Part shown: positions 1 through 64,000 of the stretch, piece after piece | How positions within the stretch are numbered: position 1 is the first letter of the stretch | How the letters are laid out: each line of letters begins with the position of its first letter | Assembly (NCBI GenBank): GCA_028279875.1 | Contig: JANQMU010000161.1 | Location: 1 to 64,000 of the forward strand | Source: Rhizobiaceae bacterium | Lineage (GTDB): Bacteria; Pseudomonadota; Alphaproteobacteria; Rhizobiales; Rhizobiaceae | Reading direction: 5' to 3' | DNA length: 64,000 bases | The notes under the pieces: model-generated | Told to the model about the DNA's origin: nothing | The model's input: the letters and a program-made list of their open reading frames with translations, nothing else | The model's database searches: none | Made by a program: the position numbers and the translations under genes

Positions 1-778
1 GGGCGGTGCGGCCAATGTGCTGGGCCTTGCCGCCCATATCCTTCTTCATCAGCAGCATGCCGGCGGCCGGCTTGATATCCAGCCCGCCGGTATCGAAGCA
101 GACGCCCTTGCCGACCAGCGTAACCGTCGGTGCGTCCGCCGGACCCCAGCGCATGTCGATCAGCCGCGGCGGCGAGGCGCTGGCCCGCCCGACGGCATGG
201 ATCATCGGGAAATTATGCTCCAAAAGCGCCTCTCCCTCGATGGTCGACACTTCGGCGTCATGGCTGCCGGCAAGAGCCCGACACGCAGCCTCCAGTTCCG
301 CGGGCCCCATATCATTGACCGGCGTGTTGACGAGATCGCGCGCCAGGAAGCAGCCCGCAAGCAGGCTCTCGAGTGCCCGGCGGTCAACCCCGTCCGGCAC
401 CACGAGTTGCGCCTTGACCGGTTCGGGCTTGCGGTAGCGGTCGAAGCGGTAGCTGCCGAGACCGAAGCCGAGGGCCAGCGCATCGTCTGCCCCGGCGGTG
501 TTTTCAAGATGCCAGACGCCCTTCGGCAGCCGCTTTGCCAGACCGCCGGAAACAAGGGGCGCCTCATCGACCGATGCGCCCAGTCCGAACAGCGCGCCGC
601 CCAGCGTGCCGTCCGGCGCAGGCAGCAACTGGAACTCACCGGCCGAGGCGGCAAAACCGCTCTCCTCGATCCATTTGCGAATCGACGGATCGACGGCGCC
701 GTGCTGCAGGTCCGGTTTGCTGAAAAGATAAACCGGCCGCGACAGATCGGTCGGATCGGCAAAACAGGAAAGGGTCAT
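1..778 (-). CDS. leucyl aminopeptidase family protein (M17), C-terminus outside window
   Basis: Read on the minus strand from an ATG at 778, the frame stays open to the window edge, so about 259 N-terminal codons are present and the C-terminus is missing. The protein begins MTLSCFADPTDLSRPVYLF. Near the cut edge it carries the M17 metal-site signature VGKGVCFDTGGLDIKP, followed by MLLMKKDMGGKA, where Lys, Asp and a further Asp bind two Zn/Mn ions. M17 enzymes release N-terminal residues from peptides in the cytosol. It is transcribed divergently from tadD. From memory of rhizobial genomes this aminopeptidase often borders the tad locus; that is not verified here. The family is certain; the exact substrate preference is not. 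Confidence 0.9.
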   Translation of the reverse strand, partial: MTLSCFADPTDLSRPVYLFSKPDLQHGAVDPSIRKWIEESGFAASAGEFQLLPAPDGTLGGALFGLGASVDEAPLVSGGLAKRLPKGVWHLENTAGADDALALGFGLGSYRFDRYRKPEPVKAQLVVPDGVDRRALESLLAGCFLARDLVNTPVNDMGPAELEAACRALAGSHDAEVSTIEGEALLEHNFPMIHAVGRASASPPRLIDMRWGPADAPTVTLVGKGVCFDTGGLDIKPAAGMLLMKKDMGGKAQHIGRTA

Positions 779-789
779 ATCAGGACTCG

Positions 790-804
790 TTAACGATCCA
801 TTAG
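790..804 (+). promoter_or_regulatory. CtrA-like box TTAA-N7-TTAG upstream of tadD
   Basis: TTAA at 790-793 is followed after exactly 7 bases by TTAG at 801-804, with another TTAA at 807-810. The alphaproteobacterial cell-cycle regulator CtrA recognises TTAA-N7-TTAA. The site lies in the divergent gap between the aminopeptidase gene and tadD. One half-site deviates by one base, so this is a weaker match than the one upstream of cpaB. Confidence 0.4.
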
Positions 805-916
805 GGTTAACAGAATATTGATTATAGGACGGAGCGTCCGACGCAAGAGGCATTTTGACGAAACCGCGATGCGTCGAACACATGCGCTGCCGCAAGAGGC
901 GAAACGGGGTCGCGAA

Positions 917-1720
917 ATGAGCAGCATTGGTTTGACATCCCTGGGTCCGGCACGGCTTTCCAGGACCGTCTGCATCGCGGTTCTGGCCCTCGTCCTCACC
1001 GGCTGCGCCAATATCTCCAACACGAAGACGGGTTCCATTTCGTCGCGCGGCAAACCGATCGCCGAGATGAACGCTTCGGAACTGCTGCGCGCCGAGCGGA
1101 AATTCGCTGCCGCCTATGAGGCCAATCCGAAAGACAAGGCGACCGGCATCCAATACGCCACGATCCTGCGTATGACCGGCCGCGATTCGCAGGCACTGGC
1201 GGTGATGCAGCAGGTGGCCATCAACCATCCGACCGACCGAACAGTGCTTGCCAGCTATGGCAAGGCGCAGGCGGCCGCGGGCCAGCTCGAACCGGCGTTG
1301 CAGACGGTGCGGCGGGCGCAGCGGCCCGACCAGCCGGACTGGAAGCTCTATTCGGCCGAGGGCGCCATCCTCGATCAGTTGGGCCGCGCCAACGAAGCGC
1401 GGCAAAGATACCGGCAGGCGCTGGACCTGATGCCCGACGAGCCGTCAATCCTGTCGAATATCGGCATGTCCTATGTGCTGAGCGGTGATCTGCGGACGGC
1501 CGAGACCTATCTTGGCAAGGCCGCTGCCGCGCCCGGCGCCGACAGCCGCGTGCGCCAGAATCTGGCACTGGTGGTCGGGCTGCAGGGCCGCTTCCAGGAG
1601 GCGGAGAAAATCGCCCGCGCCGAGCTGTCATCCGAGCAGGCCGAAGCCAATGTCACCTATCTGCGCTCGATCCTGAAGCAGCAGAATGCCTGGTCGAAGC
1701 TCAACGACAAGCAGAGCTGA
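917..1720 (+). CDS. tadD: TadD-like tetratricopeptide lipoprotein of the Flp pilus system
   Basis: A 267-residue protein starting at ATG 917 (MSSIGL). A longer reading from TTG 818 adds 33 charged residues ahead of the signal and is less likely. The signal peptide ends in lipobox LTGC with the lipidated Cys at about residue 30. Several TPR units follow from about residue 60 to 240 (for example PSILSNIGMSYVLSGDLRTA). TadD proteins are periplasmic lipoproteins needed for assembly or targeting of the Tad secretin. The other tad genes lie on the opposite strand from 9772, so tadD is convergent with tadC but separated from it by an unrelated metabolic cassette. A CtrA-like box lies about 110 bases upstream. 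Confidence 0.85.
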   Translation: MSSIGLTSLGPARLSRTVCIAVLALVLTGCANISNTKTGSISSRGKPIAEMNASELLRAERKFAAAYEANPKDKATGIQYATILRMTGRDSQALAVMQQVAINHPTDRTVLASYGKAQAAAGQLEPALQTVRRAQRPDQPDWKLYSAEGAILDQLGRANEARQRYRQALDLMPDEPSILSNIGMSYVLSGDLRTAETYLGKAAAAPGADSRVRQNLALVVGLQGRFQEAEKIARAELSSEQAEANVTYLRSILKQQNAWSKLNDKQS

Positions 1721-1789
1721 AACCCATCGGCCGACAATGGAACGTGACCGGCAAGTACCAGTTTCCATGAACAGTTTGCAGATCGGTCG

Positions 1790-2770
1790 TCACGAGGGGC
1801 GCCGGGCATCACCTGCCGCCCACTTCGCCTGACGGCTGTCATGGGCATGGTTTCGGAACTCGGACGGGCTGAGCCCTGTATGCCGGCGAAATGTCCGGTT
1901 GAAATTCGACAGGGATCCAAATCCGCTTTCCGTGGCGATCTGCAGAATATTGCCATCCTTGCGCATCAGCAGCGCCTGGGAATAGGAGAGCCGCAGAAGC
2001 TGCAGGTATTCGTTGAGCGTGATACCCGTGGACCGTTTGAAGACGCTCATCGCATATTTCGGATGGATATTTGCACAATCGGCAATGGAGGCGGCGTCGA
2101 TTTCGTCCCGGAAATTGGCGGTCAGATAATCCAGAATCTGTCTGATCTTGTCGTTTGACTTCGATTCGGGCGTGGCGGGCGCGCTGCTGCCTTGCGTCGC
2201 GATTTCCGACATCTCGTAATCGCCGAACGCAATCCGCTCGATCCGCAACAGCAGTTCCTCTGCGGCATGTTGCATGCGCGCGGGATCCTTCGAGCGCAGA
2301 TAGGTGCACCAGCGCGAAAACGCGTGGCGATCCTCGGCGTTTTTTTCGGTCGAGATCAAGACCGCCCCGTGCATCAGCGCCTCCCGCATGTCGTCGGGAA
2401 TGCGCAGGCGGAAAAACATGGTGAGCGGAAGGTGGATGGCCTCCAGCTGCGTGCCGGGCTCGCAATCGCTCAGGCGATGCGGCAATCCGCCCCAGAAAAG
2501 GGCGAGCTCGCCTGCACGGATATGGAATTCGCGGCCGCACATTTCGTATGTGAGCGCACCGGAGAAGACATAGTTGATCTCGACCTGCACATGCCAGTGG
2601 GCAAACCCCATGATGGCACCGCGGCCGCGTCCGATCACGATGTCATTTGGCTGGAGTTCAACGACGGACTCCTCCGGATTCCAGTAGTATTTGTCCGAAA
2701 TCTTACCATCTGCCGAGTTTTGCTGACCGTTTGGCAAGACGGCTCCTCCTGTTTTGGCCGATGATACCAT
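1790..2770 (-). CDS. AraC family transcriptional regulator
   Basis: A cupin-like sensor half (about residues 30-200, with FAHWHVQVEINYVFSG and HIRAGELALFWGGLPHRL) precedes a two-helix-turn-helix AraC/XylS domain at the C-terminus (about 215-315, ending in IATESGFGSLSNFNRTFRRHTGLSPSEFR). This arrangement resembles MelR-type sugar regulators. It diverges from the sugar ABC transporter and GH42 operon and most likely controls it; that is inferred from position. I use ATG 2770 as start. The frame also has GTG 2782 and TTG 2788, none with a clear Shine-Dalgarno, so the N-terminus is uncertain by six residues and the shared promoter gap is only about 50 bases. Confidence 0.88.
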   Translation of the reverse strand: MVSSAKTGGAVLPNGQQNSADGKISDKYYWNPEESVVELQPNDIVIGRGRGAIMGFAHWHVQVEINYVFSGALTYEMCGREFHIRAGELALFWGGLPHRLSDCEPGTQLEAIHLPLTMFFRLRIPDDMREALMHGAVLISTEKNAEDRHAFSRWCTYLRSKDPARMQHAAEELLLRIERIAFGDYEMSEIATQGSSAPATPESKSNDKIRQILDYLTANFRDEIDAASIADCANIHPKYAMSVFKRSTGITLNEYLQLLRLSYSQALLMRKDGNILQIATESGFGSLSNFNRTFRRHTGLSPSEFRNHAHDSRQAKWAAGDARRPS

Positions 2771-2818
2771 CGTCGCGGTCACAGACAAACCGCGGGGATC
2801 GTATGGAGGAGAAGTCAG

Positions 2819-4090
2819 ATGAGATTCCTTATTGGCTGCGCCACAGGCGCATTGACCGCTGCCGCGGGTGTCGCCTGGGCCGAAACGGAAGTGACGGCAT
2901 GGTCATGGGGAAGCGCCGCCCCGGGGCTCGAAGCCACGGTCGCGGGGTTCAATGAACGCCATCCCGACATCAAGGTAAGCGTCGAGAAGAACGGCTATTC
3001 GGACGTCAAGAGCAGGGTCCTGGCGGCTTGCGCCGCCGGCGGCGCCGGCCTGCCCGACATCTTTCAGTTCCAGAATGTCGAGATGGAACTCATCACGGCG
3101 CAATTCCCCGATTGCGCGGCGGATCTCGTTCCGCTGGGCTTTAATACCGACGCCCAGTCGGCGTTTCCCGAATTCAAGCTCTTTGCGCTGCGCGACGGCG
3201 ACAGAATGCTGGGCATGCCCTGGGATTCCGGACCTGTCATGATGTTCTATCGCCGGGACTTTTACGAAAATGCCGGCCTCAGCCCCGATGACATCGAAAC
3301 CTGGGACGACTTCATCGAGGCGGGCAAGAAGATCCAGGCGGCCAATCCCGGTGTGACGATGATCAATGACAATCTCAACGGGGGCGCGGAATTCTTTCGC
3401 ATTATCGGGGAGGAACAGGGCTGCGGATATTTCTCCAATGACGGCAGCACAATCACCATGGCGCAGCCGGGTTGCGTCGCCGCGCTCGAGGTGATCGGCC
3501 GGCTAAACCGGGAAGGCCTCGTCGCGGCGGCAAATTTCGGCGAAAAACTGCAGAATAATGCAGCCGGTATCGTTGCAACGCAGATGAGCGGCGCCTGGAT
3601 GGAAGGGCCGGTGCGCAACAACGCCCCGGAGGATCAATCGGGCAAATGGGGCATCTATGAGATGCCGACCGTGACGCCGGGCGGCAGCCGCGCTGCCAAT
3701 TTTGGCGGTTCGCTTCTGGCGATCGCCGGAAACAGCGATCAGAAGGAAGCGGCCTATGCGTTCCTTGCCTATGCACTGGGCACGACGGAGGGGCAGATCA
3801 CCATGCTGAAGGATCAGGGGCTTGTTCCGTCGCTGACCAGCGCGCTGGATCATCCCTATGTCAGCGAGCCGAGCGAATTCTGGGGCGGCCAAACGATCTG
3901 GAAAACGGTTCTCGACCGGCTGGAAAAGATCACCCCGATCAACGGAACGGAGTTTTTCAGCGATGCCGACCAGATCATGATTGCCACACAGACGGCGTTT
4001 CTGAATGGTGAGTTCGACAGTGCGCAGGACGCGCTGGACCATGCCGCCCGGCAGGTGAGCTTCGCCACAGGATTGCCGGTTGCCGAGTAA
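2819..4090 (+). CDS. sugar ABC transporter substrate-binding protein (CUT1 type)
   Basis: A 423-residue periplasmic binding protein with a signal peptide of about 21 residues (cleavage near AWA-ET) and a family 1 extracellular solute-binding fold: TEVTAWSWGSAAPGLEATVAGF at the mature N-terminus, a hinge around PWDSGPVMMFYRRDF, and a C-terminal lobe with FGGSLLAIAGNSDQKEAAYAF. It captures a sugar or oligosaccharide for the two permeases downstream. GGAGGAGAA precedes the ATG. It is the first gene of the importer/GH42 operon, divergent from the AraC regulator. Linkage to a beta-galactosidase makes a galactoside the leading substrate guess; that is inference. Confidence 0.9.
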   Translation: MRFLIGCATGALTAAAGVAWAETEVTAWSWGSAAPGLEATVAGFNERHPDIKVSVEKNGYSDVKSRVLAACAAGGAGLPDIFQFQNVEMELITAQFPDCAADLVPLGFNTDAQSAFPEFKLFALRDGDRMLGMPWDSGPVMMFYRRDFYENAGLSPDDIETWDDFIEAGKKIQAANPGVTMINDNLNGGAEFFRIIGEEQGCGYFSNDGSTITMAQPGCVAALEVIGRLNREGLVAAANFGEKLQNNAAGIVATQMSGAWMEGPVRNNAPEDQSGKWGIYEMPTVTPGGSRAANFGGSLLAIAGNSDQKEAAYAFLAYALGTTEGQITMLKDQGLVPSLTSALDHPYVSEPSEFWGGQTIWKTVLDRLEKITPINGTEFFSDADQIMIATQTAFLNGEFDSAQDALDHAARQVSFATGLPVAE

Positions 4091-4102
4091 GGCGTGACTG
4101 CG

Positions 4103-4133
4103 GGGGCGTGCCGTTGGCTTGACGGCACGCCCC
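4103..4133 (+). terminator. intercistronic stem-loop after the binding-protein gene
   Basis: A perfect 12-bp stem (4103-4114 with 4122-4133) closes a 7-base loop, between the binding-protein stop and the first permease. There is no T-run, and the next Shine-Dalgarno follows at once. Such structures in ABC operons usually stabilise upstream mRNA or attenuate read-through, so that binding protein is made in excess over permease. That role is inferred. Confidence 0.6.
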
Positions 4134-4145
4134 TGAAGGAAGGGA

Positions 4146-5012
4146 ATGGTCATGCGCACGAAGACCCGCGTCGCCTATGGCTTCGTCAGCCCCTATCTTC
4201 TGGTGTTCGTGGCGTTCTGGGCGTGGCCGATCCTCTATTCCTTCTACCTGTCGTTTCTTTCGACACGCCGCGCCCCCTGGTCGTTCAACCCGACCATGAC
4301 TTGGGGCCGGCTGACGCAGGATCCGGCCTTCTACAACGCGCTGTGGAACACCCTGACCATCCTGGCGATCCAGGTTCCCGTCATGATCGCCCTTGCGACG
4401 GTTCTTGCGGTTCTGCTCAATTCCAGCCTGCTGCGCGCACGCGGCCTCGTGCGGTTCGCGTTCTTTGCGCCCGTGGTCATCGGGGAAGCTGCCTATGCGG
4501 CGGTTTTTCGCCTGATGTTCAACGCGGAATTCGGCATAGTCAACAAGGCGCTGGCCGGCATCGGGCTGCCGAAGATCGACTGGTTCGCCAATCCCACAGC
4601 GGCGATGACTCTGATCATTCTGGCAGTCACCTGGAGGTGGGTCGGATACAATGCGATCATCATTCTGGCGGGACTGCAATCGATCCCGAAGGACGTCTAC
4701 GAGGCGGCGACACTGGACCGGGTCACGCACCGCCAGCAATTCTTCCATCTGACATTGCCGCTGCTGAAGCCGGTGATCGTGTTCTGCCTTGTCCTTTCGG
4801 TGATCGGGTCGATGCAGCTTTTTGCCGAACCGTATCTGATCACCAATGTCGGCGGGCCCGGCGGCGCCACTGAGACATTGGGGCTACTCCTCTACAAACA
4901 GGCGTTCCTGAACCTGAATTTCGGCTATGCCTCGGCCATCGCCTATACGATCGCATTGCTGGCATGCTTCTTCTCCGCGCTGAACCTCTGGCTGTCGAGG
5001 GAGCAGCAATGA
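4146..5012 (+). CDS. sugar ABC transporter permease, MalF-like
   Basis: A 288-residue inner-membrane protein with six likely membrane spans. The cytoplasmic EAA loop appears as YEAATLDRVTHRQQFFHLTLPLL, which couples to the ATPase. It is the MalF/UgpA-type subunit of a CUT1 importer. Two in-frame ATGs occur at 4146 and 4152. GAAGGAAGGGA sits best for the second, so the protein may begin MRTKTRVAYG. Its stop overlaps the start of the second permease gene, indicating translational coupling. No ATP-binding subunit is encoded in this operon. Confidence 0.9.
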   Translation: MVMRTKTRVAYGFVSPYLLVFVAFWAWPILYSFYLSFLSTRRAPWSFNPTMTWGRLTQDPAFYNALWNTLTILAIQVPVMIALATVLAVLLNSSLLRARGLVRFAFFAPVVIGEAAYAAVFRLMFNAEFGIVNKALAGIGLPKIDWFANPTAAMTLIILAVTWRWVGYNAIIILAGLQSIPKDVYEAATLDRVTHRQQFFHLTLPLLKPVIVFCLVLSVIGSMQLFAEPYLITNVGGPGGATETLGLLLYKQAFLNLNFGYASAIAYTIALLACFFSALNLWLSREQQ

Positions 5013-5845
5013 GCCTCAACCGCAGAACCCGCCTTGTCCGGTCGTTGACGCTCCACGCGGTCATCCTGCCGCCGGCGCTGCTCTGGCTGATGCCGATCTG
5101 GCTGATGTTCGTTTTCGCGACACTCGATGACAGCGCGATCTTTTCGCCGGAGATCCGGCTTGTTCCCGGCACTGAATTCCAGAATAATTTCGAGCGCCTG
5201 CAAAGCGACCTGAACTTCGTGCGGACGATTTTCGTCTCGCTGGTCGTGGCGCTGGTCTATACCGCCGCTTCGGTGCTTCTTGCCTCGATGGCGGGCTGGG
5301 CGCTTGCCATATACCGCTTCCGCGGAAAGGCCGCCGTGTTCGGCCTGATCGTCGGGACGATGACGCTGCCCTATTTCGTCGTCGTCATCCCGCAATTCAT
5401 CATGGTGGCCAGGGATTTCGGCCTCTCCAACACGTGGTTCGCCCTTATCGTGCCGCCGCTGTTCAATTCGCTCGGTGTGCTGTTCATGCGGCAGGCCTTT
5501 TCGGTCATGCCGGTCGATCTCATCGACGCCGCGCGGGTCGAGGGTGTGAAGGAATGGCAAATTTTCGTTTACGTTGCCATGCCCCTAGTCAAACCGATGC
5601 TGGCGGCCCTGTCGATCATCCTGTTCCTGCATTCATGGAACAATTACCTGTGGCCGCTGCTTGTTTCGAATGACCAGTCGATGATGACGGCACCCGTTGC
5701 GCTCGGTTCGCTGTTCGGGCTGATCGACATTTCATGGGGCGGGGTCATGGTCGGCGCGGTCCTGCTGACCGCCCCGATGCTGCTCGTCTTCATTTTCCTC
5801 CAGCGTTACTTCCTCACCGGCATCACGGCGGGAGCCGTCAAGTGA
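5009..5845 (+). CDS. sugar ABC transporter permease, MalG-like
   Basis: A 278-residue polytopic membrane protein starting at ATG 5009 (MSLNRRTRLVRSLTLH), overlapping the previous stop by ATGA. It carries the MalG-type EAA loop DAARVEGVKEWQIFVYVAMPLVKP followed by LHSWNNYLWPLLV, which is typical of CUT1 partner permeases. Together with the upstream permease it forms the transmembrane channel. The gene ends 48 bases before the GH42 enzyme, consistent with one transcription unit for uptake and hydrolysis. Confidence 0.9.
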   Translation: MSLNRRTRLVRSLTLHAVILPPALLWLMPIWLMFVFATLDDSAIFSPEIRLVPGTEFQNNFERLQSDLNFVRTIFVSLVVALVYTAASVLLASMAGWALAIYRFRGKAAVFGLIVGTMTLPYFVVVIPQFIMVARDFGLSNTWFALIVPPLFNSLGVLFMRQAFSVMPVDLIDAARVEGVKEWQIFVYVAMPLVKPMLAALSIILFLHSWNNYLWPLLVSNDQSMMTAPVALGSLFGLIDISWGGVMVGAVLLTAPMLLVFIFLQRYFLTGITAGAVK

Positions 5846-5893
5846 AGACCAAGGCTCTGCCGACACCTGACACAGATCAAGAAAGCCAAAAGC

Positions 5894-7915
5894 ATGCCTC
5901 TCGATAGACTGGAGCGCCAATCGCTCGGCGTCTGCTATTACCCCGAACACTGGCCGCAGGAGCGCTGGCCGATCGATGCACAGATGATGGCGGAGGTCGG
6001 GATCCGCTATGTGCGGATCGGGGAATTTGCGTGGTCGCGACTTGAACCGGAACCGGGCAAGCTGGAGTTCGACTGGCTCGACCGGGCCTTTGAAGTGCTG
6101 AGCGCGCAGGGGCTGAATATCGTGCTGGGCACGCCGACGGCAACACCGCCGAAATGGCTGGTGGACCGGATGCCGGACATGCTACCGGTCGGGCCGGACG
6201 GCCGCGCCCGCGGATTCGGTTCGCGCCGCCACTATTGTTTCAGCCACCCGGGATACCGTCGTGAAGCCGCCCGGATCACCGAACTGCTGGCGCGGCGCTA
6301 CGGCACCCACCCAGGCCTGGCGGCCTGGCAGACCGACAATGAGTATGGCTGCCACCGGACAACGGTGAGTTACTCGAAGGCCGCCCTCACCGGCTTCCGC
6401 GACTGGTTGGCCCAGCAGTATCAGAGCATCGACGCGCTCAACAGGGCATGGGGCAATGTCTTCTGGTCGATGGATTACCGATCCTTCGACGAAATCGAAC
6501 TGCCCGTGGCGGCCGTCACGCAGGTGAACCCCTCGCATATGCTGGACCTGCGCCGGTACGCATCCGATCAGGTCGTTGCCTTCAACCGCAACCAGACCAG
6601 AATCATCCGGCAGCACTCACCGGGCCGCCCGATCAGCCACAATTTCATGGGCAAATTCTTCGAGTTCGATCACTATGCGGTCAGCGCCGATCTCGAGATC
6701 GCCGCCTGGGATGCCTATCCGCTTGGATTTCTGGACCGTGAAATCGGAGAGCCGGATCTCATGGAGCGGTATATGGGCGTCGGGCACCCGGACTTTGACG
6801 CCTTTCACCACGATCTTTACAGGACCTGCGGACAAATCCGGCAGGGCGCGACAAACGGGCGATGGTGGGTGATGGAACAGCAGCCACCGGGGCCCCTGAA
6901 CTGGGGCGCGTTCAATCCCGAGCCGAAACCGGGCGCCGGCCGGCTGTGGGTCTGGGAAGCCTTTGCGGCCGGAGCGGAAGTGGTGAGTTTTTTCCGCTGG
7001 CGGCAGCCATCATTCGGGCAGGAACAGATGCATGAAGGCCTGTTGCTGCCGACGGGAGAGCCGAATTACGGTTTCCAGCTCTGTCGCGAAATCAGCGAGG
7101 AACTGGAACGGCTCTCACCGGCTCCGGATTCCGGCCGATCGGATGTCGCGCTTGTCTTCGACTATGCCAGCCAGTGGATGAGCGAGATCCAGCCGGTCGC
7201 GGCCGATGCCTCCCATTTCGACAGTGTGCTGCGTACCTATGGCGCCCTGCGGCGGGCCGGCCTCAGCGTCGATATCGTACCGCCGACCGCAGACGCGATC
7301 AAAGATCGCAAACTGATCATCGCACCGATGTTGATTCACCTCTCCGAAGCCTTCGTGACGGGATTGGAACAGAGCGACGCGGTGATCCTCGCCGGACCCT
7401 GGACCGGATCGAAGACCGGCAATCTTTGTATTCCCGACGGGATGCCGCCGGGTCCCCTGCGCCAGCTCATCGACATCGCGGTTCGGCGGGTCGAGACACG
7501 CCGCCCTTTCGCCCCGTTCCCGCTCACCGAGGATGGCGCTTTTGCCGGCTGGCGCGAAGACGTACGAAACGGGCAGGACGTCGAGGTGCTGGAAACCCTT
7601 GAGAACGGTTCTGCGGCGGTCCTACAACAGGGACGCACAATCTATGTCGCCGGGCGTGGCGATGATGCGGTACAGGACAGGCAGGTCCGCCGCGCGCTTG
7701 ATCTTGCCCGGATTCCATGGGTGGACCTGCCGCCGGACATTCGCATCCGAGACAACGGCGCGCTCCGGTTTGTCTTCAATTACGGTTCCGAGACCCGCGA
7801 CATCGCCGGTTTGTGCGACGGGTGGGAGCTCGCGATGGGATCGCTGGTCCTCGAGCCTTGCGGTGTCACCTGCCTTCGTTCCAAGCTCGGAGATTCACCG
7901 ATTTCCTCCGATTGA
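5894..7915 (+). CDS. beta-galactosidase, glycoside hydrolase family 42
   Basis: A 673-residue protein of normal GH42 length. It opens with LGVCYYPEHWPQERW, the family hallmark. The acid/base is Glu150 in WQTDNEYG and the nucleophile Glu328 in WVMEQQPPG; both are present. The domain order is TIM barrel (about 10-390), a flavodoxin-like trimerisation domain (about 400-600) and a small C-terminal beta domain. There is no signal peptide, so it acts in the cytosol on an imported beta-galactoside, releasing galactose. It is last in the operon with the CUT1 importer, and a hairpin at 7933-7950 follows. The enzyme class is secure; the natural glycoside is not known. Confidence 0.93.
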   Translation: MPLDRLERQSLGVCYYPEHWPQERWPIDAQMMAEVGIRYVRIGEFAWSRLEPEPGKLEFDWLDRAFEVLSAQGLNIVLGTPTATPPKWLVDRMPDMLPVGPDGRARGFGSRRHYCFSHPGYRREAARITELLARRYGTHPGLAAWQTDNEYGCHRTTVSYSKAALTGFRDWLAQQYQSIDALNRAWGNVFWSMDYRSFDEIELPVAAVTQVNPSHMLDLRRYASDQVVAFNRNQTRIIRQHSPGRPISHNFMGKFFEFDHYAVSADLEIAAWDAYPLGFLDREIGEPDLMERYMGVGHPDFDAFHHDLYRTCGQIRQGATNGRWWVMEQQPPGPLNWGAFNPEPKPGAGRLWVWEAFAAGAEVVSFFRWRQPSFGQEQMHEGLLLPTGEPNYGFQLCREISEELERLSPAPDSGRSDVALVFDYASQWMSEIQPVAADASHFDSVLRTYGALRRAGLSVDIVPPTADAIKDRKLIIAPMLIHLSEAFVTGLEQSDAVILAGPWTGSKTGNLCIPDGMPPGPLRQLIDIAVRRVETRRPFAPFPLTEDGAFAGWREDVRNGQDVEVLETLENGSAAVLQQGRTIYVAGRGDDAVQDRQVRRALDLARIPWVDLPPDIRIRDNGALRFVFNYGSETRDIAGLCDGWELAMGSLVLEPCGVTCLRSKLGDSPISSD

Positions 7916-7932
7916 CCGATCCGGCTGTCTCA

Positions 7933-7950
7933 CGATGCGATCTCGCATCG
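7933..7950. terminator. bidirectional hairpin between GH42 and aldolase genes
   Basis: CGATGCG (7933-7939) pairs perfectly with CGCATCG (7944-7950) around the loop ATCT, in the 42-base gap between two convergent genes. There is no long T-run on either strand, so terminator function is likely but not certain. Confidence 0.5.
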
Positions 7951-7957
7951 GCCGGCA

Positions 7958-8911
7958 TCAGAGCTTCAGCCCGCAGCCTTCAAAAGCCTCGCGGGTGCGG
8001 GCCTTTTCCTGCTCGGTCAGTTGCATCAGCGGCGGGCGCACGGGGCCGCCCGCCTGGCCCAGCAGTTCCTGCCAGTATTTTCCGTGCGCCTGGGGTTTGG
8101 CGCCCGGCTTGGTTTGCCTGATGGCCTGGCGGACCGGATCGAGGCTGTCGCGGACGGCGCGCGCCTCTTCGATCCTTCCGGCAAAGGCGAGCGCGGTATA
8201 ATCGTGCATCCGCCGGTCCCTGGCGGTCTGCAACAGATAGGGCGGAGAGGAACACAGATAGAGCTTCCAGCCGAGTTCGACGATGTTGTCGAACCATTCC
8301 TCCTCGGAGGCCGTCGAAACATGGATCTTTTCGCCGACCATTTCGGTCAGCCGAACATACATATCCCGTGGCACCGAATATTTGATCGCGACGATATTGG
8401 GCAGATCGGCGATGCGGGCGCATAACTCCGGCGACATCAGATAGCCGCTGTCGGGGTGGCTCCACATGGCAATGCCGATATCCACGGTGTCGCACAGGGT
8501 TTTGTAGTAATTGTAGACCGTCTCGTCGCGGTCGGTGATAAAATGCAGAACCGGCGCGTGCACGACGATGTAATCGGCGCCGCAGGCTTCGGCATGTCTC
8601 GCCAGATCGACGACGGTGTCGAAATTCTGGTCCGAGACCGACATGATGGTGCCGGCCCTTCCGGCCGTCTCCTCGACGGCAATCTCGATATTGCGCTTGC
8701 GCTCGGCAAGACTCATCGAAAAGAACTCGCCCTGCTTGCCGGCAATGAACAGGCCGGCGATTCCCAGATCATCGACCCAGTGGCGGATATTGGCCCGAAA
8801 GCCTTGCTCGTCGAAGGAATAGTCCGGCTTGAAAGGATTGAGCGCCGCAGCCCAGATGCCACGCATGTTCTCGCGGGCATAATCCTTGGCATCGTGTTTC
8901 GAATAGTTCAT
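7958..8911 (-). CDS. DapA/NAL-family aldolase (dihydrodipicolinate synthase family protein)
   Basis: A 317-residue TIM-barrel protein of the class I pyruvate-type aldolase superfamily. The Schiff-base lysine is Lys177 in NIVAIKYS. The substrate loop normally reading GTTGE is here AGKQGE (58-62), and tyrosines lie near 133-136. It is therefore a family member rather than true dihydrodipicolinate synthase. The gene follows the 3-hydroxyanthranilate dioxygenase gene on the same strand (105-base gap). A role in cleaving a 2-oxo acid from aromatic ring breakdown is possible, but this is only contextual inference. ATG start at 8911. Confidence 0.8.
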   Translation of the reverse strand: MNYSKHDAKDYARENMRGIWAAALNPFKPDYSFDEQGFRANIRHWVDDLGIAGLFIAGKQGEFFSMSLAERKRNIEIAVEETAGRAGTIMSVSDQNFDTVVDLARHAEACGADYIVVHAPVLHFITDRDETVYNYYKTLCDTVDIGIAMWSHPDSGYLMSPELCARIADLPNIVAIKYSVPRDMYVRLTEMVGEKIHVSTASEEEWFDNIVELGWKLYLCSSPPYLLQTARDRRMHDYTALAFAGRIEEARAVRDSLDPVRQAIRQTKPGAKPQAHGKYWQELLGQAGGPVRPPLMQLTEQEKARTREAFEGCGLKL

Positions 8912-9016
8912 GGCGTGTTCCGAGGCAAAGGGCGTTCAGGCTGGAAACGCAGCGGCAGCGGCCATGATCCGGTCGCCACGGTCCCGGCAGGGTGCGGGAC
9001 AGCTCTTGCGATGCGC

Positions 9017-9577
<561 letters not shown>

Positions 9578-9687
9578 TCATCATCCAGGCGGCAGGAGGA
9601 GCAATCCAACGGCTCCTCACGACCACGGCAAAGGCCATTCCGCCTTCAGTGGATAGTAGGAGGCTTTGATATTCCGTTCAAATGAAG

Positions 9688-9727
9688 TATCTGCAAGCCG
9701 CTATCCGAAATGCAGATAACGGCTTGC
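9688..9727. terminator. overlapping alternative hairpins downstream of tadC
   Basis: Two inverted repeats share bases. TATCTGCA (9688-9695) pairs with TGCAGATA (9711-9718), and GCAAGCCG (9693-9700) pairs with CGGCTTGC (9720-9727). The hairpins exclude each other. They lie 45-84 bases beyond the tadC stop and about 130 bases upstream of the dioxygenase start, on the strand transcribed through both. The simplest reading is a tadC terminator without a T-run. Confidence 0.45.
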
Positions 9728-9771
9728 TCACCGCGTACTACCGCAACGTGGCCCGTCGTGCCGGACAGACC

Positions 9772-10749
9772 CTAGCGGGCGTAATTGTCCATGACCTTCA
9801 TGATCGCCGGTCCGAGGATCACGCCGAAGATCACCGGCAGGAAAAACAGGATCATCGGCACGGTCAGTTTGGGCGGCAGCGCCGCCGCCTTTTTTTCCGC
9901 TTCCGTCATCCGCAGGTCGCGGCTTTCCTGGGCGAGCACACGCAGCGCCTGGGCGATGGGCGTGCCGTAGCGTTCGGCCTGGATCAGGGCCTGGCCCACC
10001 GATTTCACCGCTTCCAGTCCGGTACGCTCGCCGAGATTCTCGAAGGCCTTGCGCCGCTCGTCCAGATAGGACAGTTCGGCGGTCGTCAGGACAAGCTCCT
10101 CGGCCAGAGGCGCCGACTGGGTGGCGATTTCGTTGGCGACCCTTTGAAAGGCAGCTTCGATCGAGATGCCCGATTCGACGCAGATCAGCATGAGATCGAG
10201 CGCATCGGGCCAGGCCTGGCGGATGGATTGCTGGCGCTTGGTCGTGCGGTTGGAGATGAAGATGTTCGGTGCGTAAAAGCCGAGGTAACCGGCGGCGATA
10301 CAGGCGAAGATGCGGATCATCATCGGCTTGTCTTCAAGCGCACCGACCACAAAGATGTAGAACACCGCAAGGGCCAGGAAGAGCAGGGGCAGGACGAAGC
10401 GGGCGGCCAGAAAGATGTTCAGCGCGTTCTGCGTCCGGAAGCCGGCCATCTTCAGCCGCTTTTCGGTCGCCGCGTCGACCAGCGCCTCGCGAAGGTTCAG
10501 CCGGTCGACCATCTGCCGCACCGATGTGTTGCTTTCGTGGCGCAGCGTGCCGCGCGACCCCGATTCGGCGTTGAGGCGCGCCCTTTCACGGGCGCGGATT
10601 TCGTCACGCTCAAGGGCGACGGCCTTCATGCGGGCTCTCAGATCACCGCGATCCAGCAACGGCATAAAAATGGTGAACAGAGTCGCGAATACCGCGATGC
10701 CCACGAGGAGTGCCATGATGAATGTCGGGTCTGTCAGAGTGTTGATCAC
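9772..10749 (-). CDS. tadC: TadC, type II secretion F-domain protein of the Flp pilus
   Basis: A 325-residue integral membrane platform protein with an N-terminal span, a cytoplasmic T2SSF domain (about 150-280, with LPLAEELVLTTAELSYLDERRKAFENL) and C-terminal spans ending KVMDNYAR. Together with TadB it forms the inner-membrane base that the CpaF ATPase drives. It starts with GTG at 10749 (MINTLTDPTF), 31 bases after tadB. It is the last gene of the minus-strand cpa/tad unit. Confidence 0.92.
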   Translation of the reverse strand: MINTLTDPTFIMALLVGIAVFATLFTIFMPLLDRGDLRARMKAVALERDEIRARERARLNAESGSRGTLRHESNTSVRQMVDRLNLREALVDAATEKRLKMAGFRTQNALNIFLAARFVLPLLFLALAVFYIFVVGALEDKPMMIRIFACIAAGYLGFYAPNIFISNRTTKRQQSIRQAWPDALDLMLICVESGISIEAAFQRVANEIATQSAPLAEELVLTTAELSYLDERRKAFENLGERTGLEAVKSVGQALIQAERYGTPIAQALRVLAQESRDLRMTEAEKKAAALPPKLTVPMILFFLPVIFGVILGPAIMKVMDNYAR

Positions 10750-10780
10750 GGTGTCTGTCTTTCACGAATTGGCGACCACG

Positions 10781-11791
10781 TCAGATGTCGAAGTTGATCA
10801 TGTTTCTCATGACAAGCACGCCGATGCTCATCCAGACGGCCGATACGCCGAGGATCAGATGTCCTCTGGGGTCGGTGAACAGGAGGATGATGTAGTCGGG
10901 TGTCGTCAGGTAAACCAGCAGGGTGATGATAAAGGGCAGGGCGCCGATGATCGCCGCCGATGCCTTGGCCTCCATCGACAGGGCATTGACCTTGGCGCGC
11001 ATCTTGCGGCGGTCGCGCAGAACGCGCGACAGATTACCCAGCGCCTCCGACAGATTGCCGCCGGCTTGCGCCTGGATGGCGATCACGATGGCGAAGAAAT
11101 TGGTTTCCGGCACGGGGACATTGTCATGCAGGCGCTCGCAGGCCTCCGGCACGGTCAGCCCGATCTGCTGCGCCTGGACCACCTTGCGGAACTCGCTGCG
11201 CAGCGGTTCCTGGGCATCCGACGCAATCAGCCGGAGCGCATCGTTGATCGGAAGGCCGGATTTAATGGAGCGCACCATGACATCAAGCGCGTTGGGGAAT
11301 TCCTGCAGAAACGCCTTCATGCGCCGGGCGCGGATATAGGACACGAACCATCGGGGCGCGCCAAGGCCGCCGACAACAGCCATGCCGGCCGTCAGATAGA
11401 GCGGCGCGCCGGAAAAATAGGCAAGGCCGGCGAACGCGACCGCCGAAACCAGGCTGCCGAGATAGAACTGGCCGACCGATATGTTCCAGCCGGTCTGCTG
11501 CAGGGCGACCTTCAGCGGCGGGGATTTGGGGTTCGATCTGCTCTTCTGCTTGTTTTCAAGGTCATTGAGCGATTCCTGCACCGACTTGCGCCGCTTGGCC
11601 GCTTCCGTCACCCGGTCGCGGGCCGCCTTGACGGCATTGCTGTCCGTTTCGGCCCGCTTGATGCGCTGCATGCGCGTATCGGCCTGCTTCTGCGTTTCGA
11701 TCGTCGGAAAGAGCACGGCATAGGCCAAGGCGCCCGCCGCGATGGCGACAAGCACGATGACCAGCAGGATTGTCGAATCAATTCCGAACAC
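10781..11791 (-). CDS. tadB: TadB, type II secretion F-domain protein of the Flp pilus
   Basis: A 336-residue membrane protein with a first span near residues 6-27, a charged cytoplasmic stretch, and a T2SSF domain (about 165-295, containing FPNALDVMVRSIKSGLPINDALRLIA and GGNLSEALGNLSRVLRDRRKMRAKV). It is the partner of TadC. It begins with GTG at 11791 (MFGIDSTILLV), preceded by AGGAAAAGAGG. It is 31 bases downstream of cpaF in the same unit. Confidence 0.92.
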   Translation of the reverse strand: MFGIDSTILLVIVLVAIAAGALAYAVLFPTIETQKQADTRMQRIKRAETDSNAVKAARDRVTEAAKRRKSVQESLNDLENKQKSRSNPKSPPLKVALQQTGWNISVGQFYLGSLVSAVAFAGLAYFSGAPLYLTAGMAVVGGLGAPRWFVSYIRARRMKAFLQEFPNALDVMVRSIKSGLPINDALRLIASDAQEPLRSEFRKVVQAQQIGLTVPEACERLHDNVPVPETNFFAIVIAIQAQAGGNLSEALGNLSRVLRDRRKMRAKVNALSMEAKASAAIIGALPFIITLLVYLTTPDYIILLFTDPRGHLILGVSAVWMSIGVLVMRNMINFDI

Positions 11792-11822
11792 GGCGTGCCT
11801 CTTTTCCTTTCAAACAGCGTGC

Positions 11823-13307
11823 CTAGGCTGTGGCCTGCTCCATGCTGTCGAGCGCCTCGGCCAGGCGGCGGTCCTCGCCGAAATACCGGGCGCGCTCCCA
11901 GAAGTTCGGCCGGCCGATGCCCGTCGAACAATGGCGGCCGATGATCTTTCCATTGGCGTCCTCGCCGTCATATTCGTAGGTCATGAGATCCTGGGTGATG
12001 ATGACATCGCCCTCCATCCCGACCACCTCGGTGATATGGGTGATGCGCCGCGAACCGTCGCGCTGGCGCGTCGCCTGTACGATGACATCCACCGACCCGC
12101 TGATGATCTCGCGCACCGTCCTGGCCGGCAGCGAATAGCCGCCCATGGCAATCATCGATTCCATCCGGCTGAGGCATTCGCGCGGCGAGTTGGAGTGGAT
12201 CGTGCCCATCGAACCGTCGTGACCGGTGTTCATGGCCTGCAGCAGGTCGAAGACCTCCGGGCCGCGCACCTCGCCGACGATGATGCGTTCGGGCCGCATG
12301 CGCAGGCAGTTCTTGACGAGGTCGCGCATGGTTACCTCGCCCTCGCCCTCGATATTGGGCGGCCGGGTCTCGAGACGAACGACATGCGGCTGCTGCAGCT
12401 GAAGCTCGGCCGAATCCTCGCAGGTGATGACCCGTTCGGTGGCGTCGATATAGCGGGTCAGGCAGTTCAGCAGGGTGGTCTTGCCGGAGCCGGTGCCGCC
12501 AGAGATGACGACATTGCAGCGGACGCGTCCGATGATCTGCAGGATCTCCGCGCCGGCGGGCGTGATCGTGCCGAAACTGACAAGCTGGTCCAGCGTCAGC
12601 TTGTCCTTCTTGAATTTGCGGATGGTCAGCGAGGTTCCGTCGATCGCCAGCGGCGGGGCGATCACATTGACACGGGAGCCATCGGGCAGGCGGGCATCGC
12701 AGATCGGGCTGGATTCATCGACGCGCCGGCCGACCTGGCTGACGATGCGCTGGCAGATCGACAGGAGCTGGCTTTCGTCGCGGAAACGGATGTCGGCTTC
12801 CTCGACCTTGCCCTCCACTTCGATATAGCTGCTGGACGAGCCGTTGATCATGATGTCGGCGATATCGTCGCGCGCCAGCAGCGGCTCCAGCGGGCCGTAA
12901 CCCAGAACGTCGTTGCAGATGTCCTCCAGCAGTTCTTCCTGCTCGGAGATCGACATCGCGAAATTCTTGATGGTGATGATATCGTTGACGATATCGCGGA
13001 TTTCCTCGCGCGCGCTTTCCGTATCGAGCTTGGAAAGCTGCGACAGGTCGATCGTGTCGATCAGCGCCGAAAACACCTGCGACTTGGTGGAGTAATAGCC
13101 CTCGGATTTGCCCCGGGAGCGCTTCTTCTCCGGCCGGCTGGCACCGGGGGCGAGCGGCGTGTTGACCTGCACCGGCGCTTCGACCGGCGCCGGTTCGGGT
13201 GCCTTCTCGGGCTGCGTTTCCTCTGCAATCTCAGGCGCCAGCGGCGGTGCGCTGACGGTCTTTTCGGTCGTCGCGCCGAACCCCTGTTTTCCCCGTTTCC
13301 CAAACAT
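11823..13307 (-). CDS. cpaF: CpaF/TadA, pilus assembly/retraction ATPase
   Basis: A 494-residue secretion ATPase. A Pro/Ala/Glu-rich, poorly conserved N-terminal tail (about 1-75) precedes the N-domain and the RecA-like core. Walker A is GGTGSGKTT near residue 270, the Walker B region is [14 protein letters not shown], and His boxes include [15 protein letters not shown]. In Tad systems this single bifunctional ATPase powers pilus extension and retraction. It sits between cpaE and tadB as in the standard cpaABCDEF-tadBC order. Length and motifs are complete. Confidence 0.95.
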
Positions 13308-13344
13308 GCACTAACCTCGGATCATTCTTGAGTGGCGTTCCCAC

Positions 13345-14625
13345 CTAGCCGCGCCGCAGCAGCGAACGCAGATTGGACAGTCCGGACTTTTTCTTGTTCT
13401 TGATCTCGGCCCGACCGGTCAGAATATGGGCCAGTTGGGAAAAGGTCTCCGCGGTCGGCGCCTTGGCGTCGGTTTCGGCAATCATCCGCCCGCTGTTGGA
13501 GGCCGTTCCGAACAGCAGGGCGTCGAACTGAATGATCGCCGTCGGCTCGATGTCCAGCGGTTCACAGAAATCGTCCAGCGAAATCTCCGGCCGTTTCGGC
13601 ATGCCGACCTGATTGAGGACGAGGCGCGGCGCCTTGTCGTTGGGCCGGAGCTTGATCAGCGTATCGAGCAGGTTCTTAGTGTTGCGCAGATTGGCAAGGT
13701 CGGGCGTGGCGGTGACGACCACATCATCCACTTCCTTCATCACGGCTTGCGTCCAGTCGGTCCATTGATGCGGCACGTCGAGCACCGACACCGGCGCGCT
13801 GCGCTGGACGATTTCAAGCAGCGGTTCGAAGGTGGTGGTGTTGAAATCATAGGTGCGGTCAAGCATCGACGGCGCCGCCAGCATCGACAGATGCGAGGCG
13901 CATTTGGCAAGGAGACGGTCGAGGAAGACATCGTCCAGCCGCTCCGGCGAGAACACGGCTTCGGCGATGCCCTGCGGCGGATCCTGGTCGAAATTGATGT
14001 TCGCCGTGCCGAAGGCCAGATCGAGATCGGCGAGGATCACTTCGGTCGAAAACAGATTCGAGATGCCCCAGGCGCAATTATGGGCAATGGTCGAGGAGCC
14101 GACACCGCCCTTGGCGCCGACAAAGGCGATGGTCCGGCCAAGCGGCTCGGCCTCCGGATCGACAAAGATCGAGGCAATGACATTGATCATGTCGGCGATC
14201 GAAACCGGGGCGAGGATATATTCCGAAATGCCCTGGCGAACGAGATCGCGATAGAGGTGGACATCGTTGTCGTGACCGATGATCACCACCTTGGTGGAGG
14301 GGTCGCAGACCTCCGCCAGATCCGACAGTTGCTCCATCAGCTCCCGCGGCGGCACGCGGTTTTCCAGAATGATGAGATTTGGCGTCGGCGATGAACCGTA
14401 CATGTTGGTGGCGGTTTCGAGATTGCCGTTGACGGTCCGGAAATGCACCCGCGCCATGCGCCGGTCCTCGGCGCAATCATTCATCACGTGCAACAGGTCT
14501 TCGGACTCGCAGAAGGCCTGGATCGAAATGCGCGGCAGCGGGCGCAATTGCTGAAGTTCATCGCGCTTGCCGCCCGCATCGATCAGGCTTTCCTCACCAC
14601 CGGGGCTGTGTGCTGCGTCACTCAT
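13345..14625 (-). CDS. cpaE: CpaE/TadZ, pilus localisation ATPase
   Basis: A 426-residue MinD/ParA-like protein. The N-terminal half (about 30-160) resembles an atypical response-receiver domain (VVIIGHDNDVHLYRDLVRQGISEYILAPV). The C-terminal half is a deviant Walker-type ATPase with VGAKGGVGSSTIAHN and ILADLDLAFGTANINFD. CpaE/TadZ marks the pole and recruits the Tad machinery there. It is encoded between cpaD and cpaF on the same strand. The ATG start lies at 14625. The final residues (KNKKKSGLSNLRSLLRRG) are strongly basic. Confidence 0.93.
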   Translation of the reverse strand: MSDAAHSPGGEESLIDAGGKRDELQQLRPLPRISIQAFCESEDLLHVMNDCAEDRRMARVHFRTVNGNLETATNMYGSSPTPNLIILENRVPPRELMEQLSDLAEVCDPSTKVVIIGHDNDVHLYRDLVRQGISEYILAPVSIADMINVIASIFVDPEAEPLGRTIAFVGAKGGVGSSTIAHNCAWGISNLFSTEVILADLDLAFGTANINFDQDPPQGIAEAVFSPERLDDVFLDRLLAKCASHLSMLAAPSMLDRTYDFNTTTFEPLLEIVQRSAPVSVLDVPHQWTDWTQAVMKEVDDVVVTATPDLANLRNTKNLLDTLIKLRPNDKAPRLVLNQVGMPKRPEISLDDFCEPLDIEPTAIIQFDALLFGTASNSGRMIAETDAKAPTAETFSQLAHILTGRAEIKNKKKSGLSNLRSLLRRG

Positions 14626-14684
14626 CGTGTCTTCCTGCCTTGCATTGTGCCGTTCATCCGTGCCCGAACCATCCGCGCAACCCT

Positions 14685-15395
14685 CTACTCCCGGAGAGAC
14701 GCGCCTTTGTCGCGGTAGTCGCTGATCACATTGTCACGCCGCTGGGCATCGATCGGCGTCATACCGCGCGGGGCAACCAGATCCGCCGGATTGGCGATCT
14801 GGGCGGCGAGGTTGTTCTGCGTGGCGCAGCCGAAATTCTCGTACTGCTTGTTCTCGTTGGTGTTCAGCACCAGATCCTCCGGCCATCGGCCGCAGGGGCC
14901 CGTCGAGGCGGCGATTGCCTGAAAGCTCAACCGAACGGGCGCCGCATCGTTCTCCGAGGCGGCCTGATAGGAGGTCACCTGGATGTTTCGGCGCGGCACG
15001 CCCTCTTCAACAAGGACCTTGCGGATCTGATCGGCGACATGGGATGCGGCCCCGGTATTGGGCGAACCGACCGGCGTCATGACCAGCAGCGTGCCCGAGG
15101 CGTTTTGCCGGTACTGGCGGGCGAAACCGCGAACGATGCTGGTCGTGCCGTAATTCATCCTGCTATCGGTGCTCGCCACCGGGATATCCACGACCTCCGC
15201 CTTCTCGGAGATGATGATGGGATGGCGGGTGCGATAATCGTCCGGAACCGAGCCGACCTCGATATTGTGCACATTGGCGCATCCGGCGAGCAATGCAGCG
15301 GCGACGATGATCACGGCGACGGACCGTCCCATGCGCGGGCCGGACCCGGCCGATATGTTGTGGCGTCCCATTGAAACCGTGTCCTTGTATGTCAT
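14685..15395 (-). CDS. cpaD: CpaD family pilus assembly lipoprotein
   Basis: The 236-residue form starts at ATG 15395 (MTYKDTVSMGRHN). A second ATG at 15371 is also possible, while a longer frame to 15599 would run inside cpaC and is rejected. The signal sequence ends VAAALLAGCANVHNIEVG with a lipobox Cys. The CpaD domain follows, with RMNYGTTSIVRGFARQYRQ and FGCATQNNLAAQIANPADLVAPRGM, the most conserved stretch of the family. It is a periplasmic lipoprotein that supports the CpaC secretin. It lies 20 bases downstream of cpaC. Confidence 0.92.
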   Translation of the reverse strand: MTYKDTVSMGRHNISAGSGPRMGRSVAVIIVAAALLAGCANVHNIEVGSVPDDYRTRHPIIISEKAEVVDIPVASTDSRMNYGTTSIVRGFARQYRQNASGTLLVMTPVGSPNTGAASHVADQIRKVLVEEGVPRRNIQVTSYQAASENDAAPVRLSFQAIAASTGPCGRWPEDLVLNTNENKQYENFGCATQNNLAAQIANPADLVAPRGMTPIDAQRRDNVISDYRDKGASLRE

Positions 15396-15414
15396 GATCT
15401 GGCTCCAACCCCCG

Positions 15415-16944
15415 TCATTTGTAGATAAAGCCGACAACGCCGTGGTAGCGGCCCTCGGGCAGATCGGTCTGCATCTGCCCGTAGACGCGATTGACGCGTC
15501 CGAGGAAATTGGCGGCACCGTCACTGGCAGGATTGAGATTGTCGTCGGGCCGCGCCAGCTTGTTGCGCGCCACCGGACGAACGAGATAGGGCGTTGCAAT
15601 GATCACCAATTCCGTCTCGTTGCGGACGAAATCCCTGCTGCGGAACAGCGTCCCGAGAACGGGGATCTTGGAGATGCCGGGGAAGCCGCCCATGACCTGG
15701 CGGACATCATCGCGGACGAGGCCGGCAATGACGATGGAGCCGCCGGACGGCAGTTCAACCGCGGTATCGGCCACACGGCGGCGCACGCCATTGGCGGTCA
15801 CACCGCCCAGCGTATTTGCTCCACTCAAGGTCACGCTGCCCTCGAATGTCGGTTCGGATACCTCCGTCGCGACTTTCAGGCTGATCCGGCCGGCTGACAG
15901 GACGACCGGCGTGAACTCCATGCCAATGCCGTATTCCTTTGTCTCGTAATCATAGGTAATGCCGTTGTCATCGATGTTCTGGCCGGTGATCAACTGGAAT
16001 TCACCGCCGACAAAGAAGGTGGCGGCTTCGCCCGAGATGGCCGTCAAGGTCGGCTCGGCCAGCGTTTTCATGACGCCCGCCTGTTCCATGGCGCGCACAT
16101 AGGCATCCACGTCGTAGCTGCCCAGGTCAAACTGGGCGAGCCCGGCCGTCTGGCTGAGCGCCTTGCCGAGACCCACCGGGTTGACCGAGCTGAAGGCGGT
16201 TCCGCCGGAACCGTTGAAATAGGTGTTGAAGCCGAGTTGCTTGAGGATCTGCCGGCTCACTTCTGCGACCGTCACCTTCAAGGTCACCTGGTCCTCGCCC
16301 TCGATATCGAGCAGATTGATGATCTGCGAGACCTGCCGTTCCTCGGCGAAGATCGCGGCGTCGCCGCCATCGCCGATGGCGGTGATGTTGCGGGTCGTGG
16401 CTTCACCGCCTTTCAGGAATATCCCGGCAATCTGGTTGGCGCGCGCCGCGTCCTGCGGCGTGCGGACGGTGCCGGTCAAAACGATATTGTCGCTGATGAT
16501 CTCGACCGTGATGTCGGAATCGGGAATGAACCGCGCCAGTTGCCGCTGCAGCCCGGTAATATCGCGTTCGATCGCCAGATCGAGGCTGACGATGGGTTTG
16601 CCGTCGACACCGAAGACGAAGATGTTGGTCTGTCCCACCGCCTTGCCGAACAGGTAGATCCGGCGCGACGAGCGGGTCACCGCATCGGCGACCGACGGGT
16701 CGGCCACCAGTATGTCATGGGCATCTTCCGGAAGGTCGATAACGATGGCCTTGTTGAGACCGAGCGATACATCGCGGCTGACGCCGGGACCGGAACTCTT
16801 GACGGTGATCGTCTGCTCATTGGCCTTAACCGGACCGGCGAACGGCGCAATTGCCGCCGCGGCGGAGAATGCCGCAGCCGTTCCGGCGATCAGGGCCAGT
16901 CGACACAGGCCCGACGCAAAATCTGATGTTCTGAAGCTACGCAC
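15415..16944 (-). CDS. cpaC: CpaC/RcpA, outer-membrane secretin of the Flp pilus
   Basis: A 509-residue type II/III-like secretin. After a signal peptide ending near GPVKA comes a pilus-assembly N-terminal domain (about 45-120), a BON-like segment and the secretin barrel (about 240-465, including FVRNETELVIIATPYLVRPV). It forms the outer-membrane pore for the pilus. It starts with GTG at 16944, 15 bases after cpaB. A separate gene at 19324 encodes only the N-terminal domain type seen here. Confidence 0.94.
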   Translation of the reverse strand: MRSFRTSDFASGLCRLALIAGTAAAFSAAAAIAPFAGPVKANEQTITVKSSGPGVSRDVSLGLNKAIVIDLPEDAHDILVADPSVADAVTRSSRRIYLFGKAVGQTNIFVFGVDGKPIVSLDLAIERDITGLQRQLARFIPDSDITVEIISDNIVLTGTVRTPQDAARANQIAGIFLKGGEATTRNITAIGDGGDAAIFAEERQVSQIINLLDIEGEDQVTLKVTVAEVSRQILKQLGFNTYFNGSGGTAFSSVNPVGLGKALSQTAGLAQFDLGSYDVDAYVRAMEQAGVMKTLAEPTLTAISGEAATFFVGGEFQLITGQNIDDNGITYDYETKEYGIGMEFTPVVLSAGRISLKVATEVSEPTFEGSVTLSGANTLGGVTANGVRRRVADTAVELPSGGSIVIAGLVRDDVRQVMGGFPGISKIPVLGTLFRSRDFVRNETELVIIATPYLVRPVARNKLARPDDNLNPASDGAANFLGRVNRVYGQMQTDLPEGRYHGVVGFIYK

Positions 16945-16959
16945 TGGTTTGTCCCCGGT

Positions 16960-17754
16960 CTATTTCGCTGCGCCAACATTGATGATCTCGCCCGAGCGAA
17001 TCAGTTGAATGGTCGATCCGCCATCACCGCTCAAAAGGTAATCGGCTCCCCCGGTATCGGGCTCCTGGACATCCGCCACACTGCGAAGCGCCAGGGTCAG
17101 TCGCGAGGCCATCTGCTGTGCGACTGTTATGATCTGCGCCTGTTCGGGCGTGAGTTCCAGCGTGGCGGTCGAACCGACGGCGGTCTTGTTGCCGTCCTCA
17201 TCCTCCTGGATGCGCTGGTCGATCGCCAGGACGCGGATGTTGGACAGGATGGTCTCGGTCAGGAAACCGGTGCTCTCGTCGGCGCGCACCATGATGACAT
17301 CGACACGGTCGTTCGGAAGGATGAAGCCGCCGGCGCCGGTCTGAACGCTGATCTCGGTCGAGACGGCGCGCTTGCCCGACGGCAGGATGGACGACATGAT
17401 GCGGGTATCGGAATCGACGACTTTTTCGCCGCGGATCGGTTCGCCCTCGAAGACCGGCAGGCGAACGATGGAGCCCGACAGTTCCTCGATCGCGTCCGGG
17501 CGCGTCGAGCGGGTGATGAAACTGTCGGCCAGCGCGTTTTCCGGCCATTCCTGCCAGTCGAGATTATCCTCATTGAGCCGCGAGCCGATCGGCAGGCTGT
17601 TCGAGGCGACCAGGACGTCATCGGTGGTCACGTCCTTGACCACGGTGCGCACCGGCTGCTGATTGTCCCTGCCGGAGATCTTCAGCATGAGGTAACCGGC
17701 CGCAACCGCGGCGACCAGCGCAATGGACATGACGATGATGCGTGCAGGCTTCAT
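16960..17754 (-). CDS. cpaB: CpaB/RcpC, Flp pilus assembly protein with SAF domain
   Basis: A 264-residue protein beginning at ATG 17754 (MKPARIIVMSIALVAAVAAGYLML), which gives a proper N-terminal anchor; upstream in-frame starts to 17796 add unrelated residues. A SAF/beta-clip domain (about 40-105, with DVLVASNSLPIGSRLNEDNL) is followed by the RcpC domain (about 120-230). The protein works in the periplasm with the secretin. It is first in the cpaBCDEF-tadBC run. A 236-base gap separates it from cpaA, and a CtrA-type box lies in that gap, so it probably has its own promoter. Confidence 0.92.
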   Translation of the reverse strand: MKPARIIVMSIALVAAVAAGYLMLKISGRDNQQPVRTVVKDVTTDDVLVASNSLPIGSRLNEDNLDWQEWPENALADSFITRSTRPDAIEELSGSIVRLPVFEGEPIRGEKVVDSDTRIMSSILPSGKRAVSTEISVQTGAGGFILPNDRVDVIMVRADESTGFLTETILSNIRVLAIDQRIQEDEDGNKTAVGSTATLELTPEQAQIITVAQQMASRLTLALRSVADVQEPDTGGADYLLSGDGGSTIQLIRSGEIINVGAAK

Positions 17755-17845
17755 TGGGGTACCCCCGGGGCACATAATTGCTCGTGCCGGGGACAATGCC
17801 GCACCAATCGTGTAATTATGGTTAATGCGGCCCTTACGATTGTGC

Positions 17846-17860
17846 TTAACGGCAGATTAA
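17846..17860 (-). promoter_or_regulatory. CtrA-type binding box TTAA-N7-TTAA upstream of cpaB
   Basis: TTAA (17846-17849) and TTAA (17857-17860) are separated by exactly seven bases, the full consensus for the cell-cycle response regulator CtrA. It lies about 92 bases upstream of the cpaB start, in the only large gap before the cpaBCDEF-tadBC genes. Caulobacter pilA is a known CtrA target. Binding here is inferred from the match and position. Confidence 0.6.
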
Positions 17861-17990
17861 TTGCCGGTCGGCCGCACCGCGATGGCGGAACGGGCGCGGC
17901 GGGTGCGATACGTCACCCGGTGTGGCGGCATCGCCGCGCCCGCCGGGATGCAACGGCCACGTTGTCAGGCGATTGGAAATGGCCGGCGGG

Positions 17991-18506
17991 TCAGGCCAGA
18001 TGGCCGAGCGCGTATTGCACCAGCGGACTGGACGGGTAGCAGATGAAGCCGGCTATGCCGATGGCCACGCCATAGGGCACGCCGAGTTTGGAATCCGTCA
18101 GATGGCTGAGCATGCCGACCCGGTTGATGACGACCGAGAACATGTTGGACCGCGCCAGCAGGATGATCAGCGTCAGCAGGCCGCCGAACAGGGCGACATA
18201 GGTCAGGAAGGCAAAGAGCTGCATCGTCAGGCCGAACCACAGGGAGGTTGCGGTCAGCAGCTTTGCGTCGCCACCGCCCATGAGGCCGAAGCCGAATAGC
18301 GCGAAACACACGGAGAAAACCAGCAGGGCCGCAATGAAGTGCTTGCCATAGGTGATCCACTCCATGCCTGTGAGCGGGGCAATCACCGCAAAGGACACGA
18401 TCAGGATGATCGAGACCCGGTTGGGAATGGTCATCGTGAACATGTCGGTGAAGGCTGCATAGGCGAGGCAAAGCGGAAAGATAACGGTGATCGCTGCCAG
18501 CAGCAT
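17991..18506 (-). CDS. cpaA: CpaA/TadV prepilin peptidase (A24 family)
   Basis: A 171-residue polytopic membrane aspartic protease that cleaves and matures the Flp prepilin and TadE/F pseudopilins. The catalytic aspartates are in AAFTDMFTMTIPNR and in the FGFGLMGGGDAKL motif. GGAGG is placed six bases ahead of ATG 18506 (MLLAAITVIF), so I choose that start over ATG 18512 and the longer frame to 18560. It lacks the N-terminal methyltransferase half of long PilD enzymes, as expected for TadV/CpaA. A tandem 19-bp duplication lies just upstream. Confidence 0.93.
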   Translation of the reverse strand: MLLAAITVIFPLCLAYAAFTDMFTMTIPNRVSIILIVSFAVIAPLTGMEWITYGKHFIAALLVFSVCFALFGFGLMGGGDAKLLTATSLWFGLTMQLFAFLTYVALFGGLLTLIILLARSNMFSVVINRVGMLSHLTDSKLGVPYGVAIGIAGFICYPSSPLVQYALGHLA

Positions 18507-18562
18507 GGGCATCCTCCATCGTTTCAGCGCGACGACAGCCAGTTTGCGGCGGCCCGGCACGG

Positions 18563-18600
18563 CCCATTAGAGACCTGAAACCCCATTAGAGACCTGAAAC
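18563..18600. repeat. perfect tandem duplication of 19 bp
   Basis: The unit CCCATTAGAGACCTGAAAC occurs twice in direct succession (18563-18581 and 18582-18600) without mismatch. It lies about 57 bases upstream of the cpaA start, between that gene and the flp terminator. It may be a doubled operator or a recent slippage event. Confidence 0.9.
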
Positions 18601-18618
18601 AATGCCATTTTGTTAACG

Positions 18619-18647
18619 AAAAGCCCGACCACGCGGGCCGGGCTTTT
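18619..18647 (-). terminator. Rho-independent terminator of the flp pilin gene
   Basis: AAAAGCCCG (18619-18627) pairs perfectly with CGGGCTTTT (18639-18647) around an 11-base loop. On the minus strand the stem ends in a TTTT run, 78 bases past the flp stop. It would insulate abundant pilin mRNA from cpaA. Confidence 0.85.
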
Positions 18648-18724
18648 CCTGTCCTGCCGTCTCGGCCCGATATCCGCTCGGCCGGCAGCCGGCCCCGGAT
18701 ATCGGGCGCGCTGAATTCCCGGCC

Positions 18725-18898
18725 TTAGTTGGCCTTCTTCAGCTGTGTGCCGATTTCATTGAAGACGTCTTCCAGCTCGTTGCCGACGAGCGTCGCACCG
18801 GCGATCAGCGCAACGGAAATAAGCGCGGCGATCAGGCCGTATTCGATAGCCGTTGCGCCCGATTCGTCTTTCAGAAAGCGTGCAAAAATCTTTGTCAT
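18725..18898 (-). CDS. Flp/Fap-type pilin
   Basis: A 57-residue type IVb prepilin starting at ATG 18898 (MTKIFARFLKDESGATAIEYG), preceded by AAGGAG. The Flp processing motif is clear: a short basic leader ending in Gly, then ATAIEYGLIAALISVALI with the Glu at +5 and Tyr at +6 that define Flp pilins. The hydrophobic segment drives fibre packing. CpaA is the likely processing peptidase. The frame extends upstream to 18985, but without a ribosome site, so that extension is rejected. A strong terminator follows. It is the major pilus subunit of the locus. Confidence 0.95.
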   Translation of the reverse strand: MTKIFARFLKDESGATAIEYGLIAALISVALIAGATLVGNELEDVFNEIGTQLKKAN

Positions 18899-19323
18899 TG
18901 GAATACTCCTTAGCTCCACGTCTGTGTTCAGCACTCCCGTCAACTTGTTCATCGCTGATCGGTTGCATGCCAAATTATCGGGCATGATTTGAAATCTGCT
19001 TAAGAAACAGGGTTACCAAAGCCTTGACGAAAAAAGCGGAAGATCGTGGTGAACGCTTGATTAATGCAGACCCGCATCCGGTCGCGATGGATGCGGTACG
19101 AGCCGAGATTCGTGAGTGTCTGCAAGGCTCTATATATAATGCCGGCCCGTATCCGATCCGCATCGGCGGCGCCGGCGCGGCGCCGCGCCGCAGCCACGCA
19201 GCCGGCCCGCCGGCCGCGAACAGCCGCGCGCGGTCGCAGTTTCCCGCAGGCCGTTAAATATTCATTCACCATTCCGGGCGAGTTTTAGGGCCGTCACTAT
19301 CGGCACGGCATGAGGAGCAAAGC
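18899..19323. promoter_or_regulatory. divergent promoter region between flp pilin and CpaC-N-like gene
   Basis: This gap holds no credible gene. The part next to flp is AT-richer and presumably carries the pilin promoter on the minus strand. A TATATATAAT tract lies near 19130-19140. It is followed by a very GC-rich stretch with an 18-bp perfect palindrome (19173-19190). TTAA-N7-TTCA at 19254-19268, a partial CtrA-like match, lies 55 bases before the plus-strand gene. I see no exact full CtrA box in front of flp itself. Confidence 0.5.
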
Positions 19324-19740
19324 ATGACCACCGGATCGAAAACCCTGTCCCTTGCCGTCCGTGCGCTTGCCCTGCCGATACTGGTCGCCGCGGGCATGCT
19401 CGGCGCGGCTGCCTCGACGAGTGCTCTCGCCGAAGACATGATCCGGGTCGAACTGGATTACGCACGGGTGATCAAACTCGACCGGCCGGTCAGCCGCGTC
19501 ATTATCGGCAATGCCGATATCGCCGATGCGGCGGTCAGCGATGCGCAGACGATCATCCTGACGGGTAAGAAATTCGGAACGACCAATCTCGTCATCCTCG
19601 ATACCGACGGAACGGCCATTGTCGACGAGCGGATCCTGGTATCGCTGGAGAACAAGAATACGCTGCAGGTCTACCGCCAGGCGGATCGCCAGATCATGTC
19701 CTGCACGCCGAACTGCGAAGAGTTCGAGCTGCCTGAATAG
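19324..19740 (+). CDS. secreted pilus-assembly N-terminal-domain protein (CpaC-N-like)
   Basis: A 138-residue protein with a signal peptide of about 38 residues (cleavage near ALAED). It then has a single pilus-assembly N-terminal domain of the kind found ahead of secretins: RVIKLDRPVSRVIIGNADIADA and LTGKKFGTTNLVILDTDG resemble residues 45-130 of CpaC in this locus. A Cys pair (SCTPNC) lies near the C-terminus. GAGGAGCAAAGC precedes the ATG. It heads the plus-strand pilus genes with the two TadE proteins. It probably acts in the periplasm around the secretin, but its exact role is unknown. Confidence 0.8.
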   Translation: MTTGSKTLSLAVRALALPILVAAGMLGAAASTSALAEDMIRVELDYARVIKLDRPVSRVIIGNADIADAAVSDAQTIILTGKKFGTTNLVILDTDGTAIVDERILVSLENKNTLQVYRQADRQIMSCTPNCEEFELPE

Positions 19741-19907
19741 GGGTTGCACAAACCGGCGCGAACCCCAGGGCTCAGGCCCGCTGGCGGGACTCCCCGAGCC
19801 TTGGTAAATGGCGCACAAACGGGCCTGACCCGATCCAATTCATTTCGGATACGGATTGGTAACGCATATTCGCTACAGTCACCGGACAGGTTTTTAGCGG
19901 GGAAACG

Positions 19908-20516
19908 ATGCGGATCCTTCGAGATATCAGGCGCAGGGGCAGTGCGAAGGCCGCCAGATGGTCGGCGCGATTTCGCCGCGACCGCGACGGCGGTGTCGCC
20001 ATCGAATTCGCAATCCTCGCCATCCCGTTTTTCCTGCTGGTTTTCGCGATCATCGAGACCTGTGTCGCCTTTGCCGCCGAGCAGACGCTCAACTATGCCG
20101 TCGACACGCTCGGACGGCAGCTGCGGACCGGGCAGATCACCTTCAATACCGGTGAGGCGACCGATGTCACAGAAGAGCAGTTCAAGACCCAGTTCTGCTC
20201 CGAATTGTCGATCATGATCGCCTGCGGCGACGATGTCGATAACCGGCTGTTCATCGATCTGAAATCCTATGCCTCGTTCGGCGCCATGCCGACGAAGGTG
20301 CCCCGCAAAAGCGGCGACTGGGGCGATCTGGACACCACCGGCTTTGCCTTCAATCCGGGCGGCTCGGCGTCGATCAACATGCTGCGCGCCTTCTACAAAT
20401 GGCGGGTCACGGCCGATCTGGTGCGCCCCTATATCACCAATATCCGCGTCGACGGATCGTTGCCGGAATACTACCTGATCGTCTCGACCACCGCATACCG
20501 GAACGAGGCCTATTGA
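19908..20516 (+). CDS. TadE-family pseudopilin
   Basis: A 202-residue protein with a basic N-terminal leader, then DGGVAIEFAILAIPFFLLVFAIIETCVAF, the TadE/TadG hallmark: a prepilin-like Glu followed by a hydrophobic helix (about residues 28-60). The rest is a periplasmic domain with several Cys residues. Such pseudopilins are processed by CpaA/TadV and are needed for pilus formation. The gene is 167 bases after the secreted CpaC-N-like gene and 55 bases before a second TadE-type gene. Confidence 0.87.
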   Translation: MRILRDIRRRGSAKAARWSARFRRDRDGGVAIEFAILAIPFFLLVFAIIETCVAFAAEQTLNYAVDTLGRQLRTGQITFNTGEATDVTEEQFKTQFCSELSIMIACGDDVDNRLFIDLKSYASFGAMPTKVPRKSGDWGDLDTTGFAFNPGGSASINMLRAFYKWRVTADLVRPYITNIRVDGSLPEYYLIVSTTAYRNEAY

Positions 20517-20571
20517 CCGGGCCGGGAACGGAGCGGGTGGCCACAGGGGCCGATAGGGGATGGGACAGTCC

Positions 20572-21156
20572 ATGAAACACACGGCACGCAGTCTTTTCCA
20601 AAGCCGGAAGGGCGGAAGGCTTGGCCGGCTGCTCGGCAACCGCGACGGTGCCGGTGCGGTGGAATTCGCCTTTGTCGCGCCGATCCTGGTGCTGATCTAT
20701 ATGGGCGCCGTGGAAATCTCCGTGGCGCTGTCCGTCGACACCAAAGTATCGCGCGCCGGCAACATCACCCTCGATCTCATCACTCAGGGCACGTCGATCA
20801 CCAAATCCGAAATGAAGGATCTGGTCGACGTCGCCGAGAGCATCATGGCCCCGTTCGACGGAAGCGACATCGAACTCAAATTCACCGGAATTACAGTCGA
20901 CGCCTCGGGAAACGCCAAGATCGACTGGTCGTGGGGCAGCGAAACGACGAAACCCTATACCGACGGCGCCTCGGTGACCATTCCCACCGGGCTGCAGATC
21001 GCCAATGCCTACTATGTGCGCAGCGAAATCACCAACAAGCACCAGTTCCTGACATCCTATCCGTTTCTCGGCAGTGCCGCGGCGGCGCTCGACATGAACG
21101 AGACCTATTACATGCGGCCGCGACTGGGGACCAACCTGTCCTGTACGGATTGCTGA
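20572..21156 (+). CDS. TadE/TadF-family pseudopilin
   Basis: A 194-residue protein starting at ATG 20572 (MKHTARSLFQSRKGG). An upstream ATG at 20560 is abutted by its ribosome site and is less likely. The leader ends in RDGAGAVEFAFVAPILVLIYMGAVEISVAL, a TadE-type processing and transmembrane segment. A periplasmic domain ends with CTDC. It is the second of two adjacent pseudopilin genes. A third member (TadG with a vWA domain) is not present in the window. Confidence 0.85.
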   Translation: MKHTARSLFQSRKGGRLGRLLGNRDGAGAVEFAFVAPILVLIYMGAVEISVALSVDTKVSRAGNITLDLITQGTSITKSEMKDLVDVAESIMAPFDGSDIELKFTGITVDASGNAKIDWSWGSETTKPYTDGASVTIPTGLQIANAYYVRSEITNKHQFLTSYPFLGSAAAALDMNETYYMRPRLGTNLSCTDC

Positions 21157-21291
21157 CCGGCCGGTCGTTGCGGAACAGGAAAACCGTGATTGAGCAGGAT
21201 GCGGCCTGATTTTCCGCTTGTGAAGCGCCAGACCAAGCCATAATTTGTGCGGCATTCAGCCGGGAACCGGTTGGCAGCGACAGGACAGATC

Positions 21292-22512
21292 ATGGCTCGT
21301 GCAATCATTTTGCTGCTGGATTCATTTGGCATCGGCGGCGCTCCGGATGCGGCGGATTTCGGCGATGCGGGCGCCGACACGCTTGGCCATATCGCCGAGC
21401 AATGCGCCGTCGGGCTGGGCGACCGCGAGGGCTTGCGCAGCGGGCCGCTGACACTGCCCAATCTGACGTCGCTCGGCCTGGTCCAGGCAGCGCGGCTGGC
21501 CACCGGACGCATACCGACCGGCATGGATGGCCAAACCCGGCCGATCGGACGCTATGCCTGTGCCACCGAGATCTCCAGGGGCAAGGACACGCCGTCCGGC
21601 CACTGGGAGATCGCCGGCGTGCCGGTTTCCTTTGAATGGGGATATTTCCCCGATGAAGCCGAATCATTTCCGGCCGATCTGCTGGCGCAGATCATCGAAC
21701 GGGCCGACCTGCCGGGCAGCCTTGCCAATTGCCACGCATCGGGCACCAGGGTCATCGCCGAATTCGGCGCCGAACATATCGAGAGCGGCAAGCCCATCTT
21801 CTACACATCGGCCGACAGTGTTTTCCAGATCGCCGCCCATGAGGAGCATTTCGGTCTGGAACGCCTCTATCGCCTGTGCGAAATCGTCCGCGAACTGGTC
21901 GATCCGCTCAATATCGGCCGGGTCATCGCCAGACCCTTTGTCGGCGAAACGCCGGCCAATTTCGAACGCACCGCAAACCGACGCGACTATTCGGTCCTGC
22001 CGCCCGAACCGACCCTGCTCGACCGGGCCTGCAAGGCCGGACGGCTGGTCATCGCCGTCGGCAAGATCAGCGATATCTTCGCCCATCGGGGTATCAGCGA
22101 ACTGCGCAAGGCCGACGGCAATATGGCGCTGTTCAACGCCACGCTGGACGCGCTCGATTATGCCGGCGACGGCAATATCATTTTCACCAATTTCGTTGAT
22201 TTCGACATGCTGTACGGGCATCGCCGCGACGTGCCGGGTTACGCGGCGGCGCTGGAGGCCTTCGATGGGCGGTTGCCGGAAATCGCCCGGAAACTGAAGC
22301 AAAACGACCTGGTGGTCATTACCGCCGACCATGGCTGCGACCCGACCTGGCGCGGCAATGACCACACGCGCGAACGGGTTCCGGTCCTGTGTTTCGGTTC
22401 GGGCGTGACGGCCGGCTCGGCCGGGGTTCGCGAGACCTTCGCCGATATCGGCGAGGGGATCGCCGCCCATCTCGGCCTTGATCCCGGGCCGCATGGAAGG
22501 AGTTTTCTTTGA
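21292..22512 (+). CDS. deoB: phosphopentomutase
   Basis: A 406-residue alkaline-phosphatase-superfamily enzyme that interconverts (deoxy)ribose 1-phosphate and 5-phosphate, linking nucleoside phosphorolysis to central metabolism. The metal-site motifs are [14 protein letters not shown] at the N-terminus, the phospho-acceptor region [10 protein letters not shown], and [19 protein letters not shown] near the C-terminus. I take ATG 21292 (MARAIILLL), which matches the family start. It overlaps the downstream add gene, whose TTG start shares bases with the stop. Confidence 0.96.
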
Positions 22513-23477
22513 CCGCGCATATTCCGAAGGCGGAGCTTCACTGCCATATCGAGGGCGCGGTTTCGACCGCGCTGGCGCAGGCCCAGGCGGAGAAATATGA
22601 TGTCGATATCAGCCGGCTCATCGATGGCGACCGGTTCCTGTGGCACGATTTCACCAGCTTCCTGGCCGCCTATGACCAAACCGCCGGGCTGTTTCGCAGC
22701 GAGGAGGACTATGCGCTGCTCGCCCAGACCTATCTGGAATCGATTGCCGAAGAAGGCGCGATCTACAGCGAGATCTTCGTTTCTCCCGATCACGCGCGCA
22801 ATGCCGGCCTGTCGCCGGACGCCTATCTGAACGGTCTCGGCGAAGGCATGCGCCGGGCTCGTGAGACGTGCGGCATCGAGGGCCGCATCATCATCACATG
22901 CGTGCGCCATTTCGGCAGCGACCAAGCCGTCGATGTGGCGCGCTACGCGGCAAGCCGGCCGCATGCGCTGGTGACCGGCTTCGGCATGGGCGGCGAGGAG
23001 CGCATGGGATCGCATGCGGATTTCACGACGGCCTTCGATATCGCCCGCGATGCCGGGCTCGGCATCACCACCCATGCCGGCGAACTGGCCGGCGCCGAAA
23101 GCGTGCGCGACGCGCTCGAGCACGCACGGCCGGCGCGTATCGGACACGGCGTGCGGGCGATCGAGGATCCCGCGCTGGTGGCGCAACTGGCGGACACAGG
23201 AATCGTGCTTGAGGCCTGTCCGGGATCGAATGTCTCGCTGTCGATCTTCGACAATTTCGCATCGCATCCCTTTCGCGCCCTGCGCGATGCCGGCGTGAAG
23301 ATCACTCTGAATTCCGACGACCCGCCATTCTTCGACACCACGCTCGGCAAGGAATATGCCGTGGCACAATCGGCGTTCGGCATGAGCGATGCGGAACTGG
23401 TCCATACGACGCGAACCGCCCTCGAGGCCGCCTTCGTCGACGATGAAACCCGTCAGGCGCTGATCGCAAAGCTGTGA
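22509..23477 (+). CDS. add: adenosine deaminase
   Basis: A 322-residue amidohydrolase of the adenosine/AMP deaminase family that converts adenosine (and deoxyadenosine) to inosine. The Zn site is visible as HCHIEGA near residue 12, TTHAGE in the middle, GHGVRAI, and LNSDDPPFF near the C-terminus. The start is TTG at 22509, overlapping the deoB stop, with GGAAGGAG eight bases upstream; no better ATG exists. Some relatives are adenine deaminases, so adenosine is the likely but not the proven substrate. Confidence 0.88.
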
Positions 23478-23574
23478 CAAATGGCGGATGCGGTGGAATT
23501 TGCCGCCCGTCCGGCTTGCCGCCGCGCGGCGCGGAAGGCAAAATGAAGCGCCCACCGAACAAGGAACAGCAGCC

Positions 23575-24204
23575 ATGGACGGCGTTACCGTCATCGACCA
23601 TCCCCTCGTCCAGCACAAGCTGACCATCATGCGCAAGAAGGAAACCTCGACGGCGGGGTTCCGGCGCCTGCTGCGCGAGATCTCGACCCTGCTTTGCTAT
23701 GAGGTCACGCGTGAACTCGATCTGACGCATGAGACGATCGAAACGCCGATGACACAGATGGACGCGCCGGTGCTGGCCGGCAAGAAGCTGGTCTTTGCTT
23801 CCATCCTGCGTGCCGGAAACGGGCTGCTTGAGGGCATGCTGGATTTGGTTCCATCGGCGCGGGTGGCGCATGTCGGGATTTACCGCGACCATGAGACCCT
23901 GCAGGCCATCGAATATTATTTCAAGGCACCGGAGGACATCAGCAACCGGCTGGTGATCGTCGTCGATCCGATGCTGGCAACCGCCAATTCGTCGATTTCG
24001 GCGGTCGAGAAGCTGAAGGAACGCGGTGCGCACAATCTTCGCTTCCTGTGCCTGCTGGCAGCGCCGGAAGGCATCAAAGCCTTTCGAAAAGCCCACCCGG
24101 ACGTCCCGATCTTCACGGCCTCGATCGACAGCCATCTCAACGAAAACGGCTATATCGTCCCCGGGCTCGGCGATGCCGGCGACCGGATGTACGGGACCAA
24201 ATAG
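23575..24204 (+). CDS. upp: uracil phosphoribosyltransferase
   Basis: A 209-residue enzyme that makes UMP from uracil and PRPP. The start is ATG 23575 ([16 protein letters not shown]) with AAGGAACAG ahead; the longer frame is rejected. The family motifs [26 protein letters not shown] (PRPP loop) and [18 protein letters not shown] (uracil site at the C-terminus) are intact. The PRPP loop reads ATANS where ATGGS is commoner. It follows add by 97 bases and completes the plus-strand salvage genes. Confidence 0.95.
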
Positions 24205-24327
24205 CGGCACCGACCGCTGGTGAATCATTAACCAGTTTGCCAGCCAAGGGCCCTCAAGGCGCTGCCGATCACGCTCCGTTAGCTTTGCCATGGTCTAATC
24301 GGCCCGTCGAAACCGGGAATTGGATCC

Positions 24328-24855
24328 ATGCTGCGTATCGTCATGTTCGCCGCTTTTGTCGGCGGTGCCGCGCTGATCGTGCCGCCACTTATCGAGCGAT
24401 CCTTCGAGAACGCCGACCGGCGAGCAGTGGTCGAAACCGCAACACCTGCTCCACAGCCGTCCAGACTGTCCTCTTCCGGCGGACGCAAGGTGGTGTTGGA
24501 GGCCGATGCCCGGGGCCATTTTCAGGGCACGTTCAAGATCAACGGCCGCCGGGTCGAAGGGTTGATCGACACCGGCGCGAGCGTCATCGCCATCAACCGC
24601 TCGACTGCCCGCAAACTCGGCCTGTCCGTCAGCCCCGCGGATTTCACCACTCAGGTCAGGACCGCCAACGGCACGGTCAAGGCGGCCCATGTGGTGCTCA
24701 GACGGGTCGAAATCCAGTCCATTCGGGTCGACAATGTCGATGCCTTTGTCCTCGACGACACATCGCTGTCCGGAACCCTGATCGGCATGAGCTTCCTGAA
24801 AAAGCTGCGCTCCTATCAGGCGGTCGACGGCCGGATGGTGCTCAAGGCCAGGTAG
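24328..24855 (+). CDS. retropepsin-like aspartic protease (TIGR02281 type)
   Basis: A 175-residue protein with an N-terminal membrane anchor (about residues 1-22) and a single retropepsin-like domain. The active-site triad is EGLIDTGASVIAINR, with the flap and second strand following in TANGTVKAAHVVLRR and SGTLIGMSFLKKLRSY. Clan AA proteases of this size act as homodimers. The alphaproteobacterial TIGR02281 group is membrane-anchored, with little known about its substrates. It is convergent with deoA, with only four bases between stops. The link to nucleoside salvage is probably positional only. Confidence 0.85.
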   Translation: MLRIVMFAAFVGGAALIVPPLIERSFENADRRAVVETATPAPQPSRLSSSGGRKVVLEADARGHFQGTFKINGRRVEGLIDTGASVIAINRSTARKLGLSVSPADFTTQVRTANGTVKAAHVVLRRVEIQSIRVDNVDAFVLDDTSLSGTLIGMSFLKKLRSYQAVDGRMVLKAR

Positions 24856-24859
24856 AACG

Positions 24860-26191
24860 TCAGCGCATCGCTGGACTCTCCACGCGCGACAGGACGGGCC
24901 CGGCAGTCTCCGGCGGTTCCGGTGTCAGCCGATAGGCGTCCAGAACCACCTGTTCAGCCGCTTCGGCCGCGGCTTCGTCGCGGGCATGAACCATGGCGAT
25001 CGCATCGCCGGCGGTGATGGCCTCGCCATGCCCCGCCAGGCCGGTCAGGCCGACGACCGGATCGACATCATCCTGCGGCCGGGTCCGCCCGCCGCCGAGA
25101 GCAACGACGGCAAGGCCGATACCGCGTGTGTCGACCGAGCCGATAAAGCCGTCGGCATCGGCCGTCACCGGGCGGACGACCGGTGCCTTGGGCAGATAGG
25201 CATGGTATTTCTCGACAAAGTCGGCGGGGCCGCCGAGCGCAGCGACCATTTTGGCGAAACGCTCGGTCGCCTGCCCGCTGTCAAGCACGTCCCGCGATCG
25301 CCGACGCGCCACCTCATGATCGTCGGCCAGGCCCGATGAGATCAGCATCTCGTCCGCCAGCGAAAGCGTCACCTCCTCCAGCCGCGGATCACGATGGGCA
25401 CCGGTCAGGAATTCCACCGCATTGCGGACCTCAACGGCATTGCCGGCGGCGCTCGCCAGCGGCTCGTTCATATCGGTGATGATCGCCGACGCCGGCAGAC
25501 CGGCGCCGGTGGCGACCCTCACGAGGCTTTCGGCCAATGTCGTGGCCGCTTCCGGCTTGGCCATGAAGGCGCCATTGCCGGCCTTGACGTCGAGGACCAG
25601 GGCATGCAGGCCGGCGGCCAGTTTCTTCGACAGGATCGACGCGGTGATCAGCGGCACGGATTCGACCGTCGCGCTGACGTCACGCACGCCGTAGATCCTG
25701 CGATCCGCCGGAGCGAGATCACCGGTCTGGCCGATGATCGCACAACCGACCTCGGCAACGGTCCGGCGGAACCGGTCGTTCGACGGGACGATCTCATAGC
25801 CGGGAATGCTCTCCATCTTGTCGAGGGTGCCGCCGGTATGGCCGAGCCCGCGCCCGGAGATCATCGGCACCGCCGCGCCGCAGGCGGCCACGATCGGGGC
25901 CAGCATCAGCGATACATTGTCTCCGACACCGCCGGTCGAATGCTTGTCGGCAACCGGCCTGTCGAGATCCGGCCAGCTGAGAACGTCGCCCGAATCGCGC
26001 ATGGCCAAGGTCAGGTCGACCGCTTCGCGGTGGGTCATATCGTTGAAAAAGACCGCCATGGCGAAGGCGGCGATCTGACCCTCCGTCACGGATTCGTCGG
26101 TCACGCCGCGGATGAAAGCGGCGATTTCGCCTGATTCCAGCTCATGCCCGTCGCGCTTCTTGCGGACCGTTTCCTGCGGCAGCAGCCCCAT
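24860..26191 (-). CDS. deoA: thymidine phosphorylase
   Basis: A 443-residue enzyme that phosphorolyses thymidine or deoxyuridine to the base and deoxyribose 1-phosphate. The phosphate-binding glycine loop is [16 protein letters not shown], and the rest of the class II pyrimidine nucleoside phosphorylase fold is present ([24 protein letters not shown]). The start is ATG 26191 ([15 protein letters not shown]) with GGAGGAAGG directly upstream. It lies 40 bases after punA and is the last gene of the minus-strand nucleoside operon. Confidence 0.95.
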
Positions 26192-26231
26192 GGACCTTCC
26201 TCCAGTGTGCATCTCCATGTCAGAAATCCGG

Positions 26232-27026
26232 TCAGTGCCCGGTCAGCATCTCACGCAGTACCGCGGCAAGTCGCTTGCCGCCGAGCGGCGCCATGTCCTT
26301 GGTTTCCTGATGGGAAATCTCTTCGCCGCTCATGCCGGCCGCCAGATTGGTGATAACCGACGCGGCGGCGACATCGAGACCGAGGAAGCGGGCCAGGATC
26401 ACCTCCGGCACCGTCGACATGCCGACGGCGTCGGCGCCGAATGTCCGGGCCATGCGGATTTCGGCCGGCGTTTCGAAGCTCGGTCCCGAGAACCACATGT
26501 AAACGCCCTGATGCAGGGTGACGCCGGCCCTTTGCGCCGCGGCCTGCATCTCTTCGCGCATGGCCGCATCATAGGCGTTGGTCAGGCCAACGAAACGGCG
26601 GTCGCTCGGCTCGCCGAACAACGGGTTGGTACCGGAAAAATTGATGTGATCGGTAATCTGCATGACCGATCCCGGCGGCATGTCGTCGCGCAGCGACCCG
26701 GCGGCATTGGTGAGAATCAGCCGCTTGATGCCGAGCCCATGGAGTGTCTCGAGCGGTGCCCGCATGACGGACGGATCGCCATTTTCATAATAATGGGCGC
26801 GGCCCGAGAGGAACAGCACCGGCGTGCCATCCCACTGGCCGGCGACGACCTGCGCGGCGTGGCCGGAAACACCGCTGTGCGGAAAACCCTCGAGATCCGC
26901 ATAGGGAACGTGGACCGCGTCGCCAATTTCATCGACCAGCGCGCCGAGACCCGAGCCGAGCACGATTGCGGTTTTCGGCGCGAGGCCCTCGAGTTTGTTG
27001 ACGAGCACGGAGATTGCCTGGTTCAT
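26232..27026 (-). CDS. punA: purine nucleoside phosphorylase
   Basis: A 264-residue class I (trimeric) purine nucleoside phosphorylase cleaving inosine or guanosine with phosphate. The phosphate-site motifs are VLGSGLGAL and [13 protein letters not shown]. The purine site includes [15 protein letters not shown] and [16 protein letters not shown]...[11 protein letters not shown]. The start is ATG 27026 ([12 protein letters not shown]), which overlaps the cdd stop by four bases (ATGA). The much longer frame to 27263 lies inside cdd and is rejected. Confidence 0.94.
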
Positions 27027-27415
27027 TTCAGCACCTCGGTATCGAATGCGTAGGGAAGCAGTTCGCCCATCGTCACCGTCTTGATGACCCCGTTCTGGTC
27101 GCACAGGTGGATCGGCGTATCCGGACCGGCAAATTCGGCAAGGCGCTGGCGGCAGCCGCCGCAGGGCGTGCAGGCATCCATCTTCTCGGCAATGACGGCA
27201 ACTTCCTCGATGCGCCTCCCGCCGCCCATCACCATATGGCTGATGGCCGTCGTCTCGGCGCACCAGCCTTCCGGATAGGCGATCACTTCGATATTCGCGC
27301 CGGCATAGATCCGCCCGTCATCGGCACGGATTGCCGCGCCGACGGGAAATTTCGAATAGGGCGCATGGCATTTGCCCATGGCATCGCGCGCCGCCTCATA
27401 GAGATCGCGTGCCAT
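27023..27415 (-). CDS. cdd: cytidine deaminase
   Basis: A 130-residue homotetramer-type cytidine deaminase. The zinc motifs are CAETTAISHM and CTPCGGCRQ, and FPVGAAIRADDG forms part of the substrate pocket. It converts cytidine and deoxycytidine to uridine nucleosides, which punA/deoA-type enzymes and upp then process. The start is ATG 27415, five bases after the upstream permease gene ends. It is translationally coupled to punA downstream. Confidence 0.95.
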   Translation of the reverse strand: MARDLYEAARDAMGKCHAPYSKFPVGAAIRADDGRIYAGANIEVIAYPEGWCAETTAISHMVMGGGRRIEEVAVIAEKMDACTPCGGCRQRLAEFAGPDTPIHLCDQNGVIKTVTMGELLPYAFDTEVLK

Positions 27416-27420
27416 CGGCT

Positions 27421-28392
27421 TTACCGTTCCTTGACATAGGGCTGGCCGCCGGCCTTCGGCGGAATCGCCTTGCCGATGAAGCCGGCCAGCAGGATAACGG
27501 TCAGGATGTAGGGCAGGGCCTGCATGAACTGGACCGGCACCTCGCCGACAATCGGGAATTCATGTCCCTGCATGAGGATTGCCGTGGCATCGAGGAAACC
27601 GAACAGCAGGCAGGCCAGCATGACATTGAGTGGCTTCCATTTGGCGAAGATCAGCGCCGCCAGGGCGATGAAGCCCTTGCCGGCGGTCATGCCCTTGACG
27701 AAACCGGCGGCGACGGCCATCGACAGATAGGCGCCGGCGAAGCCGCACAATATGCCGCAACAGATTACCGCCATATAGCGCATGCGCGGCACCGAAATGC
27801 CGGCCGTGTCCACGGCGCCGGGATTCTCGCCGACGGCGCGCAGGCGCAGGCCGAAGCGGGTGCGGTAGAGCACCCACCAGGTGATCGGCACCATGGCGAA
27901 GGCGAAATAGGTCAGCAGAAAATGGCCCGAGATCAGGTTCTGATAGATCGGGCCGAGAATGGGAACCGATTGCAATGTCTCGGCAAAGGGCAGGGTGATT
28001 GCCTGAAAACGGCTGTCGCCATCAAGCTGCGGCGTGCGCCCGCCCTGGCGAAACCAGGCCTGGCCGAGGATCACCGTGGAGCCGAGCGCGATGAAGTTGA
28101 TGGCGACGCCCGATACGATCTGGTTGCCGCGCTGGGTGATCGATGCAAAGGCATGGACCAACGCCAGCGCCACGGAAATCGCGATGGCGGCCAGAAGGCC
28201 GAGCAGCGCGGAGCCATAAACCGCCGCCGCGGCGCCGCCGGCAAAGGCCGCCGCCAGCATCTTGCCCTCAAGGCCGATATCGAAAATGCCCGAACGTTCG
28301 GAATAGAGGCCGGCGAGCGCCGCCAGGATCAGCGGCACCGACAGGCGGATGGTGGCTTCAAGGGTGACCAGGGCGAGTTGAAAATACTCCAT
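27421..28392 (-). CDS. nucleoside ABC transporter permease, NupQ-like
   Basis: A 323-residue polytopic protein of the branched-chain/ribose permease superfamily (BPD_transp_2). It has about nine spans and the segment ALLGLLAAIAISVALALVHAF. It ends IGKAIPPKAGGQPYVKER. It is the second permease of a BmpDEFG/NupNOPQ-type nucleoside importer. It lies four bases after the other permease gene and five before cdd, so uptake and deamination are co-expressed. Substrate assignment rests on this context and on family resemblance. Confidence 0.88.
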   Translation of the reverse strand: MEYFQLALVTLEATIRLSVPLILAALAGLYSERSGIFDIGLEGKMLAAAFAGGAAAAVYGSALLGLLAAIAISVALALVHAFASITQRGNQIVSGVAINFIALGSTVILGQAWFRQGGRTPQLDGDSRFQAITLPFAETLQSVPILGPIYQNLISGHFLLTYFAFAMVPITWWVLYRTRFGLRLRAVGENPGAVDTAGISVPRMRYMAVICCGILCGFAGAYLSMAVAAGFVKGMTAGKGFIALAALIFAKWKPLNVMLACLLFGFLDATAILMQGHEFPIVGEVPVQFMQALPYILTVILLAGFIGKAIPPKAGGQPYVKER

Positions 28393-28396
28393 CTTC

Positions 28397-29530
28397 CTAG
28401 CTCCCCGCCCGTGCTTCGGCCGTATCGCGCATGCCGCGCAAGGTGGCGAAAAAGGCTATCAGGGTCGGCCGGAACATATGCTCCAGCGCGCCGGCGAACA
28501 GGATGACGAGACCCTGGATGATGGTGATCATGTCACGCGAGATATTGGGCATCTCGAAGGAGATTTCCGCACCGCCCTGATAGAGCATGCCGAACAGCAC
28601 GGCGGCGGGAATGATGCCGACCGGATGCGAGCGCCCCATCAGCGCCACGGCGATGCCGACAAAACCGGCGCCGGTGACAAAATCGAGCTGCAGGCGGTGC
28701 TGGTCGCCCATGATCGGGTTGAGCGCCATCATGCCTGCGAGCCCGCCGGAAACCAGCATGGTGATGACAATGATGCGGGCCTCTTTGATGCCGGCATAGC
28801 GTGCCGCGCTTGGGCTGGCGCCCATGGTGCGGATTTCGTAGCCCAGACGGGTGCGCCAGATCAGCAGCCAGACCAGAAAGGCGGCAACCAGGGCGACGAT
28901 GAAGGACAGGTTGAACGGCGCGCCGCCAATGTCGAGACCGAAGATCGACAGCAGCCAGTCGAGCCGCGGCAGCTGGCCGCCATCGGCAAATGTTTCGGTC
29001 TGCGGGGCCATCGAGCCCGCCGGCTTGAGCACTTCGACCAGCATGTAGACCATCAGGCTCGATGCGATGAAGTTGAACATGATGGTGGTGATCACGATGT
29101 GGCTGCCGCGCTTGGCCTGCAGCCAGCCTGGAATGAACGCCCAGGCCGCCCCGAACAGCGCGGCGGCGGCGACGGCGACCGGAAAGGTCAGGAACCACGG
29201 AAAAATATTGTCCAGCCACAGACAGGCCAGCGCCACGCCGAGACCGCCGATATAGGCCTGTCCCTCGCCGCCAATATTGAAAAGGCCACAGTGAAAGGCG
29301 ACGGCCACCGCCAGCCCGGTGAAAATGAAATTGGTGGCGTAATAGAGCGTAAAGCCGATCCCTTCGCCATAGCCGAACGCACCCTGGACCAGCAGCGTCG
29401 CCGCCCGGAGCGGGCTTTCGCCGACGATCAGCACCACCAAACCGGCCACGAGAAAGGCGACGACCAGATTGATCAGCGGGATCAGCCCGTATTCCACCCA
29501 GAGCGGCAGCTTTGCGTAAGGAGCACTCAT
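28397..29530 (-). CDS. nucleoside ABC transporter permease, NupP-like
   Basis: A 377-residue polytopic protein, larger than its partner. It has a first span near residues 15-40 and conserved stretches ATNFIFTGLAVAVAFHCGLFNIGGEGQ and GYEIRTMGASPSAARYAGI, which mark the NupP/YufP type of nucleoside permease. It pairs with the downstream permease. Its ATG (29530) overlaps the stop of the ATPase gene. No binding protein is encoded next to it. Confidence 0.88.
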   Translation of the reverse strand: MSAPYAKLPLWVEYGLIPLINLVVAFLVAGLVVLIVGESPLRAATLLVQGAFGYGEGIGFTLYYATNFIFTGLAVAVAFHCGLFNIGGEGQAYIGGLGVALACLWLDNIFPWFLTFPVAVAAAALFGAAWAFIPGWLQAKRGSHIVITTIMFNFIASSLMVYMLVEVLKPAGSMAPQTETFADGGQLPRLDWLLSIFGLDIGGAPFNLSFIVALVAAFLVWLLIWRTRLGYEIRTMGASPSAARYAGIKEARIIVITMLVSGGLAGMMALNPIMGDQHRLQLDFVTGAGFVGIAVALMGRSHPVGIIPAAVLFGMLYQGGAEISFEMPNISRDMITIIQGLVILFAGALEHMFRPTLIAFFATLRGMRDTAEARAGS

Positions 29531-31062
29531 TGCGCCGCCTCCTGTCCTTCTTCCACGCCGGCCATCAGCAGGCCAAGTTCACCCTCGCTTGCCTCCGGCG
29601 TGCGCTCGCCGACGACGCGGCCGGCGAACATCACCAGAATGCGGTCCGACAGGGCGCGGATCTCATCAAGTTCGACGGAGACCAGCAAAACGGCCTTGCC
29701 GGCATCGCGCATCTCGATGATCCGCCGGTGGATGAACTCGATGGCGCCGACATCGACACCGCGTGTCGGCTGGCCGATGACCAGAACGGCCGGATCGCGC
29801 CCCATTTCTCGCGCCAGGACGATCTTCTGCTGATTGCCGCCGGAGAAATTGGCGGTCTTCAGCCGGACATCCGGAGGCCGGATGTCATATTCCTCGGCGC
29901 GTTTGGCCGCGTCCTGACGAATACTGGCCAGGTTGAGCATCGGTCCGTTGAGGTATTTCTCATCATAATGGTAGCCGAGAATGGCATTCTCGTTTTCCTC
30001 GAAACTCAGGACCAGGCCCATATGATGGCGATCCTCCGGGACATGCGCCAGCTCGCGCTTGCGCAACTCGGCCGGATCGGCTTCGCCGGTGACGTGGATG
30101 GGTTGGCCACGCAGCATGACCGTCCCCTTTTCCGCGCGACGAATGCCGGTGATCGCCTCCAGCAATTCGGACTGGCCATTGCCAGCAACCCCGGCAATGC
30201 CGACAATTTCGCCGGCCCGCACCTCGAAGGACACATCGTCGACCATGACGACACCGCGATTGTCCTTGACGGTCAGGTTCTCGACCGCAAGCCCGACATC
30301 CTGCGGATTGGCCTCGCCCTTTTCGACCCGCAGCAGCACCCGCCGGCCGACCATCAGTTCGGCCAGTTCCTCGACCGATGTCGCCGCGGTCTCGCGTGTC
30401 GCCACCATTTCGCCGCGGCGCATGACGGACACTTCATCGGTGATGGCCATGATTTCTCGCAGCTTGTGGGTGATCAGGATGATGGTCTTTCCCTGATCGC
30501 GCAGCTGTTCGAGAATGCGGAAGAGATGATCCGCCTCGGCCGGTGTCAGAACGCCCGTCGGCTCATCGAGAATGAGGATTTCGGCGCCGCGGAACAGCGC
30601 CTTCAAGATCTCGACGCGCTGCTGGAGACCCACTGGAAGCTGCTCGATCACGGCATCGGGATCGACCTCCAGCGCATATTCGTCCTCCAGGCGCTTGAGT
30701 TCGGCCCGCGCCTTGGTGATGCCGCGGTTGAGGACGGCGTTTTCCTCAGCGCCCAGCATGACGTTTTCCAGGACGGTAAAATTGTCGACCAGCATGAAAT
30801 GCTGGTGCACCATGCCGATGCCCACGGCAATCGCGGTGTTCGGATCACGGATGGTCGTCGGCTTGCCGTTGACCTGAATTTCTCCGCGATCGGCCTGGTA
30901 AAACCCGTAGAGGATCGACATCAGGGTCGATTTTCCCGCTCCGTTTTCTCCGATGATGCCGTGTATTGTCCCCTTGCGCACCTGCAGATTGATATTCTTG
31001 TTGGCGTGAACGGCACCGAAACTCTTGTCGATACCCTTCAATTCGATAGCAAGCTCTCCCAT
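29527..31062 (-). CDS. nucleoside ABC transporter ATP-binding protein (two ABC domains), NupO-like
   Basis: A 511-residue tandem ATPase. Domain 1 (about 5-240) has Walker A GENGAGKSTLMS and Walker B ILILDEPTGVLTP. Domain 2 (about 260-500) has a degenerate Walker A, GVAGNGQSELLE, with signature FSGGNQQKIVLA and Walker B-like LVIGQPTRGVDVG. This is the ribose/nucleoside (CUT2-like) design, in which one site is catalytically weakened. It is the first gene of the importer/cdd/punA/deoA unit. Its expected periplasmic BMP lipoprotein gene is absent upstream, where an alcohol dehydrogenase gene begins on the other strand. Confidence 0.9.
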   Translation of the reverse strand: MGELAIELKGIDKSFGAVHANKNINLQVRKGTIHGIIGENGAGKSTLMSILYGFYQADRGEIQVNGKPTTIRDPNTAIAVGIGMVHQHFMLVDNFTVLENVMLGAEENAVLNRGITKARAELKRLEDEYALEVDPDAVIEQLPVGLQQRVEILKALFRGAEILILDEPTGVLTPAEADHLFRILEQLRDQGKTIILITHKLREIMAITDEVSVMRRGEMVATRETAATSVEELAELMVGRRVLLRVEKGEANPQDVGLAVENLTVKDNRGVVMVDDVSFEVRAGEIVGIAGVAGNGQSELLEAITGIRRAEKGTVMLRGQPIHVTGEADPAELRKRELAHVPEDRHHMGLVLSFEENENAILGYHYDEKYLNGPMLNLASIRQDAAKRAEEYDIRPPDVRLKTANFSGGNQQKIVLAREMGRDPAVLVIGQPTRGVDVGAIEFIHRRIIEMRDAGKAVLLVSVELDEIRALSDRILVMFAGRVVGERTPEASEGELGLLMAGVEEGQEAAQ

Positions 31063-31232
31063 GCGCCATCCAGTTTTTTATCAATTGGTCTAACGGACAA
31101 CACTATTGCATGTGCTTGCCGCGATGCCAGCCCAAAACCGTTATTTTTCGTCAAATGCGCGGTTCCTGAGGGCGCGGGGTGTTGATAAACTGGCGTTTCG
31201 GCTGTGATACTGGGGTCCCGAAGGAGACGAAT

Positions 31233-32402
31233 TTGGACTTTGATTTCAATACCACGCCGCGCTTCATCGTGCGCATCGGCGCCGCCGAAACGCTGGCGGA
31301 AATTGCCGGCGCGTGTCTCGGGCCGAGCGTGCTGTTCGTCACGGATCGGGGAATACGGCAGGCCGGTCTGGAACGCGCGGCTGTGCAGTCGCTCGAGGCG
31401 GCGGGGCATCGGGTGACGATATTCGACTCGGTCGAAGCCGATCCGAGCCAGGCAACGCTGATGCAGGCTGTTGATGCGGCGCGGTCTTGCGAGGCAACCG
31501 GGATCGCCGCGCTGGGCGGCGGTTCGTCGCTCGACGTCGCCAAGCTGGCGGCACTGCTGGCGGGCTCGGGTGAAGATCTCGACGCGGCCTGGGGTGTCGG
31601 CAATGCAAAGGGGCCACGGCTGCCGCTGGTGCTGGTGCCGACGACAGCCGGCACCGGCTCGGAGGCAACGCCGGTTTCAATCATCACGGTCGGGGGCGAT
31701 GAGAAGCGGGGCGTCTCCTCACCCCTCATCCTCCCGGACATTGCGGTGCTCGACGCCGGACTGACCGTCAGCCTGCCGGCAGCGGCGACAGCGGCCACCG
31801 GGGTCGATGCCATGGTGCATGCGATCGAGGCTTATGCGTCACGCAACGCCAACAACAATCCGATGTCGCGCATGCTGGCGGTCGAGGCGCTCAAATTGTT
31901 GGGCGCCCATATCCGGACGGCGGTTTTCGAACCGGACAATCTCGAGGCGCGCAGCGCCATGTTGCTGGGATCGGCCCTTGCCGGGATGGCCTTCGCCAAT
32001 TCGCCGGTCGCCGCCGTGCATGCGCTGGCCTATCCGATCGGCGGCACATTTTACATTCCGCACGGGCTGTCCAACGCGCTGGTGCTGACCGAGGTGCTGC
32101 GGTTCAATGCCGCGGAAACCGCCAATGGTTCGATGCGGCACTATGCCGAACTCGGCCCGCATGCCTTCGCCGATTTCACTGACGCCGGCGGCACACAGGC
32201 CAATTGCGCCGCATTCATCGACCGGCTCGACGCTCTGTCGGCCGATATCGGCCTGCCGGCGCGGCTGCGCGATGTGGGGATCGGCGAGGACGCACTGCCG
32301 AAGATGGCGCGCGATGCGATGAAGCAGACGCGTCTTCTGGTCAATAATCCGCGCGTCGTCAGCGAAGCCGACGCGCTGGCGATCTACCGCGCGGCATGGT
32401 GA
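31233..32402 (+). CDS. iron-containing alcohol dehydrogenase
   Basis: A 389-residue group III (Fe-type) alcohol dehydrogenase. A dinucleotide-binding segment with ALGGGSSLDVAKL and PTTAGTGSEATP is followed by the metal ligands in GVDAMVHAIEAY (Asp/His) and AVHALAYPIGGTFYIPHGLSNAL (two His). GAAGGAG sits six bases before TTG 31233, giving a start MDFDFNTTPRF; a longer frame from 31179 lacks this support. It reduces or oxidises a small alcohol/aldehyde with NAD(P)H; the substrate is unknown. It heads a tight four-gene plus-strand run. Confidence 0.85.
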   Translation: MDFDFNTTPRFIVRIGAAETLAEIAGACLGPSVLFVTDRGIRQAGLERAAVQSLEAAGHRVTIFDSVEADPSQATLMQAVDAARSCEATGIAALGGGSSLDVAKLAALLAGSGEDLDAAWGVGNAKGPRLPLVLVPTTAGTGSEATPVSIITVGGDEKRGVSSPLILPDIAVLDAGLTVSLPAAATAATGVDAMVHAIEAYASRNANNNPMSRMLAVEALKLLGAHIRTAVFEPDNLEARSAMLLGSALAGMAFANSPVAAVHALAYPIGGTFYIPHGLSNALVLTEVLRFNAAETANGSMRHYAELGPHAFADFTDAGGTQANCAAFIDRLDALSADIGLPARLRDVGIGEDALPKMARDAMKQTRLLVNNPRVVSEADALAIYRAAW

Positions 32403-32406
32403 TCCG

Positions 32407-32841
32407 ATGAGCCGGCCGACCCCCTTTGCCAAGGACCAGTTTTCCCTGTTCAGGCCGCTGCAGACGCGCTGGGCGGATAATGACGTCTACGGCCATATGA
32501 ACAATGTTGTCCATTACGGGCTGTTCGACACGGCGATCAACGGCTGGCTGCTTGAACGAGGACTGCTCGATTACAAGGGCGGCGAGACCATCGGGCTGGT
32601 GGTGGAAACCGGCTGTCACTATTTTGCGGAAATGGCGTTTCCGGACCGGGTCAATGCGGGGATCGGAGTCGAGCGCATCGGTTCATCCTCTGTGACCTAT
32701 CGGATCGCCCTGTTTCGCAATGATGAAACAAGCGCCTCGGCGCAGGGGCGCTTCGTTCATGTCTATGTCGATCGGACGACCCGACGGCCGCGACCGCTCG
32801 ACGCCGACTGGCGCACCGCACTGGAGGAGGCCCTGTTGTGA
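32407..32841 (+). CDS. acyl-CoA thioesterase, 4HBT hotdog family
   Basis: A 144-residue single hotdog-fold protein. The catalytic-loop signature TRWADNDVYGHMNNVVHYGLFDTA matches the 4-hydroxybenzoyl-CoA thioesterase type, with Asp in WADNDVYGH as the usual catalytic residue. It hydrolyses an acyl-CoA to free acid and CoA in the cytosol; its chain preference cannot be read. It is four bases after the adh stop and overlaps slyX by GTGA. Confidence 0.87.
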   Translation: MSRPTPFAKDQFSLFRPLQTRWADNDVYGHMNNVVHYGLFDTAINGWLLERGLLDYKGGETIGLVVETGCHYFAEMAFPDRVNAGIGVERIGSSSVTYRIALFRNDETSASAQGRFVHVYVDRTTRRPRPLDADWRTALEEALL

Positions 32842-33059
32842 CCGAAACACCTCAAACGCAGGCAGAGAGGCTGGACATTCTGGAGGAACATGCGGCCCAC
32901 CAAGCGCGGATGATCGATGAATTGTCGGAGCAGTTGAACAAGCAGTGGGCGACCATCGAGACCCTGCGCCGGCGGCAAAAACAATTGACGGACCGGCTTC
33001 TGACGCTCGAGGAACAGGCGCACGGCGCGCCGCCGGTTACCAAGCCGCCGCATTATTGA
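32838..33059 (+). CDS. slyX: SlyX family protein
   Basis: A 73-residue, almost wholly helical coiled-coil protein (AERLDILEEHAAHQARMIDEL through RRQKQLTDRLLTLEEQ) ending in the characteristic PPHY. SlyX is a small conserved protein of unknown function. The start is GTG 32838, overlapping the thioesterase stop, so the two are translationally coupled. It is 28 bases ahead of the aminotransferase gene. Confidence 0.88.
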   Translation: MTETPQTQAERLDILEEHAAHQARMIDELSEQLNKQWATIETLRRRQKQLTDRLLTLEEQAHGAPPVTKPPHY

Positions 33060-33087
33060 AGCGGGGCGGAACCGAGGGAACGAAATC

Positions 33088-34200
33088 ATGCCAGGATTCA
33101 GTGGATTTACGCCGCTCGTCCGGTCGCTGCCGGCAACCGTGCCGTTTGTCGGTCCGGAAACCCATGAACGCGCCACCGGCGGGGTGTTTCGGGCGCGGAT
33201 CGGCGCCAATGAGAACGGCTTCGGCCCGGCGCCGTCGGTCCAGCAGGCGATGCGCGACGCGGCAGCGGATGTCTGGAAATATGGCGATCCGGAAAACCAT
33301 GATCTGCGCGTGGCGCTGGCCGCACACCACGGGTTGACGGCCGCCAACATGACCGTCGGCGAAGGCATTGACGGCCTCCAGGCGCTCGCCGTCCGGCAGA
33401 TCGTCATGCCGGACACGGCGGTTGTGACGTCGCTTGGCGCCTATCCGACGTTCAATTTTCATGTGGCCGGCCATGGCGGACGGCTGCTGACCGTACCCTA
33501 TCGCGATGACCGCGAGGATCTGGACGCGCTGCTTGCCGCCGTGCACCGGGAGAAGGCGGCGATCGTTTTCCTCGCCAATCCGGACAATCCGATGGGAAGC
33601 TGGCACAGCGGCGGCGATATCGAGGCCTTTGCCCGGGCGCTGCCGGAAACGACGATGCTGGTGCTCGACGAGGCCTATATCGAGACCGCGCCGGCGGACG
33701 CGGCGCCGGCATCGCGAGCACTGGTCGACCTGCCGAATGTGCTGCGCATGCGCACCTTCTCCAAGGCCTACGGCCTTGCCGGCCTGCGCTGCGGATATGC
33801 GTTCGGCCATGCCGACACGATCGTTTCGTTCGACAAGGTCCGCAATCATTTCGGCGTCAACATCATGGCGCAGATCGCCGGCCTCGCGGCGCTCGAGGAT
33901 CAGGCCTATCTCGGCAGGGTCTGCGGACAGATCGATGCGGCGCGAAAACGCATCGCGGCCATCGGCCGACAAAACGGGCTGGAGCCGTTGCCGTCAGCCA
34001 CCAATTTCGTGGCACTCGATTGCGGCCGCGACGGCACGTTCGCAACGGCGCTGCTGCAGGCGCTCGCCGATCGCCGCGTCTTCGTGCGCATGCCGGGCGT
34101 CGCACCGCTCAATCGCTGCATCCGCATCAGCTGCGCCCCGGACGAAGCGCTTGACGTTTTCGAGCGGGAACTGCCGGAAGCGATTGTCGCAGCCGGCTGA
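33088..34200 (+). CDS. histidinol-phosphate-aminotransferase-like PLP enzyme
   Basis: A 370-residue fold-type I aminotransferase of the HisC branch. The PLP lysine is in RTFSKAYGLAGLRCGYAFG, the Asp contacting the pyridine nitrogen is in LVLDEAYIE, and the Asn motif is FLANPDNPMGSW. It opens with LVRSLPATVPFVGPE as in rhizobial HisC paralogues. It could be a second HisC or act on another amino/oxo acid; the other his genes are not here. It ends the adh-thioesterase-slyX run. Confidence 0.85.
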   Translation: MPGFSGFTPLVRSLPATVPFVGPETHERATGGVFRARIGANENGFGPAPSVQQAMRDAAADVWKYGDPENHDLRVALAAHHGLTAANMTVGEGIDGLQALAVRQIVMPDTAVVTSLGAYPTFNFHVAGHGGRLLTVPYRDDREDLDALLAAVHREKAAIVFLANPDNPMGSWHSGGDIEAFARALPETTMLVLDEAYIETAPADAAPASRALVDLPNVLRMRTFSKAYGLAGLRCGYAFGHADTIVSFDKVRNHFGVNIMAQIAGLAALEDQAYLGRVCGQIDAARKRIAAIGRQNGLEPLPSATNFVALDCGRDGTFATALLQALADRRVFVRMPGVAPLNRCIRISCAPDEALDVFERELPEAIVAAG

Positions 34201-34537
34201 CGATGCCGGACCGATACAATCAGAATGCCCGCCCGAACTGACCTTTGCTCTGTTCCTCGAAAATTGGGCCTTTTCTGGAGAAACCGCTGGTTTGCTGTGT
34301 ACCCCAATTTGAAGTGACCCGGATTTCGGGGAGAAGGTCGAGCGCCTGCGTGTCGTGCTCGCCTTGTTGTTAGCAGGTAGACTGCAAATATGCACAAATG
34401 AGTGCGCAAAACCCATTGCAGTCGTTAAGCGGAAATTGTCAGCCCGTGGTGGTTTATGAAAACGCAAACCACTCAAACAGCTGACTGTACATTCTATCTT
34501 CACGTGTTGCATGCAATAGCCTAAGTCGGCATGCTGA
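34201..34537. other. non-coding boundary sequence of a lower-GC island
   Basis: This 337-base gap contains no gene I can support. Base composition falls noticeably from the dense GC of the aminotransferase gene toward AT-richer DNA, which continues through the two island genes to about 36425. I see no att-type repeat, tRNA fragment or integrase. The stretch near 34300-34340 might be the remnant of an inserted element, but I cannot identify it. Confidence 0.5.
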
Positions 34538-35767
34538 ATGATAGTTAAGTCAGGCGAGAAACCAGATTGGGACGAATTGATGGCTCGTGTGCCCAAAGCA
34601 ATTGTCAAACCGGCCATATTGCGATGGCTGCGTGATGCCTCGGGCTTCTCGCAGGAAGAAGCAGCACGCAAGATAACCACAAAGGTGGAAAATCTGATTG
34701 CTTGGGAAGCGGGCGAAAAACAACCGTCGATGTCGCAATTGCGCAAGCTTGCCAAGGCATACAAGAGACCGATTAGTGATTTTTATTTGCCGCAACCGGT
34801 CGACGAACCCTCCATCCCGCATGATTTTCGCAGATTGCCGGACACCGATGAACAGAGGTATTCACCTGCACTATTGCATGAAATTCGTATGGCCTATCGG
34901 CGGCGGTCGCTGGCACTCGATCTCGCTCAGGAAATGGGAACTGATATTAGGCCGTTTGAGGCACTTAGTTCGGTAACGCTCAATGACGGTGCTGAAAATG
35001 TTGCTGAACGAATGCGCGAAATCATCGGTGTTGACTACGCGCTGCAATCAACTTGGCGAAACGCTCGCAGATCATACAACGAATGGCGTCAGCGCATCGA
35101 AACACTTGGTGTTTTGGTCTTTCAAGTCATCTCAGTAGAACTATCGCAAATGCTTGGCTTTTCGTTGGCTTACCGTGAGTTGCCAGTGATCGGCATAAAC
35201 CGAAAAAATGCCTTAAACGGCCGAACTTTCACGATGCTGCATGAATTCACGCATCTGCTGCTGGGAGAAGGTGGTGTGTGCGACATCGACGATGATCTCC
35301 CCCGTAATCCTCGCGAGCAGCGTATTGAAGTCTTCTGCAATCATGTGGCCGGCGCCGCGCTCGTACCACGTCGAGAACTGCTTACCCATGCCCTGGTAAC
35401 AGCCGGTCCCAATCAGCCGCGCGATTGGGATGATGATATCATGGCAACGCTTGCCAGAGATTTTGGGTGCAGTGAGCACGTAGTCCTGCGACGGTTGCTG
35501 ATAACCAACCGGACTACCCAAGATTTCTACGCGCGCAAAAGCGCTGAATATGCTGCCCGTTACGCTCGCCAGGTACAGCAAGATCGTGAACGCGCAGGCG
35601 ACAATTTTCGCCGTGACATGGCTCGTGAAGCCGTCAGCAATCTGAGCACTTTCGCAAAGCTGGTACTCGACAGCTATCACTCCGATCACATCAACCTGAC
35701 CGAGGCTTCAAAATATCTAGGTGTGCGTGCTGAAAAAGTTGCGACCGTTGAGGAGATGGTGAGGTAG
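34538..35767 (+). CDS. Xre-ImmA/IrrE metallopeptidase (putative antitoxin/regulator)
   Basis: A 409-residue two-domain protein. An Xre-type helix-turn-helix (about 22-82, LRDASGFSQEEAARKI and ENLIAWEAGEKQPSMSQL) is fused to an ImmA/IrrE zinc protease (COG2856) with LHEFTHLLLGE (His235, Glu236, His239). The C-terminal region resembles other COG2856 fusions. Such proteins cleave or bind regulators and are often the first gene of a toxin-antitoxin-like pair. Here a DUF4411 gene follows after five bases. Codon use is poorer in GC than in the neighbours, suggesting acquisition. ATG start at 34538; the ribosome site is unclear. Confidence 0.88.
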   Translation: MIVKSGEKPDWDELMARVPKAIVKPAILRWLRDASGFSQEEAARKITTKVENLIAWEAGEKQPSMSQLRKLAKAYKRPISDFYLPQPVDEPSIPHDFRRLPDTDEQRYSPALLHEIRMAYRRRSLALDLAQEMGTDIRPFEALSSVTLNDGAENVAERMREIIGVDYALQSTWRNARRSYNEWRQRIETLGVLVFQVISVELSQMLGFSLAYRELPVIGINRKNALNGRTFTMLHEFTHLLLGEGGVCDIDDDLPRNPREQRIEVFCNHVAGAALVPRRELLTHALVTAGPNQPRDWDDDIMATLARDFGCSEHVVLRRLLITNRTTQDFYARKSAEYAARYARQVQQDRERAGDNFRRDMAREAVSNLSTFAKLVLDSYHSDHINLTEASKYLGVRAEKVATVEEMVR

Positions 35768-35772
35768 GCGGC

Positions 35773-36264
35773 TTGGCAGTTGGAGATCACTACAGCATCG
35801 ACACGAGTGCCCTGATCGACTGGTGGGTCAGGTTCTATCCTCCGACCGTGTTCACGGGTCTGGTGCCGCGAATGGAACAGCTGATATCAGACGGACGTTT
35901 ACGTGCATCGCGAGAAGTGCGGGACGAATTGGAGCCGCGTAACGATGATTGCTTTAATTGGTCAAAAGAACAACAGGATTTGTTTGTCGATAGTGACAAC
36001 GCGATCCAAACGGTAGTCGCAGAACTAATGGAGCAGTATTTTAATCCCGAGAAACCGGACAAAGGAATTGGAGCGGCTGACCCCTTTGTCATTGGGCTTG
36101 CGGCCGTGCAAAATCCAACGCCTTGGGTTGTTGTTACCGGTGAAAAACCGGGTAGTGAGCAAAACCCAAAAATCCCGTGGGTATGTCGGCATTATGAACC
36201 CCAACCAATCCGCAGTATCAGTTTCCTGGAATTGATTACCGAAGAGGGCTGGCAACTTTCGTAG
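35773..36264 (+). CDS. DUF4411 family PIN-like protein (putative toxin)
   Basis: A 163-residue protein with the PIN-like acidic pattern: Asp10 in YSIDTSALIDWW, Glu48/Glu52 in SREVRDEL and Asp103 in GIGAADPFVIGLA. It is probably a metal-dependent RNase. The family is widely found next to Xre-COG2856 proteins and is predicted to be the toxin. The start is TTG at 35773 (MAVGDHYSID), close behind the ImmA/IrrE gene. There is no direct evidence of toxicity in the sequence. Confidence 0.8.
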   Translation: MAVGDHYSIDTSALIDWWVRFYPPTVFTGLVPRMEQLISDGRLRASREVRDELEPRNDDCFNWSKEQQDLFVDSDNAIQTVVAELMEQYFNPEKPDKGIGAADPFVIGLAAVQNPTPWVVVTGEKPGSEQNPKIPWVCRHYEPQPIRSISFLELITEEGWQLS

Positions 36265-36425
36265 CCAAAATCTGAATTCTATCCAATACTCAATGGGCCA
36301 TTGCAACCAATGTTCCAGCAAATGAATTATCCATTCTCAGTGAGGTTTAATCCGCAAGAGGAAGCTTCTCAGGGCGTTTTACGACCTGTTTGATTAGGGC
36401 GTTTCCAGCTCAGGCGGAACCACAG

Positions 36426-38843
36426 TCAACCACGCATGCGCGATCCGTTGGCGTCGTAGACCGGATGGGCGGTTACGGTCGCCCGGTAGAGTTCGCCGAG
36501 GATTTCAATGTCGAGTTCGGTGCCGTGCGCGGCAAGCTCCGGCGGCACGTAGCCGAGCGCCATGGACAGGCCGCTGTGGTGGGCGAAGCCGCCTGAACTG
36601 ACCGAGCCGACGCAGTGTCCGTCCTTCAGGATCGCCTCGTCATTGCTGACATCCACGTCGTTGCCGGCGATCACCATGGTCACCAGCTTCTTGTCGGGCC
36701 CGCTTTCGCGTTCGGCGAGCGCCGCCGCCTTGCCGATGAAATCGGTATCCCAGTCGATGAAGGCATCGAGGCCGGATTGCGCGGCTGTGAAGTCCGGCCG
36801 GTAGTCCAGCGTCCAGGCGCCCCAGTTCTTCTCCAGCCGCAGCGACATCAGCGCCCGGTTGCCGTAGAGCTCGAGGCCGAGACCGGCCCCGGCCTGCTCG
36901 ATGCCCTCGAACAGCCGGAGCTGGAATTGCGGCGCGCAATAGATCTCGAAGCCGAGTTCGCCGGAAAAGGACAGCCGCGCCAGGATCACGGGAACCCCGG
37001 CGACATAGGTGCGGCGGACATCGCGGAATCTCAATGCGTCGCCGGAGACATCGTCGCGACAGATGCGGGCGAGCAATTGCCGGGAATTGGGTCCTGAAAT
37101 CGCCATGCCGTGATAGGCATCGGAGAGGTTCTGGTAGGTCACGCCGTCATCGGGCAGGTGCCGCTCGAACCAGCGGCGGTGCATCTCCTGGGCTGCGCCG
37201 GACCCGAACAGCGTGAACTCATCCTCGGCGAGGCAGGCGACCGTCATGTCGCCATAGAGCTTGCCCTTATGGGTCAGCAGCGGCGTCAGGCACAGCCGCC
37301 CCGGCTTCGGGATGCGGCCGGCGCAGATATGATCCAGGAAGGCACGGGCGCCGGGACCGCGCACTCCGTGTTTGGCGTAATTGGCGATTTCGATGGCACC
37401 GACGGCGTTGCGCACCGCCCGCACTTCCTCGGCGACATAGTCATGGGCGCGCGAGCGCTTGAAGGTCGGCTCCTCATGGGCGTCCCCCGGCGCGCCGGCG
37501 AACCACAATGCGTGTTCCAGGCCGAAACTGGCATCCATGACCGCACCGCGCGCCACCAGCCGGTCATAGAGCGCCGTCGTTTTCTGGCGGCGGCCCCTGG
37601 GCAGGGTCTCGTTCGGGAAGGTCATGACGAAACGGCGCTCATAGTTCTCCGTCGATTTGACGGTGCCGTAATCGGGTGTGGCGAATTCGCCGAAGCGGGC
37701 GACATCCATGGCCCAGACATCGATGGAGGGTTCGCCGTCGATCAGCCATTCGGCGAGGCAGAGCCCGACACCGCCGCCCTGGCAGAAGCCGGCCATGACG
37801 CCAACCGCGACCCAGTAATTGCGCATGCCGGGCACCGGGCCGATCATCGGGTTGCCGTCCGGCCCGAAGGTGAACGGACCGTTGATCATGTCCTTGATCC
37901 CGGCGCGCCCGAGCGCCGGAATGCGCTCGAAACCGAGTTCCAGACGCTCGGCGATGCGGTCGAGATCGGGCGCCAGCAGTTCGTGGCCGAAATCGGCTGG
38001 CGTGCCGTCGATCTTCCAGGGTGTCGCCACCGGCTCATAGGTGCCGAGCAGCATGCCCTGGCGCTCCTGGCGGAAATAGATATTGCCCTCATAATCGATG
38101 CCGGCAGGCAGCCGGTCCTCGGGGTCGCGCGCCTCGATCTCGGGAATTGCCTCGGTGATCAGGTAATGGTGCTCCATTGGCTGCACCGGCAGGTCGATGC
38201 CGGAAAGGTGGCCTACTTCGCGGGCCCACAGGCCGCCGGCATTGAGGATGATTTCGGCATGCACCGTGCCGTTCGGCGTCACCACATCCCAGGACCCGTC
38301 CGGGCGCTGGTTGGTTTCGATGACCGGCGTATGGGTGTGATAGGCCGCGCCATAGTGGCGGGCGGCCTTGGCATAGGCATAGGTGACGCCGGACGGGTCG
38401 ATATCGCCGTCGAGCGGATCCCACAGCGCCGCCACATAGCGATCCGGATCGATCAGCGGATGGCGGCGCGCCGCCTCCTCGACGGAAATGAACTCCTGGT
38501 CGAGGCCCATGGCGCGGGCCTTGGAGCGTTCGCGCTTGAGATAATCATACCAGTCCTGGTTGGAGGCGAGGTAGAAGCCGCCGGTGCTGTGCATGCCGCA
38601 GGACTGGCCGGACAGTTCTTCGATCTCCTTGTAGAGATTGATCGTGTAGCCCTGCAGGCGGGAGATGTTCGGGTCCGAACTGATCGTGTGGATCTGGCCG
38701 GCCGCATGCCAGCTCGAGCCGGAGGTCAGCTCGCTGCGCTCCAGCAGCATGACATCCTTCCAGCCGAATTTGGCGAGGTGGAACAGAATGGAACAGCCGA
38801 CGACACCGCCGCCGATAATGACAAGTTTCGCATGGGTCTGCAT
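36426..38843 (-). CDS. FAD-dependent dehydrogenase with GcvT domain (dimethylglycine/sarcosine dehydrogenase-like)
   Basis: An 805-residue protein. An N-terminal DAO-type FAD domain (VIIGGGVVGCSILFHLAKFGW, with the flavin-attachment-type SSWHAAGQIH) runs to about residue 380. A linker domain and a GcvT-like tetrahydrofolate-binding half with its C-terminal barrel (about 440-800, ISGPNSRQLLARI and SFSGELGFEIY) follow. Such enzymes demethylate dimethylglycine or sarcosine and pass the one-carbon unit to THF. The start is ATG 38843 (MQTHAKLVIIGG); the frame up to 38879 would overlap the mttB-like stop. It lies just downstream of that methyltransferase gene. Confidence 0.88.
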   Translation of the reverse strand: MQTHAKLVIIGGGVVGCSILFHLAKFGWKDVMLLERSELTSGSSWHAAGQIHTISSDPNISRLQGYTINLYKEIEELSGQSCGMHSTGGFYLASNQDWYDYLKRERSKARAMGLDQEFISVEEAARRHPLIDPDRYVAALWDPLDGDIDPSGVTYAYAKAARHYGAAYHTHTPVIETNQRPDGSWDVVTPNGTVHAEIILNAGGLWAREVGHLSGIDLPVQPMEHHYLITEAIPEIEARDPEDRLPAGIDYEGNIYFRQERQGMLLGTYEPVATPWKIDGTPADFGHELLAPDLDRIAERLELGFERIPALGRAGIKDMINGPFTFGPDGNPMIGPVPGMRNYWVAVGVMAGFCQGGGVGLCLAEWLIDGEPSIDVWAMDVARFGEFATPDYGTVKSTENYERRFVMTFPNETLPRGRRQKTTALYDRLVARGAVMDASFGLEHALWFAGAPGDAHEEPTFKRSRAHDYVAEEVRAVRNAVGAIEIANYAKHGVRGPGARAFLDHICAGRIPKPGRLCLTPLLTHKGKLYGDMTVACLAEDEFTLFGSGAAQEMHRRWFERHLPDDGVTYQNLSDAYHGMAISGPNSRQLLARICRDDVSGDALRFRDVRRTYVAGVPVILARLSFSGELGFEIYCAPQFQLRLFEGIEQAGAGLGLELYGNRALMSLRLEKNWGAWTLDYRPDFTAAQSGLDAFIDWDTDFIGKAAALAERESGPDKKLVTMVIAGNDVDVSNDEAILKDGHCVGSVSSGGFAHHSGLSMALGYVPPELAAHGTELDIEILGELYRATVTAHPVYDANGSRMRG

Positions 38844-38865
38844 GGGGCTGTCCTCACTCTTCCGA

Positions 38866-40377
38866 TCAATACCAGGCATCGGGCATGCCGGCCTTCTTTC
38901 GTTCGACGAATTCCTTCAACGCCTCGTCCACGGCCTCATCGATCGGCGGGGCGACATAGTCGCGCAGCAGGGCGTTCCAGCGGTCGAAGGCGCGTTCAGC
39001 GGTGTCCTTGCCGCCACGTTCGGTCCATTGCTCGAAGCTCTCCGAATCCGACAGGACAGCGTCGTAATAGGCGGTTTCGTAATTTTGCATCGTATGGGCC
39101 GAGCCGAGGAAATGGCCGGCCGGTTCGACGTCGGCATAGGCGTCGACGCCGAGCGCATTGTCGCCGGTGTCGATACCAACCAGAAGCTTGTGATAGGCGC
39201 CCAGCCGGTCGGCATCGATGACCAGTTTCTCGAAACCGGTGACGAGACCGCCTTCCAGCCAGCCGGCCGAATGGAGAATGAAATTGGCGCCGCCCATGAC
39301 GGTCGAGTGCATGCTGTCGGCGCTTTCGGCAAGCGCCTGGGCGTCGGCGAGTTTGGAGGCGGTCAGCGATCCGCCGCAGCGCAGCGGCACGCCGAGGCGG
39401 CGGGCGAGCTGGCCGATGATATAGTTGGACGCCACCGGCTCCGGCATGCCGAATGTCGGCGCGCCGCTTTTCAGGCTCATGGAGGACAGGAAATTGCCCA
39501 TGACGAAAGGTGCGCCCGGTCGCACGAGCTGACTGAAGGCGCCGCAGGCCATGGCCTCGGCCAGTGCCTGGGCGATCGAGGCGGCGGTGGTGACCGGCCC
39601 CATGGCACCGCCCAGAATGAACGGCGCAACGACGATGCCCTGGCCGGCGCCGCAATAGACCCTGATCGCCTCGGTGACGACCTTGTCGACCAGCAGCGGC
39701 GAGTTGGTGTTGACATTGCCCATGATGACGCAATGGTCGCGGACGAAATCCGTGCCGAACAGGATGCGCGCCATGGCGACGGAATCCTCGGCGCGGGATT
39801 TCTCGGTGATAGCGCCGAGGAAGGGTTTGTCGGCATAGCGCATGTGGGTATAGAGCATGTCCAGATGGCGCTTGTTGACCGGCACGTCGCAGGGCTCGCA
39901 GATAACCAGCCCCATGTGATGCAGCGACGGCAGCATGGAGACGATGCGCGCCAGCTTTTCGAAATCCTCGAAGCTGCCATAGCGCCGGCCCTTTTCGAGA
40001 CAGCGCACGAAAGGTGCCCCGTAGATCGGCGCAAAAACCGTGTTCGAACCGCCTATTTCGACGGAGCGCGCCGGATTGCGGGCGTGCTGGGTGAAGGATC
40101 GCGGCACGGTCTTGCACAATTCGCGCGCCATGCCGCGTGGCAGCCTGACCCGCGTGCCCTGCACATCGGCGCCGGCCTCAGTCCAGATTCTGAGGGCCTC
40201 GGGATCGTCCCGGAATTCGAGCCCGACCTCCTGCAGCAGGCTTTCGGCGCGGCCTTCGATGCGCACCAAGCCCTCCTCGCCGAGATATTCGACAAAGGGT
40301 ATCTGGCGGGTGATATAGGCCGGCAGCGCCGGTGCCGCACGGCCCTCCCGCCTGGCGCGCCGCGATGCGGATCTCAT
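38866..40377 (-). CDS. trimethylamine methyltransferase (MttB) family protein, non-pyrrolysine type
   Basis: A 503-residue MttB-superfamily TIM-barrel protein starting at ATG 40377 (MRSASRRARREGRAAP) with GGGAG seven bases upstream. The frame is continuous, with no in-frame amber codon, so it is not a pyrrolysine enzyme like methanogen MttB. Non-Pyl homologues such as MtgB use glycine betaine or other quaternary amines as methyl donor to a corrinoid protein. Family stretches include FVMGNFLSSMSLKSGAPTFG and GGANFILHSAGWLEGGL. No corrinoid protein gene is adjacent. Its partner gene encodes a THF-linked demethylating dehydrogenase. Confidence 0.88.
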   Translation of the reverse strand: MRSASRRARREGRAAPALPAYITRQIPFVEYLGEEGLVRIEGRAESLLQEVGLEFRDDPEALRIWTEAGADVQGTRVRLPRGMARELCKTVPRSFTQHARNPARSVEIGGSNTVFAPIYGAPFVRCLEKGRRYGSFEDFEKLARIVSMLPSLHHMGLVICEPCDVPVNKRHLDMLYTHMRYADKPFLGAITEKSRAEDSVAMARILFGTDFVRDHCVIMGNVNTNSPLLVDKVVTEAIRVYCGAGQGIVVAPFILGGAMGPVTTAASIAQALAEAMACGAFSQLVRPGAPFVMGNFLSSMSLKSGAPTFGMPEPVASNYIIGQLARRLGVPLRCGGSLTASKLADAQALAESADSMHSTVMGGANFILHSAGWLEGGLVTGFEKLVIDADRLGAYHKLLVGIDTGDNALGVDAYADVEPAGHFLGSAHTMQNYETAYYDAVLSDSESFEQWTERGGKDTAERAFDRWNALLRDYVAPPIDEAVDEALKEFVERKKAGMPDAWY

Positions 40378-40459
40378 GACACGACTCCCATGGGGGACTC
40401 CCTGCCGACAGTGTGTCAGATTTCGACTGTTCTGTGACGATTGAAAATATTGCGGTTTT

Positions 40460-40478
40460 GCATAAGATGGATTTATGC
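40460..40478. promoter_or_regulatory. inverted repeat over the LysR gene start
   Basis: GCATAA (40460-40465) and TTATGC (40473-40478) form a dyad with a 7-base spacer in the 97-base gap between the divergent LysR and mttB-like genes, overlapping the LysR start codon. It could be an autoregulatory site; the evidence is symmetry and position only. Confidence 0.35.
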
Positions 40479-41377
40479 GAAAACTGATCAAACGCATACA
40501 GTCCCCGGCCGCCCTGCTCGCCTTCGAGGCGGCGGCCCGGCATTTGTCCTTCACCGCGGCGGCCGACGAGCTGAACGTCTCGCAACCGGCTGTCAGCCTT
40601 GCTGTCAAAAAGCTGGAGGCGGCGCTCGGAACACAGCTTTTCCGGCGCAGCCACCGGGCCATTGCGCTGACCGGACCGGGTGAACGCTTTTATGCCGACG
40701 TATCATTTGGCTTAATGCACATCCTGAATTCGGCCGAGGCGGTGGCGGACCGGCCGCAGGAAGACCATGTCTCGCTGTCCTGCTCGACCGCCTTTGCCCA
40801 TTACTGGATGCTGCCGCGGCTGGCGACATTCCGGCGCGACAATCCGGATATCGACATCCGCCTGCAGACCACCGATAAGGATATCGACATATCGGGCGAC
40901 AGGCTGTCCTTCGCCATTCGTCTCGGCGACGGCACCTGGCCGGGCTATGAGAGCCTGCGCCTCGGTCCCGAACAGATCTATCCGGTGTGCAGCCCGGCCT
41001 ATCTTGCCGGCCGCGCCGTGCCGCGTGGCGATGCGGAACTGATCGGCCACGCGCTGATCCATCTGGACGAACCGCATCGGCCGCGGGCGGGATGGCGCGA
41101 ATGGTTCGCGGCGCAGGGCATTGCCTATGAGGATACGGGCGGCGGGCTGCGTTTCAACGATTATGCGCTGGTCATCCAGGCGGCAATCGCCGGCGAGGGC
41201 GTCGCCTGCGGCTGGCACCATATCGTGGAAATCCTGGTCGAGCAGGGCCTGTTGCTGCGCCTCGGCACCGGCGTCTACGATGTCGGCCAGGGACATTATG
41301 TGCTGTGGCCGGCGCAGGGACCGCAAGGGCCAAAGGCCCAGAGGGTACTCGACTGGCTGAAAACCCAGGTGAGCTGA
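40475..41377 (+). CDS. LysR family transcriptional regulator (GcvA-like)
   Basis: A 300-residue LysR protein. The N-terminal winged helix (about 8-66, LLAFEAAARHLSFTAAADELNVSQPAVSLAVKKLE) is followed by a substrate-binding domain starting near residue 93. The HTH sequence is of the GcvA group. It diverges from the mttB-like/dehydrogenase pair, and its probable task is to switch those genes on in response to the methylated amine or a breakdown product. That is inferred from the classical divergent layout. Confidence 0.9.
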   Translation: MRKLIKRIQSPAALLAFEAAARHLSFTAAADELNVSQPAVSLAVKKLEAALGTQLFRRSHRAIALTGPGERFYADVSFGLMHILNSAEAVADRPQEDHVSLSCSTAFAHYWMLPRLATFRRDNPDIDIRLQTTDKDIDISGDRLSFAIRLGDGTWPGYESLRLGPEQIYPVCSPAYLAGRAVPRGDAELIGHALIHLDEPHRPRAGWREWFAAQGIAYEDTGGGLRFNDYALVIQAAIAGEGVACGWHHIVEILVEQGLLLRLGTGVYDVGQGHYVLWPAQGPQGPKAQRVLDWLKTQVS

Positions 41378-41513
41378 GCTCTTAGGTGCGACCAAATCAC
41401 CCCTCACCGGTGAAAGTGAATCATTGTATCACTCCGTCCGGCCGGACCAGCGGATCGGCGCGCATTCATCCAGGACCGACCTCTCCACCGGTGTTTCAAC
41501 GGATATCCCTGTC

Positions 41514-43499
41514 GTGAAAAAGACAATTCTTGTTCTTCTCGGGCTTTCGCTTCTGCTGGCCGTCGCGGCCGGTCTGTTCTGGTTCCGGCCAATCGCCGAA
41601 AGCCATCCCGCGCTGTTGCGGGCCGATCTGCCGCGGCTTATCCCGCTGCGCGAATTTTATGCCAATTCGGATGCACGCTGGCGCCATCGCCTTTCCCCGG
41701 ACGGCCGGAAACTGGCGTGGCTCGAGGCCAAATGGCTGCGCCCGGCGCTTTGGGTCAAACCGCTGGACGGCGAGGATACCGACATCTTCCACACGGCGGA
41801 TCGTGTGCGATGGTATCGCTGGTCGAGCGATTCGCGATACCTGCTTTATCTCGCGGACCGCGACGGCTGGGAAAACGACGTGCTGGTTTCGATCGACACC
41901 GCGGCTCCTGATTCAAAACCGCGCACCTATGATTTCGGAAAGAATGTCAGGACATTCCTGCAGCATGTTCCAAGGGACGCCGGGTCCGATGTCATCATTG
42001 GGCACAATGCCCGGGACCGCTCGCGCTTCGATCTCTATCGTCTCGACCTCCGGTCGGGCGAGACCGATCCGCTGGAACTCAGCCTCGATGAGGGAACCTT
42101 TTGGAGTTTCGACCGCGACGGCGACATCTTCGCCCGCAAACGGGTCTTGAGAGGCTCCGACTGGGTCCAACAGATTCGTGACGGCGATGGCTGGCGTGAC
42201 CTGCTGCATGGCGGCATGGAGGATGCATTTCATTTCATCGGCGGTCCGGACGATGCGTCGACTGCGCTGGCCATCTCCAATCTCGGCCGTGATACGACGG
42301 CGCTTGTGCAGGTCGATCTGGCAACCGGCCGGCAAACGGAAATCAGCGCCCGGGACGATGTCGATTTCGGACGCGTCGTGCTTCACCCCGAGGACAACCG
42401 GCCGCTGATGGCGCTGCACAGTCCCGGATATCAGGAGCGGGTGTTCTTCGACGATTCCATGCGCGAATATCTGGACGGGCTGACGCTGCCGGAAAACGCA
42501 GCCCTGCACATCCAGTCCTATGCCCGGGATTTTTCGAAAATCCTCGTGTCGATCGAAGAGGCCGAGGCTGGCTTCCACACCAAACTCATCGATACGCATG
42601 ACGGGACCGTGCGCTCTCTGTCACAGCCGCCGATCGCGCGGTTCCGCGAACACCTGTCTACGGTGGAACCGGTGTTCATTCCGGCGACCGACGGTCTGAC
42701 GCTGCCGGCCTTTCTTTCAAGGCCGAAGGGCATCAGCGGGCCCGGTCCGATGGTGATGCTGATCCATGGCGGCCCGGTTGCGCGTTCAACCTGGGGCTAT
42801 CAGGATCTGCGCTCCTGGCTCAACAATCGCGGCTATGCGGTTCTCGATGTCAATTACCGCGGGTCGGACGGTTATGGACGAGCCTTCCGTCAGGCCGCCA
42901 TCCGGGAAGTGTCCAGAAAGATGCATCAGGACATCGTCGATGCCCGTCAATGGGCCGTCGACAGGGACATTGCCGATCCCGACAGGATTGCCGTCGTCGG
43001 CGGGAGTTTCGGCGGCCTCAAGGTGCTGACCGCACTGACCCAAAGCCCCGATCTCTTCGCCGCGGGCGTCGACATCAACGGCCTCAGCGACCTGACCACC
43101 ATGCTGAAGGAGGTCCCGGTGTACTGGCGCGGCTGGCCGAACTGGTACCGCAAATATATCGGCGATCCCGATGATCCTGCGGAGCTTGAGGATATTCGGC
43201 AACGTTCGCCGCTGACCCATGTCGGCAAGCTGTCGAGCCCCCTGCTGATCGTTCAGGGATCCAATGATGCGCGGGTTGTCCGCGACCAGGCCGACCGCTT
43301 TGTCGACGCGCTGAAAAAACACGGCAAATCATTCCAGCTGGAAATCATTGACGGCGCCGGGCACAATATCGGCAACTGGAGCTGGCAGCAGCGCATTCTC
43401 CTGATGCGTCAAATCGAGCGCTTTCTGGCCACCCATCTCGGCGGACGGGCAGACGGGTTCGACTACGCGGTCCTTGGCGCCTACATCATTCGGCGGTAA
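41514..43499 (+). CDS. membrane-anchored S9-family (prolyl-oligopeptidase-like) peptidase
   Basis: A 661-residue protein from GTG 41514 (KKTILVLLGLSLLLAVAAG follows as membrane anchor or signal). Candidate starts reach back to TTG 41424, and the ribosome site is weak. A WD40-like beta-propeller (about 60-390) precedes the alpha/beta hydrolase domain. The catalytic triad is Ser498 in GGSFGGLK, Asp585 in GSNDARV and His617 in GAGHNIGN. Enzymes of this kind degrade short peptides, here probably at the periplasmic face. No neighbour suggests a specific substrate. It converges with the following hypothetical gene. Confidence 0.85.
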   Translation: MKKTILVLLGLSLLLAVAAGLFWFRPIAESHPALLRADLPRLIPLREFYANSDARWRHRLSPDGRKLAWLEAKWLRPALWVKPLDGEDTDIFHTADRVRWYRWSSDSRYLLYLADRDGWENDVLVSIDTAAPDSKPRTYDFGKNVRTFLQHVPRDAGSDVIIGHNARDRSRFDLYRLDLRSGETDPLELSLDEGTFWSFDRDGDIFARKRVLRGSDWVQQIRDGDGWRDLLHGGMEDAFHFIGGPDDASTALAISNLGRDTTALVQVDLATGRQTEISARDDVDFGRVVLHPEDNRPLMALHSPGYQERVFFDDSMREYLDGLTLPENAALHIQSYARDFSKILVSIEEAEAGFHTKLIDTHDGTVRSLSQPPIARFREHLSTVEPVFIPATDGLTLPAFLSRPKGISGPGPMVMLIHGGPVARSTWGYQDLRSWLNNRGYAVLDVNYRGSDGYGRAFRQAAIREVSRKMHQDIVDARQWAVDRDIADPDRIAVVGGSFGGLKVLTALTQSPDLFAAGVDINGLSDLTTMLKEVPVYWRGWPNWYRKYIGDPDDPAELEDIRQRSPLTHVGKLSSPLLIVQGSNDARVVRDQADRFVDALKKHGKSFQLEIIDGAGHNIGNWSWQQRILLMRQIERFLATHLGGRADGFDYAVLGAYIIRR

Positions 43500-43526
43500 C
43501 GCCCGTCGGTGGCTTGCCTTTTGCCG

Positions 43527-44558
43527 CTATTCGGAGGGCACGAGGAACGACGCGGCGCGGCTAATGACATCCTCGCTCATCTGACGCCGGTCTCGCTCGA
43601 CCTCCTCGGTCGGGGTCTTGAGATCGGAGAATATCATCACCGTGTAGATCACGACGTTATCGAGCAACGTCTTGGAAACGATCGTTTCCTGAATCAGATC
43701 GTCGGTTGAACAGATCGACCGCAATTCGCGGGTCGGCAGGTCGTCTGTCTCGACCTTTCGGCCCCCGGAGAGGACATCACCCTCGCAGGGTTCGTTCATA
43801 TCCCGGATATCCGCCGCATCCGAGTCCCGCAACTCGTTGTTGTTGACCAAGGGACGCACATAGACCCCGCCAATCATATTTGCCGAGGGAGCATTCCAGA
43901 AGACAGCCTCGCCCAAATCCAGTTCGGCGACCTGCTCATCGGTCCAGAATTGGAAATCCCGGACGCCGATTTCCGCGATCATGCCGGTGGCGATCTGATA
44001 GAGCAGTGTCTTGTCGACTTCGGTCGACGTGGTTTTCGCTTCAACCGTTACGCTCGGCGCCTCTTTGTACGCCAAATAGTCCTCGGTGCATTGCTCCGTG
44101 ATTTTCAGCGCCCTGTACGTGCCTTTTAAATCGTACCTGCCCTGCCGGTTCCCTGAGTCGACAATCAGAACAAATCCCTTCTTGAAGGCGGTCAGCGCAC
44201 GATCGAAATCGAAAATCCTGAGCATTGCCAAATCATGGCTCAGCACAACGGCCTGTCCGCGGAACGGCGCCCGCCTGTCCACCGTCAGCATGACGGGAAA
44301 GCGATCTCCCTTGACGAGCCTGAAACCGGCGTTGGCAATCGCCACGGTAATCGTTTTGTCCCGGCCGATGAAGAAGTAAAGCCTGTCACCGCCCTTGAAC
44401 AAGGCATAGATAGAACAGTGTATGAACTCGCCTGTCGCGTCATCGGCATAAGCGCCACCAACCCACTGGTCATATTTGAAAGCCGAACCGACAATCTCGC
44501 CTGCCATTGCCGAGGCAGAAAAAAGGAGGGTGAAGAGACTGCAGAACAGAATGCGCAT
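43527..44558 (-). CDS. secreted hypothetical protein
   Basis: A 343-residue protein that I do not recognise. It has a clear signal peptide (MRILFCSLFTLLFSASAMAG, cleavage after about residue 19) and then no membrane span. Scattered Cys residues (HCS, QCTE, PCEG, ICST) could form disulfides. It is acidic and rich in Asp/Glu toward the C-terminus (ETDDLPTREL, TPTEEVERDRRQMSED). Codon use is slightly less GC-biased than in adjacent genes. It lies 203 bases downstream of a LysR gene on the same strand and converges with the S9 peptidase gene. The start at ATG 44558 is preceded by AGAACAG. Function unknown. Confidence 0.75.
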   Translation of the reverse strand: MRILFCSLFTLLFSASAMAGEIVGSAFKYDQWVGGAYADDATGEFIHCSIYALFKGGDRLYFFIGRDKTITVAIANAGFRLVKGDRFPVMLTVDRRAPFRGQAVVLSHDLAMLRIFDFDRALTAFKKGFVLIVDSGNRQGRYDLKGTYRALKITEQCTEDYLAYKEAPSVTVEAKTTSTEVDKTLLYQIATGMIAEIGVRDFQFWTDEQVAELDLGEAVFWNAPSANMIGGVYVRPLVNNNELRDSDAADIRDMNEPCEGDVLSGGRKVETDDLPTRELRSICSTDDLIQETIVSKTLLDNVVIYTVMIFSDLKTPTEEVERDRRQMSEDVISRAASFLVPSE

Positions 44559-44641
44559 TTCTGGGGTTCCCGGTTTCGATTCTCGCTGGCGGCGGCAATC
44601 CGATCATGGCAAAGGCGAGAGAAAATTGCAACTGCAGATGG

Positions 44642-44662
44642 AATACACTCTATACGTGTATT
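44642..44662. promoter_or_regulatory. AT-rich inverted repeat upstream of the secreted hypothetical gene
   Basis: AATACAC (44642-44648) and GTGTATT (44656-44662) form a perfect 7-bp dyad around a 7-base spacer, about 85 bases upstream of the hypothetical gene. It could be an operator in its promoter, or the terminator of the LysR gene upstream on the same strand. There is no direct evidence for either. Confidence 0.4.
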
Positions 44663-44761
44663 TCGATTAATCTTTGAAACCGTGCATAAAAAATCATTTC
44701 CTGTGTGCAGGGATGCTCACCGGCCGGATCACGGACAAGGAACCGTCTGACGCCCCAATCC

Positions 44762-45619
44762 CTATTTGCCTGCGGAAAACGCGGTCCGGATCGCCTCGGA
44801 CATTGCCTGTACCGCCGGACCGGCCGCCGAACCGCTTTTGTCGAGGACGAGCCGCGAGTGCGGCATCCGGGTGAAAATATCCGGTTCCGTCAAAATGCGA
44901 AAATCCTTGCCGATGCCGGATTCTCCAAGCAGTCCGATGGCAATGCCGGCTTCGATGGCCGCCGCGACCCCGCCGACGCTTTCGCTGGAATAGACGATGC
45001 GATAGGTGCGGCCGCTGTCGCGCAGGGTCTTCAGCGCAATGTCCCGCCACCAGCAGGCACGGTCGAACAGAGCGACGGGCAGCGGGTCCAGCACCTCGGG
45101 AGAATGCACGCGCGACGCGGCCCAGAAGGTTCTTTCATCGCTCAGAATCTCCTGGCGCGGTCCGGCGGTTTCGACCTCGTATAGGGCCAGATCCAGTTCA
45201 CCCGCGGAAATCGCCTCGGCATATCCGGCGCCCGAGGCACATTGAACATTCAATTCGACCATCGGGTGGCGCTTGGCGAAGTCGGCAACAATACCGGACA
45301 GGACCGTCTTGCTCCTGTCATCGGGAATGCCGATGCGGATGGCACCGGCCAGATCATCCGACCGGATATCCGCCAGGGAGGCGTCGAGCAGCGAGACCGT
45401 GCGCCGGGCGACCGGCTCCAGCTTCTCACCGGCGGGGCTGAGGGCGACACCGCGGGCGTGGCGCTCGAAAACCGGCTTGCCGACGATCTGTTCCAGTCGC
45501 TTGACCTGCAGGCTGACGGCCGATTGCGAACGTCCGATCCTGGCGGCGCCGGCGCTGATGCTGCCGGTGTCGATGATCGCCAGGAAACTGCGCAGCAGGT
45601 CGCTGTCGAGATGATCCAT
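44762..45619 (-). CDS. LysR family transcriptional regulator
   Basis: A 285-residue LysR protein: a winged helix at residues 6-64 (LLRSFLAIIDTGSISAGAARIGRSQSAVSLQVKRLE), then an effector domain with IRIGIPDDRSKTVLSGIVADF. The start is ATG 45619 (MDHLDSDLLRSFL). It diverges from an ArsP-type permease gene across a 100-base gap, so it most likely controls that gene. The effector is unknown. Confidence 0.9.
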   Translation of the reverse strand: MDHLDSDLLRSFLAIIDTGSISAGAARIGRSQSAVSLQVKRLEQIVGKPVFERHARGVALSPAGEKLEPVARRTVSLLDASLADIRSDDLAGAIRIGIPDDRSKTVLSGIVADFAKRHPMVELNVQCASGAGYAEAISAGELDLALYEVETAGPRQEILSDERTFWAASRVHSPEVLDPLPVALFDRACWWRDIALKTLRDSGRTYRIVYSSESVGGVAAAIEAGIAIGLLGESGIGKDFRILTEPDIFTRMPHSRLVLDKSGSAAGPAVQAMSEAIRTAFSAGK

Positions 45620-45719
45620 GGTCTGACATACCTGAAAAACTCATAACTGTCATTGAAACTATTCGTTTTTCATCTGGCTTTGCAATCCCTATCTTGCCGT
45701 CAGGAAACGGAGACCGGCG

Positions 45720-46742
45720 ATGAATACCGAAACGACCCGCACCATATCGCATCTCTTCCTGCCGACTTTGCTGATGGCGGGCCTGGCGGGTCTTGCCGGC
45801 TTCTCGATTTGGATGCCGGATGAGGCTCGCGCTCTTGTGCTGTTCGTTTTCAACAGCCTGATCAGCGTCGCACCGCTAGTGGTGCCGGGCATCCTCCTGG
45901 CCGCCTGGATTACCGCCAGCGGGTTCGGCGACAATATCGCCCGGGCCTTTGACGGCCGGATCGTTCATACCGTACTTGCCGCCTCGCTGATCGGCGCCAT
46001 CACGCCGGTCTGCGGCGTCACGGTGCTGCCGCTGATGGCGGGGCTCCTGAGCGCCGGCGTGCCGCTGGCGCCGATCATGGCCTTCTGGCTGTCCTCGCCG
46101 ATCACCGACCCGGCCATGCTGGCGACGACCGCCGCGACCCTCGGTGTTTCCTTTGCCGTCGGCAAAACCATCGCCGCCTTCCTGCTCGGCCTTGTCGGCG
46201 GGCTGGTGACGGCAGCATTCGCCAACCGGTCCTGGTATCGAAGCGCGCTTCGCCAAAACATACTGGTCGGCAGCCTCGGGCAACCATCCTGCGGCGGTAA
46301 CACCAATTTCGATCCGTCGATCTGGAAATCGCCGGACAGGCGCAAGCGGTTCCGCCGGGAAGCCTGGTCGATAACCCGGCTCATCCTGATCTGCCTCATT
46401 CCGGCATTCGCCGCCGAATTCGCCCTGAACGCCGTGCTGCAGCCGCAATCGCTGACGCCCTTTATCGGCGCCGAGAACTGGTGGGCCGTGCCGGTAGCGG
46501 TGTTCGTCGGCGCGCCAGCCTATCTGGACGGCTATGCCGCCCTGCCGCTGACCCGCAGCCTGATCGAACACGGCATGTCGCAGGGCGCGGCCATGGCCTT
46601 CCTGATTTCCGGCGGCGTGGTCAGCATCTGGGGCGCGATGGCGATCTTCCCGGTGCTCAAGGCAAAGCCGTTTCTCCTCTATCTCGGTCTGGCGCTCGCC
46701 GGATCCCTCGCTTCAGGCTGGCTGTTCGACTGGCTCGCCTGA
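45720..46742 (+). CDS. ArsP-type permease (DUF318/PF03773-like)
   Basis: A 340-residue membrane protein with eight to ten predicted spans. It has the duplicated permease pattern LISVAPLVVPGILLAAWI ... AITPVCGVTVLPLMAGLLSAGVPLAPIMAFWLSSPITDP in the first half, and FIGAENWWAVPVAVFVGAPAYLDGYAALPL in the second. ArsP relatives export organoarsenicals, but many homologues have other or unknown cargo. A Cys in SLGQPSCGGNTN lies in the central cytoplasmic loop. Divergent LysR control suggests an inducible exporter. A nested hairpin follows the stop. Confidence 0.75.
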   Translation: MNTETTRTISHLFLPTLLMAGLAGLAGFSIWMPDEARALVLFVFNSLISVAPLVVPGILLAAWITASGFGDNIARAFDGRIVHTVLAASLIGAITPVCGVTVLPLMAGLLSAGVPLAPIMAFWLSSPITDPAMLATTAATLGVSFAVGKTIAAFLLGLVGGLVTAAFANRSWYRSALRQNILVGSLGQPSCGGNTNFDPSIWKSPDRRKRFRREAWSITRLILICLIPAFAAEFALNAVLQPQSLTPFIGAENWWAVPVAVFVGAPAYLDGYAALPLTRSLIEHGMSQGAAMAFLISGGVVSIWGAMAIFPVLKAKPFLLYLGLALAGSLASGWLFDWLA

Positions 46743-46753
46743 CAGGTCGGGTC

Positions 46754-46800
46754 GCCCGCACGCCAACAGGCGCCGCCCGTTGGGCGCCTGCCAAGCGGGC
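46754..46800. terminator. nested hairpin after the permease gene
   Basis: An inner perfect stem of 8 bp (46767-46774 with 46783-46790) is enclosed by a second one of 6 bp (GCCCGC 46754-46759 with GCGGGC 46795-46800). It starts 12 bases after the permease stop. The stable structure probably terminates or protects the transcript; it has no T-run. A further bulged hairpin lies at 46821-46841. Confidence 0.6.
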
Positions 46801-46916
46801 GGCCTCGACCTGATGGACGTCAAGCCCGGACGACCGGCTTGCTCACTGTTCGACGCCACGGGTTTGCCATGGTCGAACCAGCTGCGCTAGGTTTGCCGGC
46901 AAAGACATCATGACTG

Positions 46917-47079
46917 AGAGGCCGTCTTGAAAGTCCTCGGTTGAGGATTGGCGTGCGATTTTTTTCTGTCGCGCGGCGCCGAACGCAGTCGATGCCGGGG
47001 GCATCGGCGAGGATCGGCAACAAAGCGAAGGGGAAAAAGCGCCGCCAAGCCTACCCGGCGGACTTTCAAGACGGCCTCT
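46917..47079. repeat. 163-bp centred palindromic element (MITE/RIME-like)
   Basis: Outer arms of 20 bases (46917-46936 and 47060-47079) are perfect reverse complements of each other. At the exact midpoint (base 46998) lies a second perfect palindrome, CGATGCC-GGG-GGCATCG (46990-47006). Between arms and centre the two halves also match partly as reverse complements, for instance around AGGATTGGCG/AGGCTTGGCG. The whole unit can thus fold into one long stem-loop. No transposase is encoded. It resembles small palindromic intergenic repeats or MITEs known from rhizobia; I cannot show other copies from this window. It ends 62 bases before the LuxR-type gene. Confidence 0.8.
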
Positions 47080-47141
47080 AAGGAAGGGGAGACGGCAAGA
47101 TAGAACGTGGCCGTGCAAAACCGGATGTCCCGGCGGGCGAC

Positions 47142-48671
47142 GTGACGGGTGAGATTATCGGCTGGCTGAACACCGGCGAGACCGGCCGGGCCGAAGCCCT
47201 GCTGGAAGCCCATGGCGGGGCGCTGTTCGCCTTCGTGCACGGTTATGACGCGCTGCACCGCCTGGTGAAATCGGCCGGGGACGATGTGCTCAACAGCAGT
47301 CCGATGTTTCTGTCCTGCTATTGTTTTTCCCTGGTGAAATCCGGACGGGCGCGGCGGGCCACCGCCATCCTCGACGGCCGGCGCGATATCTTCCGGTCGG
47401 CGTTTTTGCGCACCCTGATGGAACTGGTCGTCTTCGTTCACACCAGCGATCCGGTCACCGACGCGCAGTTCCGGCGCTGGAAGCAGCTCGAGGGCCTGCT
47501 GCCGATCGATCAGCCGCTCTATGACGGTCTCTATTACAATTCCATGGCCATCGTACTGGTGCGTTTGAACCGGTTGGCGCAGGCCCGCAATTTCGCCCTG
47601 CGGTCGCTTGAAAGCTATCGGCAGGCAAAGCAGCCCGGACTGGAGTTCTTCATCCATCTGCATCTGGCCCATATCGCGGTTCTGGAGGGCCGTATCCACA
47701 GCGCCTACCGTGCAACGGATATGGCGCGAGCCATGACACAGAACGATGCGGCGCATATTTCCGGCCCGGTGCTGGTCGAGATCCTGGATTGCGCGATCGC
47801 CTGGGAGACGGGGCGGTTCGACACCGTGCCGGGCCGGGTCGTGGAACTGCGCCGCAAATTGCTGTCGGGCGATAGTTGGGCGGAGATCTTCGTCGAGCTT
47901 TGCCGGGCTGGCGCGTTTTCGATCTATTTCGCGGAAGGTCTCGAAAGCGCACTGACGTTTCTCGAAGAAAGCCAGATGGACTTCAATCGCCGCCATGGCG
48001 AGTTCTCGGAGGCACTGGACGTGATCGGCGCGGCGGTCGAACTGCTTGATGGCCGCCACGAACGGGCCCAGCTCTACGCCACTCTCTCCGCCGATCGCGA
48101 AAGGGCGCTGGGCGCAACCGGCACGATGGTGCTGGGCGGCATTGTGGGCAAGCTCGATACCGAAATTGATTGGCTGCCGGCACCGGTGGCCGGCGCATCG
48201 CCACGCTATGCGGTGATGAGCGAACTGGGCCGAGCGTCGCAGGCCAAGCTGGAGCGCGACAAGGTGCGCCAGCGCCGGCATGTCCAGAACGCCATGCGGC
48301 TAGCGGTGCAGGAGGGGCTGGTCGGCCTGTTTCTGGAACATCGGGAGCTTGTCGTCGGCGTGTCGTCGCAACTGGCGTCGGGCAAATTCGCGCGTGGCCA
48401 TATCCAGCTCGGCCGCATGGCGCGGCGCATCCACCACCTCGTGCGCCACAGCTATCTGACGCCGGTTTCGCTGTCGCGCCGTGGCGTCTCGGCGCAGCAG
48501 ATGCGGGTTCTGACGGCGCTCAGGGACGGCGCAAGCAACAAGCAGATCGCCCGTAAACTGGGGCTTTCCGAGGCCGCCATCAAATATCATCTCGGCCGGC
48601 TCTTCGTCTCCTTTGACGTCTCAAAAAGGGGGCAATTAATTGAAAAATTTGATGAATTTGTAGATTATTGA
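47142..48671 (+). CDS. LuxR-type transcriptional regulator with helical-repeat sensor region (MalT-like)
   Basis: A 509-residue protein. The C-terminal 65 residues are a LuxR/GerE helix-turn-helix (RRGVSAQQMRVLTALRDGA, then SNKQIARKLGLSEAAIKYHLGRL). The preceding 430 residues look like TPR-type helical repeats (LVRLNRLAQARNFALRSLESY) without an N-terminal ATPase module, so it is like the C-terminal half of MalT regulators. The start is GTG 47142; an in-frame stop at 47079 and no other start in between fix it. It lies upstream of, and codirectional with, the dipeptide-type ABC/HyuA/DUF917 operon and is its probable regulator. Confidence 0.82.
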   Translation: MTGEIIGWLNTGETGRAEALLEAHGGALFAFVHGYDALHRLVKSAGDDVLNSSPMFLSCYCFSLVKSGRARRATAILDGRRDIFRSAFLRTLMELVVFVHTSDPVTDAQFRRWKQLEGLLPIDQPLYDGLYYNSMAIVLVRLNRLAQARNFALRSLESYRQAKQPGLEFFIHLHLAHIAVLEGRIHSAYRATDMARAMTQNDAAHISGPVLVEILDCAIAWETGRFDTVPGRVVELRRKLLSGDSWAEIFVELCRAGAFSIYFAEGLESALTFLEESQMDFNRRHGEFSEALDVIGAAVELLDGRHERAQLYATLSADRERALGATGTMVLGGIVGKLDTEIDWLPAPVAGASPRYAVMSELGRASQAKLERDKVRQRRHVQNAMRLAVQEGLVGLFLEHRELVVGVSSQLASGKFARGHIQLGRMARRIHHLVRHSYLTPVSLSRRGVSAQQMRVLTALRDGASNKQIARKLGLSEAAIKYHLGRLFVSFDVSKRGQLIEKFDEFVDY

Positions 48672-48690
48672 AAATACTATACGCGAAAAA

Positions 48691-48716
48691 CCGAATTTAT
48701 ACCCTTTAGGATTCGG
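48691..48716. promoter_or_regulatory. dyad in the promoter gap of the ABC/HyuA/DUF917 operon
   Basis: CCGAAT (48691-48696) and ATTCGG (48711-48716) form an inverted repeat with half-site centres two helical turns apart. GGATTCG is also directly repeated (48709-48722). The 87-base gap lies between the LuxR-type gene and the first permease gene. It is a plausible operator for that regulator; this is inferred. Confidence 0.4.
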
Positions 48717-48758
48717 GATTCGATTTGCGTTCTGCCAGCATTGCGCGGGGAGTGCGTG

Positions 48759-49781
48759 ATGGCGTTTTACCTGACGAAGCGGGCGCTGTCGCTGTTGATG
48801 GTGCTGCTGGGACTGGCGGTGATGATTTTCATCATCGCGAGGATCGTTCCGGGCGATCCGGCGCGCATTGCGCTCGGACCGCTGGCAACGGCCAGCCAGG
48901 TCGCCGAACTGCGCCAGGAAATGGGGCTGAACGACCCGTTCTACGTCCAGCTCTGGAACTATCTGTCGGGCCTCGCGCGCGGCGATCTCGGCACGTCGCT
49001 GCTGACCAGCAGGCCGGTGATGAGCGACATATTGCAGGCGCTGCCGGCAACGTTCGAACTGGTGCTCGCGACCGTCATCCTGCAGGTCGCCATTTCCATT
49101 CCGCTGGGTGTGCTCGCCGCCTATTACCGCGATACCTGGATCGACAACATCACCCGCGTCCTGTCGCTGCTCGGGGTGGTCATCCCCGGCTTCGTCCTCG
49201 CCATCATTCTGCAATTGCTGGCGAGCTACTATTTCACCGCGTTTCCGGTGACGGGCCGCCTCGATCCGTCGCTGGATTTCCAGGCGACGACAACCGGGCT
49301 TCTGCTGGTCGATTCCCTGCTCGCCGGCCGGCCGGACGTCTTTCTCGACGCCCTTCGATATCTGTTCCTGCCGTCGATCGCGCTGGCCGCCGCCGGCATC
49401 GGCCAGGTCATGCGCATCACCCGCTCGGCGATGATCGAAGTGGGGTCTCGCGATTTCATCGAGGCGGCCCGGGCCTATGGAATCCCCGAGCGCGTGGTCA
49501 CGTTTCGCTACATGCTGCGGGTCGCCAGCGTCGCGCCGCTGACCATTCTCGGACTGGAATTCGCCTCGCTGATCGGCAATGCCTTTGTCGTCGAGTTCGT
49601 CTTCAGCTGGCCGGGCATCGCCAGCTACGGGGTACGGACGATCCTGCAGAAGGATCTCAATGCGGTGATCGGCGTCGTGCTTGTCTCCGGCGTGTTCTTC
49701 GTGATCGCCAATCTGACGATCGACGTCATTCTCGGCATTATCGACCCGCGCCACCGCATCCGGGGGGCGCAGAAGGCATGA
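48759..49781 (+). CDS. dipeptide/oligopeptide-type ABC transporter permease, DppB-like
   Basis: A 340-residue polytopic protein starting at ATG 48759 (MAFYLTKRALSLLMVLLGLAVMIF) with CGGGGAG upstream. Typical DppB features are a first span, then IVPGDPARIALG, and the cytoplasmic EAA-like loop EAARAYGIPERVVTFRYMLR. It ends in LTIDVILGIIDPRHRIRG. It is the first structural gene of the operon. Its stop overlaps the next permease start (ATGA). Confidence 0.92.
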   Translation: MAFYLTKRALSLLMVLLGLAVMIFIIARIVPGDPARIALGPLATASQVAELRQEMGLNDPFYVQLWNYLSGLARGDLGTSLLTSRPVMSDILQALPATFELVLATVILQVAISIPLGVLAAYYRDTWIDNITRVLSLLGVVIPGFVLAIILQLLASYYFTAFPVTGRLDPSLDFQATTTGLLLVDSLLAGRPDVFLDALRYLFLPSIALAAAGIGQVMRITRSAMIEVGSRDFIEAARAYGIPERVVTFRYMLRVASVAPLTILGLEFASLIGNAFVVEFVFSWPGIASYGVRTILQKDLNAVIGVVLVSGVFFVIANLTIDVILGIIDPRHRIRGAQKA

Positions 49782-50668
49782 GCAGCAGCCACTCGCAACT
49801 CGACGATGCACGGCAGCAGCGCACGCTTACCAGCCGACAGATGGCCTGGTACCGCTTCACCCGGAACCCCTCGGCAATGGTCGGAACCGTCATAGTCATC
49901 TCCGTCTTCGTCGGCGCGATTTTCGCGCCCTATCTCGCCACCCATCCGGAATCGGCCGGCGCCCATGTGGATTTCATCAACCGGCATTCGCCGCCGAACT
50001 GGGAGTTCTGGTTCGGGACCGACAATGTCGGGCGGGATATTTTCTCCCGGTCGCTCTACGGCTACCGGGTTTCGCTCGGACTGGTGGTCGGGGTGCTCGG
50101 CGTGGCGGTGCCCTTCGGCATCGCGCTCGGCCTTGCGGCCGGCTATTTCGGCGGGCGGACCGAGTTCGTCATCATGCGCTTCACCGACATCATGCTGGCG
50201 GTGCCGCCGCTCGCCATGGCGCTGGCGATCACCGCGGTGCTGTCGCCGAACCTGATCAACGCCATGATCGCCATTACGCTGTTGTGGTGGACCTGGCACA
50301 CGCGGCTGATCTTCCGCATCGTCAAGGCGCAGATGGCGGAGGACTATGTCGAGGCGGCGAAGGTCGCCGGCGCCAGCCATTTCCACATCATGTTCCGCGA
50401 ACTGCTGCCCAACTGCGTGTCGGCGATCTCGGTCAAGGTGTCGCTCGACGCCGGCTTCGTCATCCTGTTCGGCGCTGCCCTTTCCTTTCTCGGCCTCGGC
50501 GTGCAGCCGCCGACGCCGGATCTCGGCACGATGGTCAGCACCGGCTCGGAATATCTGCCGGAATTCTGGTGGGAAGCGGTGATGCCGGGCCTGGCGATCC
50601 TCTATGCGATCCTCGGTTTCAACCTGCTCGGCGACGGCCTGCGCGACATGATGGATGTCGAGCTATGA
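49778..50668 (+). CDS. dipeptide/oligopeptide-type ABC transporter permease, DppC-like
   Basis: A 296-residue partner permease starting at ATG 49778. It has the N-terminal OppC domain and the conserved FGTDNVGRDIFSRSLYGYRVSLGLVVG stretch. The EAA loop is EAAKVAGASHFHIMFRELLPN, and the C-terminal GAALSFLGLGVQPPTPDLGTM is diagnostic of this subunit. It overlaps both neighbours, which points to tight translational coupling. Confidence 0.93.
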   Translation: MSSSHSQLDDARQQRTLTSRQMAWYRFTRNPSAMVGTVIVISVFVGAIFAPYLATHPESAGAHVDFINRHSPPNWEFWFGTDNVGRDIFSRSLYGYRVSLGLVVGVLGVAVPFGIALGLAAGYFGGRTEFVIMRFTDIMLAVPPLAMALAITAVLSPNLINAMIAITLLWWTWHTRLIFRIVKAQMAEDYVEAAKVAGASHFHIMFRELLPNCVSAISVKVSLDAGFVILFGAALSFLGLGVQPPTPDLGTMVSTGSEYLPEFWWEAVMPGLAILYAILGFNLLGDGLRDMMDVEL

Positions 50669-52368
50669 CGACGGACCCCATTCTCGAGATTTCCGGCCTC
50701 GACATCTCGTTTACGAGCTACGGCCAGAAGAGCCGCATCCTGCACGATGTTTCGATGCAGATCGGCAAGGGCGAGCGGGTTTCGCTGATCGGCCAGTCCG
50801 GTTCAGGCAAGACCGTCACAATGCGCACCATTATCGGCACCCTGCCGATGCCGCCGGCCTCCATCGACCGCGGCTCGATCCGCTTCGAGGGCACCGAATT
50901 GCTGACGCTCGATAAGCGGGCCCGCAACCGGCTGAAGGGCACCGGCATTTCCATCGTGCTGCAGGACCCGATGCTGTCCTTCAACCCGCTGCTGACCATC
51001 GCGCGGCAGATGGACGACGTGGTGCGCTTCGCCGACATCAGGCTCGGCATTTCCCGCAATCGCACCGCGCGCCGCGCCCGCATCCACGAGGTGCTGCGCA
51101 GCGTCCAGCTCGCCGATCCGGAGCGCATCTGCGAAGCTTATCCGATGATGCTGTCGGGCGGCATGCGCCAGCGGGTGCTGATCGGCATGGCCCTGCTCAA
51201 CAACCCGCGGCTGCTGATCGCCGATGAGCCGGGCACTGCGCTGGATGTGACGACGCAGCAGGAAATCCTGGTGCTGCTCAACCGGCTTGTCGACGAGACC
51301 GGCATGTCGCTGATGCTGATCACCCACAATCTCGGCGTCGTGCGCGAGATGGCCGACCGGGTTTATGTCATGGAACGCGGCCGCATCGTCGAGACCGGAA
51401 CCCGGGCCGACATTTTTGACAAACCGCAGCACGGCTACACAAAGCGCCTGATGGAGGCGGTGCCGGCACTCTACGGCCCCAATGTAACGGATGTCACCAA
51501 TCACCGGGCCGCCAATGCGATCATCGAGGTCCGGGACCTCAGCAAGGATTTTCCGCTGCGCAGCGGCCTGTTCAACCGCCAGATGGGCGTCACCCGAGCC
51601 GTCAGGGATGTCGCACTGACCATCAATCGCGGCGATGTTTTCGGCATTGCCGGCGAATCGGGCTCCGGAAAGACGACGCTCGCCAAGATGATGCTCGGCC
51701 TGTTCGAGACGACCAGCGGCGGCATCACCATGGATACGCTGAATGTCGAGGATGCCGCCGGCAGCCGCGACTTCCGCAAGCTGGTGCAGATCGTCTATCA
51801 AAATCCGGGATCATCGCTCAATCCGAAGCGCACCGTCGCCGACCAGCTCTCCGTGCCACTGATCTTCGCCGATTACGACCGGCGGGCAATCGCGAAGAAA
51901 ATCCGCGATCTGCTCGAACTGGTCGACCTGCCGGCCCGCTATGCGTCGATGTATCCGCATGAGCTCTCCGGCGGCCAGAAGCAGCGGGTGGCCATTGCCC
52001 GGGCACTATCGGTCGATCCGAAGATCCTGGTGCTGGACGAACCGACCTCGGCGCTCGATGTGCTGATCCAGAACGTGGTGATCGATCTCCTGCAGCGGCT
52101 GCGCGAAGAACTCGATCTGACCTATGTGTTCATCAGCCACGATCTGAGCCTGATGCGCAATTTCTGCAACCGGGTGGCGATCATGTTTCGCGGCGAAATC
52201 TGCGAACAGGGACCGACGCCGGAGGTCTTCGCCGATCCGCAACACCCCTATACGCGGGCGCTGCTGAGCGCGATTCCGGTGCTCACCGACGCGGAAGCCG
52301 CGCAGAAACCCGTTATCGAGGCCAGCGAGCGCAAGGCTGTCCTGTTGTCAACGACCACGCTGAATTGA
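50665..52368 (+). CDS. dipeptide ABC transporter ATPase, DppD-DppF fusion
   Basis: A 567-residue protein containing two complete ABC domains that are separate proteins in E. coli. Domain 1 has Walker A GQSGSGKTVT, signature LSGGMRQR and LLIADEPGTALDV. Domain 2 has GESGSGKTTLA, LSGGQKQRVAIA and LVLDEPTSALDV. Each has an oligopeptide-type C-terminal tail (DKPQHGYTKRLMEAVPAL and ADPQHPYTRALLSAIPVL). Domain 1 reads DEPGT where DEPTT is usual. The start is ATG 50665, overlapping the DppC-like stop. Confidence 0.93.
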   Translation: MTTDPILEISGLDISFTSYGQKSRILHDVSMQIGKGERVSLIGQSGSGKTVTMRTIIGTLPMPPASIDRGSIRFEGTELLTLDKRARNRLKGTGISIVLQDPMLSFNPLLTIARQMDDVVRFADIRLGISRNRTARRARIHEVLRSVQLADPERICEAYPMMLSGGMRQRVLIGMALLNNPRLLIADEPGTALDVTTQQEILVLLNRLVDETGMSLMLITHNLGVVREMADRVYVMERGRIVETGTRADIFDKPQHGYTKRLMEAVPALYGPNVTDVTNHRAANAIIEVRDLSKDFPLRSGLFNRQMGVTRAVRDVALTINRGDVFGIAGESGSGKTTLAKMMLGLFETTSGGITMDTLNVEDAAGSRDFRKLVQIVYQNPGSSLNPKRTVADQLSVPLIFADYDRRAIAKKIRDLLELVDLPARYASMYPHELSGGQKQRVAIARALSVDPKILVLDEPTSALDVLIQNVVIDLLQRLREELDLTYVFISHDLSLMRNFCNRVAIMFRGEICEQGPTPEVFADPQHPYTRALLSAIPVLTDAEAAQKPVIEASERKAVLLSTTTLN

Positions 52369-52378
52369 GAGGTATCGG

Positions 52379-53920
52379 ATGTACCGGATAGGAATAGATG
52401 TCGGCGGAACCAATACGGATGCCGTGATCATGGGCGGCGACACGCTCGTGCTCGGTGTCAAATCGCCGACGACGGAGGACGTGACCGGCGGTATCGTCGC
52501 CAGCCTGACCCGGGTCCTTGAGGAAAGCGGCATCGGCGCCGACCAGATCAGCGCCGTGATGATCGGTACGACCCATTTCACCAATGCCGTGGTCGAGCGG
52601 CGGCGAATGTCGAAAACGGCTGCGGTGCGGCTGTGCCTTCCGGCCGCCGAATGCCTGCCGCCGATGGTCGACTGGCCCGACGACATTCGCGAGACGGTTG
52701 GCGGCCAATACTGGCTGGCCAAGGGCGGCAATGAGTTCGACGGCCGCGAGATCTCGGGGATCGACGAGGACGAATTGCGCGGCATCGCCGACGAAATCGG
52801 CAAGCAGGACATCGATACGATTGCGCTGTGCTCGGTTTTCAGCCCGGTCAACAACGAGATGGAGCAGCGGGCGCACACGATCCTGTCGGAACGGCTGCCG
52901 CACGCCAATTTCACCCTGTCGAGCGATATCGGCCGGCTCGGGATTCTGGAGCGCGAAAACGCCGCCATCATGAACGCCTCACTGCGCAAGCTCAGCGCCG
53001 AGACCGTGGAGGCCTTCGGCAAGGCGCTGGCCTCGGCGGGCCTTAACTGCCCCTGCTACATCACCCAGAACGACGGCACGCTGATGAGCGCCGAATTCGT
53101 CCGCGCCTATCCGGTGCTGACATTCGCCAGCGGCCCGACCAATTCGATGCGCGGCGCGTCGTTCCTGACCGGCGAGCAAAACGCCGTCGTCGTCGATATC
53201 GGCGGCACGTCGACGGATGTCGGTTCGATCATCAAGGGCTTTCCGCGCCAGGCCAGCACCTCGGTCGATATCGGCGGCGTGCGGACCAATTTCCGCATGC
53301 CGGATGTCTATTCCATCGCGCTGGGCGGCGGATCGATCGTCGAAATCGGCGACCCGATCACCGTCGGACCCAAATCCGTGGGATACCGCATCCACACCGA
53401 CGGCCTGCTGTTCGGCGGCCAGACCACGACGGCGACCGATATCGCCGCCGGTCTCGGCCAAGCGGATTTCGGCGACCCGGCGCCGGCCCGGGCGATCGGC
53501 GAAGACCGTCTCAAGGCCGTGTGGTCGGTCATCGACGGGATGATCGTCAACGCCGTGGAACGGATGCGCGTCTCGCCGGAAAGGATTCCGGTGCTGGCGG
53601 TCGGCGGCGGCAGCATTTTGATGGGCGACCAGGTCGGGGAACTGCCGGTCATCAAGCCGGAGAATTTTGCGGTTGCCAATGCGGTCGGCGCGGCGATCGG
53701 GCAGATCAGCGGCGAGGTCGACCGGATCTTCAGCCTGGAAAAGACCTCGCGCGACGAGGCGCTGGAAAGCGCCCGCAAGGAAGCGACCGACAAGGCCATC
53801 GCCGCCGGCGCCAACAGGGACACGATCGAAATCCTCGACCAGGAGGACGTCCCGCTCGCCTATCTGCCCGGCAACGCCACCCGCATCCGTCTCAAAGTGG
53901 TGGGTGATCTCGATGGATAG
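52379..53920 (+). CDS. hydantoinase/oxoprolinase (HyuA-like) family protein
   Basis: A 513-residue ASKHA-fold protein. An N-terminal GIDVGGTNTDAVIMGG and a second phosphate loop VVVDIGGTSTDVGSI fit HyuA/5-oxoprolinase-A-like ATP-dependent ring-opening enzymes. It is shorter than the usual 650-700 residues of HyuA, and no HyuB gene is present. The gene is 10 bases after the transporter ATPase and overlaps the first DUF917 gene. Such short forms next to DUF917 probably act on a cyclic amide; the substrate is unknown. Confidence 0.85.
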   Translation: MYRIGIDVGGTNTDAVIMGGDTLVLGVKSPTTEDVTGGIVASLTRVLEESGIGADQISAVMIGTTHFTNAVVERRRMSKTAAVRLCLPAAECLPPMVDWPDDIRETVGGQYWLAKGGNEFDGREISGIDEDELRGIADEIGKQDIDTIALCSVFSPVNNEMEQRAHTILSERLPHANFTLSSDIGRLGILERENAAIMNASLRKLSAETVEAFGKALASAGLNCPCYITQNDGTLMSAEFVRAYPVLTFASGPTNSMRGASFLTGEQNAVVVDIGGTSTDVGSIIKGFPRQASTSVDIGGVRTNFRMPDVYSIALGGGSIVEIGDPITVGPKSVGYRIHTDGLLFGGQTTTATDIAAGLGQADFGDPAPARAIGEDRLKAVWSVIDGMIVNAVERMRVSPERIPVLAVGGGSILMGDQVGELPVIKPENFAVANAVGAAIGQISGEVDRIFSLEKTSRDEALESARKEATDKAIAAGANRDTIEILDQEDVPLAYLPGNATRIRLKVVGDLDG

Positions 53921-55022
53921 TCTCAGACGCGTCGCCGAACGGGAACTCAATGCCATCGAGGTCGGCTCAGGCATTCTGGGGACCGGCGGCGGCGGAAATC
54001 CCTATATCGGCAAGTTGCGCTGCCGGGAGGAACTGCGCAAGGGGCGGCGCATCGACGTGATCCCGTTGCTCGAACTGGCCGACGATGCGCTGGTGGTCTC
54101 GCTGGGCGGCATTGGCGCGCCCGTCGTCGGGGTGGAAAAGATCGAACAGGGCGAAGAATGCCTGCGGGCGCTGCGGGCACTGGAAGAGGAGCTCGGCCAG
54201 AGGATCGATGCGACGATTTCTTCCGAAATCGGCGGCGCCAATTCCATGGAACCGATGCTGACCGCCGCACAGGCGGGCATTCCGGTCGTCGATGGCGACG
54301 GCATGGGCCGGGCCTTCCCGGAAATGCAGATGTGCACCTGGTCGATCTACGGCCACAAATCCTCGCCGTCGGCGATGGCCGACGAGAAGGGCAATGTGGT
54401 GGTCTTCCGCCACACCGCCTCCGAGGTCTGGCTCGAGCGACTGGCCCGCGCCTCGGTGGTGGCGATGGGCGCGGCGGCGGGCATCGCGCTGGCGCCGATG
54501 CGTGGTGATTTCGTCAAGAAATTCGCCGTTCCCGACACCGTCACCCAGGCCTGGTCGCTCGGCAATGCGGTGTTCGAGGCGCAGGCCCATCACCGCGATC
54601 CGGTGGCGACGATCCTCGAACACGAGGATGGCCGGCTGCTGATGACCGCCAAGATCGTCGACCTCAAGCGGCATCTCAAGGGCGGTTTCGCCGTCGGCGA
54701 GGTCAAGGTCGAGGGCTTCGGCGCCTATCAGGGTGAAACCGCCGTCATTGATCTGCAGAACGAGTTCCTGGTGTTCCGCCGCAACGGGGTGATGGAAGCC
54801 TGCGTGCCGGACCTGATCGTCGTGCTCGATTCGGACACCGGCCTGCCGATCACCACGGAGGTCCTGCGCTACGGACAGCGGGTGGCGATCCTGGCACTGC
54901 CGTGCCACGACTTGCTGCGTTCCGACGCCGCGCTGAAGGTCGTGGGTCCGGCGGCCTTTGGCTATGCCGATCTCGTCTATTCACCCCTGCCCCGAAGCAG
55001 CAAAGCGGGAGACGTTCAATGA
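53913..55022 (+). CDS. DUF917 (S-methyl-thiohydantoin desulfurase-like) protein 1
   Basis: A 369-residue DUF917 protein. It opens with GSGILGTGGGGNPYIGKL, then ISSEIGGANSMEPMLTA and the strongly conserved VVDGDGMGRAFPEMQM. The family's two-domain form is now named after an S-methyl-thiohydantoin desulfurase (recalled from domain databases, not checked). ATG 53913 overlaps the HyuA-like stop by eight bases. It is followed directly by a second, divergent copy. The two share the same motifs but not the same details, so this is a paralogous pair. Confidence 0.88.
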   Translation: MDSLRRVAERELNAIEVGSGILGTGGGGNPYIGKLRCREELRKGRRIDVIPLLELADDALVVSLGGIGAPVVGVEKIEQGEECLRALRALEEELGQRIDATISSEIGGANSMEPMLTAAQAGIPVVDGDGMGRAFPEMQMCTWSIYGHKSSPSAMADEKGNVVVFRHTASEVWLERLARASVVAMGAAAGIALAPMRGDFVKKFAVPDTVTQAWSLGNAVFEAQAHHRDPVATILEHEDGRLLMTAKIVDLKRHLKGGFAVGEVKVEGFGAYQGETAVIDLQNEFLVFRRNGVMEACVPDLIVVLDSDTGLPITTEVLRYGQRVAILALPCHDLLRSDAALKVVGPAAFGYADLVYSPLPRSSKAGDVQ

Positions 55023-56161
55023 CCATCGACCCACTGCGGATCATCAACCGGTCGGATATGGCCGACATCGCGCTCGGCGGCGCATTCCTGGGCACCGGCG
55101 GCGGCGGCGATCCCTATATCGGCAAGCTGATGGCCGAACGGGCGATCGACGAAAACGGACCGGTGCCGGTGGTCGATGTCGACGCGCTGGACGACGAGGC
55201 GCTGATCATACCGGTGGCGATGATGGGCGCTCCGACCGTGATGCTGGAAAAGCTGCCCAACGGGCGCGAGGCCGGCAATGCGCTGAGGGCGCTGGAAGCC
55301 TATCTCGGCAAGACGGCCGACGCGGTTTTCTGTATCGAGGCCGGCGGGCTCAACTCGACCATCCCGATCGCGGTCGCCGCGGCGGCCGGCCTGCCGATCG
55401 TCGATGGCGACGGCATGGGCCGGGCCTTTCCGGAACTGCAGATGGTGTCGCTCACCATGCATGATCTGAAGGCGACGCCGATGGTCATGGCCGACGAGAA
55501 GGGCAATTCGGTGGTCATCAACGCGGTCGACAATCTGTCGACGGAAAAATTCGCCCGGGTGGCGACGGTCGAGATGGGCGGCGCGGCGCTGATCGCGCTC
55601 TATCCGATGCGCGGGCGGGAGGCCAAGAAGGCCATCCTGCGCGGATCGATGTCGCTGATCAAATCGATCGGCCGGATCATCGAATCCGAACAAAAGGCCA
55701 ATCGCAACCCGGTTCACGCCCTGGCGGCGCAGCTCGACGGTCACCGGCTGTTCGAAGGCCGGGTGCATGATGTCGACCGGCGCACCGAGGGCGGCTTTGC
55801 CCGCGGCACCTGCACCCTGGCGGGCCTCGGCCCGGACGAGGGCGGGAGCATCACACTGGAGTTTCAGAACGAATTTCTGATCGCCAGGCGGCCCGACGGC
55901 GCGCCGCTGGCCATGACACCCGATCTCATCTGTCTGCTCGACCTGGAAACCGGGCAGCCGATCACGACGGAGCAGATCAGATACGGATTCCGCGTCATCG
56001 TCTTCGGTCTTCCCTGCAACGGGCAATGGCGATCGGAGCACGGGCTGGAATTGGTGGGTCCGCGATATTTCGGCTACGCGCTGGACTATCAGCCTATCGA
56101 GACCCTCAATGGTCAGGCGGACCGCCCGACCGATAACAAAGGGAGCTACAAGCATGAGTAA
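55019..56161 (+). CDS. DUF917 (S-methyl-thiohydantoin desulfurase-like) protein 2
   Basis: A 380-residue paralogue of the preceding gene. It has LGGAFLGTGGGGDPYIGKLM, then IEAGGLNSTIPIAVAA and VDGDGMGRAFPELQMVSL. The SSEIGGANS of the first copy is here CIEAGGLNS, which suggests that the two differ in the active pocket or form a heteromer. The start is ATG 55019 (MTIDPLRIINRSDMADIAL), overlapping the previous stop. Its stop in turn overlaps the start of the binding-protein gene. Confidence 0.88.
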   Translation: MTIDPLRIINRSDMADIALGGAFLGTGGGGDPYIGKLMAERAIDENGPVPVVDVDALDDEALIIPVAMMGAPTVMLEKLPNGREAGNALRALEAYLGKTADAVFCIEAGGLNSTIPIAVAAAAGLPIVDGDGMGRAFPELQMVSLTMHDLKATPMVMADEKGNSVVINAVDNLSTEKFARVATVEMGGAALIALYPMRGREAKKAILRGSMSLIKSIGRIIESEQKANRNPVHALAAQLDGHRLFEGRVHDVDRRTEGGFARGTCTLAGLGPDEGGSITLEFQNEFLIARRPDGAPLAMTPDLICLLDLETGQPITTEQIRYGFRVIVFGLPCNGQWRSEHGLELVGPRYFGYALDYQPIETLNGQADRPTDNKGSYKHE

Positions 56162-57740
56162 GACCAGAAAATCACTTCGCAACGGGCTGCTGGGCGCAGC
56201 GCTCGCCCTCGGCGTTTCCGCCGGCGTGACCGGACCGGCCGCGGCCGAGAACGTCGCCACGGTCAATGTGGTACAGATCTTCGGCACGATCGATCCGGCC
56301 AAGATCAACGACTACACCGAATATATGGCCGGCGTGAATCTCTACGAGGCGCTGACGACGCTCGATTCGAAGGGCAACATCCTGCCGCTGATTGCGGAAA
56401 AATGGGACGTTTCCGACGACACGCTGACCTATACGTTTCACCTGAAAGACGGGGTGACGTTTCAGGACGGCTCGCCGGTTGAAGCCAAGGATGTCGTCTA
56501 TTCGGTCAAGCGGCTGCTGTCGCTCAATGAGGGACCGGCCTTCCTTTTCGAAGGCGTTCTCGATCCCGATTCCGTATCGGCGATTGACAACAAGACGGTC
56601 CAGTTCAAGCTGAATAAGGTCTATTCGCCGTTCCTGACCAACACGCCGATCCTGTTCGTGGTCAATAGCGACCTGGCGGAGGAGAACAACTCGGACTCCG
56701 ATCCCTGGGCCACCCAATATCTCGCCAACAACAGCGCCGGCGCCGGTGCCTATATGCTCGACAGCTGGAACCGCGGCGCCAATATGACCATCAAGCGCTA
56801 TGACGGCTACCATCTGGGCTGGACCGACGAGGCCATCGACACGGTGCGGTTCGTGGTGACCAATGAGGAAGCGACGGTCAAGGCGCTGGCCGCCTCCGGT
56901 GAGCTGTCGATGTCGAGCGACGCGCAGGCGCAGGAGACCTATGATTCGATCGGCAAGCTGCCCGACTACCGGATCATCGAATATCCGACGGCCACGAATT
57001 TCTACCTGAAACTCAATCATCAGGTGGCGCCGACGGATGATGTCAATATCCGCCGGGCGATCGCTGCCGCGACGGATTACGAGACCATCCGCGCCGCGCT
57101 GCTGCCGGGCGAGCCGCTTGCCGGCCCGATGCCGGCGGTGTTCGCGGAGGCCTATAACAACGATCTCGCGATGCCGAAATTCGATCTCGAGGCGGCGCGC
57201 GCCCATGTGGAGAAAAGCAAATATGCCGGCGGCGATCCGATACCGGTCGAGATCATGTTTGTCGCCGGGCTGGCCTTCGAGGAGGAAATCGCCCTCCTGA
57301 TGAAGTCCAATCTCGATCAGATCGGCTTCAACACCATCCTGAAACCCGAACCCTGGAATCGGATGACCGAACTCGCCGGCAAGCCGGAGACGACGCCGGC
57401 GATCAACGAGGTGTTCTACGGCGCCACCTATCCGTCGCCGGACAGTTTCTTCTACACCCAGTATCATTCCAATGCGAAGGGTACCTGGGCGTCGATGGAA
57501 TGGGTGCTCGACCCGGAACTCGATGCGATGATCGACGCCGCCCGCGGCACCGCGGACATCGCCAAGCAGAACCAGATCTACAAGGACATTCAGGCGCGCC
57601 TTGTCGACCAGCAGTCGGATGTCTTCCTGCTGACCCAGCGCAGCCAGCAGGCCTTCCACAACTGCCTGCAGGGCTTCTCGTGGGTTCCCATGCAGAGCTT
57701 CGAGTTCAATTTCTACAATATGAAATGGGTCTGCGACTGA
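56154..57740 (+). CDS. ABC transporter substrate-binding protein, family 5 (oligopeptide type)
   Basis: A 528-residue periplasmic binding protein of the DppA/OppA family. The start is ATG 56154 (MSKTRKSLRNGLLGAAL), with a signal peptide to about residue 31 (cleavage near AAAEN). The family signature is in WDVSDDTLTYTFHLKDGVTFQDGSPVEAKDVVYSVKRLL. It captures the compound that the operon's permeases import. Placing the binding protein last, after the catabolic genes, is unusual for dpp-type operons. A strong terminator follows. Confidence 0.93.
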   Translation: MSKTRKSLRNGLLGAALALGVSAGVTGPAAAENVATVNVVQIFGTIDPAKINDYTEYMAGVNLYEALTTLDSKGNILPLIAEKWDVSDDTLTYTFHLKDGVTFQDGSPVEAKDVVYSVKRLLSLNEGPAFLFEGVLDPDSVSAIDNKTVQFKLNKVYSPFLTNTPILFVVNSDLAEENNSDSDPWATQYLANNSAGAGAYMLDSWNRGANMTIKRYDGYHLGWTDEAIDTVRFVVTNEEATVKALAASGELSMSSDAQAQETYDSIGKLPDYRIIEYPTATNFYLKLNHQVAPTDDVNIRRAIAAATDYETIRAALLPGEPLAGPMPAVFAEAYNNDLAMPKFDLEAARAHVEKSKYAGGDPIPVEIMFVAGLAFEEEIALLMKSNLDQIGFNTILKPEPWNRMTELAGKPETTPAINEVFYGATYPSPDSFFYTQYHSNAKGTWASMEWVLDPELDAMIDAARGTADIAKQNQIYKDIQARLVDQQSDVFLLTQRSQQAFHNCLQGFSWVPMQSFEFNFYNMKWVCD

Positions 57741-57752
57741 TCCTGTGAACCG

Positions 57753-57780
57753 ACCGGAGGCGGCCAGCGCCGCCTCCGGT
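57753..57780 (+). terminator. terminator hairpin of the ABC/HyuA/DUF917 operon
   Basis: A perfect 12-bp stem (57753-57764 with 57769-57780) closes a CAGC tetraloop, 12 bases after the binding-protein stop. There is no T-run, so termination may be partly Rho-dependent. Confidence 0.75.
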
Positions 57781-57900
57781 GCCGCCGCGGCGACATACCA
57801 TCCGTTCGGTCCTTCTCCCGATCATTGATCTTTCGCAATTTCAGCTTTTCAGATCGGGATCGAGTGAACAATCTATTGAAACATCACAGCAAAGCGCGGC

Positions 57901-59895
57901 TCACGCACCGCGTGTGACCGTGTTCCGGCTGTCGGCGGGATTGCCGCCATGCTCGCGAATGTAATTGGAGAACAGGGAGGCCGACAACGGCTCGCAGATA
58001 TAAAAACCCTGAGCATAGCCGCAGCTGGTTCCGGCCAGAAACTCAAGCTGGTCCGCGCTTTCGACGCCTTTGGCAAGGGCCTCCATCTCCAGCGCCTCGC
58101 ACATGGTCAGAATCGATTTCACCAAGCCGCGTTTGCGCGGCGAGTCCTCCAGTTCAAACAGGAAGGACCGATCGATCTTGATGCGGTCAATGTCCAGTTC
58201 GGCGATGCTGCCAAGGCTTGAATAGCCGGTGCCGAAATCGTCGGCGGCGGTACGAACGCCCATGCCGCGGACCGCTGCCAACGCCGTCAGGACCGCCCCC
58301 CGATTGTGACTGAAAACCTGCTCGGTCAGATCGAGTTCGAGGATATTGGCGGGCAGGCAGGTCTCCTTCAGCACCCTGGCCAGGAAGGCACTGAAGCCTG
58401 GTTCCTCGAACTGGCGCCCGGAGACATTGACGCTGAGCGTAAAACCATCGGCCAGCCGCGGTATCCAGGCGGCTGCCTGCCGGCAGGCCTGGCGCAGAAC
58501 CAGCCTGTCGAGTTCAAGAATCAGGTCGGACTTTTCGGCGACCGGCAGAAATTCGGGCGGGGAGACAATCTTTCCGGTTTTCGGGTTCTTCCAGCGCAGC
58601 AGCGCCTCGACGCCGGTCAGCCGCCCGGTCGAAACCGCCAATTGCGGCTGCCAGACCAGGAAGAACTCTTCGTTCTCAATGCCGCGCCGGATGCTTTCTT
58701 CCATTTCGACACGATTGTCGAGATGCACCTTGAGCGCCGGCGAGTAGGTGACGGCCCGCTGCCTGCCATCGGCCTTGGCAGCATAGAGCGCAAGATCGGC
58801 ATGCCGCAGCAACTCACTGACGGTCCCGCCATGGTCAGGGCAGAAGGACAGGCCGATGCTGGCCGCAAGCATGACCTGGTGCCCGTCGACCTCACGAAAC
58901 CCGGAAAGCTCCTCACAAAGCGTCTCCCCGAACCGTACCAGATCCTGGCCGCTGCCGGCGGCCTTGATGAAGGCGAATTCATCACCACCCAACCGGATGG
59001 CGGCGGCGGAGCGGTGGATGTCGTGGGATTTCAGAATGTCGGCAACCGCCCGCAGGAGATCGTCACCAGCCTGATGTCCGAACGTGTCATTGACCTGCTT
59101 GAAATGATCGAGGTCGATCAGATAGATGGCGAGGCGCTGATGCGCCGCCTTGGCGTCCTTGATGAACTTGCCGCTCTTCTCCATCAGCCACGCCCGGTTC
59201 TTCAAGCCCGTGACGGCGTCCTGCCAGGCCAGCTTGTGCAGCTTTCTTTCGGCACGCTGCCTCTGCACCAGAAGAATGGCGATGCCGATGAGGAGCGTCG
59301 ACAGGACAGCCAGGATGGCCAGAACCTGACGATTCAGCGCCCGCAGCGCCGATTGCGCCTGATGAAGACCCTCGCTGGATTCCTCGCCGACGCTGTAATA
59401 ATACCGGTTCAGTTCGAGCTCCACCGCTTCGAGTTGGGCGGTGACGGCCCTGAGGGTCGTCTGATCGAGCGGCTGCGGCCGGGCCAGCATCTCGTCCAGG
59501 GTCTCGATGATGGCAAGCACCGTGTCCCGTAAACCGGAATGGATGTCGAGATCGGCCGCCATCGGTGTGCGGTCGACACTGGCAAATCGTATATGGGCGA
59601 GGTCGGCTGCCTCTGCCAGGAGTTCCCGGCCCTCGGCGCTGGCGGGGTCGGCGCGGGCAAGCAGCACCATATCCTTCAGCCGGTCGATATCCCGGATATG
59701 GGCGTGCAGTGTCCGGAATGACAGAAAGCCATATTGCGGCAGCGCTTTCTCGACGGAACGGATATTGCTGTAGATCGTCGTGATGATCGCCAGCGACAGG
59801 CCGATGGCAACAACCACCGCCAGGGTCTCGCGGGCCATCGCCAGGGCGGCCAGCCGTGCCAATCCGCCGTCCTGCCGGGATGCGCGCGATCCCAT
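57901..59895 (-). CDS. membrane GGDEF-EAL protein with defective EAL site
   Basis: A 664-residue protein: a first membrane span at about 22-42, a periplasmic sensor region (about 43-185), a second span at about 188-208, a GGDEF domain (about 220-385) and an EAL domain (about 395-650). GGDEF is intact (RLGGDEF), but the inhibitory RxxD site reads HRSA. EAL has EALLRW, the Asn in VNVS, DDFGTGYSS and KIDRSF, but the motif AEGVE reads AKGVE: Lys609 replaces the general-base Glu. It should make c-di-GMP but not degrade it. The start is ATG 59895, overlapping the stop of the secreted protein gene by ATGA. Confidence 0.9.
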   Translation of the reverse strand: MGSRASRQDGGLARLAALAMARETLAVVVAIGLSLAIITTIYSNIRSVEKALPQYGFLSFRTLHAHIRDIDRLKDMVLLARADPASAEGRELLAEAADLAHIRFASVDRTPMAADLDIHSGLRDTVLAIIETLDEMLARPQPLDQTTLRAVTAQLEAVELELNRYYYSVGEESSEGLHQAQSALRALNRQVLAILAVLSTLLIGIAILLVQRQRAERKLHKLAWQDAVTGLKNRAWLMEKSGKFIKDAKAAHQRLAIYLIDLDHFKQVNDTFGHQAGDDLLRAVADILKSHDIHRSAAAIRLGGDEFAFIKAAGSGQDLVRFGETLCEELSGFREVDGHQVMLAASIGLSFCPDHGGTVSELLRHADLALYAAKADGRQRAVTYSPALKVHLDNRVEMEESIRRGIENEEFFLVWQPQLAVSTGRLTGVEALLRWKNPKTGKIVSPPEFLPVAEKSDLILELDRLVLRQACRQAAAWIPRLADGFTLSVNVSGRQFEEPGFSAFLARVLKETCLPANILELDLTEQVFSHNRGAVLTALAAVRGMGVRTAADDFGTGYSSLGSIAELDIDRIKIDRSFLFELEDSPRKRGLVKSILTMCEALEMEALAKGVESADQLEFLAGTSCGYAQGFYICEPLSASLFSNYIREHGGNPADSRNTVTRGA

Positions 59896-60428
59896 CAATC
59901 GGCCCGTTGCACCGTCTTGATCAGCCAGACCCACCGGTTCCTGTGGACCGGATTGTCGAGTTCGGGATGATCCAGAACGGGGTAGACCAGTCGCGTCGGC
60001 CCCTGGCTGCGCCGGGTCAGGAAGGCACCATCGGCGCGCAGTGCGAGCAAGGTCGGATAATCGACCCAGTCCTTGCGCGGAATCCGCTGGGAGTAATTGT
60101 CCAGGGCGTGAATGATGACCGCCTCGGCATCCGACAGTTGCACCAGGGCGAGCACATCACGAAACAGCACGCCTTCGAATTCCTGCCGACCCCTTTCCCA
60201 CGGGCTGTCGGTCAGCAGCCGGTATTGCGGCAGACGGCTGAGATCGGCAAGGTCGATGACGATCTTGCCGTCACGGTGAACGACGGTGAAGGCCCGGCCC
60301 GAGGCGACCGGCTGATCGCGCAGACGCTCGATGGCGCCGGCCGGACCTGCCATCAGGACGGCCAGCAGCCCCGCCCATGCCAGGACGGAACCCATGCGAA
60401 CCCGGCGGCGTTGTCTGCGGTTGTTCAA
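59895..60428 (-). CDS. secreted protein resembling molybdopterin-binding oxidoreductase domains
   Basis: A 177-residue protein with a signal peptide (arginine-rich n-region, then GSVLAWAGLLAVLMAGPAGA, cleavage near residue 32). The rest recalls the sulfite-oxidase-like molybdopterin fold (FEGVLFRDVLALVQLSDAEAVIIHALDNYSQRIP) but has no Cys to ligate molybdenum, so it is probably a binding or sensory version. The start is TTG 60428, with GGGAACC upstream; ATG 60395 is the alternative. Its coupling to the membrane diguanylate cyclase suggests that it modulates that enzyme from the periplasm. Confidence 0.7.
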   Translation of the reverse strand: MNNRRQRRRVRMGSVLAWAGLLAVLMAGPAGAIERLRDQPVASGRAFTVVHRDGKIVIDLADLSRLPQYRLLTDSPWERGRQEFEGVLFRDVLALVQLSDAEAVIIHALDNYSQRIPRKDWVDYPTLLALRADGAFLTRRSQGPTRLVYPVLDHPELDNPVHRNRWVWLIKTVQRAD

Positions 60429-60743
60429 TTGCGGTTCCCGTTCCTGTCACAGTGGCGGCCATATCCGCGCAAAGCACAGTGCTTTCAAAGCCTTTAGGAA
60501 GATTTAACGACCATGGTCGACCAGCCTAGAGCGGCATGGAAAATTTGGCGCGCGCGCCTGTCGCGGATCGCCGGCCAGTGCGCCGAACCCGCCCATTTGC
60601 ACGCAAATTCAAAGAAAATCATAATGATTTCTTTACCCTGCCACGCAACGGAATCGAAGGGTTCGGGCCATAGGATACCGTCCATTGGGGCTGGGGGCTT
60701 CTCATAAGCGTATCAAATCACTTGCCACGCGGCGGGGAGAAGC
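60429..60743. promoter_or_regulatory. divergent promoter region with a 7-1-7 palindrome
   Basis: This 315-base gap separates the minus-strand secreted/cyclase pair from the plus-strand PAS-GGDEF-EAL gene. It contains AAATCAT-A-ATGATTT (60616-60630), a perfect 7-1-7 palindrome of the shape used by Fur-family repressors. Short open frames on both strands (60494-60707) look random. GGGGAGAAGC precedes the ATG at 60744. Confidence 0.5.
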
Positions 60744-63266
60744 ATGGTTTCTGTCGACCAAAACAACACCCATCCAGCCGGACAGCCGGTCAACAATCCA
60801 GCGGAAGCGGCGTTCAATCTGCGATTGACGGATATTATCGAGAGTATTCCGGCCGGTTTCCTGATGTGCGATCCCGACGACCGCGTCATCGCCTGCAATG
60901 CGCTCTACAAGGAGTGGTTTTTCCCGGACAATGGCGAGGCGGTGGTCATGGGCATGGCCTATGAGGACCTGCTCAAGGCCTTCGTAACGAGCGGCCTGAG
61001 CGCCGACGGCCGCCAGGATCCCGAATGGCTGGAGAAGCGGTTGGCCCGTCACCGCCAGCCGAGCGAACCGTTCAAGCACCATCTGACCAACGGGCGCAGG
61101 CTGCGCACTTTCGAAAGCCTCACCCATGACGGCGGTGTGATCTGCATCTACACCGATGTCACCGAACTCTACGAGCAGCAGGCTTCGGCGGCCCGCAAGT
61201 CCGAGCAGCTCCAGGCGGTGCTGGAATCCATCGACCAGGGCATCAGCATGGTTGACGGCGATCTCAACGCCGTCGCCTTCAACCAGCGCTTCATGGATCT
61301 GCTGGAGTTTCCCGCCGAGCTCGGCAAGGCCGGGACACCGTTCGCGGACTTTGTGCGCCACAATGCCGAACGCGGCGAATATGGCGAGGGCGATATCGAT
61401 GCGCTGGTGGAAGAGCGCGTGAAACTGGCGAAGAGCTTCCAGGCGCACCGTCTGGAAAGAACCCGTCCGGACGGGACCATTATCGAAGTCGTCGGCAAAC
61501 CGATCCCCGATGGCGGTATCGTCACGACCTATACCGACGTCACGGAGCGCAAAAAAGCCGAGGCGGCCCTCATCGCCCGCGACCAGGAACTGACGGAGCA
61601 GAACCGGCGCTTCAACGCAGCGCTCGACAACATGTCGCAGGGCTTGTCGATGTTCGACAAGGATCACCGGCTGCTGGTCTGCAACAGGCGATATCTGGAG
61701 ATCTACGACCTGCCGGAGCATTTCGCCCGGCCGGGAACCCGCCATCGCGATATCGTCCGGCTGCTGCTGAACCGGGGCGACTATGCCGGCGTCAATCCGG
61801 AAACCAATATGGAAGAACGGTTGGCGATGATCGCCCTCAATGAGCCCGTGACCAGGATCAGAGCCTTTTCCGGCGGCCGTTCGATCGCGGTGGTCCACCA
61901 GCCGATGCCCAATGGCGGATGGGTGGCGACACATGACGACGTCACCGAGTTTCAGCGGGTCCAGGCCCTTGTGGCCCATATGGCCCACCATGATGATCTG
62001 ACCGGGCTGCCCAACAGGACGCTGCTGCGCGAGCGGATGGAGGAGGCGGCGGCGCAGCTTGACGAAAACAAGCCGTTTGCGGTGCTGTGCGTCGATCTCG
62101 ACCGGTTCAAGAACGTCAATGACACGATCGGCCACCCGATGGGCGACAAATTGCTGCGGGCCGCCGCCAAGCGGCTCACCAGTTGCGTGCGCGAGACCGA
62201 TACGATCGCGCGGCTCGGCGGCGACGAATTTGCCGTGCTTCAGGTGTCGGACAATCAGCCGGTCGCCGCCACCGCCACGGCGGAGCGGATCTGCGATGTG
62301 CTGTCGAGGCCGTTCAATCTCGACGGCCACCAGGTCGTCGTCGGCGCCAGCGTCGGTATCGCGGTCGCGCCCTGGGACGGGACCGATCCGGACCAGTTGC
62401 TGAAGAATGCGGATCTGGCGCTGTACCGCGCAAAGGACGATGGACGCGGGATCTTCCGCTCCTTCGAAGCGGAAATGGATATCAGGATCCAGGCGCGCCG
62501 CAATCTCGAACGGGATTTGCGCCGGGCCTTCGAACAGGACCAGTTCGAACTGCACTACCAACCGCTCGTCAGCCTGCACAACAATGAGATCACCGGCTTC
62601 GAAGCGCTGCTCAGATGGTCGCATCCCGAACAGGGCTATATGTCGCCGGCCGAGTTCATTCCGGTGACGGAGGAGATCGGGCTGATCAGCCGCCTCGGCG
62701 AATGGATCATCAATCAGGCCTGCCGGGACGCCGTCACCTGGCCGGCCCATATCCGTGTCGCGGTCAATCTCTCGCCGGTGCAGTTCCACGGCGAGGACCT
62801 GGTCCAGATCGTCTTCAATGCGTTGGCCAAATCGCGCCTGAACCCGCGCCGCCTGGAACTGGAAATCACCGAGCGGGTTCTTCTTCACAACAGTGAGACG
62901 ACCATTTCGACGCTGCATGCGCTGCGCGACATGGGCATTCGCATCGCCATGGATGATTTCGGCACCGGCTATTCGTCGCTCAGCTACCTGCGCAGCTTTC
63001 CCTTCGACAAGATCAAGATCGACCGGTCCTTCATCAATGACCTGTCCAGTCAGGAGGAGGCGGCCGTCATCGTCAAGGCGGTCGCCAATCTCAGCCAGAA
63101 TCTCGGCATGACGGCCACCGCCGAAGGCGTCGAGACCGAAAGCCAGCGCGATCGCGTGCGGGAAGCCGGCTATGCCGAAATGCAGGGCTTTCTGTTCAGC
63201 GCGGCGCGACCGGCGGCCGAGATATCGGATCGCTTCTTTGCCGGCAGCGATCGCGAAACCGCCTGA
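60744..63266 (+). CDS. PAS-PAS-PAS-GGDEF-EAL c-di-GMP enzyme
   Basis: An 840-residue soluble protein. Three PAS-like domains (about 25-145, 155-275, 290-400; for example LESIDQGISMVDGDLNAVAFN and LDNMSQGLSMFDKDHRLLVCN) precede GGDEF (about 410-570) and EAL (about 585-830). GGDEF is intact (RLGGDEF), with an RETD inhibitory site. EAL retains EALLRW, VNLS, ITE, DDFGTGYSS, KIDRSF and AEGVE, so both synthesis and hydrolysis of c-di-GMP are possible. There is no membrane span. It is divergent from the defective-EAL gene. The sensed signal is unknown. Confidence 0.93.
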   Translation: MVSVDQNNTHPAGQPVNNPAEAAFNLRLTDIIESIPAGFLMCDPDDRVIACNALYKEWFFPDNGEAVVMGMAYEDLLKAFVTSGLSADGRQDPEWLEKRLARHRQPSEPFKHHLTNGRRLRTFESLTHDGGVICIYTDVTELYEQQASAARKSEQLQAVLESIDQGISMVDGDLNAVAFNQRFMDLLEFPAELGKAGTPFADFVRHNAERGEYGEGDIDALVEERVKLAKSFQAHRLERTRPDGTIIEVVGKPIPDGGIVTTYTDVTERKKAEAALIARDQELTEQNRRFNAALDNMSQGLSMFDKDHRLLVCNRRYLEIYDLPEHFARPGTRHRDIVRLLLNRGDYAGVNPETNMEERLAMIALNEPVTRIRAFSGGRSIAVVHQPMPNGGWVATHDDVTEFQRVQALVAHMAHHDDLTGLPNRTLLRERMEEAAAQLDENKPFAVLCVDLDRFKNVNDTIGHPMGDKLLRAAAKRLTSCVRETDTIARLGGDEFAVLQVSDNQPVAATATAERICDVLSRPFNLDGHQVVVGASVGIAVAPWDGTDPDQLLKNADLALYRAKDDGRGIFRSFEAEMDIRIQARRNLERDLRRAFEQDQFELHYQPLVSLHNNEITGFEALLRWSHPEQGYMSPAEFIPVTEEIGLISRLGEWIINQACRDAVTWPAHIRVAVNLSPVQFHGEDLVQIVFNALAKSRLNPRRLELEITERVLLHNSETTISTLHALRDMGIRIAMDDFGTGYSSLSYLRSFPFDKIKIDRSFINDLSSQEEAAVIVKAVANLSQNLGMTATAEGVETESQRDRVREAGYAEMQGFLFSAARPAAEISDRFFAGSDRETA

Positions 63267-63287
63267 TCCTGCCGCGCCGCCGCGGGG

Positions 63288-64000
63288 TCAGGCCGTCTTT
63301 CGAATTTCGACCTGGTGCGGGTAGGGGATCGAGATGCCTTCCTTGTCGAAGGTCTCCTTGACGCCCTTGGTCATGGCGAATTTGAGCTCCCAGTAATCGG
63401 CCGAGCGGCACCACAGGCGCACCCCGAGGTCGACGGATGAATCATTCAGATTGACCACCCTTACCCAGGGCTCCGGATCGGCCAGGACGCGGTCATCGGC
63501 GCCGGCGCAGCCGAGAATCAAGGCGATCGCCTTGTCGGCGTCATCGCCGTAATCGATGCCGAAGGTCAGGTCCAGGCGGCGGGTGTCGTGGGCCGAATAA
63601 TTGGTGATGATCGAACCCCAGACCTTGCCGTTGGGAATGACGATCTGGACATTGTCGGGCGTCACCAGTTCGGTGACGAACAGATTGAGCAGCCGAACGG
63701 TTCCCGATGTCCCGCCGGTGTCGATATAATCGCCGAGCTTGAAGGGGCGGAACACGACCAGCATGACACCGGCGGCAATGTCGGCCAGCGTGCCCTGCAG
63801 GGCGAGGCCGATCGCCAGGGTTGCGGCACCGAGAACGGCGACAAGGCTGGTGGCCTGGAAGCCGAAGACCTGCAGAACGGCGATGACAACCACCGCCAGG
63901 ATCAGCCATTTGGCGATCGAGGCAAAAAAATTGCCCAGCGTATTGTCCAGATGTTCGCTGGCATTCACGCGCCGCCGGATCGTGCGCTCGACAATGCCGG
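63288..64000 (-). CDS. small-conductance mechanosensitive channel (MscS family), N-terminus outside window
   Basis: The visible part has the MscS core. Upstream of VNASEHLDNTLGNF the frame stays open (GIVERTIRRRV) to the window edge, so the N-terminus lies beyond 64000. The pore helix region is VAVLGAATLAIGLALQGTLADIAAGVMLVVFRPF, followed by the beta domain (GDYIDTGGTSGTVRLLNLF) and the C-terminal domain ending IPYPHQVEIRK. It opens under membrane tension to release osmolytes. It is convergent with the PAS-GGDEF-EAL gene with 21 bases between them. Confidence 0.9.
   Translation of the reverse strand, partial: GIVERTIRRRVNASEHLDNTLGNFFASIAKWLILAVVVIAVLQVFGFQATSLVAVLGAATLAIGLALQGTLADIAAGVMLVVFRPFKLGDYIDTGGTSGTVRLLNLFVTELVTPDNVQIVIPNGKVWGSIITNYSAHDTRRLDLTFGIDYGDDADKAIALILGCAGADDRVLADPEPWVRVVNLNDSSVDLGVRLWCRSADYWELKFAMTKGVKETFDKEGISIPYPHQVEIRKTA

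Follow-up and report, generated by a model that had tools for sequence, protein, structure and literature searches.

The window analyzed here, a stretch of 64,000 nucleotides from a Rhizobiaceae bacterium (contig JANQMU010000161.1), contains a compact operon of eight genes, all of them on the + strand. The first (47142..48671, GTG start) encodes a 509-aa transcriptional regulator of the LuxR family, with a GerE match of 38.7 bits at residues 450-500; a family search gave no match for its N-terminal 450 aa. The initial annotation had described this protein as LuxR/MalT-like, and the LuxR-type GerE helix-turn-helix is indeed present, at the C-terminus only, but the MalT model gives just 23.7 bits versus a cut-off of 537. 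After a gap of 87 nt come the genes for a DppB-type permease (48759..49781; BPD_transp_1, 1.1e-33; an alternative TTG start at 48741 is likewise open), a DppC-type permease (49778..50668; BPD_transp_1, 4.4e-26; OppC_N, 1.1e-12), a fused DppD-DppF ATPase with two ABC domains, dppDF (50665..52368; ABC_tran in two stretches, 5.1e-62), a short HyuA-type ASKHA ATPase of 513 aa (52379..53920; PF05378, PF01968 partial), two S-Me-THD-like paralogues, DUF917a of 369 aa (53913..55022; PF06032, 2.3e-58; PF20906, 8.4e-65) and DUF917b of 380 aa (55019..56161; PF06032, 4.5e-59; PF20906, 2e-66), and finally a periplasmic solute-binding protein of family 5 (56154..57740; SBP_bac_5, 1.3e-67). HyuB is not among the eight. 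Gene set, order, coordinates, and overlapping starts and stops (by 4, 4, 8, 4, and 8 nt) are as first annotated, except that between dppDF and hyuA there is no overlap but a gap of 10 nt; the SSEIGGANS and CIEAGGLNS motifs reported for the DUF917 paralogues were both found. A perfect 12-bp hairpin 3' of the last stop codon (57753..57780, + strand; -34.1 kcal/mol and z -4.2 for the segment 57741-57800) is possibly the end of the operon; it has no T run and is not among the predictions of a terminator scan.

The transport genes resemble those of the Dpp dipeptide ABC importer in the two family permeases DppB and DppC, the DppD/F homology of the ATPase, and the family-5 binding protein, but here DppD and DppF are fused. 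The best PDB match of the binding protein is DppA (1dpe, 4.8e-29). However, Arg355 and Asp408 of DppA, which we take to be the residues that hold both ends of the dipeptide, align with Gly372 and Thr425 in a region where the alignment is moderately certain; the PDB chains 8z1z_F and 8z1y_F differ at these DppA positions. Because the binding protein lacks both of these contacts, ordinary dipeptides are unlikely to be its cargo.

The short HyuA has clear affinities to the ATPase subunits of HyuAB, OplAB, and CapAB (N-methylhydantoinase, 5-oxoprolinase, and caprolactamase). In an alignment of 36 of the 76 short sequences with 19 full-length HyuAs, some entries being stop-to-stop translations, it conserves D7/G9/T11/T13/D14 and D273-GGT, the two ATP phosphate motifs (phosphate motifs 1 and 2 of HyuA-type ATPases, as named in the available text of PMC8453981). 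Its K28 is also conserved and is kept in the full-length HyuAs; in caprolactamase 6yra its counterpart is position 32, not Lys40, the CapA lysine that the available text of the same paper discusses. Its structure model (pLDDT 90.7) is predicted to share the fold of N-methylhydantoinase, the best match, of acetone/acetophenone carboxylase subunits, and of caprolactamase, 9h03 and 6yra being among the matches. Unlike these systems, our HyuA lacks in the alignment the GxxPGP adenosine motif, which is replaced by VGYR, and, relative to 14 of the 19 full-length HyuAs, a C-terminal stretch of 113-136 residues; moreover, its operon carries a DUF917 pair and no HyuB.

The DUF917 (S-Me-THD) proteins are little studied and occur in both bacteria and archaea. 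The two encoded here are ancient paralogues: they are 43% identical, and in the tree they belong to separate clades, A (DUF917a) and B (DUF917b), with fixed differences between them, those of DUF917a including N29, R36, G66-I67, and I106. The structure model of DUF917a has a pLDDT of 94.2. Six residues (E75, E105, N110, D129, E175, and R253) are invariant in 194 of the 194 clade A and B proteins surveyed. The idea that one of the two is a degenerate paralogue serving as a dead scaffold was rejected, since the shared core is kept in both.

The cassette is real and widespread. Querying with DUF917a and DUF917b gave 471 confirmed places, and at 75 of the best 80 loci retained from these a short HyuA and a DUF917 lie on the same strand and at most two genes apart, a layout far beyond chance. 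Among the five exceptions, L107 and L119 have both genes, not as same-strand near neighbors, and at L063, L117, and L124 no short HyuA was called and the contigs begin at or inside the operon. Relatives in the Rhizobiaceae and Rhodobacteraceae retain the same layout, and in the Deinococci the gene order is reshuffled; relatives conserve the enzyme triad and importer and vary in the flanking genes. Hoeflea and Maritalea strains are among the cultured carriers. The order of the tandem DUF917s is A then B at 57 of the 60 tandem loci, and peptide-type (Dpp-type) importers accompany 57 of the 60. Single-DUF917 forms are found with NCS1 permeases, AroM genes, and polyamine-type or Dpp-type importers, NCS1 permeases being near 11 of the 17 non-tandem loci and racemases (Asp/Glu/hydantoin) near four. 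The tandem lineage also includes loci with one DUF917 (A only at L067 and L194, B only at L129 and L193); the pair is thus dispensable in some cases. All such locus counts may err by a few, because the genes were called by codon usage and labelled by their best BLAST match to single examples; a dipeptide epimerase so labelled near L075 was rejected, the enolase-family gene there being MenC-type.

The initial annotation had asked for a survey of genomes for co-occurrence, and this identifies HyuA and DUF917 as partners. Across three samples, 34 distinct genomes have a short HyuA, and the identical 34 have a high-scoring DUF917 (at least 170 bits on PF06032, a line set after the scores were seen); none has one only. 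Sample by sample, the genomes with a short HyuA coincided with those with a high-scoring DUF917: 20 of 289, 11 of 41, and 6 of 289, the genomes inside each sample being related to one another. In the sample of 41 the short HyuA was set apart by a clear gap in E values (4e-147 to 1e-33), and in both samples of 289 by an E limit; in these two the best five (HyuA) or best twelve (DUF917) first-look candidates per genome were scored. No short HyuA was found in the genomes that have just a weaker DUF917 (52-129 bits; 6, 3, and 3 genomes). In a survey of the HyuA class, a DUF917 adjoins the short HyuA at 20 of 22 loci, and for the remaining two (L172, L182) a strong DUF917 is encoded elsewhere in the genome. 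Short HyuAs and DUF917s of this type seem to be obligate companions. Over 57 loci, the distance correlations were 0.909 for HyuA with A, 0.885 for HyuA with B, 0.909 for A with B, and 0.897 for the binding protein with DppB, versus 0.514-0.807 across modules; HyuA and both DUF917s co-evolve as one block, separate from the transporter. Open frames of 864-920 aa prompted a search for a HyuA-DUF917 fusion, and none was called in the regions inspected (the 864-aa frame of G131 was left out).

No published description of a HyuA-DUF917 enzyme was found in a search judged by titles and the beginnings of abstracts, with most subscription journals outside it. The cyclodipeptide-oxidase-like/DUF917 clusters of PMC11055893 likewise combine DUF917 with peptide ABC transporters, and cyclodipeptide-oxidase-like genes lie near some of our relatives (L108, L117, L119, L120, L123, and L124), but the operon in the window has no such oxidase; the available text of that paper proposes hydantoin- or allantoin-like substrates and mentions neither HyuA-DUF917 coupling nor an A/B pair.

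Our preferred reading, at about even odds, is that the cassette combines an importer with the ATP-dependent ring-opening of a small cyclic amide. The binding protein and DppBC-DF would import the cyclic compound, and the short HyuA would bind ATP and activate a ring carbonyl by phosphorylating its oxygen, a step also proposed for oxoprolinase and for CapA of caprolactamase. The two DUF917s, A and B, would bind the activated ring and add water to the activated carbon, thereby filling the role that HyuB has in hydantoinases and caprolactamase, and the linear product would be finished by general cell peptidases. Such a scheme would reuse the chemistry of the DUF917 desulfurases, in which a leaving group on a ring carbon is substituted; an ATP-derived phosphate would here replace sulfur. 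The self-contained uptake and cyclic-amide pathway suggested at the outset is supported by the conserved triad and importer, the variable flanks, and the missing dipeptide contacts, but its desulfuration part fares less well. For an ATP-dependent amidase count the HyuA-DUF917 partnership across genomes, the joint evolution of the three enzymes, and the intact phosphate motifs. Counting against it are VGYR in place of GxxPGP, the alignment of K28 with a position other than Lys40, the single-DUF917 loci of the tandem lineage, and the tandem locus L105, where an Amidohydro_3 gene lies 12 nt downstream, so that ring-opening by another enzyme is possible there.

As to the substrate, a cyclic dipeptide (2,5-diketopiperazine) is our first guess, a tentative and in itself rather unlikely one, with hydantoins as the main rival. 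The peptide-side genes in relatives count for a peptide-derived ring; in addition to the cyclodipeptide-oxidase-like genes, these include dipeptide-epimerase-like enzymes in L120 and L123 (271 bits versus a cut-off of 500), M19 dipeptidases in L079 and L080, and an M29 peptidase in L111. Counting against a cyclic dipeptide, such genes are rare at tandem loci (cyclodipeptide-oxidase-like near 1 of 60, M19 near 2 of 60), and the known DUF917 chemistry concerns hydantoin-type rings; the racemases and NCS1 permeases of relatives and the substrates proposed in PMC11055893 point the same way. Near the 22 loci of the HyuA class survey, BLAST to single examples found neither a cyclodipeptide-oxidase-like nor an M19 gene.

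One further lead was rejected. In L079 (Chelativorans multitrophicus DSM 9103) the triad is flanked by genes that Pfam identifies as a luciferase-like monooxygenase and an FMN reductase, and judged by gene lengths and BLAST labels L080 (Chelativorans sp. J32) is arranged alike; we suspected here the EDTA pathway and a ketopiperazine substrate. The L079 monooxygenase, however, scores 251 bits on EDTA monooxygenase versus 361-401 on six other distinct PDB sequences, and for the L079 binding protein no PDB entry matches at 1e-40 or better, despite the structure of the EDTA-binding protein EppA reported in the available text of PMC7312458.

It is possible, if on balance doubtful, that the same HyuA-DUF917 machine acts instead on a hydantoin/dihydropyrimidine-type ring and yields an N-carbamoyl amino acid, which a carbamoylase elsewhere in the genome would finish. 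To judge by the model names and the operon at L198, thiohydantoin-type rings are the substrates of both DUF917 families that have a name; the best fold match of HyuA is N-methylhydantoinase, and NCS1 permeases and Asp/Glu/hydantoin racemases accompany the single-DUF917 relatives. The second copy of the cassette in the organism's own genome has a CN_hydrolase nearby, but this scores best, below the cut-off, as a deaminated glutathione amidase. The tandem forms, moreover, keep company with peptide-type importers, and BLAST with single racemase, M20, and ErtD examples found no match within 8 kb of any of the 60 tandem loci, the L105 Amidohydro_3 gene notwithstanding.

We regard it as clearly unlikely that the short HyuA leaves the substrate unphosphorylated and instead uses ATP to activate DUF917, reshaping or reloading it in the manner of the 2-hydroxyacyl-CoA dehydratase activators. 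Its ASKHA fold does match such activators (4ehu and 1hux, about 1e-6; 20 bits with the CoA_E_activ profile), and the adenosine motif of the lactamase-type HyuAs is missing; but the match to the HyuA, CapA, and carboxylase subunits is much stronger (1e-24 to 1e-33), and both phosphate motifs and the lysine of the full-length proteins are retained.

That the operon desulfurates some thiohydantoin or thioamide, the alternative offered in the initial annotation, now seems very improbable. NCBIfam model names give just two reactions for DUF917, both desulfurations of thiohydantoin-type rings, and the thiohydantoin and S-methyl thiohydantoin desulfurases (NF058529 and NF058532) share with our proteins both S-Me-THD Pfam domains (N and C), the GGGG loop, R133, R179, N283, and E284. 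Our DUF917s, however, reach only 95-114 bits versus cut-offs of 440 and 450; conversely, three genes that exceed the cut-off for thiohydantoin desulfurase reach only 60-61 bits on PF06032, and most of the six residues that never vary in clades A and B are different in the four desulfurase-type references. The sole desulfurase operon fully annotated (L198) is of the ergothioneine-utilisation type and has ring-opening and M20 genes of its own; it comprises an aromatic lyase, urocanase, ErtD, and M20 but no HyuA. Of six genomes that carry desulfurase-type genes, a search at E 1e-60 found the short HyuA in only one, on a different contig. Desulfuration is thus unlikely because the named desulfurases occur without HyuA, whereas our DUF917s occur with it, and because our scores are far below the cut-offs. 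Judged from sequence, HyuA coupling splits the DUF917 family in two, a putative ATP-coupled branch and a branch of desulfurases that is uncoupled. Least probable of all is that DUF917 lets another nucleophile, an amine or thiol, substitute at the activated carbonyl, so that the operon would serve to modify and not to degrade something peptide-like: the desulfurases carry out a substitution, and in the actinobacterial relative L132 two DUF917s are separated by PLP and OsmC genes, but an operon of importer and enzymes, with neither an exporter nor a further modifying enzyme, looks catabolic.

The ring-opening proposal can be extended to the family, at somewhat less than even probability: the short HyuA and DUF917 may constitute an undescribed class of ATP-dependent cyclic amidases of two or three parts, in which the S-Me-THD fold would take the place of HyuB and the two fixed paralogues would act on one activated ring, as a hetero-complex or in sequence. 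Such a class would extend from archaea to proteobacteria with exchangeable transporters, and would here be tied to a cyclic-dipeptide importer. The strict coupling to the short HyuA gives a testable reaction for the ATP-coupled DUF917 branch, and if cyclic dipeptides are the substrate, the cassette would provide genes dedicated to taking them up and cleaving them.

The operon at positions 47142-57740 of the + strand encodes, in order, a regulator, DppB, DppC, a DppDF fusion, a short HyuA, two DUF917 paralogues (DUF917a and DUF917b) and the binding protein. Its gene content and packing proved to be as the initial annotation had described them: eight genes on one strand, with five overlaps between consecutive genes (4, 4, 8, 4 and 8 nt) and a single 10-nt gap, upstream of hyuA. 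A 12-bp perfect hairpin lies downstream of the last stop codon, and the next long open frame (57901-59934) is on the opposite strand. On the other side (44762-46742) are an ArsP_1-type permease gene (45720-46742, +) and an adjoining LysR-type regulator gene in opposite orientation. A low-GC stretch at 34538-36264 (GC 0.532 over 34001-36000 versus ~0.62 around it), whose translation, read by eye, gives a helix-turn-helix and peptidase-like protein and a small PIN-like protein, resembles a mobile or toxin-antitoxin-type module.

A scan with the DUF917 pair as query confirmed 471 places, and in 60 of the best 80 loci, which were kept for analysis, a short hyuA is followed by two DUF917 genes on the same strand (the tandem loci); Rhizobiaceae and Rhodobacteraceae supply many of the 80. 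Among the tandem loci, hyuA overlaps the first DUF917 gene in 52 (by 8 nt in 35) and the two DUF917 genes overlap in 42 (by 4 nt in 30); 57 have a DppB-type or binding-protein gene within 8 kb, the full set of dppB, dppC, dppDF and binding-protein genes is close by in 51, and a LuxR-type gene is upstream in 38. In L072 and L075, from Deinococci (Trueperaceae), a PucR-type gene comes first and the transporter last. The genes flanking the cassette vary between loci. Within its own genus the window HyuA shares 93% identity with the G003 protein and 60-61% with those of G001, G005, G006 and G007, and short HyuA is absent from G002 and G004; the HyuA of G011, another genus, is 83% identical. This pattern suggests that the cassette HyuA has been exchanged horizontally.

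When identical genome samples were searched with HyuA and with PF06032, short HyuA and strong DUF917 (at least 170 bits, a threshold set after a gap in the scores became visible) occurred in the same genomes in all three samples (20/289, 11/41 and 6/289); with shared genomes counted once, 34 genomes, related to one another within a sample, had both and none had one only, and the class sample held 16 genera with short HyuA. The remaining PF06032 matches (52-129 bits) fell in 6, 3 and 3 further genomes, none with short HyuA; G449 and G147 have such matches as additional copies. In two of the 22 class-survey loci (L172 and L182) no DUF917 gene adjoins hyuA, and a strong one lies elsewhere in the same genome.

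Nearly all called short-HyuA genes (119/122) encode 490-529 aa. Measured against 19 full-length HyuAs, the short form falls short at the C-terminus by 113-136 residues (14 comparisons), 77 residues (one) or 6-12 residues (four, whose alignment is perhaps poor). Short HyuA retains the phosphate motifs and K28, is without the PGP of the adenosine motif, and has invariant residues that mostly differ in the full-length proteins (H66, R84, E119, E193, N231, D232, R258 and R302). Its predicted model (pLDDT 90.7) matches N-methylhydantoinase 9h03 (E 1.3e-33), as well as carboxylase subunits and caprolactamase 6yra (E 4.4e-24). The window's genome has 17 matches to the HyuA N-terminal family and looks, from its sequence, to hold a large hydantoinase/oxoprolinase-type gene set.

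In the 57 loci holding all five genes, HyuA and the two DUF917s correlate pairwise at 0.885-0.909, and the binding protein correlates with DppB at 0.897. Between these groups the values are 0.514, 0.597 and 0.605 (HyuA, A and B types against the binding protein) and 0.738, 0.807 and 0.764 (against DppB). In their co-evolution the enzyme triad and the importer behave as two modules; since the genes of one operon have a common history, only the difference between the modules is informative.

A tree of 200 DUF917s places 92 sequences in a deep clade A and 102 in a deep clade B (support 0.97 for each), and A precedes B in 57/60 tandem loci. Pieces in L068 and L069, too short for the tree, are A-then-B-like by BLAST, and in L108 only B-type genes follow hyuA. 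The common core is intact in both clades. Seven positions, numbered on the 369-aa protein, are fixed differently in tandem A and tandem B (at least 93% on each side): N29/D, R36/M, G66/M, I67/M, I106/A, K247/R and A340/G. Several lie close to the GGGG loop, which is conserved, and to the EIGG/EAGG motif, and these may line a pocket. Other loci carry a single DUF917, either a B-type in archaea, where NCS1 permeases are the usual companions, or an A-type adjoining AroM genes and AroM-GerE fusions; one-DUF917 loci also occur within the tandem lineage (L067, L194, L129 and L193), so one DUF917 suffices for some versions. The Mesorhizobium japonicum pMLa operon (L129) has only a B-type gene, with a short hypothetical gene at A's place in which tblastn found no DUF917 similarity. 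The window's genome has a second short HyuA with a B-type DUF917 (L012, G000:C159:38000-57999), beside a SAM-dependent carboxyl methyltransferase (PF03492), a CN_hydrolase and a second Dpp-type transporter. At L079:5319-6263 and L196:7437-8258, next to HyuA-DUF917 genes, a single gene joins an AroM domain, possibly a ligand sensor, to a LuxR-type GerE helix-turn-helix.

The predicted DUF917 fold (pLDDT 94.2) has one match at E <=0.001, the structural-genomics entry 2o3i (1.8e-23), which carries no named function. The window DUF917s score 95-114 bits on two desulfurase models whose cut-offs are 440 and 450. Genes in 4/299 genomes exceed the thiohydantoin desulfurase cut-off, and the S-methyl desulfurase cut-off was reached in none of 397; around one of the four (L198) lie an aromatic lyase, an ErtD above its cut-off, an M20 peptidase and a urocanase. 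Short HyuA is missing from five of the six genomes with desulfurase-type genes (four above a cut-off, and G347 and G386 below it); in the sixth, G147, it is on another contig, adjoining strong DUF917s. Six residues, E75, E105, N110, D129, E175 and R253, are invariant in 194/194 A/B sequences. None of four desulfurase-type references (two above and two below the cut-off) retains E75, N110, D129 or R253, and E105 and E175 are each kept by a single reference. Two DUF917s that fall outside both clades, from the HyuA-carrying loci L111 and L132, retain five and all six of these residues, respectively. These residues are candidates for handling an activated substrate or docking HyuA.

For caprolactamase, PMC8453981 proposes one mechanism in which an O-phosphorylated lactim, made by the HyuA-type subunit, is passed to the HyuB-type subunit and hydrolysed there, and two others involving carboxyphosphate. 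We infer that DUF917, in HyuB's place, would hydrolyse the HyuA-activated ring. Such a replacement makes chemical sense, since the desulfurase members of the family attack a ring carbon bearing a leaving group. The component families are already known; neither a HyuA-DUF917 coupling nor a fixed A/B pair was found in the literature searched. PMC11055893 places DUF917 genes near cyclodipeptide-oxidase genes, as in some relatives here, and predicts hydantoinase activity.

Cyclodipeptide-oxidase-like genes occur in L108, L117, L119, L120, L123 and L124, with a 68-aa piece in L110; within 8 kb they accompany 1/60 tandem, 3/17 non-tandem and 0/22 class-survey loci. The corresponding counts are 3/60, 0/17 and 10/22 for AroM. 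Peptidases occur in relatives (M19 in L079/L080, M29 in L111), and dipeptide-epimerase-like genes, below the cut-off, in L120 and L123. These two Archaeoglobus clusters comprise DUF917, short HyuA, an NCS1 permease, a racemase, a DUF6092-type protein (with a nitroreductase alongside in L120), the epimerase-like enzyme and a second DUF917. In Chelativorans (L079 and L080; neighbour families tested on L079), a nitrilotriacetate-monooxygenase-type luciferase-like flavoprotein and an FMN reductase lie upstream of the triad, and the M19 dipeptidase and TctA/TctC transporter genes downstream.

The window binding protein is DppA-like, with Gly372 and Thr425 aligned to DppA Arg355 and Asp408, which we take to contact the two ends of a dipeptide; in keeping with an important role, these are the very positions at which PDB chains 8z1y_F and 8z1z_F differ. 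Hydantoins as the substrate have in their favour the known DUF917 chemistry, racemases (0/60 tandem, 4/17 non-tandem and 0/22 class-survey loci within 8 kb) and NCS1 permeases (0/60, 11/17 and 4/22), but none of the 60 tandem loci has a nearby match to the racemase, M20 or ErtD example sequences. An Amidohydro_3 gene directly downstream in L105 is an exception among the tandem loci. The missing racemase, M20 and ErtD matches, and the fact that no other dedicated enzyme would be required after release of a dipeptide, lead us to lean, modestly, towards cyclic dipeptides as the substrate of the tandem cassette.
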